Part shown: positions 1 through 40,233 of the stretch, piece after piece
Numbering within the stretch: the stretch's first letter is position 1
How the letters are laid out: every line of letters begins with the position of its first letter
Virus record (IMG/VR): IMGVR_UViG_3300037840_000077
Location: 1-40,233 of that record
Origin: a virus
Strand: one strand, 5' to 3'
DNA length: 40,233 nt
Notes under the pieces: generated by a model
The model's database searches: none
Told to the model about the DNA's origin: nothing
What the model saw: only the letters and a program-made list of their open reading frames with translations
Position numbers and translations under genes: made by a program

Positions 1-213
1 AGAAGGAACGACGAATGGTGGAATCGGGTTGTTGGAAGGATCGTGGTTCGGTACCGCGCTGCACAGCGCACGGTACCTCGGTAAGCGTCCCTAGAGGAAT
101 CACAGAATACAGACGAGGCGGGATTTTGGATAGCCAAGACCATAGACTTTGAGTACCCAAAATCTTAAGTCACGGGTAGTCAAAAGAGGCGGTGAGCTGG
201 TATAGAGGGCGAA
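1..213. other. Left-end intergenic region
   Basis: No convincing gene is visible here. It holds a strong hairpin at 50-77 and a second inverted repeat with 8-bp arms at 122-129 and 157-164 (GATTTTGG/CCAAAATC). The second part is more AT-rich than the surrounding genes. If the molecule is circular, this stretch joins the AT-rich tail at 40086-40233, making about 360 bp of non-coding DNA inside the rightward early block. That is a reasonable place for a promoter or replication signal, but this is inference. Confidence 0.5.
50..77. repeat. Hairpin with GGTACC/GCGCTG arms
   Basis: The arms are GGTACC-GCGCTG and CAGCGC-AC-GGTACC, so they pair over about 11 bp with a 2-nt bulge and a 4-nt loop. 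It is not followed by a T-run, so it does not look like a standard rho-independent terminator. It could be a structural element of a leader or replication region. Confidence 0.5.
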
Positions 214-495
214 ATGGCCGCCTGGCGGTGGAATCGATACGAACAAGACGTGATCCGGGAGCGGCTGCGCATCAAGGCTGGAGCCGCACTACCGCCGCTC
301 GAGCGGACTTGCCTGCCACACGTCTGGTTGCACGGCAAAGAGCACAAGTCCTGCGGCGGTTGCGGCAAGCTGCTCGAGCTCGCTGAGTTCAGGCCCACTG
401 AGTGGACCGCGGATCGCCTCGAAACCCACTGCCAAACCTGCCGGCCAGTGGGCACAAAACGAGACCGCAACTCACCGCGGAAACCAATCCGGTAA
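214..495 (+). CDS. Small zinc-ribbon-like protein
   Basis: This 93-residue protein has a central pair of Cys knuckles: CGGC at about residue 48 and CQTC about 26 residues later, with the spacing element LxEFRP between them. The pattern resembles the short zinc ribbons (CxxC, then SEF, then CxxC) found in many phage HNH and endonuclease-VII-related proteins. No HNH or nuclease residues follow, so it may be a stand-alone DNA- or protein-binding ribbon. The ATG is chosen because GAGGG lies 4 bases upstream (205-209). It is the first gene of the left-arm early block. The family assignment rests only on the motif. Confidence 0.7.
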   Translation: MAAWRWNRYEQDVIRERLRIKAGAALPPLERTCLPHVWLHGKEHKSCGGCGKLLELAEFRPTEWTADRLETHCQTCRPVGTKRDRNSPRKPIR

Positions 496-633
496 GAGCG
501 ACCACAAAGAAATCTTTGTGAGGACTACGGGAAGCGTAGGACAAAGACCGACTTGTATCCTACAGAATCAAAAGCACATACTCCCCACATCGGACAAGGA
601 AACCAATCCTGACCCCGACAACGGAGACACGCA
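496..633. promoter_or_regulatory. Intergenic leader with two hairpins
   Basis: Positions 503-520 form a palindromic hairpin, CACAAAGA-AA-TCTTTGTG. A second inverted repeat, GTAGGA/TCCTAC, lies at 536-541 and 558-563. The next gene begins at 634 with GGAG upstream. Both lie between genes of the same strand, so they may shape the 5' leader or attenuate transcription. Neither has the T-run of a clear terminator. Confidence 0.4.
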
Positions 634-828
634 ATGCGCAAGCCAGCAACCAGGATCACCTACCACAGCTCGAGCGACGAGCACGGCCGGTGCAGTTTCA
701 CCCTCCGCTGGATCGCCAACTACCATCCCGGCCACCCGGACGGCGCGTACCGGCGCGCCGAGCGCGGTCAGTGCTTCTTCGCTGACCCCTTGAAGTACGG
801 CCACGTTCGCCCGGAAGGTGCCCTGTGA
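634..828 (+). CDS. Hypothetical protein, 64 residues
   Basis: A short basic protein rich in aromatic residues, Arg and His (for example RITYHSS near the N-terminus and RWIANYHPGHPDGAYRRAERG in the middle). No family is recognised. The ATG has GGAG 8 bases upstream, and the TGA overlaps the GTG of the next gene (GTGA), so the two are probably translationally coupled. The compact basic composition would fit a nucleic-acid-binding accessory protein, but there is no specific motif. Confidence 0.6.
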   Translation: MRKPATRITYHSSSDEHGRCSFTLRWIANYHPGHPDGAYRRAERGQCFFADPLKYGHVRPEGAL

Positions 829-1049
829 ACACGCGCCCCAACCCCTTCCTGACCGATCCCCACTTGCTGGCCCTCTGGCGGGCTTCCCTGCGCCTCCTTG
901 AGCGCACCATGGCTACGGGTGCGGTGCTGGTAGTTCTCGCCTCTGCGGCCCTGCCAGCGCCCGCGGCGGCCTCCTCCAAGCACTTCCGGATTCCCAAGCC
1001 TCGCCCCATCCATCTCCCCAAGCCGCCGCATGTCCGGGTGCCGCGATGA
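825..1049 (+). CDS. Small secreted or membrane-anchored Pro-rich protein
   Basis: This 74-residue protein starts at a GTG that overlaps the previous stop. A hydrophobic stretch at about residues 29-48 (ATGAVLVVLASAALPAPAAA) follows basic residues and ends in an Ala-x-Ala-like site, as in a signal peptide or single membrane span. The remaining C-terminus is short, basic and Pro-rich (KPRPIHLPKPP). It could be exported or membrane-bound with a basic tail. The ATGA overlap with the next gene supports translation. No family is recognised. Confidence 0.55.
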   Translation: MNTRPNPFLTDPHLLALWRASLRLLERTMATGAVLVVLASAALPAPAAASSKHFRIPKPRPIHLPKPPHVRVPR

Positions 1050-1240
1050 GCTACGTTCTCGCCATCACCACCGGCAGCTTTCGGTTCTACCGCAAGGCAA
1101 ACGGGACGAATGTCTACGAACCGAAAGACGCAGAGACCTTCCCCACGCTCGAGGCAGCACAGGCCGCAGCGCTCACCGCCGGCGCCACCAAAGCACGCGG
1201 TTTCAGTGACAGCTACTGGGCTGTCAAGGTGCCGCAATGA
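1046..1240 (+). CDS. Hypothetical protein, 64 residues
   Basis: A small soluble protein beginning MSYVLAITTGSFRFYRKANG, with an Ala-rich helix (LEAAQAAALTAGA) followed by a strand-like end (SYWAVKV). The beta-helix-beta order suggests a tiny alpha/beta fold. No family is recognised. Start and stop overlap both neighbours (ATGA at 1046 and ATGA at 1237), so it sits in a tight translational cascade. Confidence 0.55.
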   Translation: MSYVLAITTGSFRFYRKANGTNVYEPKDAETFPTLEAAQAAALTAGATKARGFSDSYWAVKVPQ

Positions 1241-1806
1241 GGCGTCCGACTGTCACCGTCGAGACCGTGCTGTCGTGGAAGCCTTGCAGCCGCTACAACA
1301 AGGCAAAGCTGGTGAAGCTTCTCGGCAAGCGCAAGGCGTTCACACTGCGGGCTGTCCTCGATGCCCCCATTTCGCAGGATGATGTGCTGTGGGCTGTCTT
1401 GCGTGAAAAGGCATGGCTGACCGATGCTGAGCTGCGGCTCTTCGCCTGCGACTGCGCCAGCCGAGCACTGAAGCGCACCGCTAAGGCAACCGGCAAGCCA
1501 TCCGATCCGCGATCCCTCGAAGCGGTCAAGGTGGCGCGTCGCTTCGCTCGTGGCCGTGCAACCATTCAAGAACTCAATGCGGCCAGGGATGCGGCCTGGG
1601 CGGCCAGGGCTGCGGCCTGGGATGAGGCCTGGGATGCGGCCTGGGCTGCGGCCGGGGCTGCGGCCTGGGCGGCCAGGGCTGCGGCCTGGGATGCGGCCAG
1701 GGCTGCGGCCGGGGATGCGGCCAGGGATGCGGCCTGGGCGGCCAGGGATGCGGCCTGGGATGCGGAACGCAAATCCCAAATCCGTTACCTTCGGAGGATC
1801 GCGTGA
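1237..1806 (+). CDS. Imm-5-like putative immunity protein with Ala-rich repeat helix
   Basis: The 189-residue protein has an N-terminal region (about residues 10-110) with the pattern SWKPCSRYN, LLGKRKAFTLRAVLDAP, LWAVLREKAWL and LRLFACDCASRAL. I recognise this from proteins annotated as Imm-5-like or putative immunity proteins, which are common in phages and bacteria. Residues about 114-175 are a tandem tetrapeptide array ([A/D/N]-A-A-[W/R/G]) predicted to be one long helix. Family knowledge says such proteins often carry variable repeats of this kind, but the molecular role is not established. The ATG overlaps the previous stop. Confidence 0.7.
   Translation: MRRPTVTVETVLSWKPCSRYNKAKLVKLLGKRKAFTLRAVLDAPISQDDVLWAVLREKAWLTDAELRLFACDCASRALKRTAKATGKPSDPRSLEAVKVARRFARGRATIQELNAARDAAWAARAAAWDEAWDAAWAAAGAAAWAARAAAWDAARAAAGDAARDAAWAARDAAWDAERKSQIRYLRRIA
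1576..1758 (+). repeat. 12-bp coding repeat array (copy 1)
   Basis: Tandem units of G[A/C]T-GCG-GCC-[T/A/G]GG encode [D/A]AA[W/R/G]. I count about 16 units, three of which are shortened to 9 bp (GCG-GCC-AGG, always after a TGG codon). Single exceptions are AAT in the first unit and GAG in the fifth. The two middle Ala codons are otherwise always GCG-GCC. The same unit makes the array at 3298-3573. Confidence 0.95.
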
Positions 1807-2159
1807 TGTGTGACCGAGACTACAAGCTGCCCCCAGACGATACCGAAATGCTGGCCAAGCGCATCCGCTCGCTCGAGCGCCATTGCGAGGAGCTGGACCG
1901 CGATCTCCGCCTGGCAGAAGCCAACATCGAGCAGCTACTACGGCCAGTGCCCGGAGGGTGGGTGAGCGTGACAGAGCTACCATGGTCGCCCACTTCCCTT
2001 GTGGACAGACTGTGGCGCGGACGCTCGCATCACTATGCCAACTGCGAAATCTGCGGTCAGGCCACTGCTGGTAGCCGCCACTGCGGTCCCTGCGCCTCGT
2101 GGAACGTCGAGACTCAGAACCGCCTGCGGGGCCTGGACGTGAATGGAGAGCCGGTTTGA
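1806..2159 (+). CDS. Coiled-coil protein with C-terminal zinc knuckle
   Basis: About 117 residues. The N-terminal third is a charged heptad-rich helix (MLAKRIRSLERHCEELDRDLRLAEANIEQLL). The C-terminal part has CEIC and, 13 residues on, CGPC, a probable zinc site. Function is unknown; the layout suggests a dimeric nucleic-acid- or protein-binding adaptor. GGAGG lies at 1793-1797. The ATG at 1806 (spacing 8, sharing one base with the previous stop) is preferred, but a GTG at 1803 is also possible. Confidence 0.65.
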   Translation: MCDRDYKLPPDDTEMLAKRIRSLERHCEELDRDLRLAEANIEQLLRPVPGGWVSVTELPWSPTSLVDRLWRGRSHHYANCEICGQATAGSRHCGPCASWNVETQNRLRGLDVNGEPV

Positions 2160-2254
2160 TCCGCCAATACCCCCGTACCTCTCTCGCTATCCTCGGCCTT
2201 GCCTGCGTCCTCGCAGGCTTGGTCGGGGTGGCCTTTCTACTCTTCGGAGACTGA
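2156..2254 (+). CDS. Tiny single-span membrane protein (TTG start)
   Basis: A 32-codon frame begins at TTG 2156, overlapping the previous TGA, and ends 3 bp before the next ATG. It starts M-I-R-Q-Y-P-R-T-S and then has an unbroken hydrophobic segment (AILGLACVLAGLVGVAFLLF) ending in Gly-Asp. Basic N-terminus, one 20-residue span and a tiny acidic end are typical of small phage membrane proteins. It fills the otherwise empty gap between two genes, and the stop-start overlap supports translation. Function is unknown; interaction with a host membrane protein is only a guess. Confidence 0.5.
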   Translation: MIRQYPRTSLAILGLACVLAGLVGVAFLLFGD

Positions 2255-2257
2255 GCC

Positions 2258-2650
2258 ATGGGTTGCGACATTCACGTCTGTCTTGAGTACAAGGATGTTG
2301 GGAATGGCTGGAATATTTGCTTGGCCACCATCATGCACCTGCCGCGCTGGTATGCGCTCTTCGGCGCCATGGGGAACCACCACCGCAGCAACGTACAGCC
2401 CGTATTTACGCCTCGTGGATTGCCGGCTGACATGGACTACTGGACAAAGGTAGCGGCAGAAGAAGAAGGCATCGACGGACACACGCATTCTTGGCTCTCA
2501 ACCGAAGAGCTTGCCGAAGCCCTTGGCCGCGCCTGTGACGGAGGTAATGAGGACTACAAAAGCCCTGACTCCGAATGCCTCCTAGCCGCCATGCGCAAGC
2601 TCGATGAATTGGGCCATCCTGCCCGCATCGTCTATTGGTTCGACAACTAA
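2258..2650 (+). CDS. Conserved MGCDIH-family phage protein
   Basis: This 130-residue protein starts MGCDIHVCLEYKD, a start seen in a widespread family of uncharacterised phage and prophage proteins. Other shared features are a central WYALFGAMGN segment, an RGLPADM segment and DGHTHSWLSTEELAEAL. The conserved Cys3, Asp4 and His6 near the start, with the His pair in GHTHSW, could form a metal or catalytic site, but no activity is known to me. GGAG lies upstream of the ATG at 2246-2249. The role in the early block is unknown. Confidence 0.75.
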   Translation: MGCDIHVCLEYKDVGNGWNICLATIMHLPRWYALFGAMGNHHRSNVQPVFTPRGLPADMDYWTKVAAEEEGIDGHTHSWLSTEELAEALGRACDGGNEDYKSPDSECLLAAMRKLDELGHPARIVYWFDN

Positions 2651-2702
2651 GTTAGCCGTGCGCAGCGTTCTAGTGGGGCGACTCATGGGGCCGGACGCTA
2701 AC
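2651..2702. repeat. Inverted repeat after the MGCDIH gene
   Basis: GTTAGC at 2651-2656 pairs with GCTAAC at 2697-2702 around a 40-nt loop. The rest of the 173-bp gap to 2824 shows no convincing gene. The gap ends in a good ribosome site (AAAGGAGA) for the next gene. Confidence 0.3.
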
Positions 2703-2823
2703 TGTAGCAGGTGGCAGGGAGCACAGAGCCGGTCGATAGGCGCCAGTCCTCCCAACCCATTGGAGCGCTGCGCAGGACTCATTTCACTGATGGCCAAGCC
2801 AATGGCCTTGAAAGGAGACTGAA

Positions 2824-3663
2824 GTGAACCTGAAAGAGCTACTTAAGGAGTACGGCGACAAGGCACTCCCTCCCGAGTACATCGAGGACGTGCCACTCAC
2901 GCATGGCAAGCACGGATCGAGGGCGAAGGGGATGTGTGCGCTGGAGCTCGCCGCATGGATTGCCGGCCGGCCGCATTCCGACCATCCGCCGTGCGTGTCG
3001 CCAGTCCTCACCAACTTCGGAATCAGTTGGAATGATGCGCTCAAGACCGATGAAGAGCGCAATCGGCTGATCCGGCCCGTTCTGCCGAAGTTCATCGGCA
3101 CGGCTGACGACGGGCAAGACAAGGCGCGGGGCTGGCTGGCAATGGACTGGCTGATCCGCGAATTCACTCCCACTTTCCTTGAGTTGCACGTTCCGCTCCG
3201 CGACCGCGCCAAAGCACTCCGCGAACTCTCCCCGGTCGGTACGCATGCAGCACTGAAGGCTGCACAAACAGTGTTGAACGTAGCGCGCACCGAAGCGGCT
3301 GCGGCCGGGGCTGCGGCCTGGGCTGCGGCCAGGGCTGCGGCCAGGGCTGCGGCCGGGGATGCGGCCTGGGCTGCGGCCAGGGCTGCGGCCGGGGATGCGG
3401 CCTGGAATGCGGCCGGGGATGCGGCCGGGGATGCGGCCTGGGATGCGGCCGGGGATGCGGCCTGGGATGCGGCCAGGGCTGCGGCCAGGGCTGCGGCCGG
3501 GGATGCGGCCTGGGATGCGGCCTGGGATGCGGCCTGGGCTGCGTCCTGGGCTGCGGCCTGGGCTGCGGCCAGGGACTTTCTCAGGCCCACGGTTGAGAAG
3601 CTGCAACTGTCGGCACAACAACTCCTGATCCGCATGGCGGACGCTGGAAGGGAGAAAGCGTGA
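2824..3663 (+). CDS. Phage protein with long Ala-rich repeat helix
   Basis: 279 residues in three parts. Residues 1-157 are a globular domain with [44 protein letters not shown] and [13 protein letters not shown] recall similar domains in actinobacterial and phage proteins of unknown role. Residues about 159-250 are 23 tetrapeptide repeats. The last 29 residues ([25 protein letters not shown]) form an amphipathic helix. The GTG start follows AAAGGAGA with good spacing, and the stop overlaps the next GTG. The repeat type is shared with the gene at 1237, though the globular domains differ. Possibly defence-related by analogy with that gene; this is inference. Confidence 0.65.
3298..3573 (+). 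repeat. 12-bp coding repeat array (copy 2, 23 units)
   Basis: Twenty-three uninterrupted 12-bp units, G[A/C]T-GCG-GCC-[T/A/G]GG. Variation is almost confined to base 2 (Asp or Ala) and base 10 (Trp, Arg or Gly). The only exceptions are one AAT (unit 10) and one GCG-TCC (unit 21). The array is open in several other frames and on the other strand, giving MRPG- and GRIPG-type translations that are shadows. Confidence 0.97.
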
Positions 3664-4316
3664 GTACCATCGCAGAGGTAAAGCAGCTACCAGTCGGAAT
3701 GCCTGTTGTGGGGCTCAAGGTGCGCGTGTCTGCGGTCGGAGACACCAAGTCCGGCACCAACAAACAGGGCAAGCCCTATTCCCTGTGCCGGCTGAGCCTT
3801 CAGGACTCGACGGGCCGGATGGAGGCCACCTGGTGGGAGCCCATTCCGGGCCTCACGCCGGGAACGGAAGTCGAGATCAGCGCCCGCAACAACGGCAAGG
3901 GACTCGCCGGCGCCAAGGCAACCGAGTACCAGGGCAACCGCGAGCTCGAAATCCGGGGAGATCACCTGACCATGCCATTCCCCGCAGGCGTCAATCCTGC
4001 GAGCCCATCCCCGATGCCTACCGGGACTATGGCCCCGGCACCGATCGCGACTCCTGCGCCCGCTCAGGGCCATTTCCAGGGCAATCCAGGCGCTCCCACG
4101 GCCGACGCCTGCCTCGCCTTGATGAAGTACGCCCATGATCGCCTGTCCCGTTACATCACTCTCGCCAATCCCGAGGTGCCAGACGAGACGGCCATTGGCC
4201 CGATGATCTCGACGCTGGTCCTTGCATACAGCAATGGCAAGCTCCGGTTTGATCCTGCCGCCGTGGCCCTCCGCGAGCCGGGCGACGATGAAGATTACTT
4301 CCCGGACGTGCCATGA
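3660..4316 (+). CDS. SSB-like OB-fold protein with acidic C-terminal tail
   Basis: 218 residues. Residues about 10-105 look like an OB fold of the nucleic-acid-binding type: VVGLKVRVSAVGDTKSGTNKQG, then YSLCRLSLQDSTGRMEATWWEP, then TPGTEVEISARNNG and ELEIRGDHLTM. A Pro/Ala-rich linker (about 108-140) leads to a helical segment and then an acidic tip, GDDEDYFPDVP. Bacterial and phage single-stranded-DNA-binding proteins often carry such an acidic tip with hydrophobic residues, used to recruit partners. A role in protecting ssDNA during phage replication or recombination is therefore likely, and the exonuclease gene lies nearby. GTG start overlaps the previous stop. Confidence 0.65.
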   Translation: MSTIAEVKQLPVGMPVVGLKVRVSAVGDTKSGTNKQGKPYSLCRLSLQDSTGRMEATWWEPIPGLTPGTEVEISARNNGKGLAGAKATEYQGNRELEIRGDHLTMPFPAGVNPASPSPMPTGTMAPAPIATPAPAQGHFQGNPGAPTADACLALMKYAHDRLSRYITLANPEVPDETAIGPMISTLVLAYSNGKLRFDPAAVALREPGDDEDYFPDVP

Positions 4317-5209
4317 AGATCTTCCCGCAAGACCCGCAGGAGCCGGTCGAATCCGGCGTGCGCGGAGGGGAGTCGCAGAGCGCCGAGACGGGAGGGGGCG
4401 AGACGCTGGAGGATGGACTCGTCGGCCTCGCCTACAACCTCATGCGCCCATCGGTGCCTCACGGGACTTGGCAGGACTTCAAGGCTCTCGCCGCCGAGGC
4501 CCAAGCCGCCGCCGAGGAGCGCGACGTGCTGCGGAAGCGAGTGGCGGAATGCGAGGCAGCGGTCTATGAACTTTTGGATGCGCTGGAACCGGACCCGGAC
4601 GGTGAGCCGTACTGTTGGATTCTCGACCGGGACCCGGCGTTGTTGAATGCTCAGAAGCTAACCGCAGCATCAACCCAAGGAGAAGCAAATGCCAAACCTG
4701 GACCTGGACAAGATCTACAGCTACCACATGCCGACGCCGGACACGACCCCGATGTACGTGCACATTCGGGAAGCGGGCCGAGCTTTGGCGGAGACGGTGA
4801 TCGCGCAGTGCCCGGACAGCCGGGAGCGGTCGCTGGCCTTGACGAAGATCGAGGAAGCAGTGATGTGGGCGAATGCATCCGTGGCGAGGAATCAACCGGC
4901 ATGAGCCACTGGATTGTTAGCACCCCGGAGTATGGTGTGACTGTTCCGATACTGGATGACGGTACAGGCCCCATCGAATATTACTCCGACTCGATATGCG
5001 TGGAGGCTCCCAACAAAAGGGCAGCGCGGGTGGAGGGTGTGCGCAAGCTGCGATCCCTCTTTCCGAAGGGATGGCTTTCGGACCATTCAGCCAATCCGTT
5101 TGTGGGGCTGTCAGTCGAGAGCGCCCTCTGCCCTCACGGTGTTCTGGTGTGTGAGTGTTCACAGGCGGACTATTGCGAAGAATGCGAGAAGGAGCATCAA
5201 AAGCCATGA
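4313..5209 (+). CDS. Coiled-coil protein in a long frame that reads through a nested gene
   Basis: As sequenced, this frame (298 residues) has no stop until 5209. Residues 1-125 look genuine: GGES motif, then an Ala/Glu coiled coil (FKALAAEAQAAAEERDVLRKRVAECEAAVYELLDAL) ending near LLNAQKL. Residues about 126-195 are low-complexity Gly/Asp/Pro sequence lying opposite the out-of-frame Acb2-like gene at 4689-4904. From residue 197 the frame becomes the separate gene starting at 4901. The first gene may have lost its stop by a small indel, or the stretch may really be fused. The coiled coil is paralogous to one at 6146-6949. The ATG overlaps the previous stop (ATGA). Confidence 0.5.
   Translation: MKIFPQDPQEPVESGVRGGESQSAETGGGETLEDGLVGLAYNLMRPSVPHGTWQDFKALAAEAQAAAEERDVLRKRVAECEAAVYELLDALEPDPDGEPYCWILDRDPALLNAQKLTAASTQGEANAKPGPGQDLQLPHADAGHDPDVRAHSGSGPSFGGDGDRAVPGQPGAVAGLDEDRGSSDVGECIRGEESTGMSHWIVSTPEYGVTVPILDDGTGPIEYYSDSICVEAPNKRAARVEGVRKLRSLFPKGWLSDHSANPFVGLSVESALCPHGVLVCECSQADYCEECEKEHQKP
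4689..4904 (+). CDS. acb2: Acb2/Tad1-hairpin-type cyclic-nucleotide sponge (anti-CBASS)
   Basis: 71 residues with the hallmark pattern of the Acb2/Tad1 hairpin family: N-terminal YSYHMPTPD, middle IREAGRALAETVIAQCPDSRE and C-terminal RSLALTKIEEAVMWANASVAR. Acb2 proteins of Pseudomonas phage PaMx33 and phage T4 (Vs.4) assemble into hexamers that bind cyclic di- and trinucleotides and so block CBASS signalling. Tyr12 and Arg67 lie where I recall binding residues in PaMx33 Acb2. A strong ribosome site (AAGGAG at 4677-4682, spacing 6) precedes the ATG, and the TGA overlaps the ATG of the next gene. It lies out of frame inside the longer frame 4313-5209. Confidence 0.85.
   Translation: MPNLDLDKIYSYHMPTPDTTPMYVHIREAGRALAETVIAQCPDSRERSLALTKIEEAVMWANASVARNQPA
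4901..5209 (+). CDS. Small phage protein with Cys-rich C-terminus
   Basis: A 102-residue protein if started at ATG 4901, which overlaps the stop of the Acb2-like gene (ATGA). The N-terminal half (TPEYGVTVPILDDGTGPIEY, then VEAPNKRAARVEGVRKLR) is like conserved phage proteins of unknown role that deal with a record ending in a Cys cluster. The C-terminal 30 residues have CPHG, CECS and CEEC, a probable zinc site. The same reading frame is also the end of the 4313 frame. I think an independent start is more likely because of the overlap pattern and the sharp change of composition upstream. Confidence 0.65.
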   Translation: MSHWIVSTPEYGVTVPILDDGTGPIEYYSDSICVEAPNKRAARVEGVRKLRSLFPKGWLSDHSANPFVGLSVESALCPHGVLVCECSQADYCEECEKEHQKP

Positions 5210-5931
5210 AGATCCTCCAAACCGAGGGATACCCTCCGGCCCTGCTGGCCTCGATGCTCCAGAAGAGCCGCGAGCCTCACGAGGACGAAAGGCGCCTGTC
5301 CTGCACTCAGCTCATCGACTCTCCGCGCCTGCGGCTCCTCTACCGCCAGCACTACGCAGAGATCGAGCAGACCGCCGACGAGCTCCTGTGGGCGTTCTTC
5401 GGCACCATCGGGCATTCGGTCCTCGAGGGCGCCACGGTGGACGGCACAACCGAAGTGGACCTGTCCGCTCAGATCGGCGGCTGGACCCTCTCAGGGCGCT
5501 CTGACCTCATCGACAACGACGGCATCCTCTGGGACTACAAGACCACGAGCGTCTATGCCACGAAGGACGGCATCAAGCCTGCCTGGGTGGAACAGCTCAA
5601 CATCTACGCATGGCTGTTCAAGGGCGTTGCCAGTATCACCGGCCTGCGAATCGTCGCCATCCATCGCGACTGGACGCAGCGGGAAAAGCGGAAGTGCGCT
5701 GCGTGGTATCCCAAGCCTGTGACCACCTATGAGGTGCCGCTGTGGCCCCTTCACCAGACGGAGGCATTCATCAGGGAGAAGCTACTGCTGCACGAGGCCG
5801 CGGTGGCCGCCCAGAAGGCCGGTAAGCGCCTACCGCTCTGCACCCCTGCCGAGACATGGGACGGCAAGCGATGTGCCTCCTACTGCCCGTGTAGGGCGTT
5901 CTGTGACCAACGGAATGGAGGGAAGTCATGA
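5206..5931 (+). CDS. Cas4/RecB-like PD-(D/E)XK exonuclease with Fe-S-type cysteines
   Basis: 241 residues. The RecB-type nuclease core is visible: His70 in GTIGHSVLEGA, Asp100 in GRSDLID, Asp110-Tyr-Lys112 in WDYKTTS, and the QxxxY motif Gln130-Tyr134 in EQLNIYAW. Cys33 in the N-terminal helix and a C-terminal cluster (Cys212, Cys223, Cys227, Cys229, Cys233) match the Cas4/AddB arrangement that holds a [4Fe-4S] cluster. A 5'-3' or ssDNA exonuclease used for phage recombination or replication is the likely job. The SSB-like and resolvase-like genes nearby support this. The ATG overlaps the upstream stop (ATGA). Confidence 0.85.
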   Translation: MKILQTEGYPPALLASMLQKSREPHEDERRLSCTQLIDSPRLRLLYRQHYAEIEQTADELLWAFFGTIGHSVLEGATVDGTTEVDLSAQIGGWTLSGRSDLIDNDGILWDYKTTSVYATKDGIKPAWVEQLNIYAWLFKGVASITGLRIVAIHRDWTQREKRKCAAWYPKPVTTYEVPLWPLHQTEAFIREKLLLHEAAVAAQKAGKRLPLCTPAETWDGKRCASYCPCRAFCDQRNGGKS

Positions 5932-6149
5932 GAACGCCTCGCGGCTCCTACCTCGCGGATTCCCTGCGTAATCCCCTGCCAGAGCCTCTGTGGGCTCCTT
6001 GGATGGTTGGGCAAGGGGGAATGCCTGCCTCCTCGCCCTACGCCTCTCTAGCAGCCTGCCAGGCCTGCGGACGGACCTACCAGCTCGGAGCCTCGCGTGA
6101 TCCGATCTGCCACACCTGTATCACCAATCGCATGGAGAGCCTGCCATGA
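5928..6149 (+). CDS. Small zinc-ribbon-like protein
   Basis: 73 residues. The N-terminal 45 are Pro/Gly/Ser-rich and probably flexible. The C-terminal part has CQACGRTY and, 14 residues after the second Cys, CHTC, a two-knuckle zinc site. It follows the exonuclease directly with ATGA overlap, so an accessory DNA-binding role is possible. No family is recognised. Confidence 0.6.
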   Translation: MRTPRGSYLADSLRNPLPEPLWAPWMVGQGGMPASSPYASLAACQACGRTYQLGASRDPICHTCITNRMESLP

Positions 6150-6949
6150 TCGAGAAAGTCTTGAAGTTCCACGAGGTCACGGTGCGGCTCCTGGTGCCCG
6201 AGGGGACGGACTTGCCGCTGTTCGAGGCGCAGGTCAAGCAGCGGCTCACGCCGACGTCTCAGGGCGGCATCGAAGACCTCACCGTCACGGTGGACGAGCC
6301 GCCAGCGCAGAAGGCGGTCAACATGAACTCAATCCCAATGGCTGATCCGGTGCCCGCGCCTCCGGTCGTTAGCGGAGGGGAGTCGCTGCGGGAGCGGCTG
6401 CGAACGGTGTGGGCCACCGATACACGCGCAATCTCGCCGCAGTTTGAACTGCTCGCCGCCGAGGCCCAGGCAGCCGTGGACGCTCGTGAGGCGCGGAGAC
6501 AGAACGACAACGGGTGGAGGGCATACGGCGCAACAGTTGAATTGCTTAGGAAGGCGGACGCCGAGCGCGATGAGGCGCTAGCGCACGCCGCGAAGGTAGA
6601 GACAGCGAGAAACCATTCCATCGCTGAGGTCGGCAAGCTCTACAAGGATCTGACAACGGTACAGGCGACAAACTCGCTGAACGTGGCGTCGCTCAAGAGT
6701 GCGCAGGCCGAGCGCGACCAGTACCGGGTCGCGCTCAAGGCTCTGGTGGAGGCGCTGCCGAAGTGTGACGTTGATGAGTGCAACTCCACCGCAATACACC
6801 ACAGCGTCATGGGGGCCTCGCGGGGGACGTGGTATTGCGACAAGCACGCCGGAGACGACCACTTCATGGTCCTAACGATATGGCCCTACGCTCCCGCCCT
6901 GCGCCGCTGCCTGGAACTGCTCAAGGGTGAGGAAGGGGAGAGGACATGA
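6146..6949 (+). CDS. Coiled-coil protein with C-terminal Cys/His site
   Basis: 267 residues. Residues 1-52 form a small alpha/beta domain (VTVRLLVPEGTDLPLFEAQVKQRL, then DLTVTVDEP). A Pro/Val-rich linker leads to GGES and a long coiled coil (about 80-215: LLAAEAQAAVDAREARRQ, AERDEALAHAAKVE, LKSAQAERDQYRVALKALVEAL). The end has CDVDEC, His-rich THH-like spacing and CDKH, a likely zinc site, then RRCLELLKG. The middle matches the paralogous segment in the gene starting at 4313, including 15- and 17-bp exact DNA identities. Function is unknown. Overlaps on both sides are ATGA. Confidence 0.65.
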   Translation: MIEKVLKFHEVTVRLLVPEGTDLPLFEAQVKQRLTPTSQGGIEDLTVTVDEPPAQKAVNMNSIPMADPVPAPPVVSGGESLRERLRTVWATDTRAISPQFELLAAEAQAAVDAREARRQNDNGWRAYGATVELLRKADAERDEALAHAAKVETARNHSIAEVGKLYKDLTTVQATNSLNVASLKSAQAERDQYRVALKALVEALPKCDVDECNSTAIHHSVMGASRGTWYCDKHAGDDHFMVLTIWPYAPALRRCLELLKGEEGERT

Positions 6950-7182
6950 GCGATGACGATACGCCCGTGCTTGGAATCGCTGCGGCGTTCCTGCTGATTG
7001 GCGTTGTGATCGGCCTCAAGGCATGTCCTGATCCTCGCCTGCCGCGCTCGCTTGAGATCGGTGTGTGCCGCTCGGTCACCGAAGTAGACGCAGCGAAGGC
7101 CACGGGCTGGAAGTGGGACGCGACACGCGAATGCTGGCTGCCGCTCGCTGGCGCGAGCGAGGGGGAGGGAGGGGAGAAGTGA
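6946..7182 (+). CDS. Small membrane-anchored protein
   Basis: 78 residues. After an acidic start (MSDDD) comes one membrane span, about residues 8-24 (VLGIAAAFLLIGVVIGL), then a soluble tail with three Cys and the aromatic segment ATGWKWDATRECWLP. This suggests an inner-membrane protein of the early region. Role unknown. ATGA overlap upstream, GTGA overlap downstream. Confidence 0.6.
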   Translation: MSDDDTPVLGIAAAFLLIGVVIGLKACPDPRLPRSLEIGVCRSVTEVDAAKATGWKWDATRECWLPLAGASEGEGGEK

Positions 7183-7580
7183 GAATCGCCATCACGGGTG
7201 GCCGAGACCACCAGCCGACCGACCTAGAACTTGAACAACTAGTGGCCATCGTCCTGCGTGAAATGGACGACAACGAAGTGGAGATTCTGCACGGTGACTG
7301 TCGCGGCGTTGACCGAATCGCCGCCGAGCGCGGGCTGGACATGGAGCCCACCGACAAGAGCTACAAGGTCTACGTGCCCGGCCTTAGCGGGACACTCGGC
7401 CACGGAAGCCCCACCGGCAAGTTCTACTTCCAGCACCTGAGCGCCGAGCAGCGGACGCGGTTTGTCGAGTTGGTGAACAGCGGCACGGTCAAGGCGTGCT
7501 TCTACGTCACTCCGTTCTTCATGCAGCGGCTTCCCGCTCAGCCGAGCAGCGAAGCCCCAGGAAGGGAGGAGAAACCGTGA
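7179..7580 (+). CDS. SLOG-fold (DUF2493/YspA-like) nucleotide-binding protein
   Basis: 133 residues. The start RIAITGGRDHQ and the later ILHGDCRGVDRIAAERG are the two glycine-rich signatures of the SLOG superfamily (DUF2493/YspA and relatives), which usually bind nucleotides or related ligands. No effector domain is fused to it. Stand-alone phage SLOG proteins are usually uncharacterised. SLOG domains act as signal sensors in some defence systems, and an Acb2-like sponge is encoded in the same operon, so a ligand-binding counter-defence role is conceivable. That link is inference. The GTG start overlaps the previous TGA. Confidence 0.65.
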   Translation: MRIAITGGRDHQPTDLELEQLVAIVLREMDDNEVEILHGDCRGVDRIAAERGLDMEPTDKSYKVYVPGLSGTLGHGSPTGKFYFQHLSAEQRTRFVELVNSGTVKACFYVTPFFMQRLPAQPSSEAPGREEKP

Positions 7581-7786
7581 GGCAATGGCTCCGAGTGTGG
7601 TGGCACTGCGCAACGAGGCTGCACCAGAAGGCGACCTCCTACGACCGCTACCGCATTCCGCGCAGGGTTCACTTCTGCGGGAACTGCGATGCGGTTGACC
7701 CAGTCTTTGACCGAGAGGCCGAGCGGTGTAGGGCGGCCCGCAATCATTGGGCACATCTGGCCGAGATGCGAAAGGAAAGGCCATGA
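7577..7786 (+). CDS. Hypothetical protein, 69 residues
   Basis: A basic, Trp/Arg/His-rich protein (MRQWLRVWWHCATRLHQKA) with one CxxC (CGNC) and a charged C-terminal helix (DREAERCRAARNHWAHLAEMRKE). It could bind a metal through CGNC with nearby His or Cys, or bind nucleic acid. No family is recognised. GTG start overlaps the previous stop, and the stop overlaps the next ATG. Confidence 0.55.
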   Translation: MRQWLRVWWHCATRLHQKATSYDRYRIPRRVHFCGNCDAVDPVFDREAERCRAARNHWAHLAEMRKERP

Positions 7787-7878
7787 TCGAGATTGGTCCA
7801 CACCTCGCCGACGCGGTTTGCGTAGTCGCCATCGCCATCGCGGCGGCCATCTACTTCTGGAGGGTAACGCGCCGATGA
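7783..7878 (+). CDS. Tiny single-span membrane protein
   Basis: A 31-codon frame bounded on both sides by ATGA overlaps (7783 and 7875), so it fits exactly between its neighbours. After MIEIGPHLAD comes one hydrophobic span (AVCVVAIAIAAAIYFW), then RVTRR. The acidic N-end and basic C-end predict C-in topology. An AAAGGAAAGG ribosome site precedes the ATG. Function is unknown. Confidence 0.6.
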   Translation: MIEIGPHLADAVCVVAIAIAAAIYFWRVTRR

Positions 7879-8258
7879 TCGACCTCGACACTGTGCGCGC
7901 TATCCGCGACGGCGCCACTGCCGAACGCGACCCCGTAGACGACGTGCAAGACCTCTGCGACCTCGCCCTGGCCCAAGCGGCAGAACTGGAGGAGCTACGA
8001 AACCCTGGCTTCCTGCCACCAAACGACCGGATGATGCTCGGCTATCTGCGAGAGCAGGCGGACATCATGGTCCCCGCTTACCACGAGATGAAGGCCGCTT
8101 TGATGGCGCTCGTTCAGAAGCTCTACCTCACCGAGAAGGCGTTGAGCGGCCTGTACGGCCTCGCCTACGCGCACGGCATGAGCTACTCCGGCCCCACCTA
8201 CCGCGACGAGATCCAAGCCGCCGAAAAGCTGCTCGGCATGGAGGAAAGTGAGCGATGA
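7875..8258 (+). CDS. Hypothetical helical protein, 127 residues
   Basis: Largely alpha-helical. The acidic N-terminal half (ERDPVDDVQDLCDLALAQAAELEEL) is followed by a helical body (LREQADIMVPAYHEMKAALMALVQKLYL) and an end with GLAYAHGMSYSGPTYRDEI. No family is recognised. It sits in the overlap chain (ATGA both sides). Confidence 0.6.
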   Translation: MIDLDTVRAIRDGATAERDPVDDVQDLCDLALAQAAELEELRNPGFLPPNDRMMLGYLREQADIMVPAYHEMKAALMALVQKLYLTEKALSGLYGLAYAHGMSYSGPTYRDEIQAAEKLLGMEESER

Positions 8259-8623
8259 GCGAGCCGCTTAGTGTCGAAATGGTCAGGTCCTTGATGGGCG
8301 AGACAGCCGCAGACGCGCTCATGCGAGAGCGGATGGGGTGGTTGCGAGAAGTAGCCTTAGCCAACACACAGATCAAGGAGTTGGAGGCACAGCTAGCCGA
8401 AGCGCGAGCAGCAGCGGTGAAGTGGAGCTACGACCTGGAGGGGGCGCCGAAGGGCGAGTGGGTGATCGCGGCGACGAGATCAACCTTGCGCGGTCACGAG
8501 CCCGGCACGCTGGCTATAGCAGTGAGCCACCACAAGCCGCAGTGGTGGTACGGATGGGGGGACTTGTTTGCATGGGCCGCCCTCCCAGCGCCCCCACTAG
8601 CACCAGAGGAGCGGGAGCCGTGA
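8255..8623 (+). CDS. Hypothetical protein with DUF551-like C-terminus
   Basis: 122 residues. The N-terminal half is a coiled-coil-like helix (REVALANTQIKELEAQLAEARAAAV). The C-terminal half reads KGEWVIAATRS, then AVSHHKPQWWYGWGDLFAWAALPAPP. This vaguely resembles the DUF551-type phage domain, which ends in a His/Trp motif and LPxPP. The resemblance is weak and the domain has no known role. ATGA overlap upstream, GTGA downstream. Confidence 0.55.
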   Translation: MSEPLSVEMVRSLMGETAADALMRERMGWLREVALANTQIKELEAQLAEARAAAVKWSYDLEGAPKGEWVIAATRSTLRGHEPGTLAIAVSHHKPQWWYGWGDLFAWAALPAPPLAPEEREP

Positions 8624-8961
8624 GCAAGATTCCCGCACCGCTCTCGGAAGGCGAGGAATTGCTCGCCCTTGAGCTCAAGGTAGCCAAGTGGCCTCCTCCG
8701 GTGCGGGAGTATCGCTTCTGTGAGGGGAGGAAGTGGCGTTTCGATTTCTCGTGGGTTGACATTCTCCTGGCAGTAGAGGTGCAAGGCGGTACGCAGTGGG
8801 GAAAGTCAGACCACAGCAAGGGAGCAGGAATCGAACGAGACTACGAAAAGCTCAACACCGCCCAACTCCTGGGCTGGACCGTCTTGCAGTTCAGTACCGC
8901 AATGGTCAAGGATGGCCGTGCCATCCAAACACTCAGCCGTATCTTTGAAAAGGAGACGTAA
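8620..8961 (+). CDS. PD-(D/E)XK nuclease, resolvase-like
   Basis: 113 residues. The core YRFCEGRKWRFDFSW, LAVEVQGG, GAGIERDYEKLNTAQLLGW and VLQFSTAMVKDG is the typical small phage PD-(D/E)XK nuclease related to Vsr/DUF559 and Holliday-junction-resolvase-like enzymes. Asp42 in FDF and Glu53 in VEVQ are the probable metal ligands, with Gln55 at the usual Lys position. It would resolve branched DNA made by replication and recombination before packaging. GTG start overlaps the previous stop. Confidence 0.75.
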   Translation: MSKIPAPLSEGEELLALELKVAKWPPPVREYRFCEGRKWRFDFSWVDILLAVEVQGGTQWGKSDHSKGAGIERDYEKLNTAQLLGWTVLQFSTAMVKDGRAIQTLSRIFEKET

Positions 8962-9600
8962 ATGGGAAACCTCTCGACGCTGTTGCTCGCTTCTGGTGTT
9001 TCGCCTCTCGTCAAGCTGACGGACGGCAAGCTCCAGACCTTCTGGCGCATCCGTACCGGCTCCGGCATCGGCACCATGTACGGTGAGCTCACTGACGGCA
9101 ACCACCTGCACGACGGCGGGACTGGAACCGAGATCGCCGCGGCCCTCGATGCCCGCTATGGCAGCGGAGCGGGCGAACAGGCAGGGACGGGAGCGGGCGA
9201 GGCCGGAAACATCGACCTCTCGCCGCTCTATCAGGCCAACGGGTGGGCCTTCCCGGTCTCCTCGGAGGACACCGAGGACGTGCAAATGATCGTGGGGGCC
9301 TTCGCCTGGGCACAGGCAGCCATCGCCAAGCTCCCGGCTTCCAATGCTCCGGCTCCGGTCGGTCCTCCGCCTCCCGCAACGCCTCCCGGTCCGTCTCTCC
9401 CGGCTCCCACCGACAACGAGACGCTGGTGGCGGCCTATGAGCACTCCGCATGGCTGGGTGTGCGCCCGGCAATCCTCAAGGCGCACGGCGTCGTCGGTCC
9501 CGGCGTGCGGACTGCCATCTTCAACGGCTTCCAGGGGCTGCTCACTGCGGCTGCGGAAGATGGCCTCATCAACGAAGACGGTTCGGTCAACGCGTCATGA
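8962..9600 (+). CDS. Hypothetical protein with Pro-rich linker
   Basis: 212 residues. Residues 1-75 look globular (SPLVKLTDGKLQTFWRIRTG, GELTDGNHLHDGGTGTEIA). A Gly/Ala stretch, a helix (DVQMIVGAFAWAQAAIAKLP) and a Pro-rich linker (APVGPPPPATPPGPSLPAP) follow, and the last 65 residues are globular again (AAYEHSAWLGVRPAILKAHG). Function is unknown. The start ATG has AAGGAG upstream and follows the previous stop directly. Confidence 0.6.
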   Translation: MGNLSTLLLASGVSPLVKLTDGKLQTFWRIRTGSGIGTMYGELTDGNHLHDGGTGTEIAAALDARYGSGAGEQAGTGAGEAGNIDLSPLYQANGWAFPVSSEDTEDVQMIVGAFAWAQAAIAKLPASNAPAPVGPPPPATPPGPSLPAPTDNETLVAAYEHSAWLGVRPAILKAHGVVGPGVRTAIFNGFQGLLTAAAEDGLINEDGSVNAS

Positions 9601-9875
9601 TCGCCGGAGCTATTCTCATTCTCGCAACCGCCGTCATGGTCGAGCCGCCCGTACAGTGCTCGGCCCCGACGGCAACCATCCTCTTTCTCGATGACGGACA
9701 GGACCTGGCCCATGTCCCCGTCATCTGCCCTGCCCGCATGGCCTGCGAGTGCCAGGAGCTGGCAAACCGCAAGGCCAAGGTACTCGTCAATGGGCGCCTC
9801 GAGATGTTCAACACGGTTGCCGCTCCCCTCGTGGGCTTCGAGGTCCACGTCCAGCGGCTCACGTTGGCGCCATGA
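9597..9875 (+). CDS. Small exported protein
   Basis: 92 residues. The N-terminus (MIAGAILILATAVMVEPPVQC) is a short signal-peptide-like hydrophobic segment. The rest looks periplasmic or extracytoplasmic: CSAPTATILFLDDG, then CPARMACECQEL with paired Cys that could form disulphides. It is the last rightward gene before the convergent late genes. It is not recognised; a spanin-like role is possible from position only. ATGA overlap with the gene before. Confidence 0.5.
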   Translation: MIAGAILILATAVMVEPPVQCSAPTATILFLDDGQDLAHVPVICPARMACECQELANRKAKVLVNGRLEMFNTVAAPLVGFEVHVQRLTLAP

Positions 9876-9898
9876 GGTGGACGGCTGTGGTGCACCAA

Positions 9899-10492
9899 CT
9901 ACGGAGGACTGATCTTGACGACCGCCAGCAGCTCCGCTCGGCCGTCGAACTTCTGGCCCGCGTAGCTGCCTCGCACATCAGCCTGCCAGGTGATCTTGCC
10001 GGTACGGAAAAGTTCCTTGCCGGCAAGCACCGTCCCTCCAGTCCCGCCTGTGCCGTAGGTCACACCCCCACCCACGAGCCACGGCCCTCCCCATTGCAGG
10101 AAGGGCTGGGGCGCTTCGTAGACCGTGAACACCGGAGAGCCGTCCGGCTTCAAGTCAACCGTGGCGTGACCGTAGACCGGCCGCTTGGCGGTTCCCACCT
10201 CCCAGATCCCCAGGCGCTTGTCCTCTTTGGGGGCTGGAGTGACGCCAAAGTCCGCCTGAGCTTTTTTTTCTTCTGCCGGGGTAGGAGACAAAACCGTGAC
10301 GGGCACTTGGACCGTGCGGGTCCGCCACTTGGTGACCACCTTGGGCATGGGGGCCACGTAGGGCGCCCTGGGAGTCGGCCGCTTCAGGATGGAGAACGGG
10401 TCCAGCGCCTGAAGTCCTCCGTACCAGGAGACCGCAGCGAAGCCAATGGCAAAGAGAACCGCTCCCACCACCACGTAGACGGTCAACCGCAC
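9899..10492 (-). CDS. Membrane-anchored lysis-region protein
   Basis: 197 residues, last gene of the late block. One N-terminal span (about residues 4-24: TVYVVVGAVLFAIGFAAVSWY) is followed by a Pro/Lys-rich region and a C-terminal domain with GIWEVGTAKRPVYGHATVDL, FLQWGGPWLVGGGVTYG and ELLAVVKI, which looks like beta-strand. It sits just downstream of the holin candidate and endolysin. There is no long periplasmic coiled coil of a classical i-spanin. Start is GTG with no clear ribosome site, so it probably depends on coupling to the gene before it. An A8 run lies in the Lys-rich part. Confidence 0.6.
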   Translation of the reverse strand: MRLTVYVVVGAVLFAIGFAAVSWYGGLQALDPFSILKRPTPRAPYVAPMPKVVTKWRTRTVQVPVTVLSPTPAEEKKAQADFGVTPAPKEDKRLGIWEVGTAKRPVYGHATVDLKPDGSPVFTVYEAPQPFLQWGGPWLVGGGVTYGTGGTGGTVLAGKELFRTGKITWQADVRGSYAGQKFDGRAELLAVVKISPP

Positions 10493-10509
10493 CGCCAGGG
10501 AGGGGAGAG

Positions 10510-10920
10510 TCAGGGGGGGCCTTCCGTCGTGACGGTGGTCGTGGTGGTCGCTGCCCCAACGGATGGAACGACGGCTCCGCTTGCCACCTGGGCAGTCGCC
10601 TGCACCTGAGCCATGACCACCTTGGCCTTGAGGCGCCCGCGGTAGCCGCGGTAGGTGAGCAGCGAGCCGAGCATGATCGACAGGATGGTGGCGATGACCG
10701 CTCCATTGTCCTTGAAGAAGGCGTGCGGGTCATGGATGGCGTCCATGGCTGCTCCCACCAGGATCACGAGAGACAGCCCGCAGGGCCAGATCCAACCCGG
10801 AGGACCGGCCACGAAGAGGCCCTGATCCACGTCGGGATCGGGGACGGTGGCCGCCTGCGTCGCCTCCGCCGTTGGAGGCAGGATCTTCTCGGCCACCTTG
10901 AAGAGACCGGCGAAGCTCAC
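10510..10920 (-). CDS. Holin candidate, two membrane spans
   Basis: 136 residues. There are two hydrophobic spans: about 46-60 (CGLSLVILVGAAMDA) and about 73-90 (GAVIATILSIMLGSLLTYR), followed by the basic RGYRGRLKAK and a low-complexity Thr-rich tail. The two spans, basic region and place directly after the GH24 endolysin gene make it the best holin candidate here. There is no close named family. The GTG start overlaps the stop of a 14-codon mini-ORF that has a strong ribosome site. Confidence 0.6.
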   Translation of the reverse strand: MSFAGLFKVAEKILPPTAEATQAATVPDPDVDQGLFVAGPPGWIWPCGLSLVILVGAAMDAIHDPHAFFKDNGAVIATILSIMLGSLLTYRGYRGRLKAKVVMAQVQATAQVASGAVVPSVGAATTTTTVTTEGPP

Positions 10921-10961
10921 AGGAACACCACGAGACAGGCGATGACTAGGCGCTTTGCCAC
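10917..10961 (-). CDS. 14-codon hydrophobic mini-ORF between endolysin and holin
   Basis: GTG at 10961 begins MAKRLVIACLVVFL, and its TGA overlaps the GTG of the holin candidate (GTGA). A near-perfect Shine-Dalgarno (GGAGGTG, spacing about 5) precedes it inside the 3' end of the endolysin gene, whereas the holin start itself has a poor ribosome site. It may be a translational-coupling leader, a minimal membrane peptide, or the remnant of a longer gene. The length is too short for composition to prove coding, so the support is the ribosome site and the overlap. Confidence 0.4.
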   Translation of the reverse strand: MAKRLVIACLVVFL

Positions 10962-11500
10962 AGATCCACCTCCGCTTGCCGGCGACGTGCGAGCCCCGGC
11001 ACCACGACAGGGCCTTCGTGATCCCACCTCAGCATCTGGACGGGCACCTGGTCAACGCCATGGGCGAGCATCTGCTGCAATGCCCCCGGCCCCAGGTTGA
11101 ACGTGAAGTCCACGAGAGCCGAGAACTGATTGTCGGTCAAGCCCGGAGGGGCGAGAGTTGCCACGATGCCCTCCGCCCTGCCGAGGTCTTGCTCGAGATA
11201 GGCCTCGGCCGTCGTCGGGGTGATGACTTGGCCCGGGTAGACTCCGGCCGTGTGGCCGTAGCCGATGGTGAGCGTGCCGGTGCCGTCGTTGTAGGCCGTC
11301 AGGACAAGTCCCTCGAACTGTTTGACCATTTCGTAGCCGGCTTTGTTGATGTGCCGCTGAGCCGCAGGCTGCCCGGCAGGTAGAGGCGCAACCAAGATAG
11401 GACCCGTCGGTGGGGAAGGAGACTCCTGCACCCCGGACGGAGGCACGCCCTCCGTCACCTGACCGAGCAGTCTGCGAATCAGCGAGAGTAGCCAGTTCAC
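10946..11500 (-). CDS. GH24 endolysin (T4-type lysozyme)
   Basis: 184 residues. The muramidase domain begins near residue 50: INKAGYEMVKQFEG, then AYNDGTGTLTIGYGHT. Glu63, Asp72 and Thr78 occupy the spacing of T4 lysozyme Glu11, Asp20 and Thr26. The later FSALVDFTFNLG is the conserved helix of the family. It would cut the N-acetylmuramic acid to N-acetylglucosamine bond of peptidoglycan. The first 18 residues (MNWLLSLIRRLLGQVTEG) form an amphipathic, partly hydrophobic helix, followed by a Pro-rich linker of about 30 residues. That could be a membrane-tethering or signal-arrest-type segment, but it is weaker than known ones. The start ATG overlaps the upstream stop. Confidence 0.9.
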   Translation of the reverse strand: MNWLLSLIRRLLGQVTEGVPPSGVQESPSPPTGPILVAPLPAGQPAAQRHINKAGYEMVKQFEGLVLTAYNDGTGTLTIGYGHTAGVYPGQVITPTTAEAYLEQDLGRAEGIVATLAPPGLTDNQFSALVDFTFNLGPGALQQMLAHGVDQVPVQMLRWDHEGPVVVPGLARRRQAEVDLWQSA

Positions 11501-12579
11501 GAGAAGAGCCTGCTAAGGACCGTGAGGGCCGCGTAGAGACAGCCGTGGCTCGAGGCGGCAGCCTGGGCAGCGGTTGGAGGCTTTGGAGCCTCTACGGGGC
11601 CGCCAGCGGCCTGTGGTGGCCATACCTCTGCGTAGGCGTTGCCGCTCCCCAGGCGCCAGGTCAGGCACCCGGCCTTGGGGAGGGGCAGTGTCACGGTCGG
11701 GAACACCTTGGGCTGTGTCGAGGTGTACGTCACCGAATCAGACGCTACCTCGCAATGACCACCGAAGTCCTGCTCCCGAATGCGGCTCGTGGGTGGAGTG
11801 GGCGCCCACTGGAGCGTGCCTCCCACCGTCGACGCAGCCAGGAATGGGGGGGTGTTGTGATTCACCTCGTCGTGGACCACAACCGCCGTTCCGTCCTTGC
11901 CGATCCAGAACTCCACCTCGGTCGCCACCTTCCACGCCGGGTTGACAGCTTGAGCCGAGCGTAGCTTGTCGAGCTCGGGCCGGAGCTGGTAGAGGATCAG
12001 GCTGTCCGGGTTGACGCCCGGCAGGGGGAACTGCGGATCGCCGTTCCACCAGGAGGCAAGCTCATCTATCAGGCCCCGCTGATCCCTGCCCGGTTCGGCG
12101 CTCCTCTGCCCCAGCCACAGGACCCGCTGCGTGCCGTGGTCCCAGGCGGTCCGTAGCCAGAACGAGAAGAGCGCCAGCCATTCGACGGCCAGCCCGGGAA
12201 TCCCAAGGCGCAGACAGAGGAGCGGGAGGGGAAGGTGGAAGCTCCAGTAGACCCGGCTCCCCACCTCGCTCCCCATCCATCCACGACTCGCCTTCTGCTC
12301 CTCGAAAAGAGACTGTGCGGCGGCAGCGGCCCCCGGCTGCTTTGCCAGGACCGCACAGGCCAAGGCGAGCGGCCCCCAATTCTCAGAGCCGCCGTGGCGG
12401 GCAGCCTCGAGGTAGCCGCGGATGGCGGCCGGAGACCACGCGGCGGGGTCGCCCGCAGGCCACCGCTCCCCCCGGTGGAGTTGCACCGAGGGGTCCTTGG
12501 GGTCTGGCATATCCTTCGGGACAGTGACCTCAAGGAGATTCGCCAGCGTACCGAGGAGCTGCTGCTCCGGGTTGTTCAT
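11497..12579 (-). CDS. Unknown protein upstream of the endolysin
   Basis: 360 residues, not recognised. The N-terminal 210 residues are helical (LLGTLANLLEVTVPKDM, AAIRGYLEAARHG, LALACAVLAKQPGAAAAAQSLFEEQ, LRLGIPGLAVEWLALFSFWLRTAW). The C-terminal part is beta-rich (ATEVEFWIGKDGTAVVVHDEVNH, DSVTYTSTQPKVFPTVTLPLP) and ends in an Ala/Pro linker and a hydrophobic tail. It could be a structural or lysis-associated protein. Start ATG is preceded by GAGGAGG (spacing about 10), and the stop overlaps the endolysin ATG. Confidence 0.6.
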   Translation of the reverse strand: MNNPEQQLLGTLANLLEVTVPKDMPDPKDPSVQLHRGERWPAGDPAAWSPAAIRGYLEAARHGGSENWGPLALACAVLAKQPGAAAAAQSLFEEQKASRGWMGSEVGSRVYWSFHLPLPLLCLRLGIPGLAVEWLALFSFWLRTAWDHGTQRVLWLGQRSAEPGRDQRGLIDELASWWNGDPQFPLPGVNPDSLILYQLRPELDKLRSAQAVNPAWKVATEVEFWIGKDGTAVVVHDEVNHNTPPFLAASTVGGTLQWAPTPPTSRIREQDFGGHCEVASDSVTYTSTQPKVFPTVTLPLPKAGCLTWRLGSGNAYAEVWPPQAAGGPVEAPKPPTAAQAAASSHGCLYAALTVLSRLFS

Positions 12580-12608
12580 CGGCGCAATTCCTCCTCAATC
12601 CCCATGTT

Positions 12609-12794
12609 TCACCTCCGCAGAGGTGCGTTGAGACCGAGCGCACCGGCACCACCAACAACGCTAAACACAATGTAGATGCACGCAAGAACAACAATGGCAT
12701 AGACAAACCAGTTGAAAGGAACGGGCACACGCCCCGCCACCCACACCAAAAAAGCAAGAACACAAACTACAACAAACAACCCGATTAGACTCAC
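12609..12794 (-). CDS. Small two-span membrane protein (holin-like)
   Basis: 61 residues, almost entirely two spans: 3-22 (LIGLFVVVCVLAFLVWVAG) and 31-48 (FVYAIVVLACIYIVFSVVGG), with a short basic tail (NAPLRR). Such proteins recur in phage lysis regions; holin activity is plausible but unproven. It is one of several small membrane proteins in this late region. The GTG start overlaps the previous stop (GTGA). Confidence 0.55.
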   Translation of the reverse strand: MSLIGLFVVVCVLAFLVWVAGRVPVPFNWFVYAIVVLACIYIVFSVVGGAGALGLNAPLRR

Positions 12795-13006
12795 GGTGTA
12801 CCTCCTCCATCAAGTTCCTTGTCCTGACGCACGACAAGGCGTTCCAGTTTCCCAATCTTATCTTTCGCCTGGGCAAGGTCTGCCAGCACCTCGGTCAGGC
12901 GGGAGTTCACCAGCACATGGATCTGATCCGCCTTCTTCCCGTTGCGGACACTGACGATCGCTGAAGCCAGCGCCGCAATGGTCGGGACGAGCCACGAGTG
13001 TTCCAT
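12791..13006 (-). CDS. Small membrane-anchored coiled-coil protein
   Basis: 71 residues: MEHSWLVPTIAALASAIVSV forms one N-terminal span, followed by a charged coiled coil (NSRLTEVLADLAQAKDKIGKLERLV). The layout is similar to i-spanin-like or other small phage lysis-region membrane proteins; the coiled coil is too short to call it a spanin with confidence. It overlaps both neighbouring genes by a few bases. Confidence 0.5.
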   Translation of the reverse strand: MEHSWLVPTIAALASAIVSVRNGKKADQIHVLVNSRLTEVLADLAQAKDKIGKLERLVVRQDKELDGGGTP

Positions 13007-13263
13007 CAGCTTGACCCGAGCTTCGCCTCAACCAAGGTGCGCACCGTCGAGGACAGGTGATCGTCCAGAGCACGGATCGCCGGGCCAGCCGTGTAGCACT
13101 GCCACTCCATCAGCGCCTTGATCTCATCGTAGGCGATGAGGCCCGCCAAGTCGAGTTCGTGTAGGGCCTTCTCGCAGGCGAGAGCCGTGTCTGCCAGGGA
13201 GGCCGCTGCGGCCGTGATGGCCCCGCGGTCAATGATGATCTTGGCGTTCGGTGCCTTGGGCAT
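13006..13263 (-). CDS. Small helical protein, 85 residues
   Basis: The frame is open well upstream, but the ATG at 13263 is preferred because GGAGG stands just upstream (GGAGGTAGAA). The protein (start MPKAPNAKIIIDRGAITAAAAS) is helical with two conserved-looking Cys (ALACEKAL, EWQCYTAG). It is not recognised. It belongs to the tight group of small late genes between the internal virion proteins and lysis genes. Extending the start upstream would give a basic low-quality N-terminus antisense in character, so I do not use it. Confidence 0.55.
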   Translation of the reverse strand: MPKAPNAKIIIDRGAITAAAASLADTALACEKALHELDLAGLIAYDEIKALMEWQCYTAGPAIRALDDHLSSTVRTLVEAKLGSS

Positions 13264-13265
13264 TT

Positions 13266-13556
13266 CTACCTCCTTGGCGTGGGCCGCCATCCCTCCGCGT
13301 TGATCGTGGCAATCTGAAGCTCGAGCTTTTGAATCTGCAAGTCCTTCACCTTCAAGTCGTCGCGGAGCTCGCGGAGTTCGTTCTCTACGCGAACTGCCGA
13401 AGCGCTCTGAGTCTGGGTGAGGAAGGCCAGGGTAGCCGAGACGTTTGAAGCCCACCAGATCCCGAGGCCGGTCTGGGCGGCCAGCCACACGACCACCGTC
13501 CAGTTAAGGGACAGGATTTTGGCCCGCTGCAGGTCCCGAGGCTCGTCTAGGCCCAT
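13266..13556 (-). CDS. Membrane-anchored coiled-coil protein
   Basis: 96 residues from the ATG at 13556, which has GAGGAGG 6 bases upstream. One span at about 18-36 (LNWTVVVWLAAQTGLGIWWA) is followed by a coiled coil (VRVENELRELRDDLKVKDLQIQKLELQIATI) and a basic end. The topology is like inner-membrane spanins (i-spanin) of Gram-negative phages, which have one N-terminal span and a periplasmic coiled coil. No overlapping lipoprotein (o-spanin) is obvious. This is a candidate only; the gene is separated from the endolysin by several others. Confidence 0.5.
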   Translation of the reverse strand: MGLDEPRDLQRAKILSLNWTVVVWLAAQTGLGIWWASNVSATLAFLTQTQSASAVRVENELRELRDDLKVKDLQIQKLELQIATINAEGWRPTPRR

Positions 13557-13653
13557 CCATATCCTCCTCGCCCATGAAACCCCCCTACCCAAAGGAGTGT
13601 CACGGGGAGGGAAAAGAGGGACAACTTTAGAAGTTCCGATAGTAACACCCCCT

Positions 13654-13932
13654 TTAGAGCTTCTGCGCTGCCCCCGGCGCCGGAATCGGATCAGGCTTGG
13701 ACGACGCATCGGTCTCCTCCTCGAGCACCGCCGCCTTGTCCTCCGCCTTTTTCTCAGCAACCGGCGAGCCAACGCGGCTGTCCAGGTCCGCCAGGGCACA
13801 CCAGATTTCGGCCAGGGCTTCGGCCATGCTCTCTCCCACTCCCTCGAACTCGTAGCCGATGGGCTTGGCGGAAGTCTTTTCCGCGATCGCAAGCCGGTGA
13901 GTCTCCGCCAGGTGAAGATTTGCGCGTGTCAT
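13654..13932 (-). CDS. Acidic small virion-region protein
   Basis: 92 residues starting MTRANLHLAETHRLAIAEK; the ATG at 13932 is chosen for AAGGAG upstream and its overlap with the previous TGA (ATGA). A helical body (GVGESMAEALAEIWCALADLD) is followed by an acidic Glu/Lys/Pro tail. No family is recognised. It is coupled to the large internal virion protein gene. Confidence 0.6.
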   Translation of the reverse strand: MTRANLHLAETHRLAIAEKTSAKPIGYEFEGVGESMAEALAEIWCALADLDSRVGSPVAEKKAEDKAAVLEEETDASSKPDPIPAPGAAQKL

Positions 13933-16900
13933 TGTGTGTTCTCCTTGAGGTGAACCTCGGCCACTGGCCACGGCGGCCTAGGGGCTTTCTCTATCTGGAA
14001 CATCATGGTCAAAAGGTCGCGCTCGATGGCTTCTATGTTAGTTGGCGCCTGCATCTGATTGACCGAGAACGGAGAAAACATGCTGGCGAGCTGTTTGGCT
14101 TGAGCCTCCAGCACCTGTGGAGTCGTCGGCTGGACACGCTGCTTCTGGGCTGCCTGATTGAGCTTACCAAGGGGAGTAGGGAAACCGCTTGGGGTCTGGC
14201 CAGTGAAAAGCCCCAGGATACCAGCCGGAATCGAGGCCGCCTTGCGCTCTGCAAACTGAAGGGGAGCCCCCAAGAAGCCGGCGTAAGAGGCCGGGTCCGA
14301 CCAACTTCCCCCGGTCAGCGGAGTCATGGCCCAAGACTTTTGCTGTGAGGGCGTCAACGTCCCGGAAGCCTCCAGCGCCTCCTTCTCATGCTTGAAGAAG
14401 TTCACCCAATAGGCGTCCGCTCCCGTCCCTATCTGTATCGCTCCCTCTCTCCCCTTCGGGTTTTCCCAAATCGAATGGCCGGATGTCTGTTCGTTGATGA
14501 GATTGGCGGCCACGTACATGGCAAGCGTAGAGCGCACCGCGGCCAAAGACGCAGCCCCCATTACCGGGTCACCCGAGAACATGCCACCCGTCGCCTTGAA
14601 CGCCGAGATGTTCCAGTCCGGTGACTGGAATAGGCGCCGCATGGTTTTCTGGAAGCGCGGATCTGAAAGCATCCGCGTCCCCTGAAGGTTCCAGTTCTGG
14701 CCGCCAAACTGATTGTTCACAAAGTCCGCCGTGCTCCGGCCGATGTCTGTCGGGCTCATGCTGTTGAAGCGGTCCATGGCTCCCGGCACCATGAGGCGCG
14801 CTCGCTCGAGGAGGGTCAGGGAGTTGAGGTTTCCGGCCCTGGCCTGGAGCATCCGGTCAAAGATGGAGTTGAAGGCGATCACCTTGGCCGGAGTGTGCAG
14901 GTTCTCCCAGAGGGATTCCGTGTTGAGTCGCTGGATTCCATCGAGCGCATCCGCCAGCGCGCCGATTGGGGCCTTGACCTGCCGCCGCATCGTGGCGAGG
15001 AGCGGTGAGTCTGCCTGCTGGCCCAACCAGTCGCTCAGGGGAGCGTTCTCTCCGGGGTCCTCGGTCGCCCAATTCTTGATGCCCTGCATGGCGTCGTGGA
15101 ACTTGGAAGCCTCCATGTCGATCTGCGGCGGTTCGACTTCCAGCCCGTGAACAATCCCGCGCTCGACCATCGGATTGTCCATCACGTCCCCGAGTGCGCC
15201 CGTCATGTAGTCCGAGTGCATAAGCTGAGAGAAGCCAGGAATTCCTCCTCCCAATCGAGCCCAGGTGAGGAGTCCGCGCACGAGTCCCATGCTCCGCACC
15301 AAGGACTGACCGAGAGTGACGCCGTGGAATGCCGAGCCCAGGAAGTTGGCCTGCTTGGCGATGGCATTCATGGTGTCGTAGGCGTTCCCGAATGCCCCGA
15401 CTTGGTTCTCGCGGAGCACGGGCATCAATTGGTCCCACACGTCCGGGTGAGCCCATACGGCATTGAATCCAGCCGGAGCGGTGGTCTCTGTCGGTTGAGC
15501 CTGCGGGATGAGAGGCGTTGATTCCCCGGTCACCGCCGTTGGATCGTAGGGCGGAGCCGCTCCCTCCTCTCCCTGTAGTGCGCGCCGGAGGACGGCTTCC
15601 GCGTATTGGTCCGCTGGATTCTTGCGGCCACCGATCCCCACGTAGTCATCGAATGGCTTCGTCTGCGAGAGCATGAGAGCCGGGCGGCCATCCGGTAGCT
15701 CCGGCAACTCAGACACCGAGCTCATCAATCTGTGCAGCGCCTCGGTGTGGGCCAGATCCTCCTTGGTGATCCGCTGGAGTTCCGCGAAGTCCGTCGTCTG
15801 CGGGATCTTCCCGGCGTCAACGGCATCCGCCAGGGTCGGGATATCGGGGTCGCGGGGCTTCATCAGGCCGGTGTCGGCGGAAGAGCCAACCGGAGGGACG
15901 GTAGCCTCTTCGTCGTTTTCGTAGACGTGGCGCAGGTAGTTTTCCTGATGCCCTACGTCATCCGAGAAGCCGAGCGCCTTGTCTCTGGCGAAGGCTGCCT
16001 CGGTGTGATCGTTGAGGTCGTTGAGGATCTGCATGGCTCGCGGGTTTGAGGTGACGCGAGCGGTCAAGGCCTCCGGTGTGTCGCCGGGAACGTATGGATT
16101 CCTGACCTGACCTTGGCCGTCGTAATAGAACGTCATGTCTTGACGGAGGTCCGCGGGCAGTTCGTCCTTCAGATCATTCTCTTCCGTGCGGCCACGCCAG
16201 CGGGCAAGCTTCTGATCGGAGTCGAACGTGCGCCGGATCTCGTTCGCCTGATCCGCCAGGTTGTCGACCGGGGTGACTTCCTTGGGGGCGAGCGCGACCG
16301 ACCCAGCCTCGGCCGGATCTGCCTGCACTTGGGCACCAAGGAACTGCGCCCGCGCCGTAGCCTCGCCTGCAATCGCATCAGCATCAGCCGCCGATGTAGC
16401 GCCAGCCGGAGAGCGCTCGAGCACGGTATCCATAGCGTTGCGCTCGGGAGGCCCAAGGGCGGAGAACGCCGTACCGACAAGAGCCCCCTGTCCTGCGGCA
16501 GAAAGCCTCTCCTCCGGGGACTGCCCATAGCTGCCACCGTACCCAATGGCACCGCCAACAGCCGCGCCGATGGGCGCTCTCTTGATGGCAGCTATCCCCA
16601 TCTTGGCCGCCACCTGTGCGGCGGTGAGACCTTCCGTCGAGCCGGCGAGGGCCGGGATGCCAGCCGCGGCGGGAAGGGCGTTGACGCCAAGTTCCGTCGC
16701 CCCGGCAAGCCATGGACCCATCCCGGTGGGGTGGGCCATCAGGTAGTCCTCGCGCTGCTGGCGAGCAATCTCCTGGAGTTCCTGGGTAGTGCCCTCGGGG
16801 ATCTGCTGAGCGCCCCCCTGAATCGCAAGGGCTGGCAGCGTACCGACGTTGCCGGAGAGCGCCAGCGTCGAGAGCACCGGGCTATCCCGTGCAGTCTCGG

Positions 16901-17132
16901 CAAGCCCGATGAAGGGAGCCGCCATGTTGGAAGCCGCCGCCTGGGCCACCGAGAGAATCCCCGTGTCCGGGATCGGCACTGATCCAACCGCACGATTGGC
17001 CCCGGTGTTGTACTGGGCGCCGAGCTGAGACATGTCGCGCTTGGGCTTCTGCCCCGGCGGCTCCGGCCACGTCGGCGGAGAGGGCCAGGAGGTCTGGTCT
17101 GGTGCGCTCGCAGGGGGATCAGGCCAGTCCAT
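13929..17132 (-). CDS. Large internal virion (ejection) protein candidate
   Basis: 1067 residues. Its length, its order as the last of three large virion genes after the nozzle, and its Ala/Gly-rich amphipathic stretches (about 170-235, for example KMGIAAIKRAPIGAAVGGAI) suggest a protein carried in the capsid and ejected into the host, like the internal virion proteins of T7 and P22 (gp16 type). No enzymatic motif is apparent. A long N-terminal Pro-rich start (WPDPPASAPDQ) is probably flexible. The start ATG is 0 bp after the previous stop, with GGGGGA upstream. Function is from position and composition, not sequence identity. Confidence 0.65.
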   Translation of the reverse strand: MDWPDPPASAPDQTSWPSPPTWPEPPGQKPKRDMSQLGAQYNTGANRAVGSVPIPDTGILSVAQAAASNMAAPFIGLAETARDSPVLSTLALSGNVGTLPALAIQGGAQQIPEGTTQELQEIARQQREDYLMAHPTGMGPWLAGATELGVNALPAAAGIPALAGSTEGLTAAQVAAKMGIAAIKRAPIGAAVGGAIGYGGSYGQSPEERLSAAGQGALVGTAFSALGPPERNAMDTVLERSPAGATSAADADAIAGEATARAQFLGAQVQADPAEAGSVALAPKEVTPVDNLADQANEIRRTFDSDQKLARWRGRTEENDLKDELPADLRQDMTFYYDGQGQVRNPYVPGDTPEALTARVTSNPRAMQILNDLNDHTEAAFARDKALGFSDDVGHQENYLRHVYENDEEATVPPVGSSADTGLMKPRDPDIPTLADAVDAGKIPQTTDFAELQRITKEDLAHTEALHRLMSSVSELPELPDGRPALMLSQTKPFDDYVGIGGRKNPADQYAEAVLRRALQGEEGAAPPYDPTAVTGESTPLIPQAQPTETTAPAGFNAVWAHPDVWDQLMPVLRENQVGAFGNAYDTMNAIAKQANFLGSAFHGVTLGQSLVRSMGLVRGLLTWARLGGGIPGFSQLMHSDYMTGALGDVMDNPMVERGIVHGLEVEPPQIDMEASKFHDAMQGIKNWATEDPGENAPLSDWLGQQADSPLLATMRRQVKAPIGALADALDGIQRLNTESLWENLHTPAKVIAFNSIFDRMLQARAGNLNSLTLLERARLMVPGAMDRFNSMSPTDIGRSTADFVNNQFGGQNWNLQGTRMLSDPRFQKTMRRLFQSPDWNISAFKATGGMFSGDPVMGAASLAAVRSTLAMYVAANLINEQTSGHSIWENPKGREGAIQIGTGADAYWVNFFKHEKEALEASGTLTPSQQKSWAMTPLTGGSWSDPASYAGFLGAPLQFAERKAASIPAGILGLFTGQTPSGFPTPLGKLNQAAQKQRVQPTTPQVLEAQAKQLASMFSPFSVNQMQAPTNIEAIERDLLTMMFQIEKAPRPPWPVAEVHLKENTQ

Positions 17133-18665
17133 CTATTCCCCCTGGTGTATGGCGGCGATGATCGCCGCCGCTTGAATTGGGTCCTTGATGGCCGCCCGCA
17201 CCGCTCCGTCACCGACGGCACCACCGCCCGCTTTGTCGGCGTATGCCTTCCAACTAGTGACCGTAGCCGCCGGTGGCGTTGGGAGCTTTTGTCCCGGCGC
17301 TAAACCTGTCCCACCAGTACGTACCTCCGCGCCAACAGTGGGAGGAGTCGCGCGAGGGAGTAGCGGGCTCGTTGTCACCGGACTGGGGGCAGTGCGAGGT
17401 GCCGCGATACTCACCCCTGCTGGCAGCAATGGCCCGCTGCCGGGAATTGGAGGACCGGCTGCTCCACCCGGAGGGGGGGCTCCGTACATTGCAGCCTTGA
17501 GATCAACAAGCTTGGTCTCTGGGTTCTTACCGGCAGCAATTTCTGACTGCTGAAAATTGCTGTCCGTCTTCCAGCGCGTGACGTAAGCCTCGTAGGCGTC
17601 TTTGACCTGTTTTGAAGACAACTCTGCGGCGGCGGTCTGGGTGAGCGGGGTTGCCCCGGTCGACTGCTTGTCGCTCTCGCGCCCACGGATGAGCGTATCT
17701 TCCAGCTGCTTCTGGGCTGTCTCTCTCGCCGTGACCAAACTGTTTTCAAGCTGCTTCTGCCCTGTCTCGCGAGCCGTAACGATCCCGTTGTCCAGCTGCT
17801 TGATAAACGTCTCGTAAGGAAGGGCTGCCGCTCTTTCCGCGTCTGTTTTTTTTCCGGCAGCGAGAGCCGCAGCATCAGCCTTGCGGCTATCAAGGTAGTC
17901 CTGGTACGCCTGCTGATCGCTCGGGTCCACTCCGGCAGCTTGGGCCGCCTTGAAACTCGGGACGTTGGTCAGCATCTTGTCCAGGGCGGCGTAGTCCCCG
18001 GACATGGCGAGCCTTCTGGCGTCTTGGCCGAGCGAACTGCCGGGGAACGCCTGTTCGATGGCGTTGACCGCATTGGCTCCCTGCGTGGCCTGCTGCGTCA
18101 GCCGGGCCTGGGCAGCCGTCTGCTGCTCCATCTTCTGCTGCTGCTCGGCCACGGCCAGGGCACGCCGGTACTGGAGATCCTGGAGCTGCTGGTAGTTGTG
18201 GACCGCCTGTTGCTGCTCCTGCCCCGGCACTCCAGAGGCCGCAGCGATGGCGCTCCCCAAGGTGCCTGAGCGGGCGTTACCAAAGGCCACGCCCATCTGG
18301 GAGAGCATCTGCTGCCGGTACTGCTGCTGGAGCTCAGGCGGCAGGTCGTTGACCGACATGGCGTAGTCAGGCGGCAGGGGAAGCTGCGAGGGGGCTTTCT
18401 GTGGCCCGATCAGGTCCTCTGCGGTCAATGGCCGCTGCGATGACTGCGGAGGCAGGAGGCCGGGAGGAAGGCCACCGGAGCCGGGAGCCGCGCCACCGGC
18501 CAGCGCCGAGAGGTCGGGGAAGCCGCCCTGCGTCGGGATGGGCTGGCTGCCGGGAATCTGCGTTGCCATGGCCCCCGCAAGGCCACCGCCACCGAGGTCC
18601 GGGTAGGACTCGATGAGGTTCTGGATCGTCGGATCGTCTTCTGCGGCCGGATCGAAGGGCAACAT
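17133..18665 (-). CDS. Internal virion protein candidate with heptad repeats
   Basis: 510 residues. The N-terminal 110 and last 110 residues are Pro/Gly-rich. The centre is helical and Gln/Ala-rich (QQQAVHNYQQLQDLQYRRALAVAEQQQKM). A 15-residue repeat with the core L-(D/E)-x-x-(I/L)-V-T-A-R-E-T-x-Q-K-Q occurs about 2.5 times near residues 290-330. This suggests an elongated coiled-coil virion protein, most likely ejected with DNA. An A8 run (17846-17853 region, T8 on + strand) sits in the coding sequence. The family is not recognised. Confidence 0.65.
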   Translation of the reverse strand: MLPFDPAAEDDPTIQNLIESYPDLGGGGLAGAMATQIPGSQPIPTQGGFPDLSALAGGAAPGSGGLPPGLLPPQSSQRPLTAEDLIGPQKAPSQLPLPPDYAMSVNDLPPELQQQYRQQMLSQMGVAFGNARSGTLGSAIAAASGVPGQEQQQAVHNYQQLQDLQYRRALAVAEQQQKMEQQTAAQARLTQQATQGANAVNAIEQAFPGSSLGQDARRLAMSGDYAALDKMLTNVPSFKAAQAAGVDPSDQQAYQDYLDSRKADAAALAAGKKTDAERAAALPYETFIKQLDNGIVTARETGQKQLENSLVTARETAQKQLEDTLIRGRESDKQSTGATPLTQTAAAELSSKQVKDAYEAYVTRWKTDSNFQQSEIAAGKNPETKLVDLKAAMYGAPPPGGAAGPPIPGSGPLLPAGVSIAAPRTAPSPVTTSPLLPRATPPTVGAEVRTGGTGLAPGQKLPTPPAATVTSWKAYADKAGGGAVGDGAVRAAIKDPIQAAAIIAAIHQGE

Positions 18666-18668
18666 GGG

Positions 18669-20708
18669 TTAGGGTCCGTTCGGGTCCATGTAATTGGGAT
18701 CGCCGGGGCTGGGTGGCCCAACATAGTTCGGGTCACCCGGGGATGGCGCGTACTGGTTCGGGTCGCCCTGGTAATACTGGCCCGTGTTCGGGTCGTAGAA
18801 GGTGCCGGGAGGCATCGTATTGCCGCCGGGGTTGGTGGAGCTGATGGACGGATCGGCGCCACCTCCACCGAAGAGGTTGCCGAGGCCACCGCCGCCCCCA
18901 CCACCGCCGAGCATGTTGGCGAGGTTCATCCCGCCGAGAGCTCCCGCCAGTCCCTGACCGGCAACGCTCTGCGGCTGAAGTCCTGTGAAGTTGGTCCCCT
19001 GGACGTTCTGCGTCCCACTCGTGGAGCCGTATCGCCCGGTCAGGCCGCCGATGATGCCTGACACGTCGCCCAAGCGCGTCAACGGATCGTAGAACTCCTG
19101 CCGCTGGAGGTTGATCGCGGAGCGCTGATTGGAAGCCGCGGCGAGAGACGCCCGGAGCTGATCCTGTGCCTGCTGGGCAGAGACGGCGTTCCGCGAAGCC
19201 CCGAGCGAGAGGTTTCCTGCCTCGCCCATGATCCCGGCAGGCAGTCCGACGAGACCCGGAGCGAGCCCCGCGGCCTGTCCCTGCTGCTGGCCGTAGGCCG
19301 TCGAGAGGCCACCCATCTGGCCCGACAGCGTTCCCATGTCTCCGTAGGCGTTCTGCTCGATGCCAGCCTGCATCCCGAGGCCGCCCTGGAGGGCCTGCAT
19401 CATGGCGAGTTGCTTCTGTTGGGCGAGCTGGGCCATCGCCACCTGGGCCTGGAGGCCAGCCGCACCACCGGCGGCCGACGCCTGCATGGCGCTCCCGGCG
19501 AGCTGCGTGTTGGCCTGGATCTGGGCCGCGTTGTACTGCTCTCCGATCTGGGCCGCTTGCATCTGCCGGGCCTGCTGGTCGGCGTAGCCCTGGTAGTAGA
19601 GCGGGGCCACCGCGTTGCCCACCTGTTGGGTCTCTTGGTTGGCCGCCTGGGCCATCGCGTTCTGCCAGGCGGACCCACCCATCAAGCCGCCACCGATCGC
19701 CTTGCTGGTGACCCCTGGCAGGGTCTGCTGGGCCATCTGGTTCTTGATCTGGGACGTGGCCGCGTTGACCATCTGCTGCATGGCCGGATTCTGCTGGTAG
19801 GGATTGTTCGTCAACTGCTGCTGAATGAACGCAGCCTCGCCGGCCACCGGGGGTGGAGCATTCGCCCCGGTGATGTTGAAGGACATGCCGCCGCCGCCTG
19901 AGAGCTGCGGGCCGCTTGAGGAGGTGGCGCCTGGACTGCCGGGCATCTGGCCGCCAAAGAGCATGTTGATGTACTGCTGCACCTGGGGATTGCCGCTCGC
20001 CGCAAGGCCCTGGAGGTTGCCGTAGGTGCTCTGATCCTGACCGTAGGTCTGAGAGAGATAGGGATTGACGTTCTGACCCTTGAGCAGTCCTTGCTCATAT
20101 CCCGAGGCCGCCTTGTAGAGCGGATTACTCGAGACGTTCCCAGCCATTCCCATCATGGCGTCGATCGCCTGCTGGTCGGTGGCCGAGACTCCGGTCAAAC
20201 CGACCGTGCCGCCGGCGGCGCCGCCAGTCGGCAGGCCGCCACCGCCCCCGGGAGAGGGCATCCCGTTCGTGGTGTAGCCGCCTGCCTGATTCTGGCCCGC
20301 AGCGGCAGACTTGGAATCTGCAAAGTCTACCCCTCCGCCTGGATTCGGCCCCTGGTAGTAGCCCGGATGGATGCCGCCGCCTCCGCCGCCAGGCTGGCCT
20401 CCGGTCGGGGTTGTTGGCGCCGCGGGGTTGCCGTACATGCCGGGGGTCCCGGGGCCTGGGTAGTTGGGGGCAGCGTTGCCCTGCCCGGTAGGAGTCGTGT
20501 TCCCCCAAGCCGCCGAACCCGGACCCAGGTCCCCGACCGCCTGCTGCATGATGTATTGCAGGTAGGGCGACGCCGGTCCCCAGGGGTTCGTCTGGGTGTT
20601 CGTCGTCGTCGTCATGTTCTCGTGGCCTGCGTTGGCGTTGTTGGCCGAGGCCGAAGCCGCTCCCGCCGCGCCACCGAGCAGTCCACCGAGCCAATCAGAG
20701 ATCCCCAT
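18669..20708 (-). CDS. Gly-rich internal virion/DNA-transfer protein candidate
   Basis: 679 residues. It starts MGISDWLGGLLGGAAGAAS, a Gly/Ala-rich hydrophobic N-terminus typical of podoviral DNA-transfer or ejection proteins, then NPWGPASPYLQYIMQQAVGDL, a pattern I recall from this class. Long Gly/Pro-rich linkers (about 95-190), a Gln/Ala-rich coiled coil (about 330-450) and a C-terminus with repeated DPNxxxPSPGDPN motifs follow. It likely enters the host membrane with the genome. Gene order (after nozzle, before other internal proteins) supports this. The family label is inferred. Confidence 0.65.
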   Translation of the reverse strand: MGISDWLGGLLGGAAGAASASANNANAGHENMTTTTNTQTNPWGPASPYLQYIMQQAVGDLGPGSAAWGNTTPTGQGNAAPNYPGPGTPGMYGNPAAPTTPTGGQPGGGGGGIHPGYYQGPNPGGGVDFADSKSAAAGQNQAGGYTTNGMPSPGGGGGLPTGGAAGGTVGLTGVSATDQQAIDAMMGMAGNVSSNPLYKAASGYEQGLLKGQNVNPYLSQTYGQDQSTYGNLQGLAASGNPQVQQYINMLFGGQMPGSPGATSSSGPQLSGGGGMSFNITGANAPPPVAGEAAFIQQQLTNNPYQQNPAMQQMVNAATSQIKNQMAQQTLPGVTSKAIGGGLMGGSAWQNAMAQAANQETQQVGNAVAPLYYQGYADQQARQMQAAQIGEQYNAAQIQANTQLAGSAMQASAAGGAAGLQAQVAMAQLAQQKQLAMMQALQGGLGMQAGIEQNAYGDMGTLSGQMGGLSTAYGQQQGQAAGLAPGLVGLPAGIMGEAGNLSLGASRNAVSAQQAQDQLRASLAAASNQRSAINLQRQEFYDPLTRLGDVSGIIGGLTGRYGSTSGTQNVQGTNFTGLQPQSVAGQGLAGALGGMNLANMLGGGGGGGGLGNLFGGGGADPSISSTNPGGNTMPPGTFYDPNTGQYYQGDPNQYAPSPGDPNYVGPPSPGDPNYMDPNGP

Positions 20709-20717
20709 CGTTTCCCC

Positions 20718-21284
20718 CTACAAACTCAGGACCCGAGGGAGGGCCGTGAGATACACCCCGAGAACGTGCAGGGCGTTGGCGTTTGAGTCAGGCGCGCTCC
20801 GAATCACTCCGACCGCCAGAACTTCCTGCGCCGTCGAGAAGTTATGAGCTGTCGTGCTCACCGTCTTGGTGAGCAGTGTATTGGCAACCGCTGGCCCGGC
20901 AACCGTGAAAGATACGGACTCAACCATCGGTGAAGACGTGAGCCCGGCAGACGCCACTCCGCTCACCCGGAAGACGAGAGAAAACGTGTTGGTCGATCCA
21001 GTCGGGGCCGTGAAGATGATCCGGGCCTGAATGTTGACGTTGGCCCAGGAGGTCCGCGGCCGGATCGTCCAGTGCGCCCCGCCCGTTGCCGCCGCCGCAA
21101 AGATGGCCACCGGGAAGTTGCCGTTGAACCCAAGGGTGACATTGGCGTTCGCCGCCATCGCATCGTTGGGGTCCAGAAAATGATTGTCCAGCACCTCATT
21201 GAACGCCGTCGCCATGGTGCGGAAGTTGGTGTTCACGTTGAGGGGCGTAACGTCCCAATCCCGCGTCTGGACATTGACCGGCAT
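20718..21284 (-). CDS. Beta-rich virion protein, 188 residues
   Basis: Start MPVNVQTRDWDVTPLNVNTN, with the ATG sharing one base with the nozzle-protein stop (TGATG). The rest alternates strands and Asn/Thr loops (NVTLGFNGNFPVAIFAAAATGG, NIQARIIFTAPTGSTNTFSLVFRVSG), typical of a small jelly-roll or tail-associated protein. It is probably a tail-needle or fibre accessory, on position alone. No family is recognised. The frame is open upstream, but the extension is antisense-like. Confidence 0.6.
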   Translation of the reverse strand: MPVNVQTRDWDVTPLNVNTNFRTMATAFNEVLDNHFLDPNDAMAANANVTLGFNGNFPVAIFAAAATGGAHWTIRPRTSWANVNIQARIIFTAPTGSTNTFSLVFRVSGVASAGLTSSPMVESVSFTVAGPAVANTLLTKTVSTTAHNFSTAQEVLAVGVIRSAPDSNANALHVLGVYLTALPRVLSL

Positions 21285-24200
21285 CAGTCGCGGCTCCGGG
21301 CTTCCCACGAAGCATAGATGCCCTTGATGGCGTAGAGCTGCCGCTGAACAGTGAGCGAGGCGAACTGGAGTTGGAAGGTCCACCAGTACCCCTCGATATC
21401 GTTGCAGGGGAAAGCCATCCGCTCCGAAAGAAGCTGCGGCGGATAGACGATCTGCCGATAGGCCCCCTGATTGGCTCGGTCGAACGGGTCCTCGGACACT
21501 TCGATTGTGAGTGTCACCTGAGTCGAGTTGCCGAAGATGTTGCCGGTATCAGAGAACACCGGGACCACTTCCCGCATGCGAACCCGTATCGGATAGTCCT
21601 GCTTGGGGTCCGACACGTAAGAGAAGCCACGCAGGCGTGGGCCGATCGGGGAGTCGTACTTCTCCATGCCGATCGCCCGGCGCTGCGTCTTGAGTGTGGC
21701 CTGATAGGTTGTCGCCGCCGAGAACTTGAACCACGTCGAAGCCGCCGAACCGTCCCAGGTGAACCCGGTCGTTCCCTTCAGAAGGTGGGTGTCCGTCGAG
21801 ATCGAGTTCAGGTTGTCACAAAACATCGCGTGGTACTGCGGATACCCGTTGATGTTGATGTGGGTCCAGCGGTCCTCGGTCGGGCTGTACACAACGCACT
21901 GCGACCGCTGCCAAGGCGGGTCGAATGGCCCCATGTAGGACCAAAAGATGAGGCCGGTCGAGCGGTCGTACCAGCCGACTATCGCCTGGTCCTCGTGGGC
22001 CATGTCGGGAGGGTCATACGCTTGAATGTACGGGTTGGTGGTGCTCAGAGCATCCGACAGGTAACTCGAAAGCACCTCGTCGCCCACCCGCACCGGAGCC
22101 GCGTAACCGTCCGTCTTCCAGAAGGAGCTGCCGCCCCACCAGTAGATCACTCCGTCTGCCCGCACGATCGAATTGGGGAAAGGCGTCCCGACGCTGGCCG
22201 ATACCTCGTCAATGCGGAAGACGTTGGCGTCACCCGTCCAGGTGATGGCGTGGATCGAGTTGCGCTTGAAGAGGGTGCCGAAGTCTCCACCCAGGAGTCC
22301 CATGATCTGGCCGGGGCGAGCTCGCACGAAGCCATTGGCCGAAAGGGTGGTGGCCGATGGGGTGAAAGAAGTCGGCTGGCCCGCACCGCTCCACCAGATC
22401 CAGTCCGGGCCGTAGTTGGTGAGGTTGATATCAGCCAACATCAGGAACTGGCTGCGCACCAGAGCCATGAAGCGCGCCTGGGGAGCCGGGGAGGGATCAG
22501 AGATGAGGCCGGAGAAGCTACCGCTTCCACCGAGCCGCGCCTGGATCGGGTCCACGTAGTTCGTCGCGTAGATATCCGGTCCAGCCTGAAGGAATCGCCA
22601 GCCGGAAGCCCGAGCACTGCCAGCGCCGAAACCGCTCCCCACCGAAGTCCAGCCAGAGGAGCTGACTGTGTAGATCTTGGTCGGCGTCCCGGCGTAGATG
22701 GTCGGCACGTCTCCCTTGTAGGAAGTGCCGGGGTCCGGGGCCTCGAGATCCGCCCAGGAGATTTGCACCTGAGCCGTCGAGGGCACGTCCAGCTCGACAA
22801 AGGACACGAAGCCCTGGCGCGGAGTCGGCACATCGAACTCGGCCCGGAATACCTGGACCGCAGTGCTCGACGGATTTGTGAAGTTGATCTGCAACGTGTC
22901 GTATCCACCGCCGGCCGTGATCTTCGCCACTTCCGCGGCGGTCAGCGTGTAGGAGTAAGTCGTTGGGCTCCCCGCCAGGCCACTGACAATGAAGAGCGTG
23001 ATGATGGGGTTGGCTCCCGGCTGCTGGAGAGTCGCCCAGAAGCTGTCCCCCGGATTGCCGGCTGCCCGGATCTTGAGAACGTGGAAGCCCGAGGTCTGCG
23101 GATTGACCACCGAAGTGCTCAAGCCAACGAGAGTGTTGTTGCCCCCGATCGCCTGGATACCCGTCGTGTCCGAGTTGTCGGAAAGAGCCTGCCAGTCCGT
23201 AGCCGCACCGAAGACCGACCACGGGGCCGGCGTCGTGATGTGGGACGCCGGGAGGACGGTCTGGGTGACCGTCGGGGTCACATCCGTCGGGTAGGCGGCT
23301 TCGATCTGGCCGGTGAGAGAGGTGTAGTCCGTGATTCCCTGTGCGGTCAAGACGGGGATCGACACCGAGTAGTCGGTTGGCGTCGTCGGGGCGTTCGTGA
23401 TGTTCACCTGGCCAACGACGGTTGACCCCTGGAGGATGTTGACCGTCACCGTCACCCCGGAATTGGTGGCCCACAGTCGAGCCTTCAAGGTGTGGTAAAG
23501 CCGCGTCAGCGGGTCCAGGAGGCTCGTCAGGTTCCAGGTGTAGGCCGGAGTAGCCCCAACCGGCAGAATGGCGCTCTCGACGTAATGGGTGGACTGTGCC
23601 GGGGCCGTAGAGATGGGGACGTACAGGTTGGCGCCGGAGCCGGTGTCCGTCAGCCACGTTCCGGCGGCAATGTCCGCAATCGCATAGCCCAACTGTCCGG
23701 TTCCGGCCGCGGAGGCGATGAACTGAAGGGCCAGCTTCGTGTAGTCGGTGATGGCCCCAGCCTGAAGCGTCGTCAGGTTCCACGCTTGCTGGAGGAAGCC
23801 CGGCTGCGCACCGCTCCCCGAGACGGTGTTGGAGGCAATGACAGTGGCCCCGGGATTCTGAAGGAGTTTGACCACCAGAGACCACGCTCCGGTCGTGGCC
23901 GGAATGGCGTACCGCACCTGATAGACGTGGCCGGAAGTCGTGCCGGGACTGCTGATCGAGGACAGCGCCAGCGTGGCCAACTGCGACGACGGAGCGTTCG
24001 GAGCATAGATGAAGCTCGCATCGTTCGGGGTCACCGCGTCGATCTGGGAAAACAGGGTGGTCCCCATCGACGGCTGCCAGATACCCGGAGTCGTGTCCGC
24101 ATTGGGCCGGGCGTACTGCGTCACCCGCGCCTGCTGGAAGATGTGAACGAGTGCCCCGGTCACCGGGCCATCCGTCACCGATGCCTGGGTGAGGGCCTGC

Positions 24201-24322
24201 TGCACCGCCCGGAAGCTCTGGTGGACCGGCAGCACGTTGTCGGCCACCGCCAAGGCTCCGCCCTGGTCTCCGCTGTCGGGGACCCAGCCAGGCGTATCGA
24301 AGCTCACGAAGGTGACAGGCAT
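21284..24322 (-). CDS. Tail nozzle/stabilisation protein with inserted beta-sandwich repeats
   Basis: 1012 residues. The C-terminal half (about 560-900) resembles the podoviral tail nozzle or DNA-stabilisation type (P22 gp10/T7 gp12 class): RFMALVRSQFLMLADI, GFVRARPGQIMGLLGGDFG, NSIHAITWTGDANVFRID, GVIYWWGGSSFWKTDG, a beta-propeller-like alternation. The N-terminal part carries three similar 90-120-residue beta-sandwich-like modules (about 130-230, 275-360 and 400-500), two sharing AITDYTKL/GITDYTSL. Its place directly after the adaptor fits a nozzle. The repeats would add extra surface domains to the tail. The family is inferred from fold-like pattern and gene order. Confidence 0.65.
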   Translation of the reverse strand: MPVTFVSFDTPGWVPDSGDQGGALAVADNVLPVHQSFRAVQQALTQASVTDGPVTGALVHIFQQARVTQYARPNADTTPGIWQPSMGTTLFSQIDAVTPNDASFIYAPNAPSSQLATLALSSISSPGTTSGHVYQVRYAIPATTGAWSLVVKLLQNPGATVIASNTVSGSGAQPGFLQQAWNLTTLQAGAITDYTKLALQFIASAAGTGQLGYAIADIAAGTWLTDTGSGANLYVPISTAPAQSTHYVESAILPVGATPAYTWNLTSLLDPLTRLYHTLKARLWATNSGVTVTVNILQGSTVVGQVNITNAPTTPTDYSVSIPVLTAQGITDYTSLTGQIEAAYPTDVTPTVTQTVLPASHITTPAPWSVFGAATDWQALSDNSDTTGIQAIGGNNTLVGLSTSVVNPQTSGFHVLKIRAAGNPGDSFWATLQQPGANPIITLFIVSGLAGSPTTYSYTLTAAEVAKITAGGGYDTLQINFTNPSSTAVQVFRAEFDVPTPRQGFVSFVELDVPSTAQVQISWADLEAPDPGTSYKGDVPTIYAGTPTKIYTVSSSGWTSVGSGFGAGSARASGWRFLQAGPDIYATNYVDPIQARLGGSGSFSGLISDPSPAPQARFMALVRSQFLMLADINLTNYGPDWIWWSGAGQPTSFTPSATTLSANGFVRARPGQIMGLLGGDFGTLFKRNSIHAITWTGDANVFRIDEVSASVGTPFPNSIVRADGVIYWWGGSSFWKTDGYAAPVRVGDEVLSSYLSDALSTTNPYIQAYDPPDMAHEDQAIVGWYDRSTGLIFWSYMGPFDPPWQRSQCVVYSPTEDRWTHININGYPQYHAMFCDNLNSISTDTHLLKGTTGFTWDGSAASTWFKFSAATTYQATLKTQRRAIGMEKYDSPIGPRLRGFSYVSDPKQDYPIRVRMREVVPVFSDTGNIFGNSTQVTLTIEVSEDPFDRANQGAYRQIVYPPQLLSERMAFPCNDIEGYWWTFQLQFASLTVQRQLYAIKGIYASWEARSRD

Positions 24323-24335
24323 TTAAGTATTCACT

Positions 24336-25088
24336 TCAGGGCAAACCCCAGCGGTCGTAAGCCTCGCCGAATGCTCGAGGAGCCTGCCAGCCCTGACCCT
24401 TGAGGGCATACCAGCGCTTGGTCAGGTTGGCGATACCGGAAGCCATCATCTCCTGCTGGTACTGCCGCTGCTGCTCATCCTTGGTGATCGAGCTGTGGTA
24501 GTCCGCTGCCACCGCGGCGCGGAGGACGTGATACCCCTGGCCCTCCTTGAACCACGGATTGGTGATCCCGGTCCCCGCTGGCGCTACACCCTGCGACGAG
24601 GTGATGGGGAGACCGGAAGTTTGGTCTCGGGTGGCGTCCTTCAGGTAGTCGAAGCCGATCGTGATGACCTGAGAGGGAAGCGGCCCGATGACTACCGCTC
24701 CATGGTGGAAGGCCCAATACATGGGCCAGACCCCCTGGAAGGGGAACCGCAGGAAAGACGAACGCAGGAACTCGATGGGCACCGGCCCCTTGATGGACAC
24801 ACCGAGGAGCTGCGGGTTTCCAGCCGTCACGATGTAGAAGGAATCGAACTCCTTCACATCGGGAGGCACCCCGGTATAGGTGACCGTGCCGGGATTCTGG
24901 CCGGTGGGGTACTCGGCCTGATTGGCCGTCGTGTTGAAGGAGCCGCTGTTTTCCATCCACAGGATCTCCCGGAAACCGGAGAGCTCGCCCAGCATCCGCA
25001 CAACCGAATCCTGTAGGAACGGAATGACCCTGGCGTTCTGATTGTCGAGGGTGCCGTAGATGGTAGTGACGAACGTTGGAAAATCCAC
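24336..25088 (-). CDS. Head-to-tail adaptor (podoviral gp4-like)
   Basis: 250 residues. The helical N-terminus (MDFPTFVTTIYGTLDNQNARVIPFLQDSVVRMLGEL), middle strands with VIGPLPSQVITIGFDYLKDAT and the end NPWFKEGQGYHVLRAAVAADYHSSITKDE are typical of the adaptor that joins portal and nozzle in P22-/T7-like phages. Neighbours agree: capsid genes upstream, nozzle downstream. It would form a 12-fold ring closing the head after packaging. The family is recognised from pattern and order. Confidence 0.65.
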   Translation of the reverse strand: MDFPTFVTTIYGTLDNQNARVIPFLQDSVVRMLGELSGFREILWMENSGSFNTTANQAEYPTGQNPGTVTYTGVPPDVKEFDSFYIVTAGNPQLLGVSIKGPVPIEFLRSSFLRFPFQGVWPMYWAFHHGAVVIGPLPSQVITIGFDYLKDATRDQTSGLPITSSQGVAPAGTGITNPWFKEGQGYHVLRAAVAADYHSSITKDEQQRQYQQEMMASGIANLTKRWYALKGQGWQAPRAFGEAYDRWGLP

Positions 25089-25119
25089 TGTGCGCCACCC
25101 CCTTCCTACGAAAGATCAG

Positions 25120-25147
25120 CGGTGGAGCAGGCGTCCCCGCCCCACCG
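25120..25147 (-). repeat. Hairpin between decoration and adaptor genes
   Basis: On the minus strand CGGTGGGGC pairs with GCTCCACCG (9 bp with one G-U) around a 10-nt loop. The following bases, TGATCTTTCG, give only a short T-run. It lies in the 68-bp gap before the adaptor and could attenuate transcription or protect the upstream capsid mRNA, which would help to raise capsid over tail proteins. Confidence 0.4.
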
Positions 25148-25156
25148 GAAGAGCGT

Positions 25157-25675
25157 TTACTTCCAGGTGCAGTGCATCGTCACAAGCGCGCTCTGCGCCG
25201 TGGCTGCGGTGGCCGTGATCTTCAGGCCAAGGTAGCCATAGGGCTTCGCGTTGCTGATGCCGATGCCGCACGCCCCAGAACCGGCCGTCGAAGGCAGGAG
25301 CGGGAGAATGAAGCCCGTGGGGGCGGTCCCGGCAGCGGCCATCCCCAGAGCGGAGTAGTTGGCGGTCGTCGCCAGAACCGTGTCCGTCACGGTCGCGGCG
25401 GCGGTGCCGTCGATGGTCCGCAGGACGATCGACTGCGCCAGGGTCGGCGAGCCGTTGGTGTCTGCGGCGCGTGCCCACGTCAGAGAGACCGTGAGGATCT
25501 GCTTGCCCAGCGGAATCGGCATGAGCGAGAAAAACCCCGCCGCGTCCCCCAGGTAGGCAGTCGTGAGCGTGGCCTGCGCCACGTCCCCGTCGAGGTCCAT
25601 CGGCCCGTAGAACGGCCGAGGAGAGAGGGCATTGCCCGAGGTGTCGAAGAGGGTCGCATTGTAGTAGGTGCTCAT
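25157..25675 (-). CDS. Probable capsid decoration or minor head protein
   Basis: 172 residues, directly after the major capsid protein. Strand-rich and Ala/Thr-rich with MSTYYNATLFDTSGNALSPRPF at the start and a C-terminal YGYLGLKITATAATAQSALVTMHCTWK. The small beta-rich composition next to the capsid gene is typical of decoration proteins, but no family is recognised. It may instead be a small tail or head-completion protein. Confidence 0.55.
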   Translation of the reverse strand: MSTYYNATLFDTSGNALSPRPFYGPMDLDGDVAQATLTTAYLGDAAGFFSLMPIPLGKQILTVSLTWARAADTNGSPTLAQSIVLRTIDGTAAATVTDTVLATTANYSALGMAAAGTAPTGFILPLLPSTAGSGACGIGISNAKPYGYLGLKITATAATAQSALVTMHCTWK

Positions 25676-25684
25676 GATTCCCCC

Positions 25685-26854
25685 TTAGACGTCCGAGTAG
25701 TGCGAGATGATCCCGCACCCAAAGGTTTCGCCGTTGACGACCGTGCGGGTGAACCCGACGATCGTATCGACGATGAAGCTCCACCGACGGAAGATCCAGA
25801 ACTCCTTGAAGCCGAAGTGGTCCCCGCCAGTGAAACCGAGACCGTAGCCGCACATGCCGCTGCGCTGCCCCAGGAGCACGGCGCGCTTGCAGTTGGCCTG
25901 CGCCGAGCCGGTGCCCGAAGGCGAACCCGGAGAAGCGTTGACGATGCCGGGGGTGCCGAAGTCCGTCTTCAGAACCACCGTGTCACCGTAGATGAAGCCC
26001 TGACCGGAGACGAGGGGGTTACTGTCGTACCCCTCGGAACCCTGGATCGCCGCTCGAGACAGATCGTAGAAGTCCGTCGCCGAGCTGTTGAGCTTGATCT
26101 GCTGGAAGCCCTGCGGACCCGCAAGCAGGACGAACTTCTTGCCCCACGGGGTGTTCATCGGAGCCAAGGGCCACGAGCAGTAGTCCTTGGAGGTCCAGCG
26201 CTTCACCACCTCGTCAATCGTCCGGGTGGAGAGCAGCGCCGACGTCGCGCCGGCAACCGCGGTCTCCGTGGCCGACTGCGAACCGATGGCCGAACCGGCC
26301 GCCGGCACAAGGAACCACTTGTTGGTGTCGGGCGCCAAAACCGGATTGCCCAACGAGAACACGTAGTCGGTGAAGTTGTTGACGTTGGTCCCCGCGCCGG
26401 GGATACCGGAGGGGATGACGCCGTTGTAGCCCATCAGGTGGCGCAGGCCAGAACGCTCCCAGTGCTCCGCCCACTGGCGAGCCACGCGGCCCACCTCGTT
26501 GCGTTGCAGTGAGAAAGCGACCTGATTCTGCTCCGCCGGAACGTTCGGAACCGCCCCGTCCAGGAGTTGGTAACGCAACTGGAGGGTGGTGTTGATGTAG
26601 GAAGTCCCCGCCTCCTGGCCGATGATGTTCTGGACCGAAGTCTTGGGGATATCGGTCTGGTTCGGCTGCGAGAACCGGATATTGAGAATGTCTCCGCGGC
26701 CCTGGTTTTCCTGGAAGTCCTCGCAGACAAAGCCGTCGTCGGACTCCTCGCCCTCAAAGAGCTTGAGGACGCATTGCCGCTCGGCTTCGACCGTGACTCC
26801 AGCCCGCCAGTTTTGCTGGGAGAGCGGATTACCCGGAAGAATCGTGGTGGGCAT
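25685..26854 (-). CDS. Major capsid protein, N4-gp56/DUF4043 family
   Basis: 389 residues. The pattern GDILNIRFSQPNQTDIPKTS, LQRNEVGRVARQWAEHW, DEVVKRWTSKD, and a C-terminus with GLGFTGGDHFGFKEFWIFRRWSFIVDTIVGFTRTV is the HK97-fold capsid family DUF4043/N4-gp56-like. It would assemble, with the scaffold encoded upstream, into the procapsid. The ATG at 26854 is chosen because GAGGAGGTG stands just upstream; a GTG start 3 codons earlier is possible. A 328-bp leader containing a terminator and a possible promoter precedes it, unlike any other late gene. Confidence 0.85.
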   Translation of the reverse strand: MPTTILPGNPLSQQNWRAGVTVEAERQCVLKLFEGEESDDGFVCEDFQENQGRGDILNIRFSQPNQTDIPKTSVQNIIGQEAGTSYINTTLQLRYQLLDGAVPNVPAEQNQVAFSLQRNEVGRVARQWAEHWERSGLRHLMGYNGVIPSGIPGAGTNVNNFTDYVFSLGNPVLAPDTNKWFLVPAAGSAIGSQSATETAVAGATSALLSTRTIDEVVKRWTSKDYCSWPLAPMNTPWGKKFVLLAGPQGFQQIKLNSSATDFYDLSRAAIQGSEGYDSNPLVSGQGFIYGDTVVLKTDFGTPGIVNASPGSPSGTGSAQANCKRAVLLGQRSGMCGYGLGFTGGDHFGFKEFWIFRRWSFIVDTIVGFTRTVVNGETFGCGIISHYSDV

Positions 26855-27082
26855 TGGCCCCACCTCCTCTGAGAATGGAGCATCCGCAGACGGACACTCC
26901 GGTTAGGGGAGGTGGTGTAGGGGCTCCCGGCCCACTCTCGTCTCGGGAGGAGGTGCCGCCTCTCTTCGGTCAGAGCCCGAGAAGAGGAGAGGGCTCGCGG
27001 TCTAGCCGCCGAATCCACCGGGGATCAGCCGGGGGATGCGACGGAGGAGGTTGCCGCAACCATCTGCGCCAGTGGCGCTCTG

Positions 27083-27111
27083 CGCAAAAGACGCCCTGGG
27101 CAGTGTGTCAA
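27083..27111 (-). promoter_or_regulatory. Possible promoter for capsid expression
   Basis: A perfect -35 hexamer TTGACA lies at 27111-27106 on the minus strand, just after the terminator. At 17-bp spacing the -10 would be TTTGCG (27088-27083), a poor match to TATAAT. The location suits a dedicated capsid promoter, but the weak -10 keeps confidence low; a phage-specific or activator-dependent promoter would be another reading. Confidence 0.3.
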
Positions 27112-27133
27112 GTATGCCACAGCACCAGCGGGG

Positions 27134-27164
27134 AAAAATAGGGGGGCCAGCCCGACTGACCCCC
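27134..27164 (-). terminator. Rho-independent terminator after the scaffold gene
   Basis: On the minus strand GGGGGTCAG-TCGGG-CTGGCCCCC forms a 9-bp stem (one T-G pair) with a 5-nt loop, followed by CTATTTTT. It begins 18 bp after the scaffold stop codon. Termination here is likely partial, so that packaging genes and capsid genes are made in different amounts. Confidence 0.7.
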
Positions 27165-27182
27165 TGTCCCCGAAGTTGCTTG

Positions 27183-28229
27183 CTACCTTCCCTGTCGGCC
27201 CTGAACCCAGGCCGTACTGTAAAGAGCGTTCAACGGGTCACGCACCTCCTGCCCGCGGAGCGCCTTGTGGAGGTCCTTCGCCCTGGCCGCTCCCTTGCCG
27301 CCACGGGTCAACTGTGTGACCGGATCATTCCCCTGAGGTGCCCGCGAGCCGCCCTGAGAGAGACTGCCGGACTCCGGGGCCGACTGAGCCTCCCGGAGCT
27401 CGCGGACCCGCCGCGGCACCGGAGGCGGTTCTGGCTGGCTCATTGCCTCTTCCGCCGCTTGCTGGGCGCCGTCACCGTAGCCGCCGAGGTAGGAGTCCAC
27501 GAAGTTGGCCGGGTGACGGCCCATCTGCTCGCCGCGACGCCAGAGGGCGTAGAGATCCTGAATCGCCTGAGCCGCAGCGACTTCCGGGGTGTAGCCCTGC
27601 GCCTGGTGCATCTGAGTCGTCTGGGCGAGGTAGCTGTCCACCCGGTTCCGATAGCCCGGCGAGACAGACTCATACTCCGCCTCGAGCTGGTCCACCCGGT
27701 TCATCTCTCCCTGGTAGGCCTGGGCCTGGTACTGCTGCTGCTGGTACTGCACCTGCTGCTGGTAGGTCTGGATCGCCTGCATCCGCATGTGCTGCTCGAG
27801 CTGGGCGACGCGATCGCCGTAGGGGGCAACCGCCTGCCGCATGGCCCACTGAGCCCACTTGTGCTGATCGTTCCGGTCGGGCTCGGGGTCCGGGTTCTGC
27901 GGGGGAGCCATCGCCTGGGTCTGCTGGGCGATCTGCTGACGCAGTTGGGCAAGCTCGCGCTGCGTCGAGACGGTCTGCTCGCGAGCCTCCCGGAGGGCAT
28001 TCTCGTTCTCCCGACGACGCCGGTACGCCTCGTCAATCCGGGCTCTGGCGCCCGCGGCGGCGGCGCTTGGCCTCTCGGTAGGGGCCTCTTCTCTTGGGGC
28101 CTCCTGCTTGACGCCAGAGGCCTTCTCGACCACCTCCTGGACAAACTGCTCGGAAGCCGGGAGCGAGGATTCGCCACCACTCCCTGACTCCTCTGCGCCC
28201 GCTCCGCCAGTTTCAAAGTCGTCTGCCAT
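27183..28229 (-). CDS. Scaffolding protein candidate
   Basis: 348 residues between portal and capsid genes, the usual scaffold position. The N-terminal 60 residues are acidic and Gly/Ser-rich. A long coiled coil follows (IDEAYRRRRENENALREAREQ, STQRELAQLRQQIAQQTQ, and a Gln/Tyr-rich QQVQYQQQQYQAQAY). The C-terminus is basic (RAKDLHKALRGQEVRDP). Acidic start, coiled coil and basic C-terminal capsid-binding end are general scaffold traits. It would guide procapsid assembly and leave before packaging. There is no named family match. Confidence 0.7.
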   Translation of the reverse strand: MADDFETGGAGAEESGSGGESSLPASEQFVQEVVEKASGVKQEAPREEAPTERPSAAAAGARARIDEAYRRRRENENALREAREQTVSTQRELAQLRQQIAQQTQAMAPPQNPDPEPDRNDQHKWAQWAMRQAVAPYGDRVAQLEQHMRMQAIQTYQQQVQYQQQQYQAQAYQGEMNRVDQLEAEYESVSPGYRNRVDSYLAQTTQMHQAQGYTPEVAAAQAIQDLYALWRRGEQMGRHPANFVDSYLGGYGDGAQQAAEEAMSQPEPPPVPRRVRELREAQSAPESGSLSQGGSRAPQGNDPVTQLTRGGKGAARAKDLHKALRGQEVRDPLNALYSTAWVQGRQGR

Positions 28230-28241
28230 ACAAGAGCCTTT

Positions 28242-30638
28242 CTATTGCCCCGGTGGGGGCGCTGGCGGACCCGGAGGGCCACCATTGGGTGGAGGAGGTG
28301 GGGTGCCCCCCGGAGGCGGCGGTCCTTGTGGAGGAGGACCACCGGCCGAGGCCCCTCCGGGGGGCGGTTGCTGCGGAATGAGGCCTGCCTGTGCAAGCAT
28401 CTGCATGGCGAGGTTGGGATCGGCCGCGTACACGTCCTTGAAATTGATGCTCTCGGACGGGGGCCGCTGGTGGCTGGGCAACCGAATGCCCGCTTTGTCG
28501 AGGAGCTGCTGCACGGCGTCAGGCCCCATCGACTGTAGCATTTTGACCACATCCTGGGGGTTCGGCCCCTGGTTCTGCTGCGAGATCTTCTGCTCCATCT
28601 TGTCCGCCAGCTCCTCCCCCATGTTCTCGGGCAGCGGCGAGCAGCGCATGAGCATCGGCAGGAAGTCGTCCCCGAACCCCTGCTTGACGATCGTGCCGGC
28701 GAGGTCCGTGATGACAAAGGAATTGAAAGCCGCGAGCTTCCGGGTGGGCGAGGCCACCTCGGTATCGACCGTCACGTCATAGTCGAACGGGTCCTTCGTC
28801 TTGAGAATGTCCGACGGACGGATGGGGCGCTCTGCCGGCTGGCCGGTCTGCGGATCGGGTTGGCCCTCGTCATCCGGGATCGTGATCGGGACGGTCTGCA
28901 TCTGCGGCGAGCCGTCGTCTCCCTGTGGCGGCTGGCCGGTCTGCGGATCAGGGGGAGCCGGTTCCTGCTTGACCGTCAGACCCATGATCGGCGGCACCTC
29001 CCCGAGCATCCGGTCAATCTCGGACGACGGGAGGTGCTTCAAGGCGAGCGCCGCAGCGAGCCGCCCTTCGTCCTCGAGGAAGAGGTTGTAGTTGCGGAAG
29101 AGAGCTCCCAGACCCTGGAGGCTCTTTTCCTGCATCGAAGTGAGCGCCTGATTGGAGGCGTCCGGTCCTACTTGTCCCTTCTGGGCGTCCCCAATCAAGG
29201 AAATCTGGCCAATCAGCCCGATACAGAACTGGAGGAAGTTGTGCGGGCCGTCCGGGATCTGCTGCACCGGCTTCGGCATGATCTTGGGCTGCGGCGTGAG
29301 AGACCCCGGCTGGACCGCAGTCCACGATCCTGGCCGGCTCTGATCCTCGACAAACTTCTCGGCGGAGGCTAGCGGCACGTCGGTTTCAAAGAAGCCGCCG
29401 CCCTTGGCCCCGCGCATCAGAATGTCGAGTTCAACGCTTGCCGCCCGGTTGATGAACATCTGCGGCTGGTAGATGGCTCTAGCGAGGCCAAAGAACTGCA
29501 CCCGGCGCTCCTTGGCCTTCCGCCACTTGAAGCCGGTCAGGCACCGAATCGGGAACATCGGCACCGAAAGCTCCTCGTGCGAGAGCACCGTCCCGCCGCC
29601 CTTGGCCCCACTGCCGGCCGACGCGGTGCCGGTCGCAATGTAGGCCTGGTAGTACCGGCGCCCGACGTAGTTATGCCGCTGATCCTCAGGGATGCCGTCC
29701 GGGTACGGATTGACCGGCCCGACCGGCTCTCCGGTCAGGGGATGCAGGCCGCCATCGTCCTCCATGCCCTGGAGTTCCTTGTGGCGAGCCATCATGTCGT
29801 CGTGGCTCTCGTCTACTTCCTCGCCAGTCTTGGGGTCCACGTAGTAGACCCGCGGCATCCCGCGCCAGTAGAGAAGCCGGTAGATGAAGATGCGGCTCCT
29901 CGAGGTCACCGAGCGAATGGTCGACATACCGGAACCAACCGGGATGATGTCAAGCCCAGAGAGGTTGAGCGCTCCGCCCGGCCCCAGCCCCGCCTGAATG
30001 CCGTCCGCTGCATCCGGCCAGCGGGCCTCCACCTCCTCAAGGAGCCATTGCCGCTCATGGATCATGAAGCGGGCATCGGCCAGATTCGTCTCGACGGCAT
30101 CGGGGTCCGGCCACACCTCGTGGAAAGGAACTCCCCGGCGAACGACGTGAACCGGAATCCGCGACGTGTCGAGGTAATGCTCGGTGAAGCCGTAGCCCGT
30201 CAAGAGCATCGACTGGAGGGCTTCGTCGTCGTGGTCGTGGGCCTGGCAGCGGTCCATCTCCTGGCGCACAATGTCGGTGATCCAGTCCCCGATGGCGTCC
30301 TCTTCGGCGCTCATGTCCTGGCCCTTGTACACGGCGTCTTTCTGCTCGTTCATCCCCGAGATGGCGTTCATCGTCGAGAGCGCGAAGTTGAAGGACACCG
30401 GCGGCCGGTACGTCTCTGCCAGATAGAGCTGGTCCTGCTGCGTCAGGGTCTCCCCGGCGTACATGTCGAGAAGGCGCTCGATCTCCGACTTGATCGGGTC
30501 AAACCAGGAAGTAGAGTTGTTGTAGCACTCGTGGAAATAGGACAGGAGATCGTCGTCCGACAGCGGCAGCCCATAGCGAAGCTGGCCGGTGTTCGTGACT
30601 CCCGGCTTGCGCGGCCCCGCTGGACCCTTTTTCGCCAT
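28242..30638 (-). CDS. Portal protein, P22-like
   Basis: 798 residues, close to the length of P22-type portals. The N-terminal region has EIERLLDMYAGETLTQQ, YRPPVSFNFALSTMNAISGM, then YGFTEHYLD and VWPDPDA, and RSRIFIYRLLYWRGMPRVYYVD, typical of this portal family. It forms the dodecameric ring at one capsid vertex for DNA packaging and exit. The end is Pro/Gly-rich (GGASAGGPPPQGPPPPGG). The ATG at 30638 shares one base with the terminase stop (TGATG); a GTG at 30650 is an alternative. Confidence 0.9.
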   Translation of the reverse strand: MAKKGPAGPRKPGVTNTGQLRYGLPLSDDDLLSYFHECYNNSTSWFDPIKSEIERLLDMYAGETLTQQDQLYLAETYRPPVSFNFALSTMNAISGMNEQKDAVYKGQDMSAEEDAIGDWITDIVRQEMDRCQAHDHDDEALQSMLLTGYGFTEHYLDTSRIPVHVVRRGVPFHEVWPDPDAVETNLADARFMIHERQWLLEEVEARWPDAADGIQAGLGPGGALNLSGLDIIPVGSGMSTIRSVTSRSRIFIYRLLYWRGMPRVYYVDPKTGEEVDESHDDMMARHKELQGMEDDGGLHPLTGEPVGPVNPYPDGIPEDQRHNYVGRRYYQAYIATGTASAGSGAKGGGTVLSHEELSVPMFPIRCLTGFKWRKAKERRVQFFGLARAIYQPQMFINRAASVELDILMRGAKGGGFFETDVPLASAEKFVEDQSRPGSWTAVQPGSLTPQPKIMPKPVQQIPDGPHNFLQFCIGLIGQISLIGDAQKGQVGPDASNQALTSMQEKSLQGLGALFRNYNLFLEDEGRLAAALALKHLPSSEIDRMLGEVPPIMGLTVKQEPAPPDPQTGQPPQGDDGSPQMQTVPITIPDDEGQPDPQTGQPAERPIRPSDILKTKDPFDYDVTVDTEVASPTRKLAAFNSFVITDLAGTIVKQGFGDDFLPMLMRCSPLPENMGEELADKMEQKISQQNQGPNPQDVVKMLQSMGPDAVQQLLDKAGIRLPSHQRPPSESINFKDVYAADPNLAMQMLAQAGLIPQQPPPGGASAGGPPPQGPPPPGGTPPPPPNGGPPGPPAPPPGQ

Positions 30639-32266
30639 CAATCGACCCACGCGGAGTGGTGCTTACTCGGGTTGTGGCGACGGCCGGCCATCTGGTCGGC
30701 AAGCCACGAGTTGAAGAGGTCCTTCGGAGCCATCTGCTCCGGCAAGTTCTGCGGGTACACCGGCCGCACTTCCGGCTGATCGACCCAGGCCATGGCGTCG
30801 AGCATGTCATCGTTGAGGACCGCCCGGCGAAGCGGAGTCCAGAAACGGTATTCGTCCTCCAGGAACTGGTGCAGGGTGTCCCGGCGGTCTGCCTTGCTGC
30901 CGTGACCGAAACCGTCCTTCGGGAAGATGTGCTCCTTCCGCGAGAAGGCCCCCTGGAGCTCCTGAATGCGGGCTTCCTTCGGTCGCTGCCGCGCTACGTC
31001 TGGAACCATCTGCAGACGGAAGCGAAAGCTGCGGCGATTCTGCTCCGCCTGGAGCTGCTGGTAGATGGCCTTATCTTCCAGCCAGACGCAGTGAGGGTGC
31101 CAGCGGGCCACGAGAGAGAAGAGTCGGTCGAATTGGTCCATGAGGCGTTCGCGCTCGCGGGAGAGGTCCAGGTGGTAACGATGCCGGTCCATTCCCAACC
31201 CTTGGACAGAAATGACTCCATAGTCCTCTCCGATACCTAGCGTGAAGTCACAGAAGAAGTGGACGATCTTCCCGAGCGCTTCATCCTTCGGTGGCTTCGT
31301 GTAGTACTCGAGCCACGCCTGATCGAAACTCTGTTCGCCCTTGGCAACCGGCACGAGGTGAAGCTGGCACGAAGAGACATAAGGCCCCATCTCGCGCTCC
31401 CACTGTGCGAGCTGCTTCTTGCTGCGGAGAACCGGAGTCCCGGCCTTGTCGTAGCATCCGGTCGGGTCCCAGCGGGAGAAGAAGCCCTCGCGGGCAAGGA
31501 TCACGTTCGGATCGTCCGCGTCCCAGATCGTCCCGATGTGTACCGAAAGCGTGTCATCGGAGCGTAGCGCAGTCGCCAGCCGGATCGCCTCCACCGTGGC
31601 CCGGACCGTTTGGCGGCTCTCAACGGTCTGTTTGATCGTGGTGTCGTCAAACACGATCCTCCGATAGTGTCCTGAAGTGGGCTGCTTGTCGAGCGAGTGA
31701 ATGGAGAACGACGGCTCCTTCGGCCCCGGAGGCCGCTTGATGGTGCAAGCTGAATTCGTCCAGAGAGGGTATTCCTTCGTCTCAACGGCCAGACGGTCCG
31801 GCCAGTGCCGGATCAGGACCGCGTTCCGCTCGAGCTCTTCCATCAGCCCGCGGAACATCATCTCGCCCATCTGATCCACCTTGTAGGTCAGGATACACGT
31901 CGTCATCCATGGATCTTTCAGGGTGAGCCAAATGGAAGGCAGCTTGTTGCACAGCTCGGTCTTGAAGTGGCCGCGAGCGAAGAAGTAGGACGCGTTCGGG
32001 ACGGCCTGCTCGATGTCTTGCTGGATCAGCCGGCAGAGGTCGAAACAGAACGCCTGATCGATCCACCAGCCGCCCTTCTCCCGATGGTCCGGGTCCTTGA
32101 TCTGGTAGTGGCCGAACGTCGAAGCGTACTTGACGAAGAAGTAGTAGTCAGCTTCCGCCACCGCCCGGAACTTCTCGGCCGCGAGAGTTGGGTCCGTCTC
32201 GTGACGAATGTCATCGAGGACGGCTTCGTAGACCGGACTATCCGGGGAAGACGGAAGCTGCCACAT
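30638..32266 (-). CDS. terL: Terminase large subunit
   Basis: 542 residues. The ATPase part has a Walker A of the form A97-R-G-H-F-K-T (ARGHFKT) and a Walker B IVFDD (Asp207, Asp208), with the motif TILTYK-like CILTYKVDQ between. The nuclease half shows Asp340 in FFCDFTLG, Glu397 in WLEDKA and Asp486/Asp490 in NDDMLDAMAW, candidates for the RNase-H-type metal site. It would translocate DNA into the procapsid and cut it. The small subunit and portal flank it. Confidence 0.9.
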   Translation of the reverse strand: MWQLPSSPDSPVYEAVLDDIRHETDPTLAAEKFRAVAEADYYFFVKYASTFGHYQIKDPDHREKGGWWIDQAFCFDLCRLIQQDIEQAVPNASYFFARGHFKTELCNKLPSIWLTLKDPWMTTCILTYKVDQMGEMMFRGLMEELERNAVLIRHWPDRLAVETKEYPLWTNSACTIKRPPGPKEPSFSIHSLDKQPTSGHYRRIVFDDTTIKQTVESRQTVRATVEAIRLATALRSDDTLSVHIGTIWDADDPNVILAREGFFSRWDPTGCYDKAGTPVLRSKKQLAQWEREMGPYVSSCQLHLVPVAKGEQSFDQAWLEYYTKPPKDEALGKIVHFFCDFTLGIGEDYGVISVQGLGMDRHRYHLDLSRERERLMDQFDRLFSLVARWHPHCVWLEDKAIYQQLQAEQNRRSFRFRLQMVPDVARQRPKEARIQELQGAFSRKEHIFPKDGFGHGSKADRRDTLHQFLEDEYRFWTPLRRAVLNDDMLDAMAWVDQPEVRPVYPQNLPEQMAPKDLFNSWLADQMAGRRHNPSKHHSAWVD

Positions 32267-32469
32267 TACTGGCCCAGGATGCGGTTTGCCTTCGCTCGGA
32301 TCTGGGCCGCCATGGCTCCCGACAAGCCGCCAGCTTTCACTTGCTGGGTGGCGCGGGCCTTCGCGTTCGCCGCGTGACTCTTGTCGGGCATCGGGTACTT
32401 GCGCTCACCGGGGATGCCAAACTCCTCGGCGGGAAGAGCGTTCCGTGACTTGGCCTTGAGCTTCGCCAC
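32266..32469 (-). CDS. Small conserved phage protein (DUF6582-like)
   Basis: 67 residues. The pattern KLKAKSRNALPAEEFGIPG, then ERKYPMPDKSHAANAKARAT and a basic end RAKANRILG recurs widely in phages as a small protein or as a tail on capsid maturation proteins, and I recall it as DUF6582-like. It is a short basic protein of unknown function, possibly DNA-associated. Its stop overlaps the terminase start. Confidence 0.65.
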   Translation of the reverse strand: MAKLKAKSRNALPAEEFGIPGERKYPMPDKSHAANAKARATQQVKAGGLSGAMAAQIRAKANRILGQ

Positions 32470-32470
32470 G

Positions 32471-33016
32471 TCAGCCGCCCTTCTTGAGGCGCGCCATCGC
32501 TCCAGCGAGACCGCCAGGGGGCGCCTTCGGGGCGACAGGCTTCGGCATTGGCGGCGGCTTCTCGGCTCCGGTTGGAACCTTGAGGCTCACCGCCACGGCG
32601 CCCTTTGGAACCGCGACCTTGACCGCTCCGGGGTGACCGCCATGCTCTCCGGTGTGGCTCCCGAAGTGTCCCATGTGGCCACCATGCGGAACTCCCACCG
32701 CGATCGCCAGGTGAGGCATCATCGCGTGGCTGCCACCGAGCATCGGCATGCTTGGAGCGCCAGGTGCACCGATGCCGGGAGGCGGAATGCCGGGAAGCCC
32801 CGGAGCTCCCGGAACGTGCATCGCCAAGCCCGGCGGCAGCCCTGGGGGCATGCCCGGAGCCATCGGCAGGCCTGGACCGCCAGCCGCTCCGCGCAACGCA
32901 GCGAGCTTGGCGGCAATGGCCTGGGTCAGGAGATCGCCACCGGGAGCCCCAGCAGGCGCGCCAGAGGGCACCGACAGGGCATCAGGAGGTAGCGTCGGCG
33001 GTAGCGGTAGCGCCAC
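32471..33016 (-). CDS. Pro/Gly-rich protein between the terminase genes
   Basis: 181 residues, strongly low-complexity: PPTLPPDALSVPSGAPAGAPGGD, then a Pro/Gly/Met-rich middle (PGLPMAPGMPPGLPPG), a His/Gly segment (GVPHGGHMGHFGSHTGEHGG) and a C-terminus with PKGAVAVSLKVPTG. Probably disordered and of virion or packaging use, unknown. The GTG start at 33016 has GGAGG upstream and lies within the last 35 bp of the small-terminase gene, so the two overlap. Confidence 0.55.
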   Translation of the reverse strand: MALPLPPTLPPDALSVPSGAPAGAPGGDLLTQAIAAKLAALRGAAGGPGLPMAPGMPPGLPPGLAMHVPGAPGLPGIPPPGIGAPGAPSMPMLGGSHAMMPHLAIAVGVPHGGHMGHFGSHTGEHGGHPGAVKVAVPKGAVAVSLKVPTGAEKPPPMPKPVAPKAPPGGLAGAMARLKKGG

Positions 33017-33731
33017 TTCCCACCTCCTTCAGTTGACCGCGGATGGCCCTCGTTTCGATGAACTGATCAAGCCAACTCTTCTGACTCTCGGCCCCTTCGG
33101 CGGTCACGGCGAGGGTCCCCGAGTGCTCGACCTTGACCCTCGGGCTGTAGCGGGCCGGATCGTGCGCCTGGAGGTACATCTGGGCCGCCCGGACGTTGCC
33201 GTCGCGGGCTTTCCGCATCGTCGCGTCCTCGACGCCAATGACCCACTTTCCCATGATCGACAGGTAGCGGGAGTAGAAGGCCTTCGACTCACGAGCCCAT
33301 CCCTGGACAGTGCTCCAGGAGACTCCCACCGCCTTCAAGGCCTGCAGGCGATCGTCGTGCTCTTCCATCGCCTCGAGGAAGGCCTTCTGGTCGGCCGAGA
33401 GGTCCGCTTCTTCGCCTTCCGGTACGTTCTGCATCTGATCCGATTGCCGGCGAAGAGCAGCCAGCTTCTGACGCTCGGCGGCGAGGGTAGTGGCCCGGTC
33501 AATGACATTGGCCGCCTGGGCTTCTCGGGCGCCCTTCCACTTCCGACGCTCGCGGATCTTCTCCCTCTCCGCCGCAAAGCCCTTCGTATCAATCGCCCAC
33601 CCACGAACGACCGACGGCACCACGAGAAGGCTCTCGTTGAATGCCGTCTCTGTCTGATCGTCCGGGCGGTCCTCGAGGAGGCCCAGGTATTCCTCCGGCG
33701 TTGCCACGAGGCGCTTGCGGTGCGCTGGCAC
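32982..33731 (-). CDS. terS: Terminase small subunit candidate
   Basis: 249 residues. The C-terminal half has the usual TerS pattern: a DNA-binding helix-turn-helix-like GVSWSTVQGWARESKAFYSRY, then VEDATMRKARDGNVRAAQMYLQAHDPARYSPRVKVEHSG. The N-terminal half is helical and charged (REKIRERRKWKGAREAQ). It lies upstream of the large terminase with one gene between. It would recognise the packaging site in phage DNA. GTG start directly follows the previous TAG. Confidence 0.7.
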   Translation of the reverse strand: MPAHRKRLVATPEEYLGLLEDRPDDQTETAFNESLLVVPSVVRGWAIDTKGFAAEREKIRERRKWKGAREAQAANVIDRATTLAAERQKLAALRRQSDQMQNVPEGEEADLSADQKAFLEAMEEHDDRLQALKAVGVSWSTVQGWARESKAFYSRYLSIMGKWVIGVEDATMRKARDGNVRAAQMYLQAHDPARYSPRVKVEHSGTLAVTAEGAESQKSWLDQFIETRAIRGQLKEVGSGATATADATS

Positions 33732-34841
33732 CTAGCCGCCCATCCCGCCACCGCCGGGCCGCAGGAGCTGGCCACCGCCCATCGCCGGATGGAAGCCGGT
33801 CGTCTGCATCGGTGGCCGCGGAGCCTGACCGGGGTTGGCAACACCTGATCCCATCGTGCTGCGGAGCAGGTTCTGCATCCCGCCAGAAAGTCCTCCGGCA
33901 GGATTTTGGCCCCAACTGTTCCACCCTCCCCAATTTGCCCCACCACCACCCGGCGGCTGAAGGCCCTGCATCGGTGGCATGCCGCTGCCGCCGCCGGGGA
34001 GTGTCATGCCGCTGCCGCCAATGGACGGCATGCCGAGGTTTTGGCCGCCGCCGGCGCCGATCGGCTGCTGCATCCCGACGTTGTTGGGACCGCCGATCGT
34101 GCCGCTGCCGCCGCCACCGACTGGCGTACCGCCGGGGTTGTAGCCGGGGGGGCCATTCGTTACCCCGCCGCCTGCGCCACCGAATCCACCGCTGAGGCTG
34201 CCACCGGTCGACGGGCCACCACCCATGCCGGGAGGAGGAGGAGAGGTCGGGTATTGAGTCGGCATGCCGCCGCCGCTGGCTCCAATGCCAGGAGGCACCT
34301 GGCGCACAAGAGGATTGGACTGATTGGGGCCCGCGCCGCCCCCGGCGTTGGCCGCGGCATCGGAGCCGCCCTGAGTCGACACCGTGGTCTGACCGGCGCC
34401 CCCCGGTGCAGGAGTTGGACCGGCGTCTCCCTGGAAGGGGTGACTGCCAGCGCCGCCCTGACCCATCCCGCTCATGATCTCCTGCGGCGTCATGCCCTCG
34501 GCGGCGAGCTGCTGCCAGTTGGCCGGAGGCTTGGGACCCGCCGGGGTCTGCTGGCCGGTGTTCCGTGCGCCGGTTCCAGGACCTGGCGGCTGCGCCACGT
34601 GTCCCGGAGTCATGCCGGGATTGCCAACCGGAGCCGGAGGCTTCCGCGCATCGGCAGCGCGCTCACCGGCTCGCTGTTGCTGCCACGTCGGCGCCTTTCC
34701 GGGAAGATCGCCGCGGAGCTTGATGGAATTCGGATCTTGGCCGCCCCGTGCGGTGTTGATCCTGTCTTGCAACTGGCGCGTTGGCCCCTTGACCATGCCT
34801 CTACCCCCTGGATTCCAGTTTGGATCTTGCTGGTTCGGCAT
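33732..34841 (-). CDS. Gly/Pro-rich disordered protein
   Basis: 369 residues, mostly Gly, Pro, Gln and Asn with few hydrophobics. A short ordered-looking element (TRQLQDRINTARGGQDPNSIKLRGD and WQQLAAEGMTPQEIMSG) occurs early. The later part is nearly repetitive (GGGGSGTIGGPNN, GGSGMTLPGGGSGM). It is placed between fibre-region genes and TerS, so it may be virion or packaging related. Function is unknown. Its stop is directly followed by the GTG of the TerS gene. Confidence 0.55.
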   Translation of the reverse strand: MPNQQDPNWNPGGRGMVKGPTRQLQDRINTARGGQDPNSIKLRGDLPGKAPTWQQQRAGERAADARKPPAPVGNPGMTPGHVAQPPGPGTGARNTGQQTPAGPKPPANWQQLAAEGMTPQEIMSGMGQGGAGSHPFQGDAGPTPAPGGAGQTTVSTQGGSDAAANAGGGAGPNQSNPLVRQVPPGIGASGGGMPTQYPTSPPPPGMGGGPSTGGSLSGGFGGAGGGVTNGPPGYNPGGTPVGGGGSGTIGGPNNVGMQQPIGAGGGQNLGMPSIGGSGMTLPGGGSGMPPMQGLQPPGGGGANWGGWNSWGQNPAGGLSGGMQNLLRSTMGSGVANPGQAPRPPMQTTGFHPAMGGGQLLRPGGGGMGG

Positions 34842-34844
34842 CCG

Positions 34845-35654
34845 CTATCCCTTCGGGCGGTAGCGCCGCTTCTTGTTGATCTTCTTGTGACCCTTGGGGC
34901 GAGCTGCCCCAGAGCTTTTGAAGCCGTGAGATTTCAGCACCTTTGTCCGCGCCAGGAAGATGATCTGGTTCTTGCTGAGGCAGGCCTTCAGTGGATCAGC
35001 CCGCATTTCCTCAACCATCGCCAGAATCTCATCCTGGTAGCGGATCTCTGCGTCGCTGGCAGGCTGGCTGCGAGCTCCAAGCCGGCCAGGACGCTTCGCT
35101 ACCGCTTCCGGCTCTCGTCGGACTTCGTAGTCGCCTTGCCCAACTGCTTCGTCCAGCTCTGCGCCGGCACCTTGCCGATGTCCTTCGTCTCCCCGCGGTC
35201 CGGGACTTCCCGGCCCTTCGGGCGCCAATCGAATTCCTTGCCCACGTCCTTCATGATCGTTCTCCTCGGGGTCAAGCCCCATGGTAGTCCAGCGTCGCTG
35301 CAAAGCATAGCGGAGGGCCTGCGGAACCGGCCCAGTCTTGCAAAAGAGCACCAGCCGATGAGTCACTGGCGACGAAATGACAACGTACCGCGCTTCGTCG
35401 CCCAGATTGTCGAAGAGGTCATTGAACGGAATCGGCATCGTGCAGCGGTAGGGAGTCGTGACCCAATCCTTGAGAGCGGGAGTCTCGACGGAATGGAGGA
35501 CGTCCCACGTCTCGCGGTTGATGCGCCCCTCCCACACCGAGAACTGGAAAAACCCCAGGCCACACCGGAGGTGCACGATGGGATTGCCAACTTCCGCCTG
35601 GATGTTGGCTCCCTCGAGCACGTCCACCATGGGCCTGACCGCTGCGACTGCCAT
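34845..35654 (-). CDS. Virion-region protein in a frame that reads through a nested gene
   Basis: 269 residues as sequenced, from ATG 35654 to 34845. The first 130 residues look like a real domain (VDVLEGANIQAEVGNPIVHLRCGLGFFQFSVWEGRIN, MPIPFNDLFDNLGDEARYVVISSPVTHRLVLFCKTG). Residues about 135-190 are low-quality Gly/Arg/Glu sequence opposite the small gene at 35099-35254. From residue 195 a basic segment appears (DAEIRYQDEILAMVEEM, then SKNQIIFLARTKVLKSHGFK, KKINKKRRYRPKG), possibly a separate 57-codon gene from ATG 35018. So two real genes may have been joined by loss of a stop. Confidence 0.45.
   Translation of the reverse strand: MAVAAVRPMVDVLEGANIQAEVGNPIVHLRCGLGFFQFSVWEGRINRETWDVLHSVETPALKDWVTTPYRCTMPIPFNDLFDNLGDEARYVVISSPVTHRLVLFCKTGPVPQALRYALQRRWTTMGLDPEENDHEGRGQGIRLAPEGPGSPGPRGDEGHRQGAGAELDEAVGQGDYEVRREPEAVAKRPGRLGARSQPASDAEIRYQDEILAMVEEMRADPLKACLSKNQIIFLARTKVLKSHGFKSSGAARPKGHKKINKKRRYRPKG
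35099..35254 (-). CDS. Small basic protein nested out of frame
   Basis: 51 residues: MKDVGKEFDWRPKGREVPDRG at the start, then KVPAQSWTKQLGKATTKS and a basic end. GAGGAG stands just upstream of the ATG at 35254 (spacing about 5). It is highly charged and lacks hydrophobics, as in small DNA-binding or structural proteins. It lies inside the longer frame at 34845-35654 in another frame. The ribosome site and composition support it over the long frame in this stretch. Confidence 0.55.
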   Translation of the reverse strand: MKDVGKEFDWRPKGREVPDRGETKDIGKVPAQSWTKQLGKATTKSDESRKR

Positions 35655-35656
35655 CG

Positions 35657-35956
35657 CTACCCCAGGCACACCCGGCAGACACCGCCAGCCGCGGCCACGG
35701 TGTAATACTGCCAATCGACCGGAATGGTCTTGAAGGTGGAGACAGCCACCGTGAAGCTCGACGGAGCGCCTGAGCCTCCACTGATGACGGTGCCGGAAGC
35801 GTTGTCTACCCGCGTCACCGTCGCCGTGCAGCCGGAGTCCGTGATGATCGACAGGTAGGAGTAGATCTGCGCCTCGATGATGGTCGAAGCCGAAGCCGCA
35901 ACGAGCCGCACCTCGAAATCGAGGGAGTTGGGATTGATCGTGCGTCCGCCGCTCAT
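35657..35956 (-). CDS. Small beta-rich protein of the fibre region
   Basis: 99 residues: MSGGRTINPNSLDFEVRLVAASASTIIEAQIYSYLSIITD, then Thr/Ser-rich strands (TVTRVDNASGTVISGGSGAPSSFTVAVSTF) and a Cys-containing end. It is beta-strand-like, probably a virion surface or fibre accessory. It is not recognised. Its TAG lies 2 bp from the next ATG. Confidence 0.55.
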   Translation of the reverse strand: MSGGRTINPNSLDFEVRLVAASASTIIEAQIYSYLSIITDSGCTATVTRVDNASGTVISGGSGAPSSFTVAVSTFKTIPVDWQYYTVAAAGGVCRVCLG

Positions 35957-35965
35957 CGGTTCATC

Positions 35966-36814
35966 CTACGCGAGCGGATAGCCAACAATGTAAACGTCGG
36001 CAGTGGCCGCGGCGCCCTGCCCGGTCGTCAAGTTGAGGTACAGGGGATCTTCCGTCCGCTTGTCGGTGACGGCGATCGTCAGCGCGAGAACCTTGGAGGA
36101 AGTCGTCAGGGCCGAGTAGACCTGTCCGGCAGCGACGACCGCCGTGCCGCCCTTGGAAGCCGCCGTGTAGACGCCACCAGCCGCGGTCGTCAGTGAGATC
36201 GAGGCGTTGGTGACGATGATCTCGGTGATCCGATAGGTCTGGCCGGCGTTGCCGGGTGCTATCGGGATCACGTTGTCGGTCGTCACGTTCATGTTGGCCG
36301 ACTTCAGGAACCCGATGATCCGACTGTCGTAGCGGATCGGGTAGAGATTGGTCGTCGCCGTCAAGGTGGCGTTTCCGACCACTTCAGCCAGGAAGAGGCC
36401 GCCGCCGATGTACCACAACTCGACCACCGTGCCGGGGATCGCGGAAGAGATCGTCGCACCGCCGGCCGAGATGAGGTTCTGGGTATAGAACTTGTCGCCG
36501 CCTGAACAGACGATCTGGAGGTTCTGGGCCGCCTGGACGGTGAAGACGGCGTACCAGCCAGCGGTCAATCCGGCAGAGGCCGGGAGAGTGAAGGCAACCG
36601 CGCCGGAGGCTCCCGTGTTGGTGAAGATCGTCCCGGTATCCGAGTTGAGCACCTGATAGGCGGCGGTTTTGGCCGCGGAAAGGAGCGTTCCCAGGACGTT
36701 CGGCGGGTAGAGAAATGCACTGTTGCCGGTCGGGTTGTAGCCGAGGAGCACGTCCCCGGCATTGGGAGCCGTTCGCGTCGGATTGGCGGATGAAAAGAGG
36801 TCTGCAAAGTCCAT
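35966..36814 (-). CDS. Tail fibre or surface protein candidate
   Basis: 282 residues. The start MDFADLFSSANPTRTAPNAGDVLLGYNP is followed by strand-turn patterns (FTLPASAGLTAGWYAVFTVQAAQNLQIVC, IPGTVVELWYIGGGLFLAEVVGN) and Ala/Thr/Ser-rich strands (ISLTTAAGGVYTAASKGGT). This composition, with low charge, suggests a beta-structured virion surface protein such as a receptor-binding or fibre protein. It sits among small fibre-region genes at the start of the late block. Confidence 0.55.
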   Translation of the reverse strand: MDFADLFSSANPTRTAPNAGDVLLGYNPTGNSAFLYPPNVLGTLLSAAKTAAYQVLNSDTGTIFTNTGASGAVAFTLPASAGLTAGWYAVFTVQAAQNLQIVCSGGDKFYTQNLISAGGATISSAIPGTVVELWYIGGGLFLAEVVGNATLTATTNLYPIRYDSRIIGFLKSANMNVTTDNVIPIAPGNAGQTYRITEIIVTNASISLTTAAGGVYTAASKGGTAVVAAGQVYSALTTSSKVLALTIAVTDKRTEDPLYLNLTTGQGAAATADVYIVGYPLA

Positions 36815-36826
36815 CGTCAGTCTCCC

Positions 36827-37021
36827 CTATTTGACAGCGCGAACGGGTCCAGATTCCTTCGATTCGACGGGTTGAGCCTTCGGTTCCTTGGGCTTCTTCT
36901 CGATGATCGCCGGCAACGAGGCGACCATGTTCACGAGGCCATACACCTCTTTGTAGGGACGCTCAGCCAGATAGTTGGCGAGGTCCTGGAGCTGCGCCTG
37001 CGTGATGCGGAAGTCTGGCAT
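36827..37021 (-). CDS. Small tail-associated protein, 64 residues
   Basis: The N-terminal half is helical (ITQAQLQDLANYLAERPYKEVYGLVNMVASLPAIIEKK), and the end is Lys/Pro-rich and disordered. The pattern TQxQLQxLxNYLAxRPYKEV recurs next to fibre genes in other phages, as far as I remember. It may be a chaperone or small virion protein. Start MPDFRI with ATG at 37021. Confidence 0.55.
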   Translation of the reverse strand: MPDFRITQAQLQDLANYLAERPYKEVYGLVNMVASLPAIIEKKPKEPKAQPVESKESGPVRAVK

Positions 37022-37024
37022 CAG

Positions 37025-37261
37025 CTAGCCGTTGACGAGGTGGCCGGTGCCGTCGACCGTGAAGATGTCAGGGTTGAGGCCAGGGTAGCCGCCAGCGATC
37101 TTGTCGCCACCGGAGCTGGCGTGGACCGTCGCGATCGTTGCGAGATAGGTGGTGTCCGGGCCAAGCAAGTCGAGCTGGTGGCCCTGCGGGTTGGTGTTGG
37201 GGTTGAGCTCAAGCCAGTAGACGACCGGCTTTCCAGCGACAATGAGCGTGATCGGTGGCAT
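37025..37261 (-). CDS. Small beta-rich protein of the fibre region
   Basis: 78 residues: MPPITLIVAGKPVVYWLELNPNTNPQGHQLDLLGPDT, then YLATIATVHASSGGDKIAGGY and a terminal VDGTGHLVNG. It is strand-rich with Asn/Gly turns, so it is probably a tail or fibre accessory. The ribosome site AAGGAG precedes the ATG. No family is recognised. Confidence 0.55.
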   Translation of the reverse strand: MPPITLIVAGKPVVYWLELNPNTNPQGHQLDLLGPDTTYLATIATVHASSGGDKIAGGYPGLNPDIFTVDGTGHLVNG

Positions 37262-37273
37262 TTGTATCTCCTT

Positions 37274-38491
37274 TTACGGGGTGTCAATGAGTTCCATCTT
37301 CGATCCGACGCGAACCGTTGCCGTGCCGGCCGTGTGAGAGTTTTCAGCAAACCGCGGGATCAACGTACCCGCCGCATTGCACTGGATGTAGCCCTCGAAA
37401 ACGATGCCGGACTCGCCAGTAAACGTGGTGAAATTGATGACCCCGGCAAGCGAAGTGGAAACATTGGTTCCCACCACATCCGTGCCGCCGGAGGCCAGGA
37501 TTCCGGCCGCCATCCAGAAAGCGGTAGCCGTGGCGGTGCCACCGTTGAAGTCGAACTGCAAACCGTCCGTGGCGGTGCTGTTGATGCCCTTGAGCACCAT
37601 CCGAATGAAGTAGAAGCGCCCAGCGACCAGCGTGGCGGAGAGGCCGGTGATATTCGCGAGGGTGGCCGTCGCGTTGGTCACGTCAGAGCCGGAAACGCGA
37701 GAGGTGCCCCCGTAGTTGAACCAGCCAGTAGCATCCTGGGCCGAGCCGGCGCCGATAGCGACAACCTTGGCAGCGGCCCGCGAGAGGCCGGTATCTTTTC
37801 CTTGCGCTCCATCCGTCGAGTTGGCCCACGCCACGAGGGCGCCAGTGCCCATCCCCACGGCGTTGTTGTTGCCAATGTCGATGATCCGAACACCACTCTG
37901 ATAGGCCCTGAAATTGGCAGCGATGAAGTGGTCGAGCGAACCACTGGCCCACACAGCGACGCCAGCGTTCACGCTCCCGGTAAGCTGCGAGTTGTTGCTA
38001 CCAAACTGGATACCTGAAGCAGTAAAAGAGCCCTCTCCGGCGCCAGAAGCGGTGGCCACGAGAACGGTTCCGGCGGTGTTGAGGACCACGTTCCCAGGGA
38101 CTCCGGTTCCTGTCCCCGCGCCGGTCGTCAGGTTGATGGCACCTCCGTTGGCGTTGCCGGAAGTGAGCCTCGCCGCTGCCCCAGAAGTGATCGTGACGTT
38201 GCCGCCCGCCGCAGCTCCGGCGTTCGTAGAGCCCGCAACCGCCGCATCCGCCGTGATCGTGAGGCCTACTCCAGCCGTCGAGGAGGCCGTCGCGGTTGCC
38301 GCTGTGGTCGAAGCTGCAAATACCGTCCCGGCAGTCGTCGCGAGTGGGACGGCGATGTTGCCGAGGATGCCGGCTCCCACCTGGGCGCGGGAGAAGAGCT
38401 CATCGACGTTGGCCGTCGTGACACCGACGAGGAAGTCACCGGAGGCCACGTTGGCCCCGGCGGCGGCGATCGCGGAGAGCTTGGTGGCCAT
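37274..38491 (-). CDS. Tail fibre/receptor-binding protein candidate
   Basis: 405 residues. The N-terminus (MATKLSAIAAAGANVASGDFLVGVTTANVDELFS) resembles the attachment region of many phage fibres. A long Thr/Ala/Gly-rich low-charge section follows (about 60-200, with Val/Thr alternation), then a structured C-terminus (TGLSATLVAGRFYFIRMVLKGI, FEGYIQCNAAGTLIPRFAENSHTAG). This is typical of fibre or spike stalks with a C-terminal receptor-binding domain. It is among the first genes of the late operon. Confidence 0.65.
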   Translation of the reverse strand: MATKLSAIAAAGANVASGDFLVGVTTANVDELFSRAQVGAGILGNIAVPLATTAGTVFAASTTAATATASSTAGVGLTITADAAVAGSTNAGAAAGGNVTITSGAAARLTSGNANGGAINLTTGAGTGTGVPGNVVLNTAGTVLVATASGAGEGSFTASGIQFGSNNSQLTGSVNAGVAVWASGSLDHFIAANFRAYQSGVRIIDIGNNNAVGMGTGALVAWANSTDGAQGKDTGLSRAAAKVVAIGAGSAQDATGWFNYGGTSRVSGSDVTNATATLANITGLSATLVAGRFYFIRMVLKGINSTATDGLQFDFNGGTATATAFWMAAGILASGGTDVVGTNVSTSLAGVINFTTFTGESGIVFEGYIQCNAAGTLIPRFAENSHTAGTATVRVGSKMELIDTP

Positions 38492-38500
38492 GCGGAGGGG

Positions 38501-38701
38501 CTAGGTCTCGGTCACGTAGAAGGTGACGCCATCTTCAGCCACGTAGGGAGTCGTGCCGTCTTCGGCGACGTAGGCGTTGGCGGGGATGCCACCGGACTCC
38601 TCTTCCTCGAGCTCGAAGTGACGACGACGGGCCAACACCGCGCCAAACAGATCGACGCGCCAGTGTGGCCGACCGCGAAAGGGCTGAGCCATTCGTTTCA
38701 C
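38501..38701 (-). CDS. Small protein with YVAEDG repeats
   Basis: 66 residues. A basic N-terminus (MKRMAQPFRGRPHWRVDLFGAVLARRR) is followed by Glu residues (ELEEEES) and a 9-residue tail repeat: AYVAEDGTT, PYVAEDGVT, FYVTET. The GTG at 38701 has GGAG 10 bases upstream; a later ATG at 38692 lacks a good site. It is the first gene of the leftward late block. Function is unknown; the tail repeats look like short beta-strands or a protein-binding tag. Confidence 0.55.
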   Translation of the reverse strand: MKRMAQPFRGRPHWRVDLFGAVLARRRHFELEEEESGGIPANAYVAEDGTTPYVAEDGVTFYVTET

Positions 38702-38713
38702 GTGGAACGCTCT

Positions 38714-38733
38714 CCGGGCGATGCTACGCCCGG
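38714..38733. repeat. Perfect 7-bp hairpin over the late-gene ribosome site
   Basis: CCGGGCG and CGCCCGG pair fully around the 6-nt loop ATGCTA. On the minus strand its 3' arm overlaps the start of the GGAG ribosome site of the 38701 gene, so the folded leader mRNA could hide that site. The symmetry would also suit binding by a dimeric regulator. Confidence 0.55.
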
Positions 38734-38785
38734 TAGCTTTCCGGCGACAACAAGAATCGTAGGTGCATTTTGCCGTCGCATGGTG

Positions 38786-38791
38786 TAGAAT
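38786..38791 (+). promoter_or_regulatory. Candidate -10 element for the early block
   Basis: TAGAAT matches the -10 consensus at 5 of 6 positions. A TG stands directly before it rather than one base away. The -35 is poor (TGCATT at 16-bp spacing). A host-sigma70-type promoter for the RHH gene is plausible but weakly supported. Confidence 0.3.
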
Positions 38792-38829
38792 GAGGAAATA
38801 ATCAGCTTCTCAGCCCAACGGAGGGGAAA

Positions 38830-39054
38830 ATGGACAAGCGCACCGAAAAAGTCTCCGCGTCTCTGTCGGTCAGGGAGTATCGTCGGCTTCAGCTGGCGGC
38901 GGAATGGGATCGGCAGTCGGTTTCGGCTTACGTGCGGGATCTGATCCTGCGGGATGCCGTCGAGACCTTCGCGCTCGGCCCTCCGGATGGTTGGACGCAG
39001 GAGCACGGCTGGCTCGGACCTGAAACGGCGTCCGAGGTGGCCAGTGGAGGGTGA
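38830..39054 (+). CDS. Ribbon-helix-helix-type small DNA-binding protein
   Basis: 74 residues. The pattern KVSASLSVREYRRLQLAAEWDRQSVSAYVRDLILRDA has the strand (KVSASLS), helix A and helix B (SVSAYVRDLIL) of a ribbon-helix-helix repressor of the MobC/Arc/CopG kind. It would dimerise and bind DNA through its N-terminal strands. Position next to the divergent control region suggests autoregulation or early/late switching. GGAGGGG stands just before the ATG. The C-terminal 25 residues are not part of the fold. Confidence 0.75.
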   Translation: MDKRTEKVSASLSVREYRRLQLAAEWDRQSVSAYVRDLILRDAVETFALGPPDGWTQEHGWLGPETASEVASGG

Positions 39055-39802
39055 CGGACGGTTCATCGGCATCGCGAACTGGTCCGAGACCCAGGTCTAC
39101 AAGAACCGAAATCCTCCATGGGTGAGGCTCTACAGCCACTACCTGGACAACTACGAATTCGGTCGCCTTCCAGACATCCAGAAGGCCCATTTCTTCAGCT
39201 TGATGCTCCTGGCCAGCCGGATGGACAACCGCATCCCCTGGAATCCAGCCTGGATCGCCCAGAAGATCAACGCAACCGGAAAACTTGACCTTGAATCTCT
39301 TGTAAGTCTAGGAATTCTAGAGGTTTATGAGGATGCCAGCACGATGCTAGCAGAGCGCAAGCAAGATGCTAGCGAGATGCTATCAACACGCTTGCAAGAT
39401 GCTACACAGAGCAGAGCAGATACAGAGCAGAGCAGAACTTCTGCGATCCTGGACGGATTTGACGAATTTTGGCAGTCCTACCCAACCAAGGTGGGCAAGG
39501 GTGATGCTCGGGACAGCTGGCGGAGGAAGGCCAAGGACCGGCCACCATTGGCGGAGCTCCTGGCGGCCCTGGAGGCCCAGAAGCAGTCCGCCAGGTGGCA
39601 GGGAGGCACCATTCCCAACCCGGCCACCTGGCTCAACCAGGAGCGGTGGTCCGACGACGCCTCGAGCCTGACCGCGGTGGGCCAGAACGACCGCAAGCGT
39701 CCCGAGGAGGCCACCGTGAAACCCAAGGTCAAGTGGCGCTATCCCGGTGACTCCATCCTCTACGATCAGCCAGGAGCCGGCCGTGAGCCCGTCCACAGTT
39801 GA
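39044..39802 (+). CDS. Phage replisome-organiser/helicase-loader-like protein
   Basis: 252 residues from GTG 39044 (GAGGTGG upstream, spacing about 7), overlapping the previous gene by 11 bp. The N-terminal part (WVRLYSHYLDNYEFGRLPDIQKAHFFSLMLLASRMDNRIPWNP, then WIAQKINATGKLDLESLVSLGILE) matches phage replication proteins with a winged-helix DNA-binding domain that I have seen in DnaD/lambda-O-type initiators. The C-terminal part FDEFWQSYPTKVGKGDARDSWRRKA, then PNPATWLNQERW is the associated helicase-loader-like domain. It likely recognises the phage origin and recruits host helicase. The frame is open upstream, but the start above is better. Confidence 0.75.
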   Translation: MEGDGRFIGIANWSETQVYKNRNPPWVRLYSHYLDNYEFGRLPDIQKAHFFSLMLLASRMDNRIPWNPAWIAQKINATGKLDLESLVSLGILEVYEDASTMLAERKQDASEMLSTRLQDATQSRADTEQSRTSAILDGFDEFWQSYPTKVGKGDARDSWRRKAKDRPPLAELLAALEAQKQSARWQGGTIPNPATWLNQERWSDDASSLTAVGQNDRKRPEEATVKPKVKWRYPGDSILYDQPGAGREPVHS

Positions 39803-40085
39803 CCTTGGCACCAGAATCAGTCTGAAAGACGCCCCTGCCGACCACGTGGCGCTCGAGAAGTGGCTGGGAGAGTCCAGCGGCCGCCTCTGCGACTGCGGCC
39901 TTCCCATGGCCCGCTGGGAGGCCTTAAATGGGGCCTGCATCTCCTGCCGCCACTCCGGCGCCGGTACCTGCAAGCGCACCCTCACCTATGGCCGCTACTG
40001 CGCCCACGGCTTTCACTGGCTACCCGACATCGACTACCCGGCCGCCCACCAGATGGCCCGAGCCTACGAACGTTGTCCTCGCTGA
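39783..40085 (+). CDS. Cys-rich early protein, 100 residues
   Basis: Starts at GTG 39783 with AGGAG about 7 bases upstream, overlapping the replication gene by 20 bp. CDCG, CISCRH and CKRT/CAHG with several His residues make a zinc-site pattern (RLCDCGLPMARWEALNG, GACISCRHSGAGTCK). It may bind nucleic acid beside the replication protein. No family is recognised. The long frame begins earlier but that start lacks a good site. Confidence 0.6.
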   Translation: MSPSTVDLGTRISLKDAPADHVALEKWLGESSGRLCDCGLPMARWEALNGACISCRHSGAGTCKRTLTYGRYCAHGFHWLPDIDYPAAHQMARAYERCPR

Positions 40086-40159
40086 GGACGTAGCTCTCCC
40101 TTGAACCATAGCCCTCTCACTATTTTTTCGCCTCTCTTTTAAGAAGAAGCCAGTCTCTT

Positions 40160-40165
40160 TATATT
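40160..40165 (+). promoter_or_regulatory. Candidate -10 element near the right end
   Basis: TATATT fits the -10 consensus at 5 of 6 positions. The -35 at 17-bp spacing, TTTTAA, matches TTGACA at only 3 of 6. It would drive genes across the junction if the genome is circular. Confidence 0.25.
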
Positions 40166-40167
40166 CG

Positions 40168-40211
40168 GCGCTGGCTGCCTGCCACCCCCCACCCCTCTGT
40201 AAAGCCAGCGC
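40168..40211. repeat. Inverted repeat with 9-bp arms at the right end
   Basis: GCGCTGGCT and AGCCAGCGC pair perfectly across a 26-nt C-rich loop. It directly follows the TATATT element and is near the end of the window, so it could be part of a leader, a replication signal or a packaging site. Confidence 0.5.
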
Positions 40212-40233
40212 ACTCAGTGACTTAGAGTGTGAC

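Follow-up and report, generated by a model that had tools for sequence, protein, structure and literature searches.

Organization of the late genes and the capsid leader

The window (the whole stretch of DNA analysed here) is the 40,233-base record of an uncultivated virus with its late genes on the minus strand (Table 1). The 348-aa scaffold-like protein had no family match in the PHROGs or Pfam scans, and beyond the gene for the 172-aa protein the late block continues with genes for a 250-aa protein, a 1012-aa virion protein that matches PHROGs, and others. An earlier note on this DNA had claimed that the only long gap in the late block precedes the capsid gene, and codon-based gene calls for the minus-strand block 9899-38692 bore this out: the gap is 328 nt long and is flanked by the scaffold-like and capsid genes, and the other gaps are at most 97 nt, apart from two called gaps of 402 and 211 nt that are open reading frames (34845-35714 and 12609-12794) split or missed by the caller. 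No gene was called in this capsid leader, each of the three sense frames contains at least one stop codon, and small open reading frames considered there were not convincing. Two Rfam matches around the gap were both far below gathering score, and no Rfam family reached that score in the window. The C/G ratio of the leader, considered with a C-rich Rho-type site in mind, was 0.9-1.7. No match to csrA (PF02599) was found in the window record at E <= 1, and CsrA was rejected as a regulator in the window on that ground; a phage RNA polymerase was likewise not found among the 19 window proteins compared with Pfam and the 20 compared with PHROGs.

Elsewhere in the window, a 12-nt tandem repeat resembling CTGCGGCCNGGG forms long arrays at 3237-3635 and 1577-1799, and a 12-pair hairpin with a poor T-run lies at 25147-25120, in the 68-nt gap between the genes for the 172-aa and 250-aa proteins.

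Table 1. Late genes and elements of the capsid leader. Positions are those of the window unless preceded by L330.
Feature	Position	Strand	Basis or remark
Terminase gene	30638-32266	(-)	PHROGs match
Portal gene	28242-30638	(-)	Matches in PHROGs and Pfam
Scaffold-like gene, 348 aa	27183-28229	(-)	Named by its position between portal and capsid alone
Capsid leader, sole long non-coding gap of the late block, 328 nt	26855-27182	(-)	Gene calls; matching leader at L330:1473-1830
First leader hairpin, whole	27130-27171	(-)	Inner stem plus outer stem
Outer stem around inner hairpin	GGGGA 27171-27167 / TCCCC 27134-27130	(-)	
Inner stem GGGGGTCAG-TCG-GGCTGGCCCCC, terminator-like	27164-27142	(-)	T-run at 27138-27134
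TTGACA, candidate -35, inside CTTGACAC	27106-27111	(-)	CTTGACAC common to the L330 leader
Anti-SD segment 1, ACCTCCTC	27044-27051	(-)	
Anti-SD segment 2, CACCTCCTC, 9-bp complement of capsid SD	26947-26955	(-)	Pairs with SD in minimum-energy fold
Anti-SD segment 3, CCACCTCC, complement of GGAGGTGG of SD	26908-26915	(-)	Pairs with SD in local fold
10-bp hairpin GGAGTGTCCG-TCTG-CGGATGCTCC	26877-26900	(-)	Between anti-SD segment 3 and SD
Capsid Shine-Dalgarno (SD) sequence AGAGGAGGTG, strong	26861-26870	(-)	
Major capsid gene, 389 aa	25685-26854	(-)	ATG at 26854; PHROG 334, Pfam Phage_capsid_3
172-aa protein gene	25157-25675	(-)	Late block, after capsid
L330 capsid leader, 358 nt	L330:1473-1830		Directly before capsid

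Terminator-like hairpin and TTGACA box

The inner stem of the first hairpin starts 18 nt past the scaffold stop codon, has a dG of -18.0 kcal/mol and is followed by the tail CTATTTTTC, in which the T-run begins 3 nt past the stem. This GC-rich hairpin with its T-run has the make-up of an intrinsic terminator, and the terminator that the earlier note had placed in the gap is present as sequence. Terminator-like sites as a class were not in excess, with 12 found against 11.4 expected in a generic scan of 20300-40233, and 12 candidates, equal to the shuffle mean, in a stricter test of both strands of the whole window. The leader hairpin had the lowest energy among those candidates and was the most compact hairpin-plus-T-run in the window; its -0.78 kcal/mol per base was reached in 0 of 60 whole-window shuffles, and a dG of -18 or lower, taken alone, was seen in 40% of them. 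A terminator is a plausible reading for the window and is absent in the relative L330 described below. The earlier note had supposed that the gap would let the phage make more capsid than packaging proteins, whereas a terminator acting by itself would reduce the expression of capsid.

The TTGACA box matches the -35 consensus at six of six positions. The same note had singled out this perfect TTGACA, which is indeed there but is commonplace in the window (7 copies against 10.75 expected, so not rare) and lacks a partner: no sigma70 -10 was found 16-18 nt from it, the hexamers being TTTTGC, TTTGCG, and TTGCGC. Scans of 1-20000 and 20300-40233 for sigma70-type promoters returned one promoter against about four in shuffles, with a consensus that may not be that of the host. 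The window TTGACA gains weight only from L330.

Possible sequestration of the capsid ribosome-binding site

The capsid SD has three upstream complements of 8-9 nt each, a feature absent from the earlier note. At least three anti-SD 8-mers occurred in 0.13% of 3000 shuffles, and just 3 of the 799 overlapping minus-strand 306-nt stretches tested carry three anti-SDs, all three overlapping the capsid leader. The sense strand of 26820-27182 folds better than its shuffles (z -3.06, 0/100), as do the 86 nt around the ribosome site (26840-26925; z -3.49, 1/200 shuffles), where the SD is closed in the fold. The several hairpins that had been claimed for the gap hold for this sense strand, but less so for the plus strand of the stretch marked in that claim (z -1.79) and for the central 135 nt of the leader (z -0.50); the first 53 nt gave z -2.00.

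SD accessibility before the capsid gene was 0.002, the lowest of 26 late genes (several without a clear SD), but 22% of shuffled upstream sequences were equally closed, and this measure does not decide the matter by itself. The 8-bp stem that lies closest to the SD arose in 5.6% of shuffles. The capsid start codon also lies inside a possible small hairpin, GGGC-CAAT-GCCC, at 26858-26847.

A matching leader before the capsid gene of a relative

The 42,919-base contig L330, the one contig found through the 1012-aa protein of the window, encodes homologues of the capsid (57% identity), portal (56%), 1012-aa (51%), and scaffold-like (37%) proteins. Its scaffold-like gene adjoins the portal gene, and the scaffold and capsid genes are separated by 7.7 kb of other genes, a gene order unlike that of the window. 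Because the contig ends carry a 227-nt repeat with one mismatch, we take the record to be circularly permuted, which puts the capsid gene about 7.7 kb behind the scaffold gene. The scaffold-like gene is directly followed by genes for a helix-turn-helix (HTH) protein (Pfam HTH_31) and for a separate protein, a 38% homologue of the product of window gene 11497-12579, and then by a gene for an endolysin-type glycoside hydrolase 19; the HTH gene and lysis-type genes between scaffold and capsid occupy G001 contig 1-7034 and L330:1-1472.

Both leaders contain, in the same order, a GC hairpin, TTCCCCGC, CTTGACAC, and then AGGAGGTG closed by an upstream complement, with CTTGACAC at -258 in the window and -298 in L330. 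The L330 leader starts with a branched GC-rich hairpin ending in CCCCGC; the T-run is not kept, no terminator-like site was found in this leader and none was seen right after the L330 scaffold gene. Its TTGACA, the only copy that the 16.6-kb locus has on its coding strand, is followed after 18 nt by TAAAGT as a -10, and this pair has a sigma70-type score of 10/12 that was reached in 0/50 and 0/3000 shuffles; shuffles of the leader contained TTGACA in 1.5% of cases and CTTGACAC in 0.4%. At the end of the leader, GCACCTCCTGC complements the SD GCAGGAGGTGC over 11 bp (1/2000 shuffles), so that the SD could pair with upstream sequence in both leaders, with any of three segments in the window and in this 11-bp stem in L330. 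Overall stability was ordinary (z -0.31; local z -1.03). Sharing of k-mers was modest, at one 10-mer (0.4 expected) and 13 overlapping 8-mers (5.1 expected), an automatic alignment placed the two TTGACA boxes 9 columns apart, and the comparison is one of two genomes with several tests chosen after inspection.

Since L330 keeps these elements despite the intervening 7.7 kb, we concluded that the leader travels with the capsid gene and not with the scaffold gene. The earlier note had interpreted the gap as a control region that uncouples capsid from packaging genes, and the hairpin, CTTGACAC, and ribosome-site hairpin that stay with the L330 capsid gene support that interpretation. A separate capsid promoter is likely; L330 and the analogy with the csrA group described below, in which a capsid promoter at a site of its own is common, argue for it, and the missing -10 in the window weakens it.

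A single late transcript might instead read through the gap, with the hairpins serving mRNA processing and stability and no promoter involved: cleavage in the leader would yield a capsid mRNA shielded by structure at its 5' end, and the packaging mRNA would have its 3' end guarded by the first hairpin. The missing -10 and the strong sense-strand structure of the window fit this account, as do csrA-less relatives, which have tandem hairpin leaders mostly without sigma70 matches. The good -10 of the L330 TTGACA and the retention of a matching unit where the capsid gene lies behind other genes speak against it, and we regard it as possible but unlikely.

Single-sequence searches of viral contigs with the window capsid, portal, and a 1067-aa protein found no relatives, and since the L330 capsid and portal are 56-57% identical to those of the window, these negatives indicate only that the short search patterns let such relatives slip. 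The corresponding search with the terminase returned two relatives at 26-27% identity, and the window terminase had no match in an annotated phage collection.

Precapsid gaps in distant relatives

More distant relatives were found by capsid and terminase alignments, each listing giving the best 80 loci: the best 80 of 82, of at least 352, and of at least 310 in viral contigs (three in the last set duplicating earlier loci), and the best 80 of 111 in bacterial genomes. The first sets, together with four annotated phages and the window, gave 109 loci with a capsid gene and 101 with a usable start; 2 of the 101 had no callable upstream gene and 5 had gaps outside 10-450 nt, leaving 94 loci, or 66 after the removal of near copies (window included). 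Of the 157 loci in the later sets, 145 could be used; in 124 an upstream gene of 150 aa or more lay at 10-450 nt, and removal of 61 near copies left 63. A precapsid gap of at least 67 nt was present in 64 of the 66 nonredundant listed loci, and all 63 later loci had one, of 92 to 427 nt, both sets having been selected for gaps of 10-450 nt. This is the comparison with relatives that the earlier note had suggested, and it qualifies the claim that the position is unusual, which is true within the window, whereas among the relatives such a gap is usual.

The same counts bear on the notion that the leader is a passive spacer or the remnant of a lost gene. The absence of a called gene and the stops in all three sense frames are what such a remnant would have, and modules do move at the corresponding place in L330; against this stand the recurrence of the gap in both sets and the elements common to the L330 leader, and we give this notion hardly any credence.

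A capsid tree made without L330 and rooted at its midpoint placed the window on a very long branch, so that its position is unsure. All 28 csrA loci fell into one clade of 33 rows (100/100), with most of the loop hairpins described next outside it; which state is older depends on the root.

Loop hairpins in the precapsid leaders of relatives

Many of these leaders carry hairpins with a GCGUNA-type loop, which we defined as a stem of at least 4 bp with the loop core CG[TA][ACT]A. The 37 listed leaders that lie behind a long gene (among them the window, with no copy) contained 51 such hairpins against 4.6 in shuffles, with 4 on the antisense strand, and they were present in 24 of the 37; the other 29 leaders had 5 against 2.2 in shuffles. 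In 63 held-out leaders we counted 62 against 5.5 expected, 8 antisense, in 40 of the 63. When no core was assumed, the loop pattern xCGTnA ranked first in 100 leaders (19 against 0.25), and loop hairpins had a density of 8.0 per kb within leaders and of 0.78 per kb elsewhere in those loci. Pair counts on 26 selected hairpins lean on that selection and were not counted as proof. Rfam 15 gave no gathering-level match to the loop hairpins in 12 loci, two of them csrA loci. In the window leader no hairpin with the CG[TA][ACT]A core was found (0.08 expected), nor was one found by pattern in the L330 leader; a model search of the sense strand of the window leader reached at best 4.0 bits (E 2.7), and an antisense match of 9.5 bits had E 0.09 in 461 bases and 7.9 in the whole window.

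Tandem, strand-specific arrays of GCGUNA-loop hairpins occur in L005, L008, L029, L089, L097, L100, L106, L118, L128, and other loci, and the held-out leaders with such loops lie within L169-L324. In six loci (L013, L018, L059, L249, L303, and L309) the upstream stop codon is soon followed by a hairpin whose loop resembles GGCTTAAA and, after it, by TTTCG; this may be a weak terminator-like or a related loop element. The phage contig L100 also carries an abiF RNA (Rfam RF03085) above gathering score at 5448-5511, far from its capsid gene.

The strand bias of these hairpins is relevant to the idea that the window leader holds a DNA-level site, for instance a signal for packaging or replication, an idea that its long GC-rich segment with inverted repeats would fit. 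The 51 sense against 4 antisense copies in relatives, the stronger structure of the sense strand of the window than of the somewhat shorter plus-strand stretch, and the pairing of the most specific repeated element with the capsid SD all speak against such a site, which we consider very improbable.

csrA leaders and terminators in relatives

A profile grown from PEp14 gp9 detected csrA in 28 of the 66 loci, in 27 of them within 233 nt of the capsid gene, and in none of the 157 later listed loci; examples are L002, L003, L009, L030, L062, L073, L074, and L075. The best match to TTGCAA-N16-18-GATAAT, a consensus derived from these same leaders without a shuffle control, was at least 9/12 in 14 of the 28, 13 of these with 17-nt spacing. 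With the standard sigma70 consensus, 13 of 66 leaders reached 9/12 against 4.45 expected, 11 of them from csrA loci. Because folding 25 csrA leaders to a consensus on their sequence alignment yielded no base pairs, helices were tested for directly; one of at least 6 bp flanking the SD (for example GGAAGTGC/GCACTTCC) was found in 15 of 28 csrA loci against 4.5 expected, with no clear excess in the others (16 of 98 against 11.9). CsrA core sites (ANGGA) were not in excess in the csrA clade (9 against 8.0 expected); for a direct control of capsid by CsrA in that clade, the adjacency of the genes is thus the only hint. In phage JC1, csrA lies at 28,367-28,561 and the capsid gene starts at 28,660 (gp47-gp48), and the available portion of PMC9144972 terms csrA a moron; csrA genes in phages are reported by PMC7366521 and PMC8450108, in the available portions of which the word capsid does not occur.

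Strict terminators were present in 5 of the 66 leaders, the window included (shuffle mean 1.7, largest 6), and in 9 of 100 leaders (shuffle mean 2.05, largest 5), all but one of these nine in Bartonella; a terminator as a general feature of the family was accordingly not supported. A looser hairpin-plus-TTT test (31 of 100 leaders against 10.0 in shuffles) was discarded as unspecific, with 21 on the antisense strand. Among the Bartonella leaders, 13 of 16 have, some 50 nt upstream of the capsid start, a hairpin (mostly CCGGC-loop-GCCGG) and a T-run; the prophage loci include L171 (two in tandem), L187, L192, L200, L208, L213, L226, L232, and others. This placement leaves almost no room for a promoter and suggests control by read-through or anti-termination. 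For the gene transfer agent of Caulobacter, the available part of PMC11150451 describes anti-termination that acts past terminators within a phage-like gene cluster.

The first hairpin of the window might also be an attenuator, whose efficiency would be set by translation of the upstream gene, with read-through fixing the level of capsid relative to scaffold. That link to translation is drawn from the 18-nt distance between stop codon and hairpin, and in E. coli the ribosome represses terminators near a stop codon, a distance above 27 nt being called sufficient in the available text of PMC4824070; the Bartonella terminators also fit. An attenuator is harder to reconcile with the lack of a T-run in L330, the 280 nt of leader that follow the window hairpin, and the rarity of strict terminators in both sets, and we consider it improbable.

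A proposed control region for the capsid gene

We favour the reading of the gap as the 5' control region of the capsid gene itself, in which a boundary between transcripts and a promoter combine with a ribosome site that is kept closed, and hold this reading to be somewhat better than an even bet. The sequence elements, their statistics and the matching set before the L330 capsid gene are observed. In the proposed scheme, the hairpin past the upstream stop codon would end, or partly end, the packaging transcript, and a promoter with TTGACA as its -35 would start the capsid mRNA near 27075, leaving some 220 nt of 5' untranslated sequence. The very strong capsid ribosome-binding site would be held shut by pairing with the upstream anti-SD segments, and capsid translation would rise only once the fold over it opens. 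The fold might be opened by ribosome loading, by RNA processing, or by a phage protein.

A phage requires far more capsid protein than portal or terminase, and in phage T7 a dedicated promoter, phi10, precedes the capsid gene 10. The arrangement proposed for the window would resemble phi10 as a separate start of capsid transcription inside the late block, and unlike T7, which has its own polymerase, the window has a sigma70-like -35 with no recognised -10 and adds a lock on the ribosome site. In its position before a related capsid gene the leader is like the csrA-capsid leaders of Bcep22/PEp14-like podoviruses (PEp14 gp9-gp10; JC1 gp47-gp48, from the available portion of PMC9144972), which often have a promoter-like TTGCA-N17-GATAAT and a helix flanking the ribosome site; it differs from them in lacking csrA and in its promoter sequence and leader. 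It shares with the GCGUNA-loop leaders of other relatives its place, a similar length and sense-strand hairpins, but the search by pattern found no copy of the loop in the window or L330 leader. With a hairpin and T-run that follow a stop codon at short distance, the leader recalls translation-sensitive terminators and attenuators, as in the part available of the tR2 study (PMC4824070), although the T-run of the window is not conserved in L330. The components of the leader are thus of known kinds, and their combination and retention with the capsid gene are new. Among the titles and abstracts listed in searches of the open-access literature on capsid leaders, structured RNA motifs, csrA-capsid pairs, precapsid terminators and SD sequestration, none describes these leaders.

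The more interesting part of the result is an exchangeable slot with an apparently undescribed hairpin array, one that is absent from the window itself. We tentatively propose, at a little less than even confidence, that the precapsid stretch is a regulatory slot across a very large podovirus and prophage lineage in which devices have been exchanged. The GCGUNA-loop array would be an undescribed RNA element, widespread and perhaps older, with a phage protein, for instance capsid or scaffold, as its probable binding partner; it would have been replaced by csrA with a promoter and ribosome-site hairpin in one clade, by terminators in Bartonella prophages, and by a hairpin, promoter, and ribosome-site lock in the window and L330.

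How the ratio of capsid to portal and terminase is set is, to our knowledge, unclear for many phages that lack a T7-like polymerase. A leader linked to the capsid gene, with varied devices at one place, makes this question testable with reporters, and the hairpin array offers a defined RNA motif with which to fish out a binding protein.
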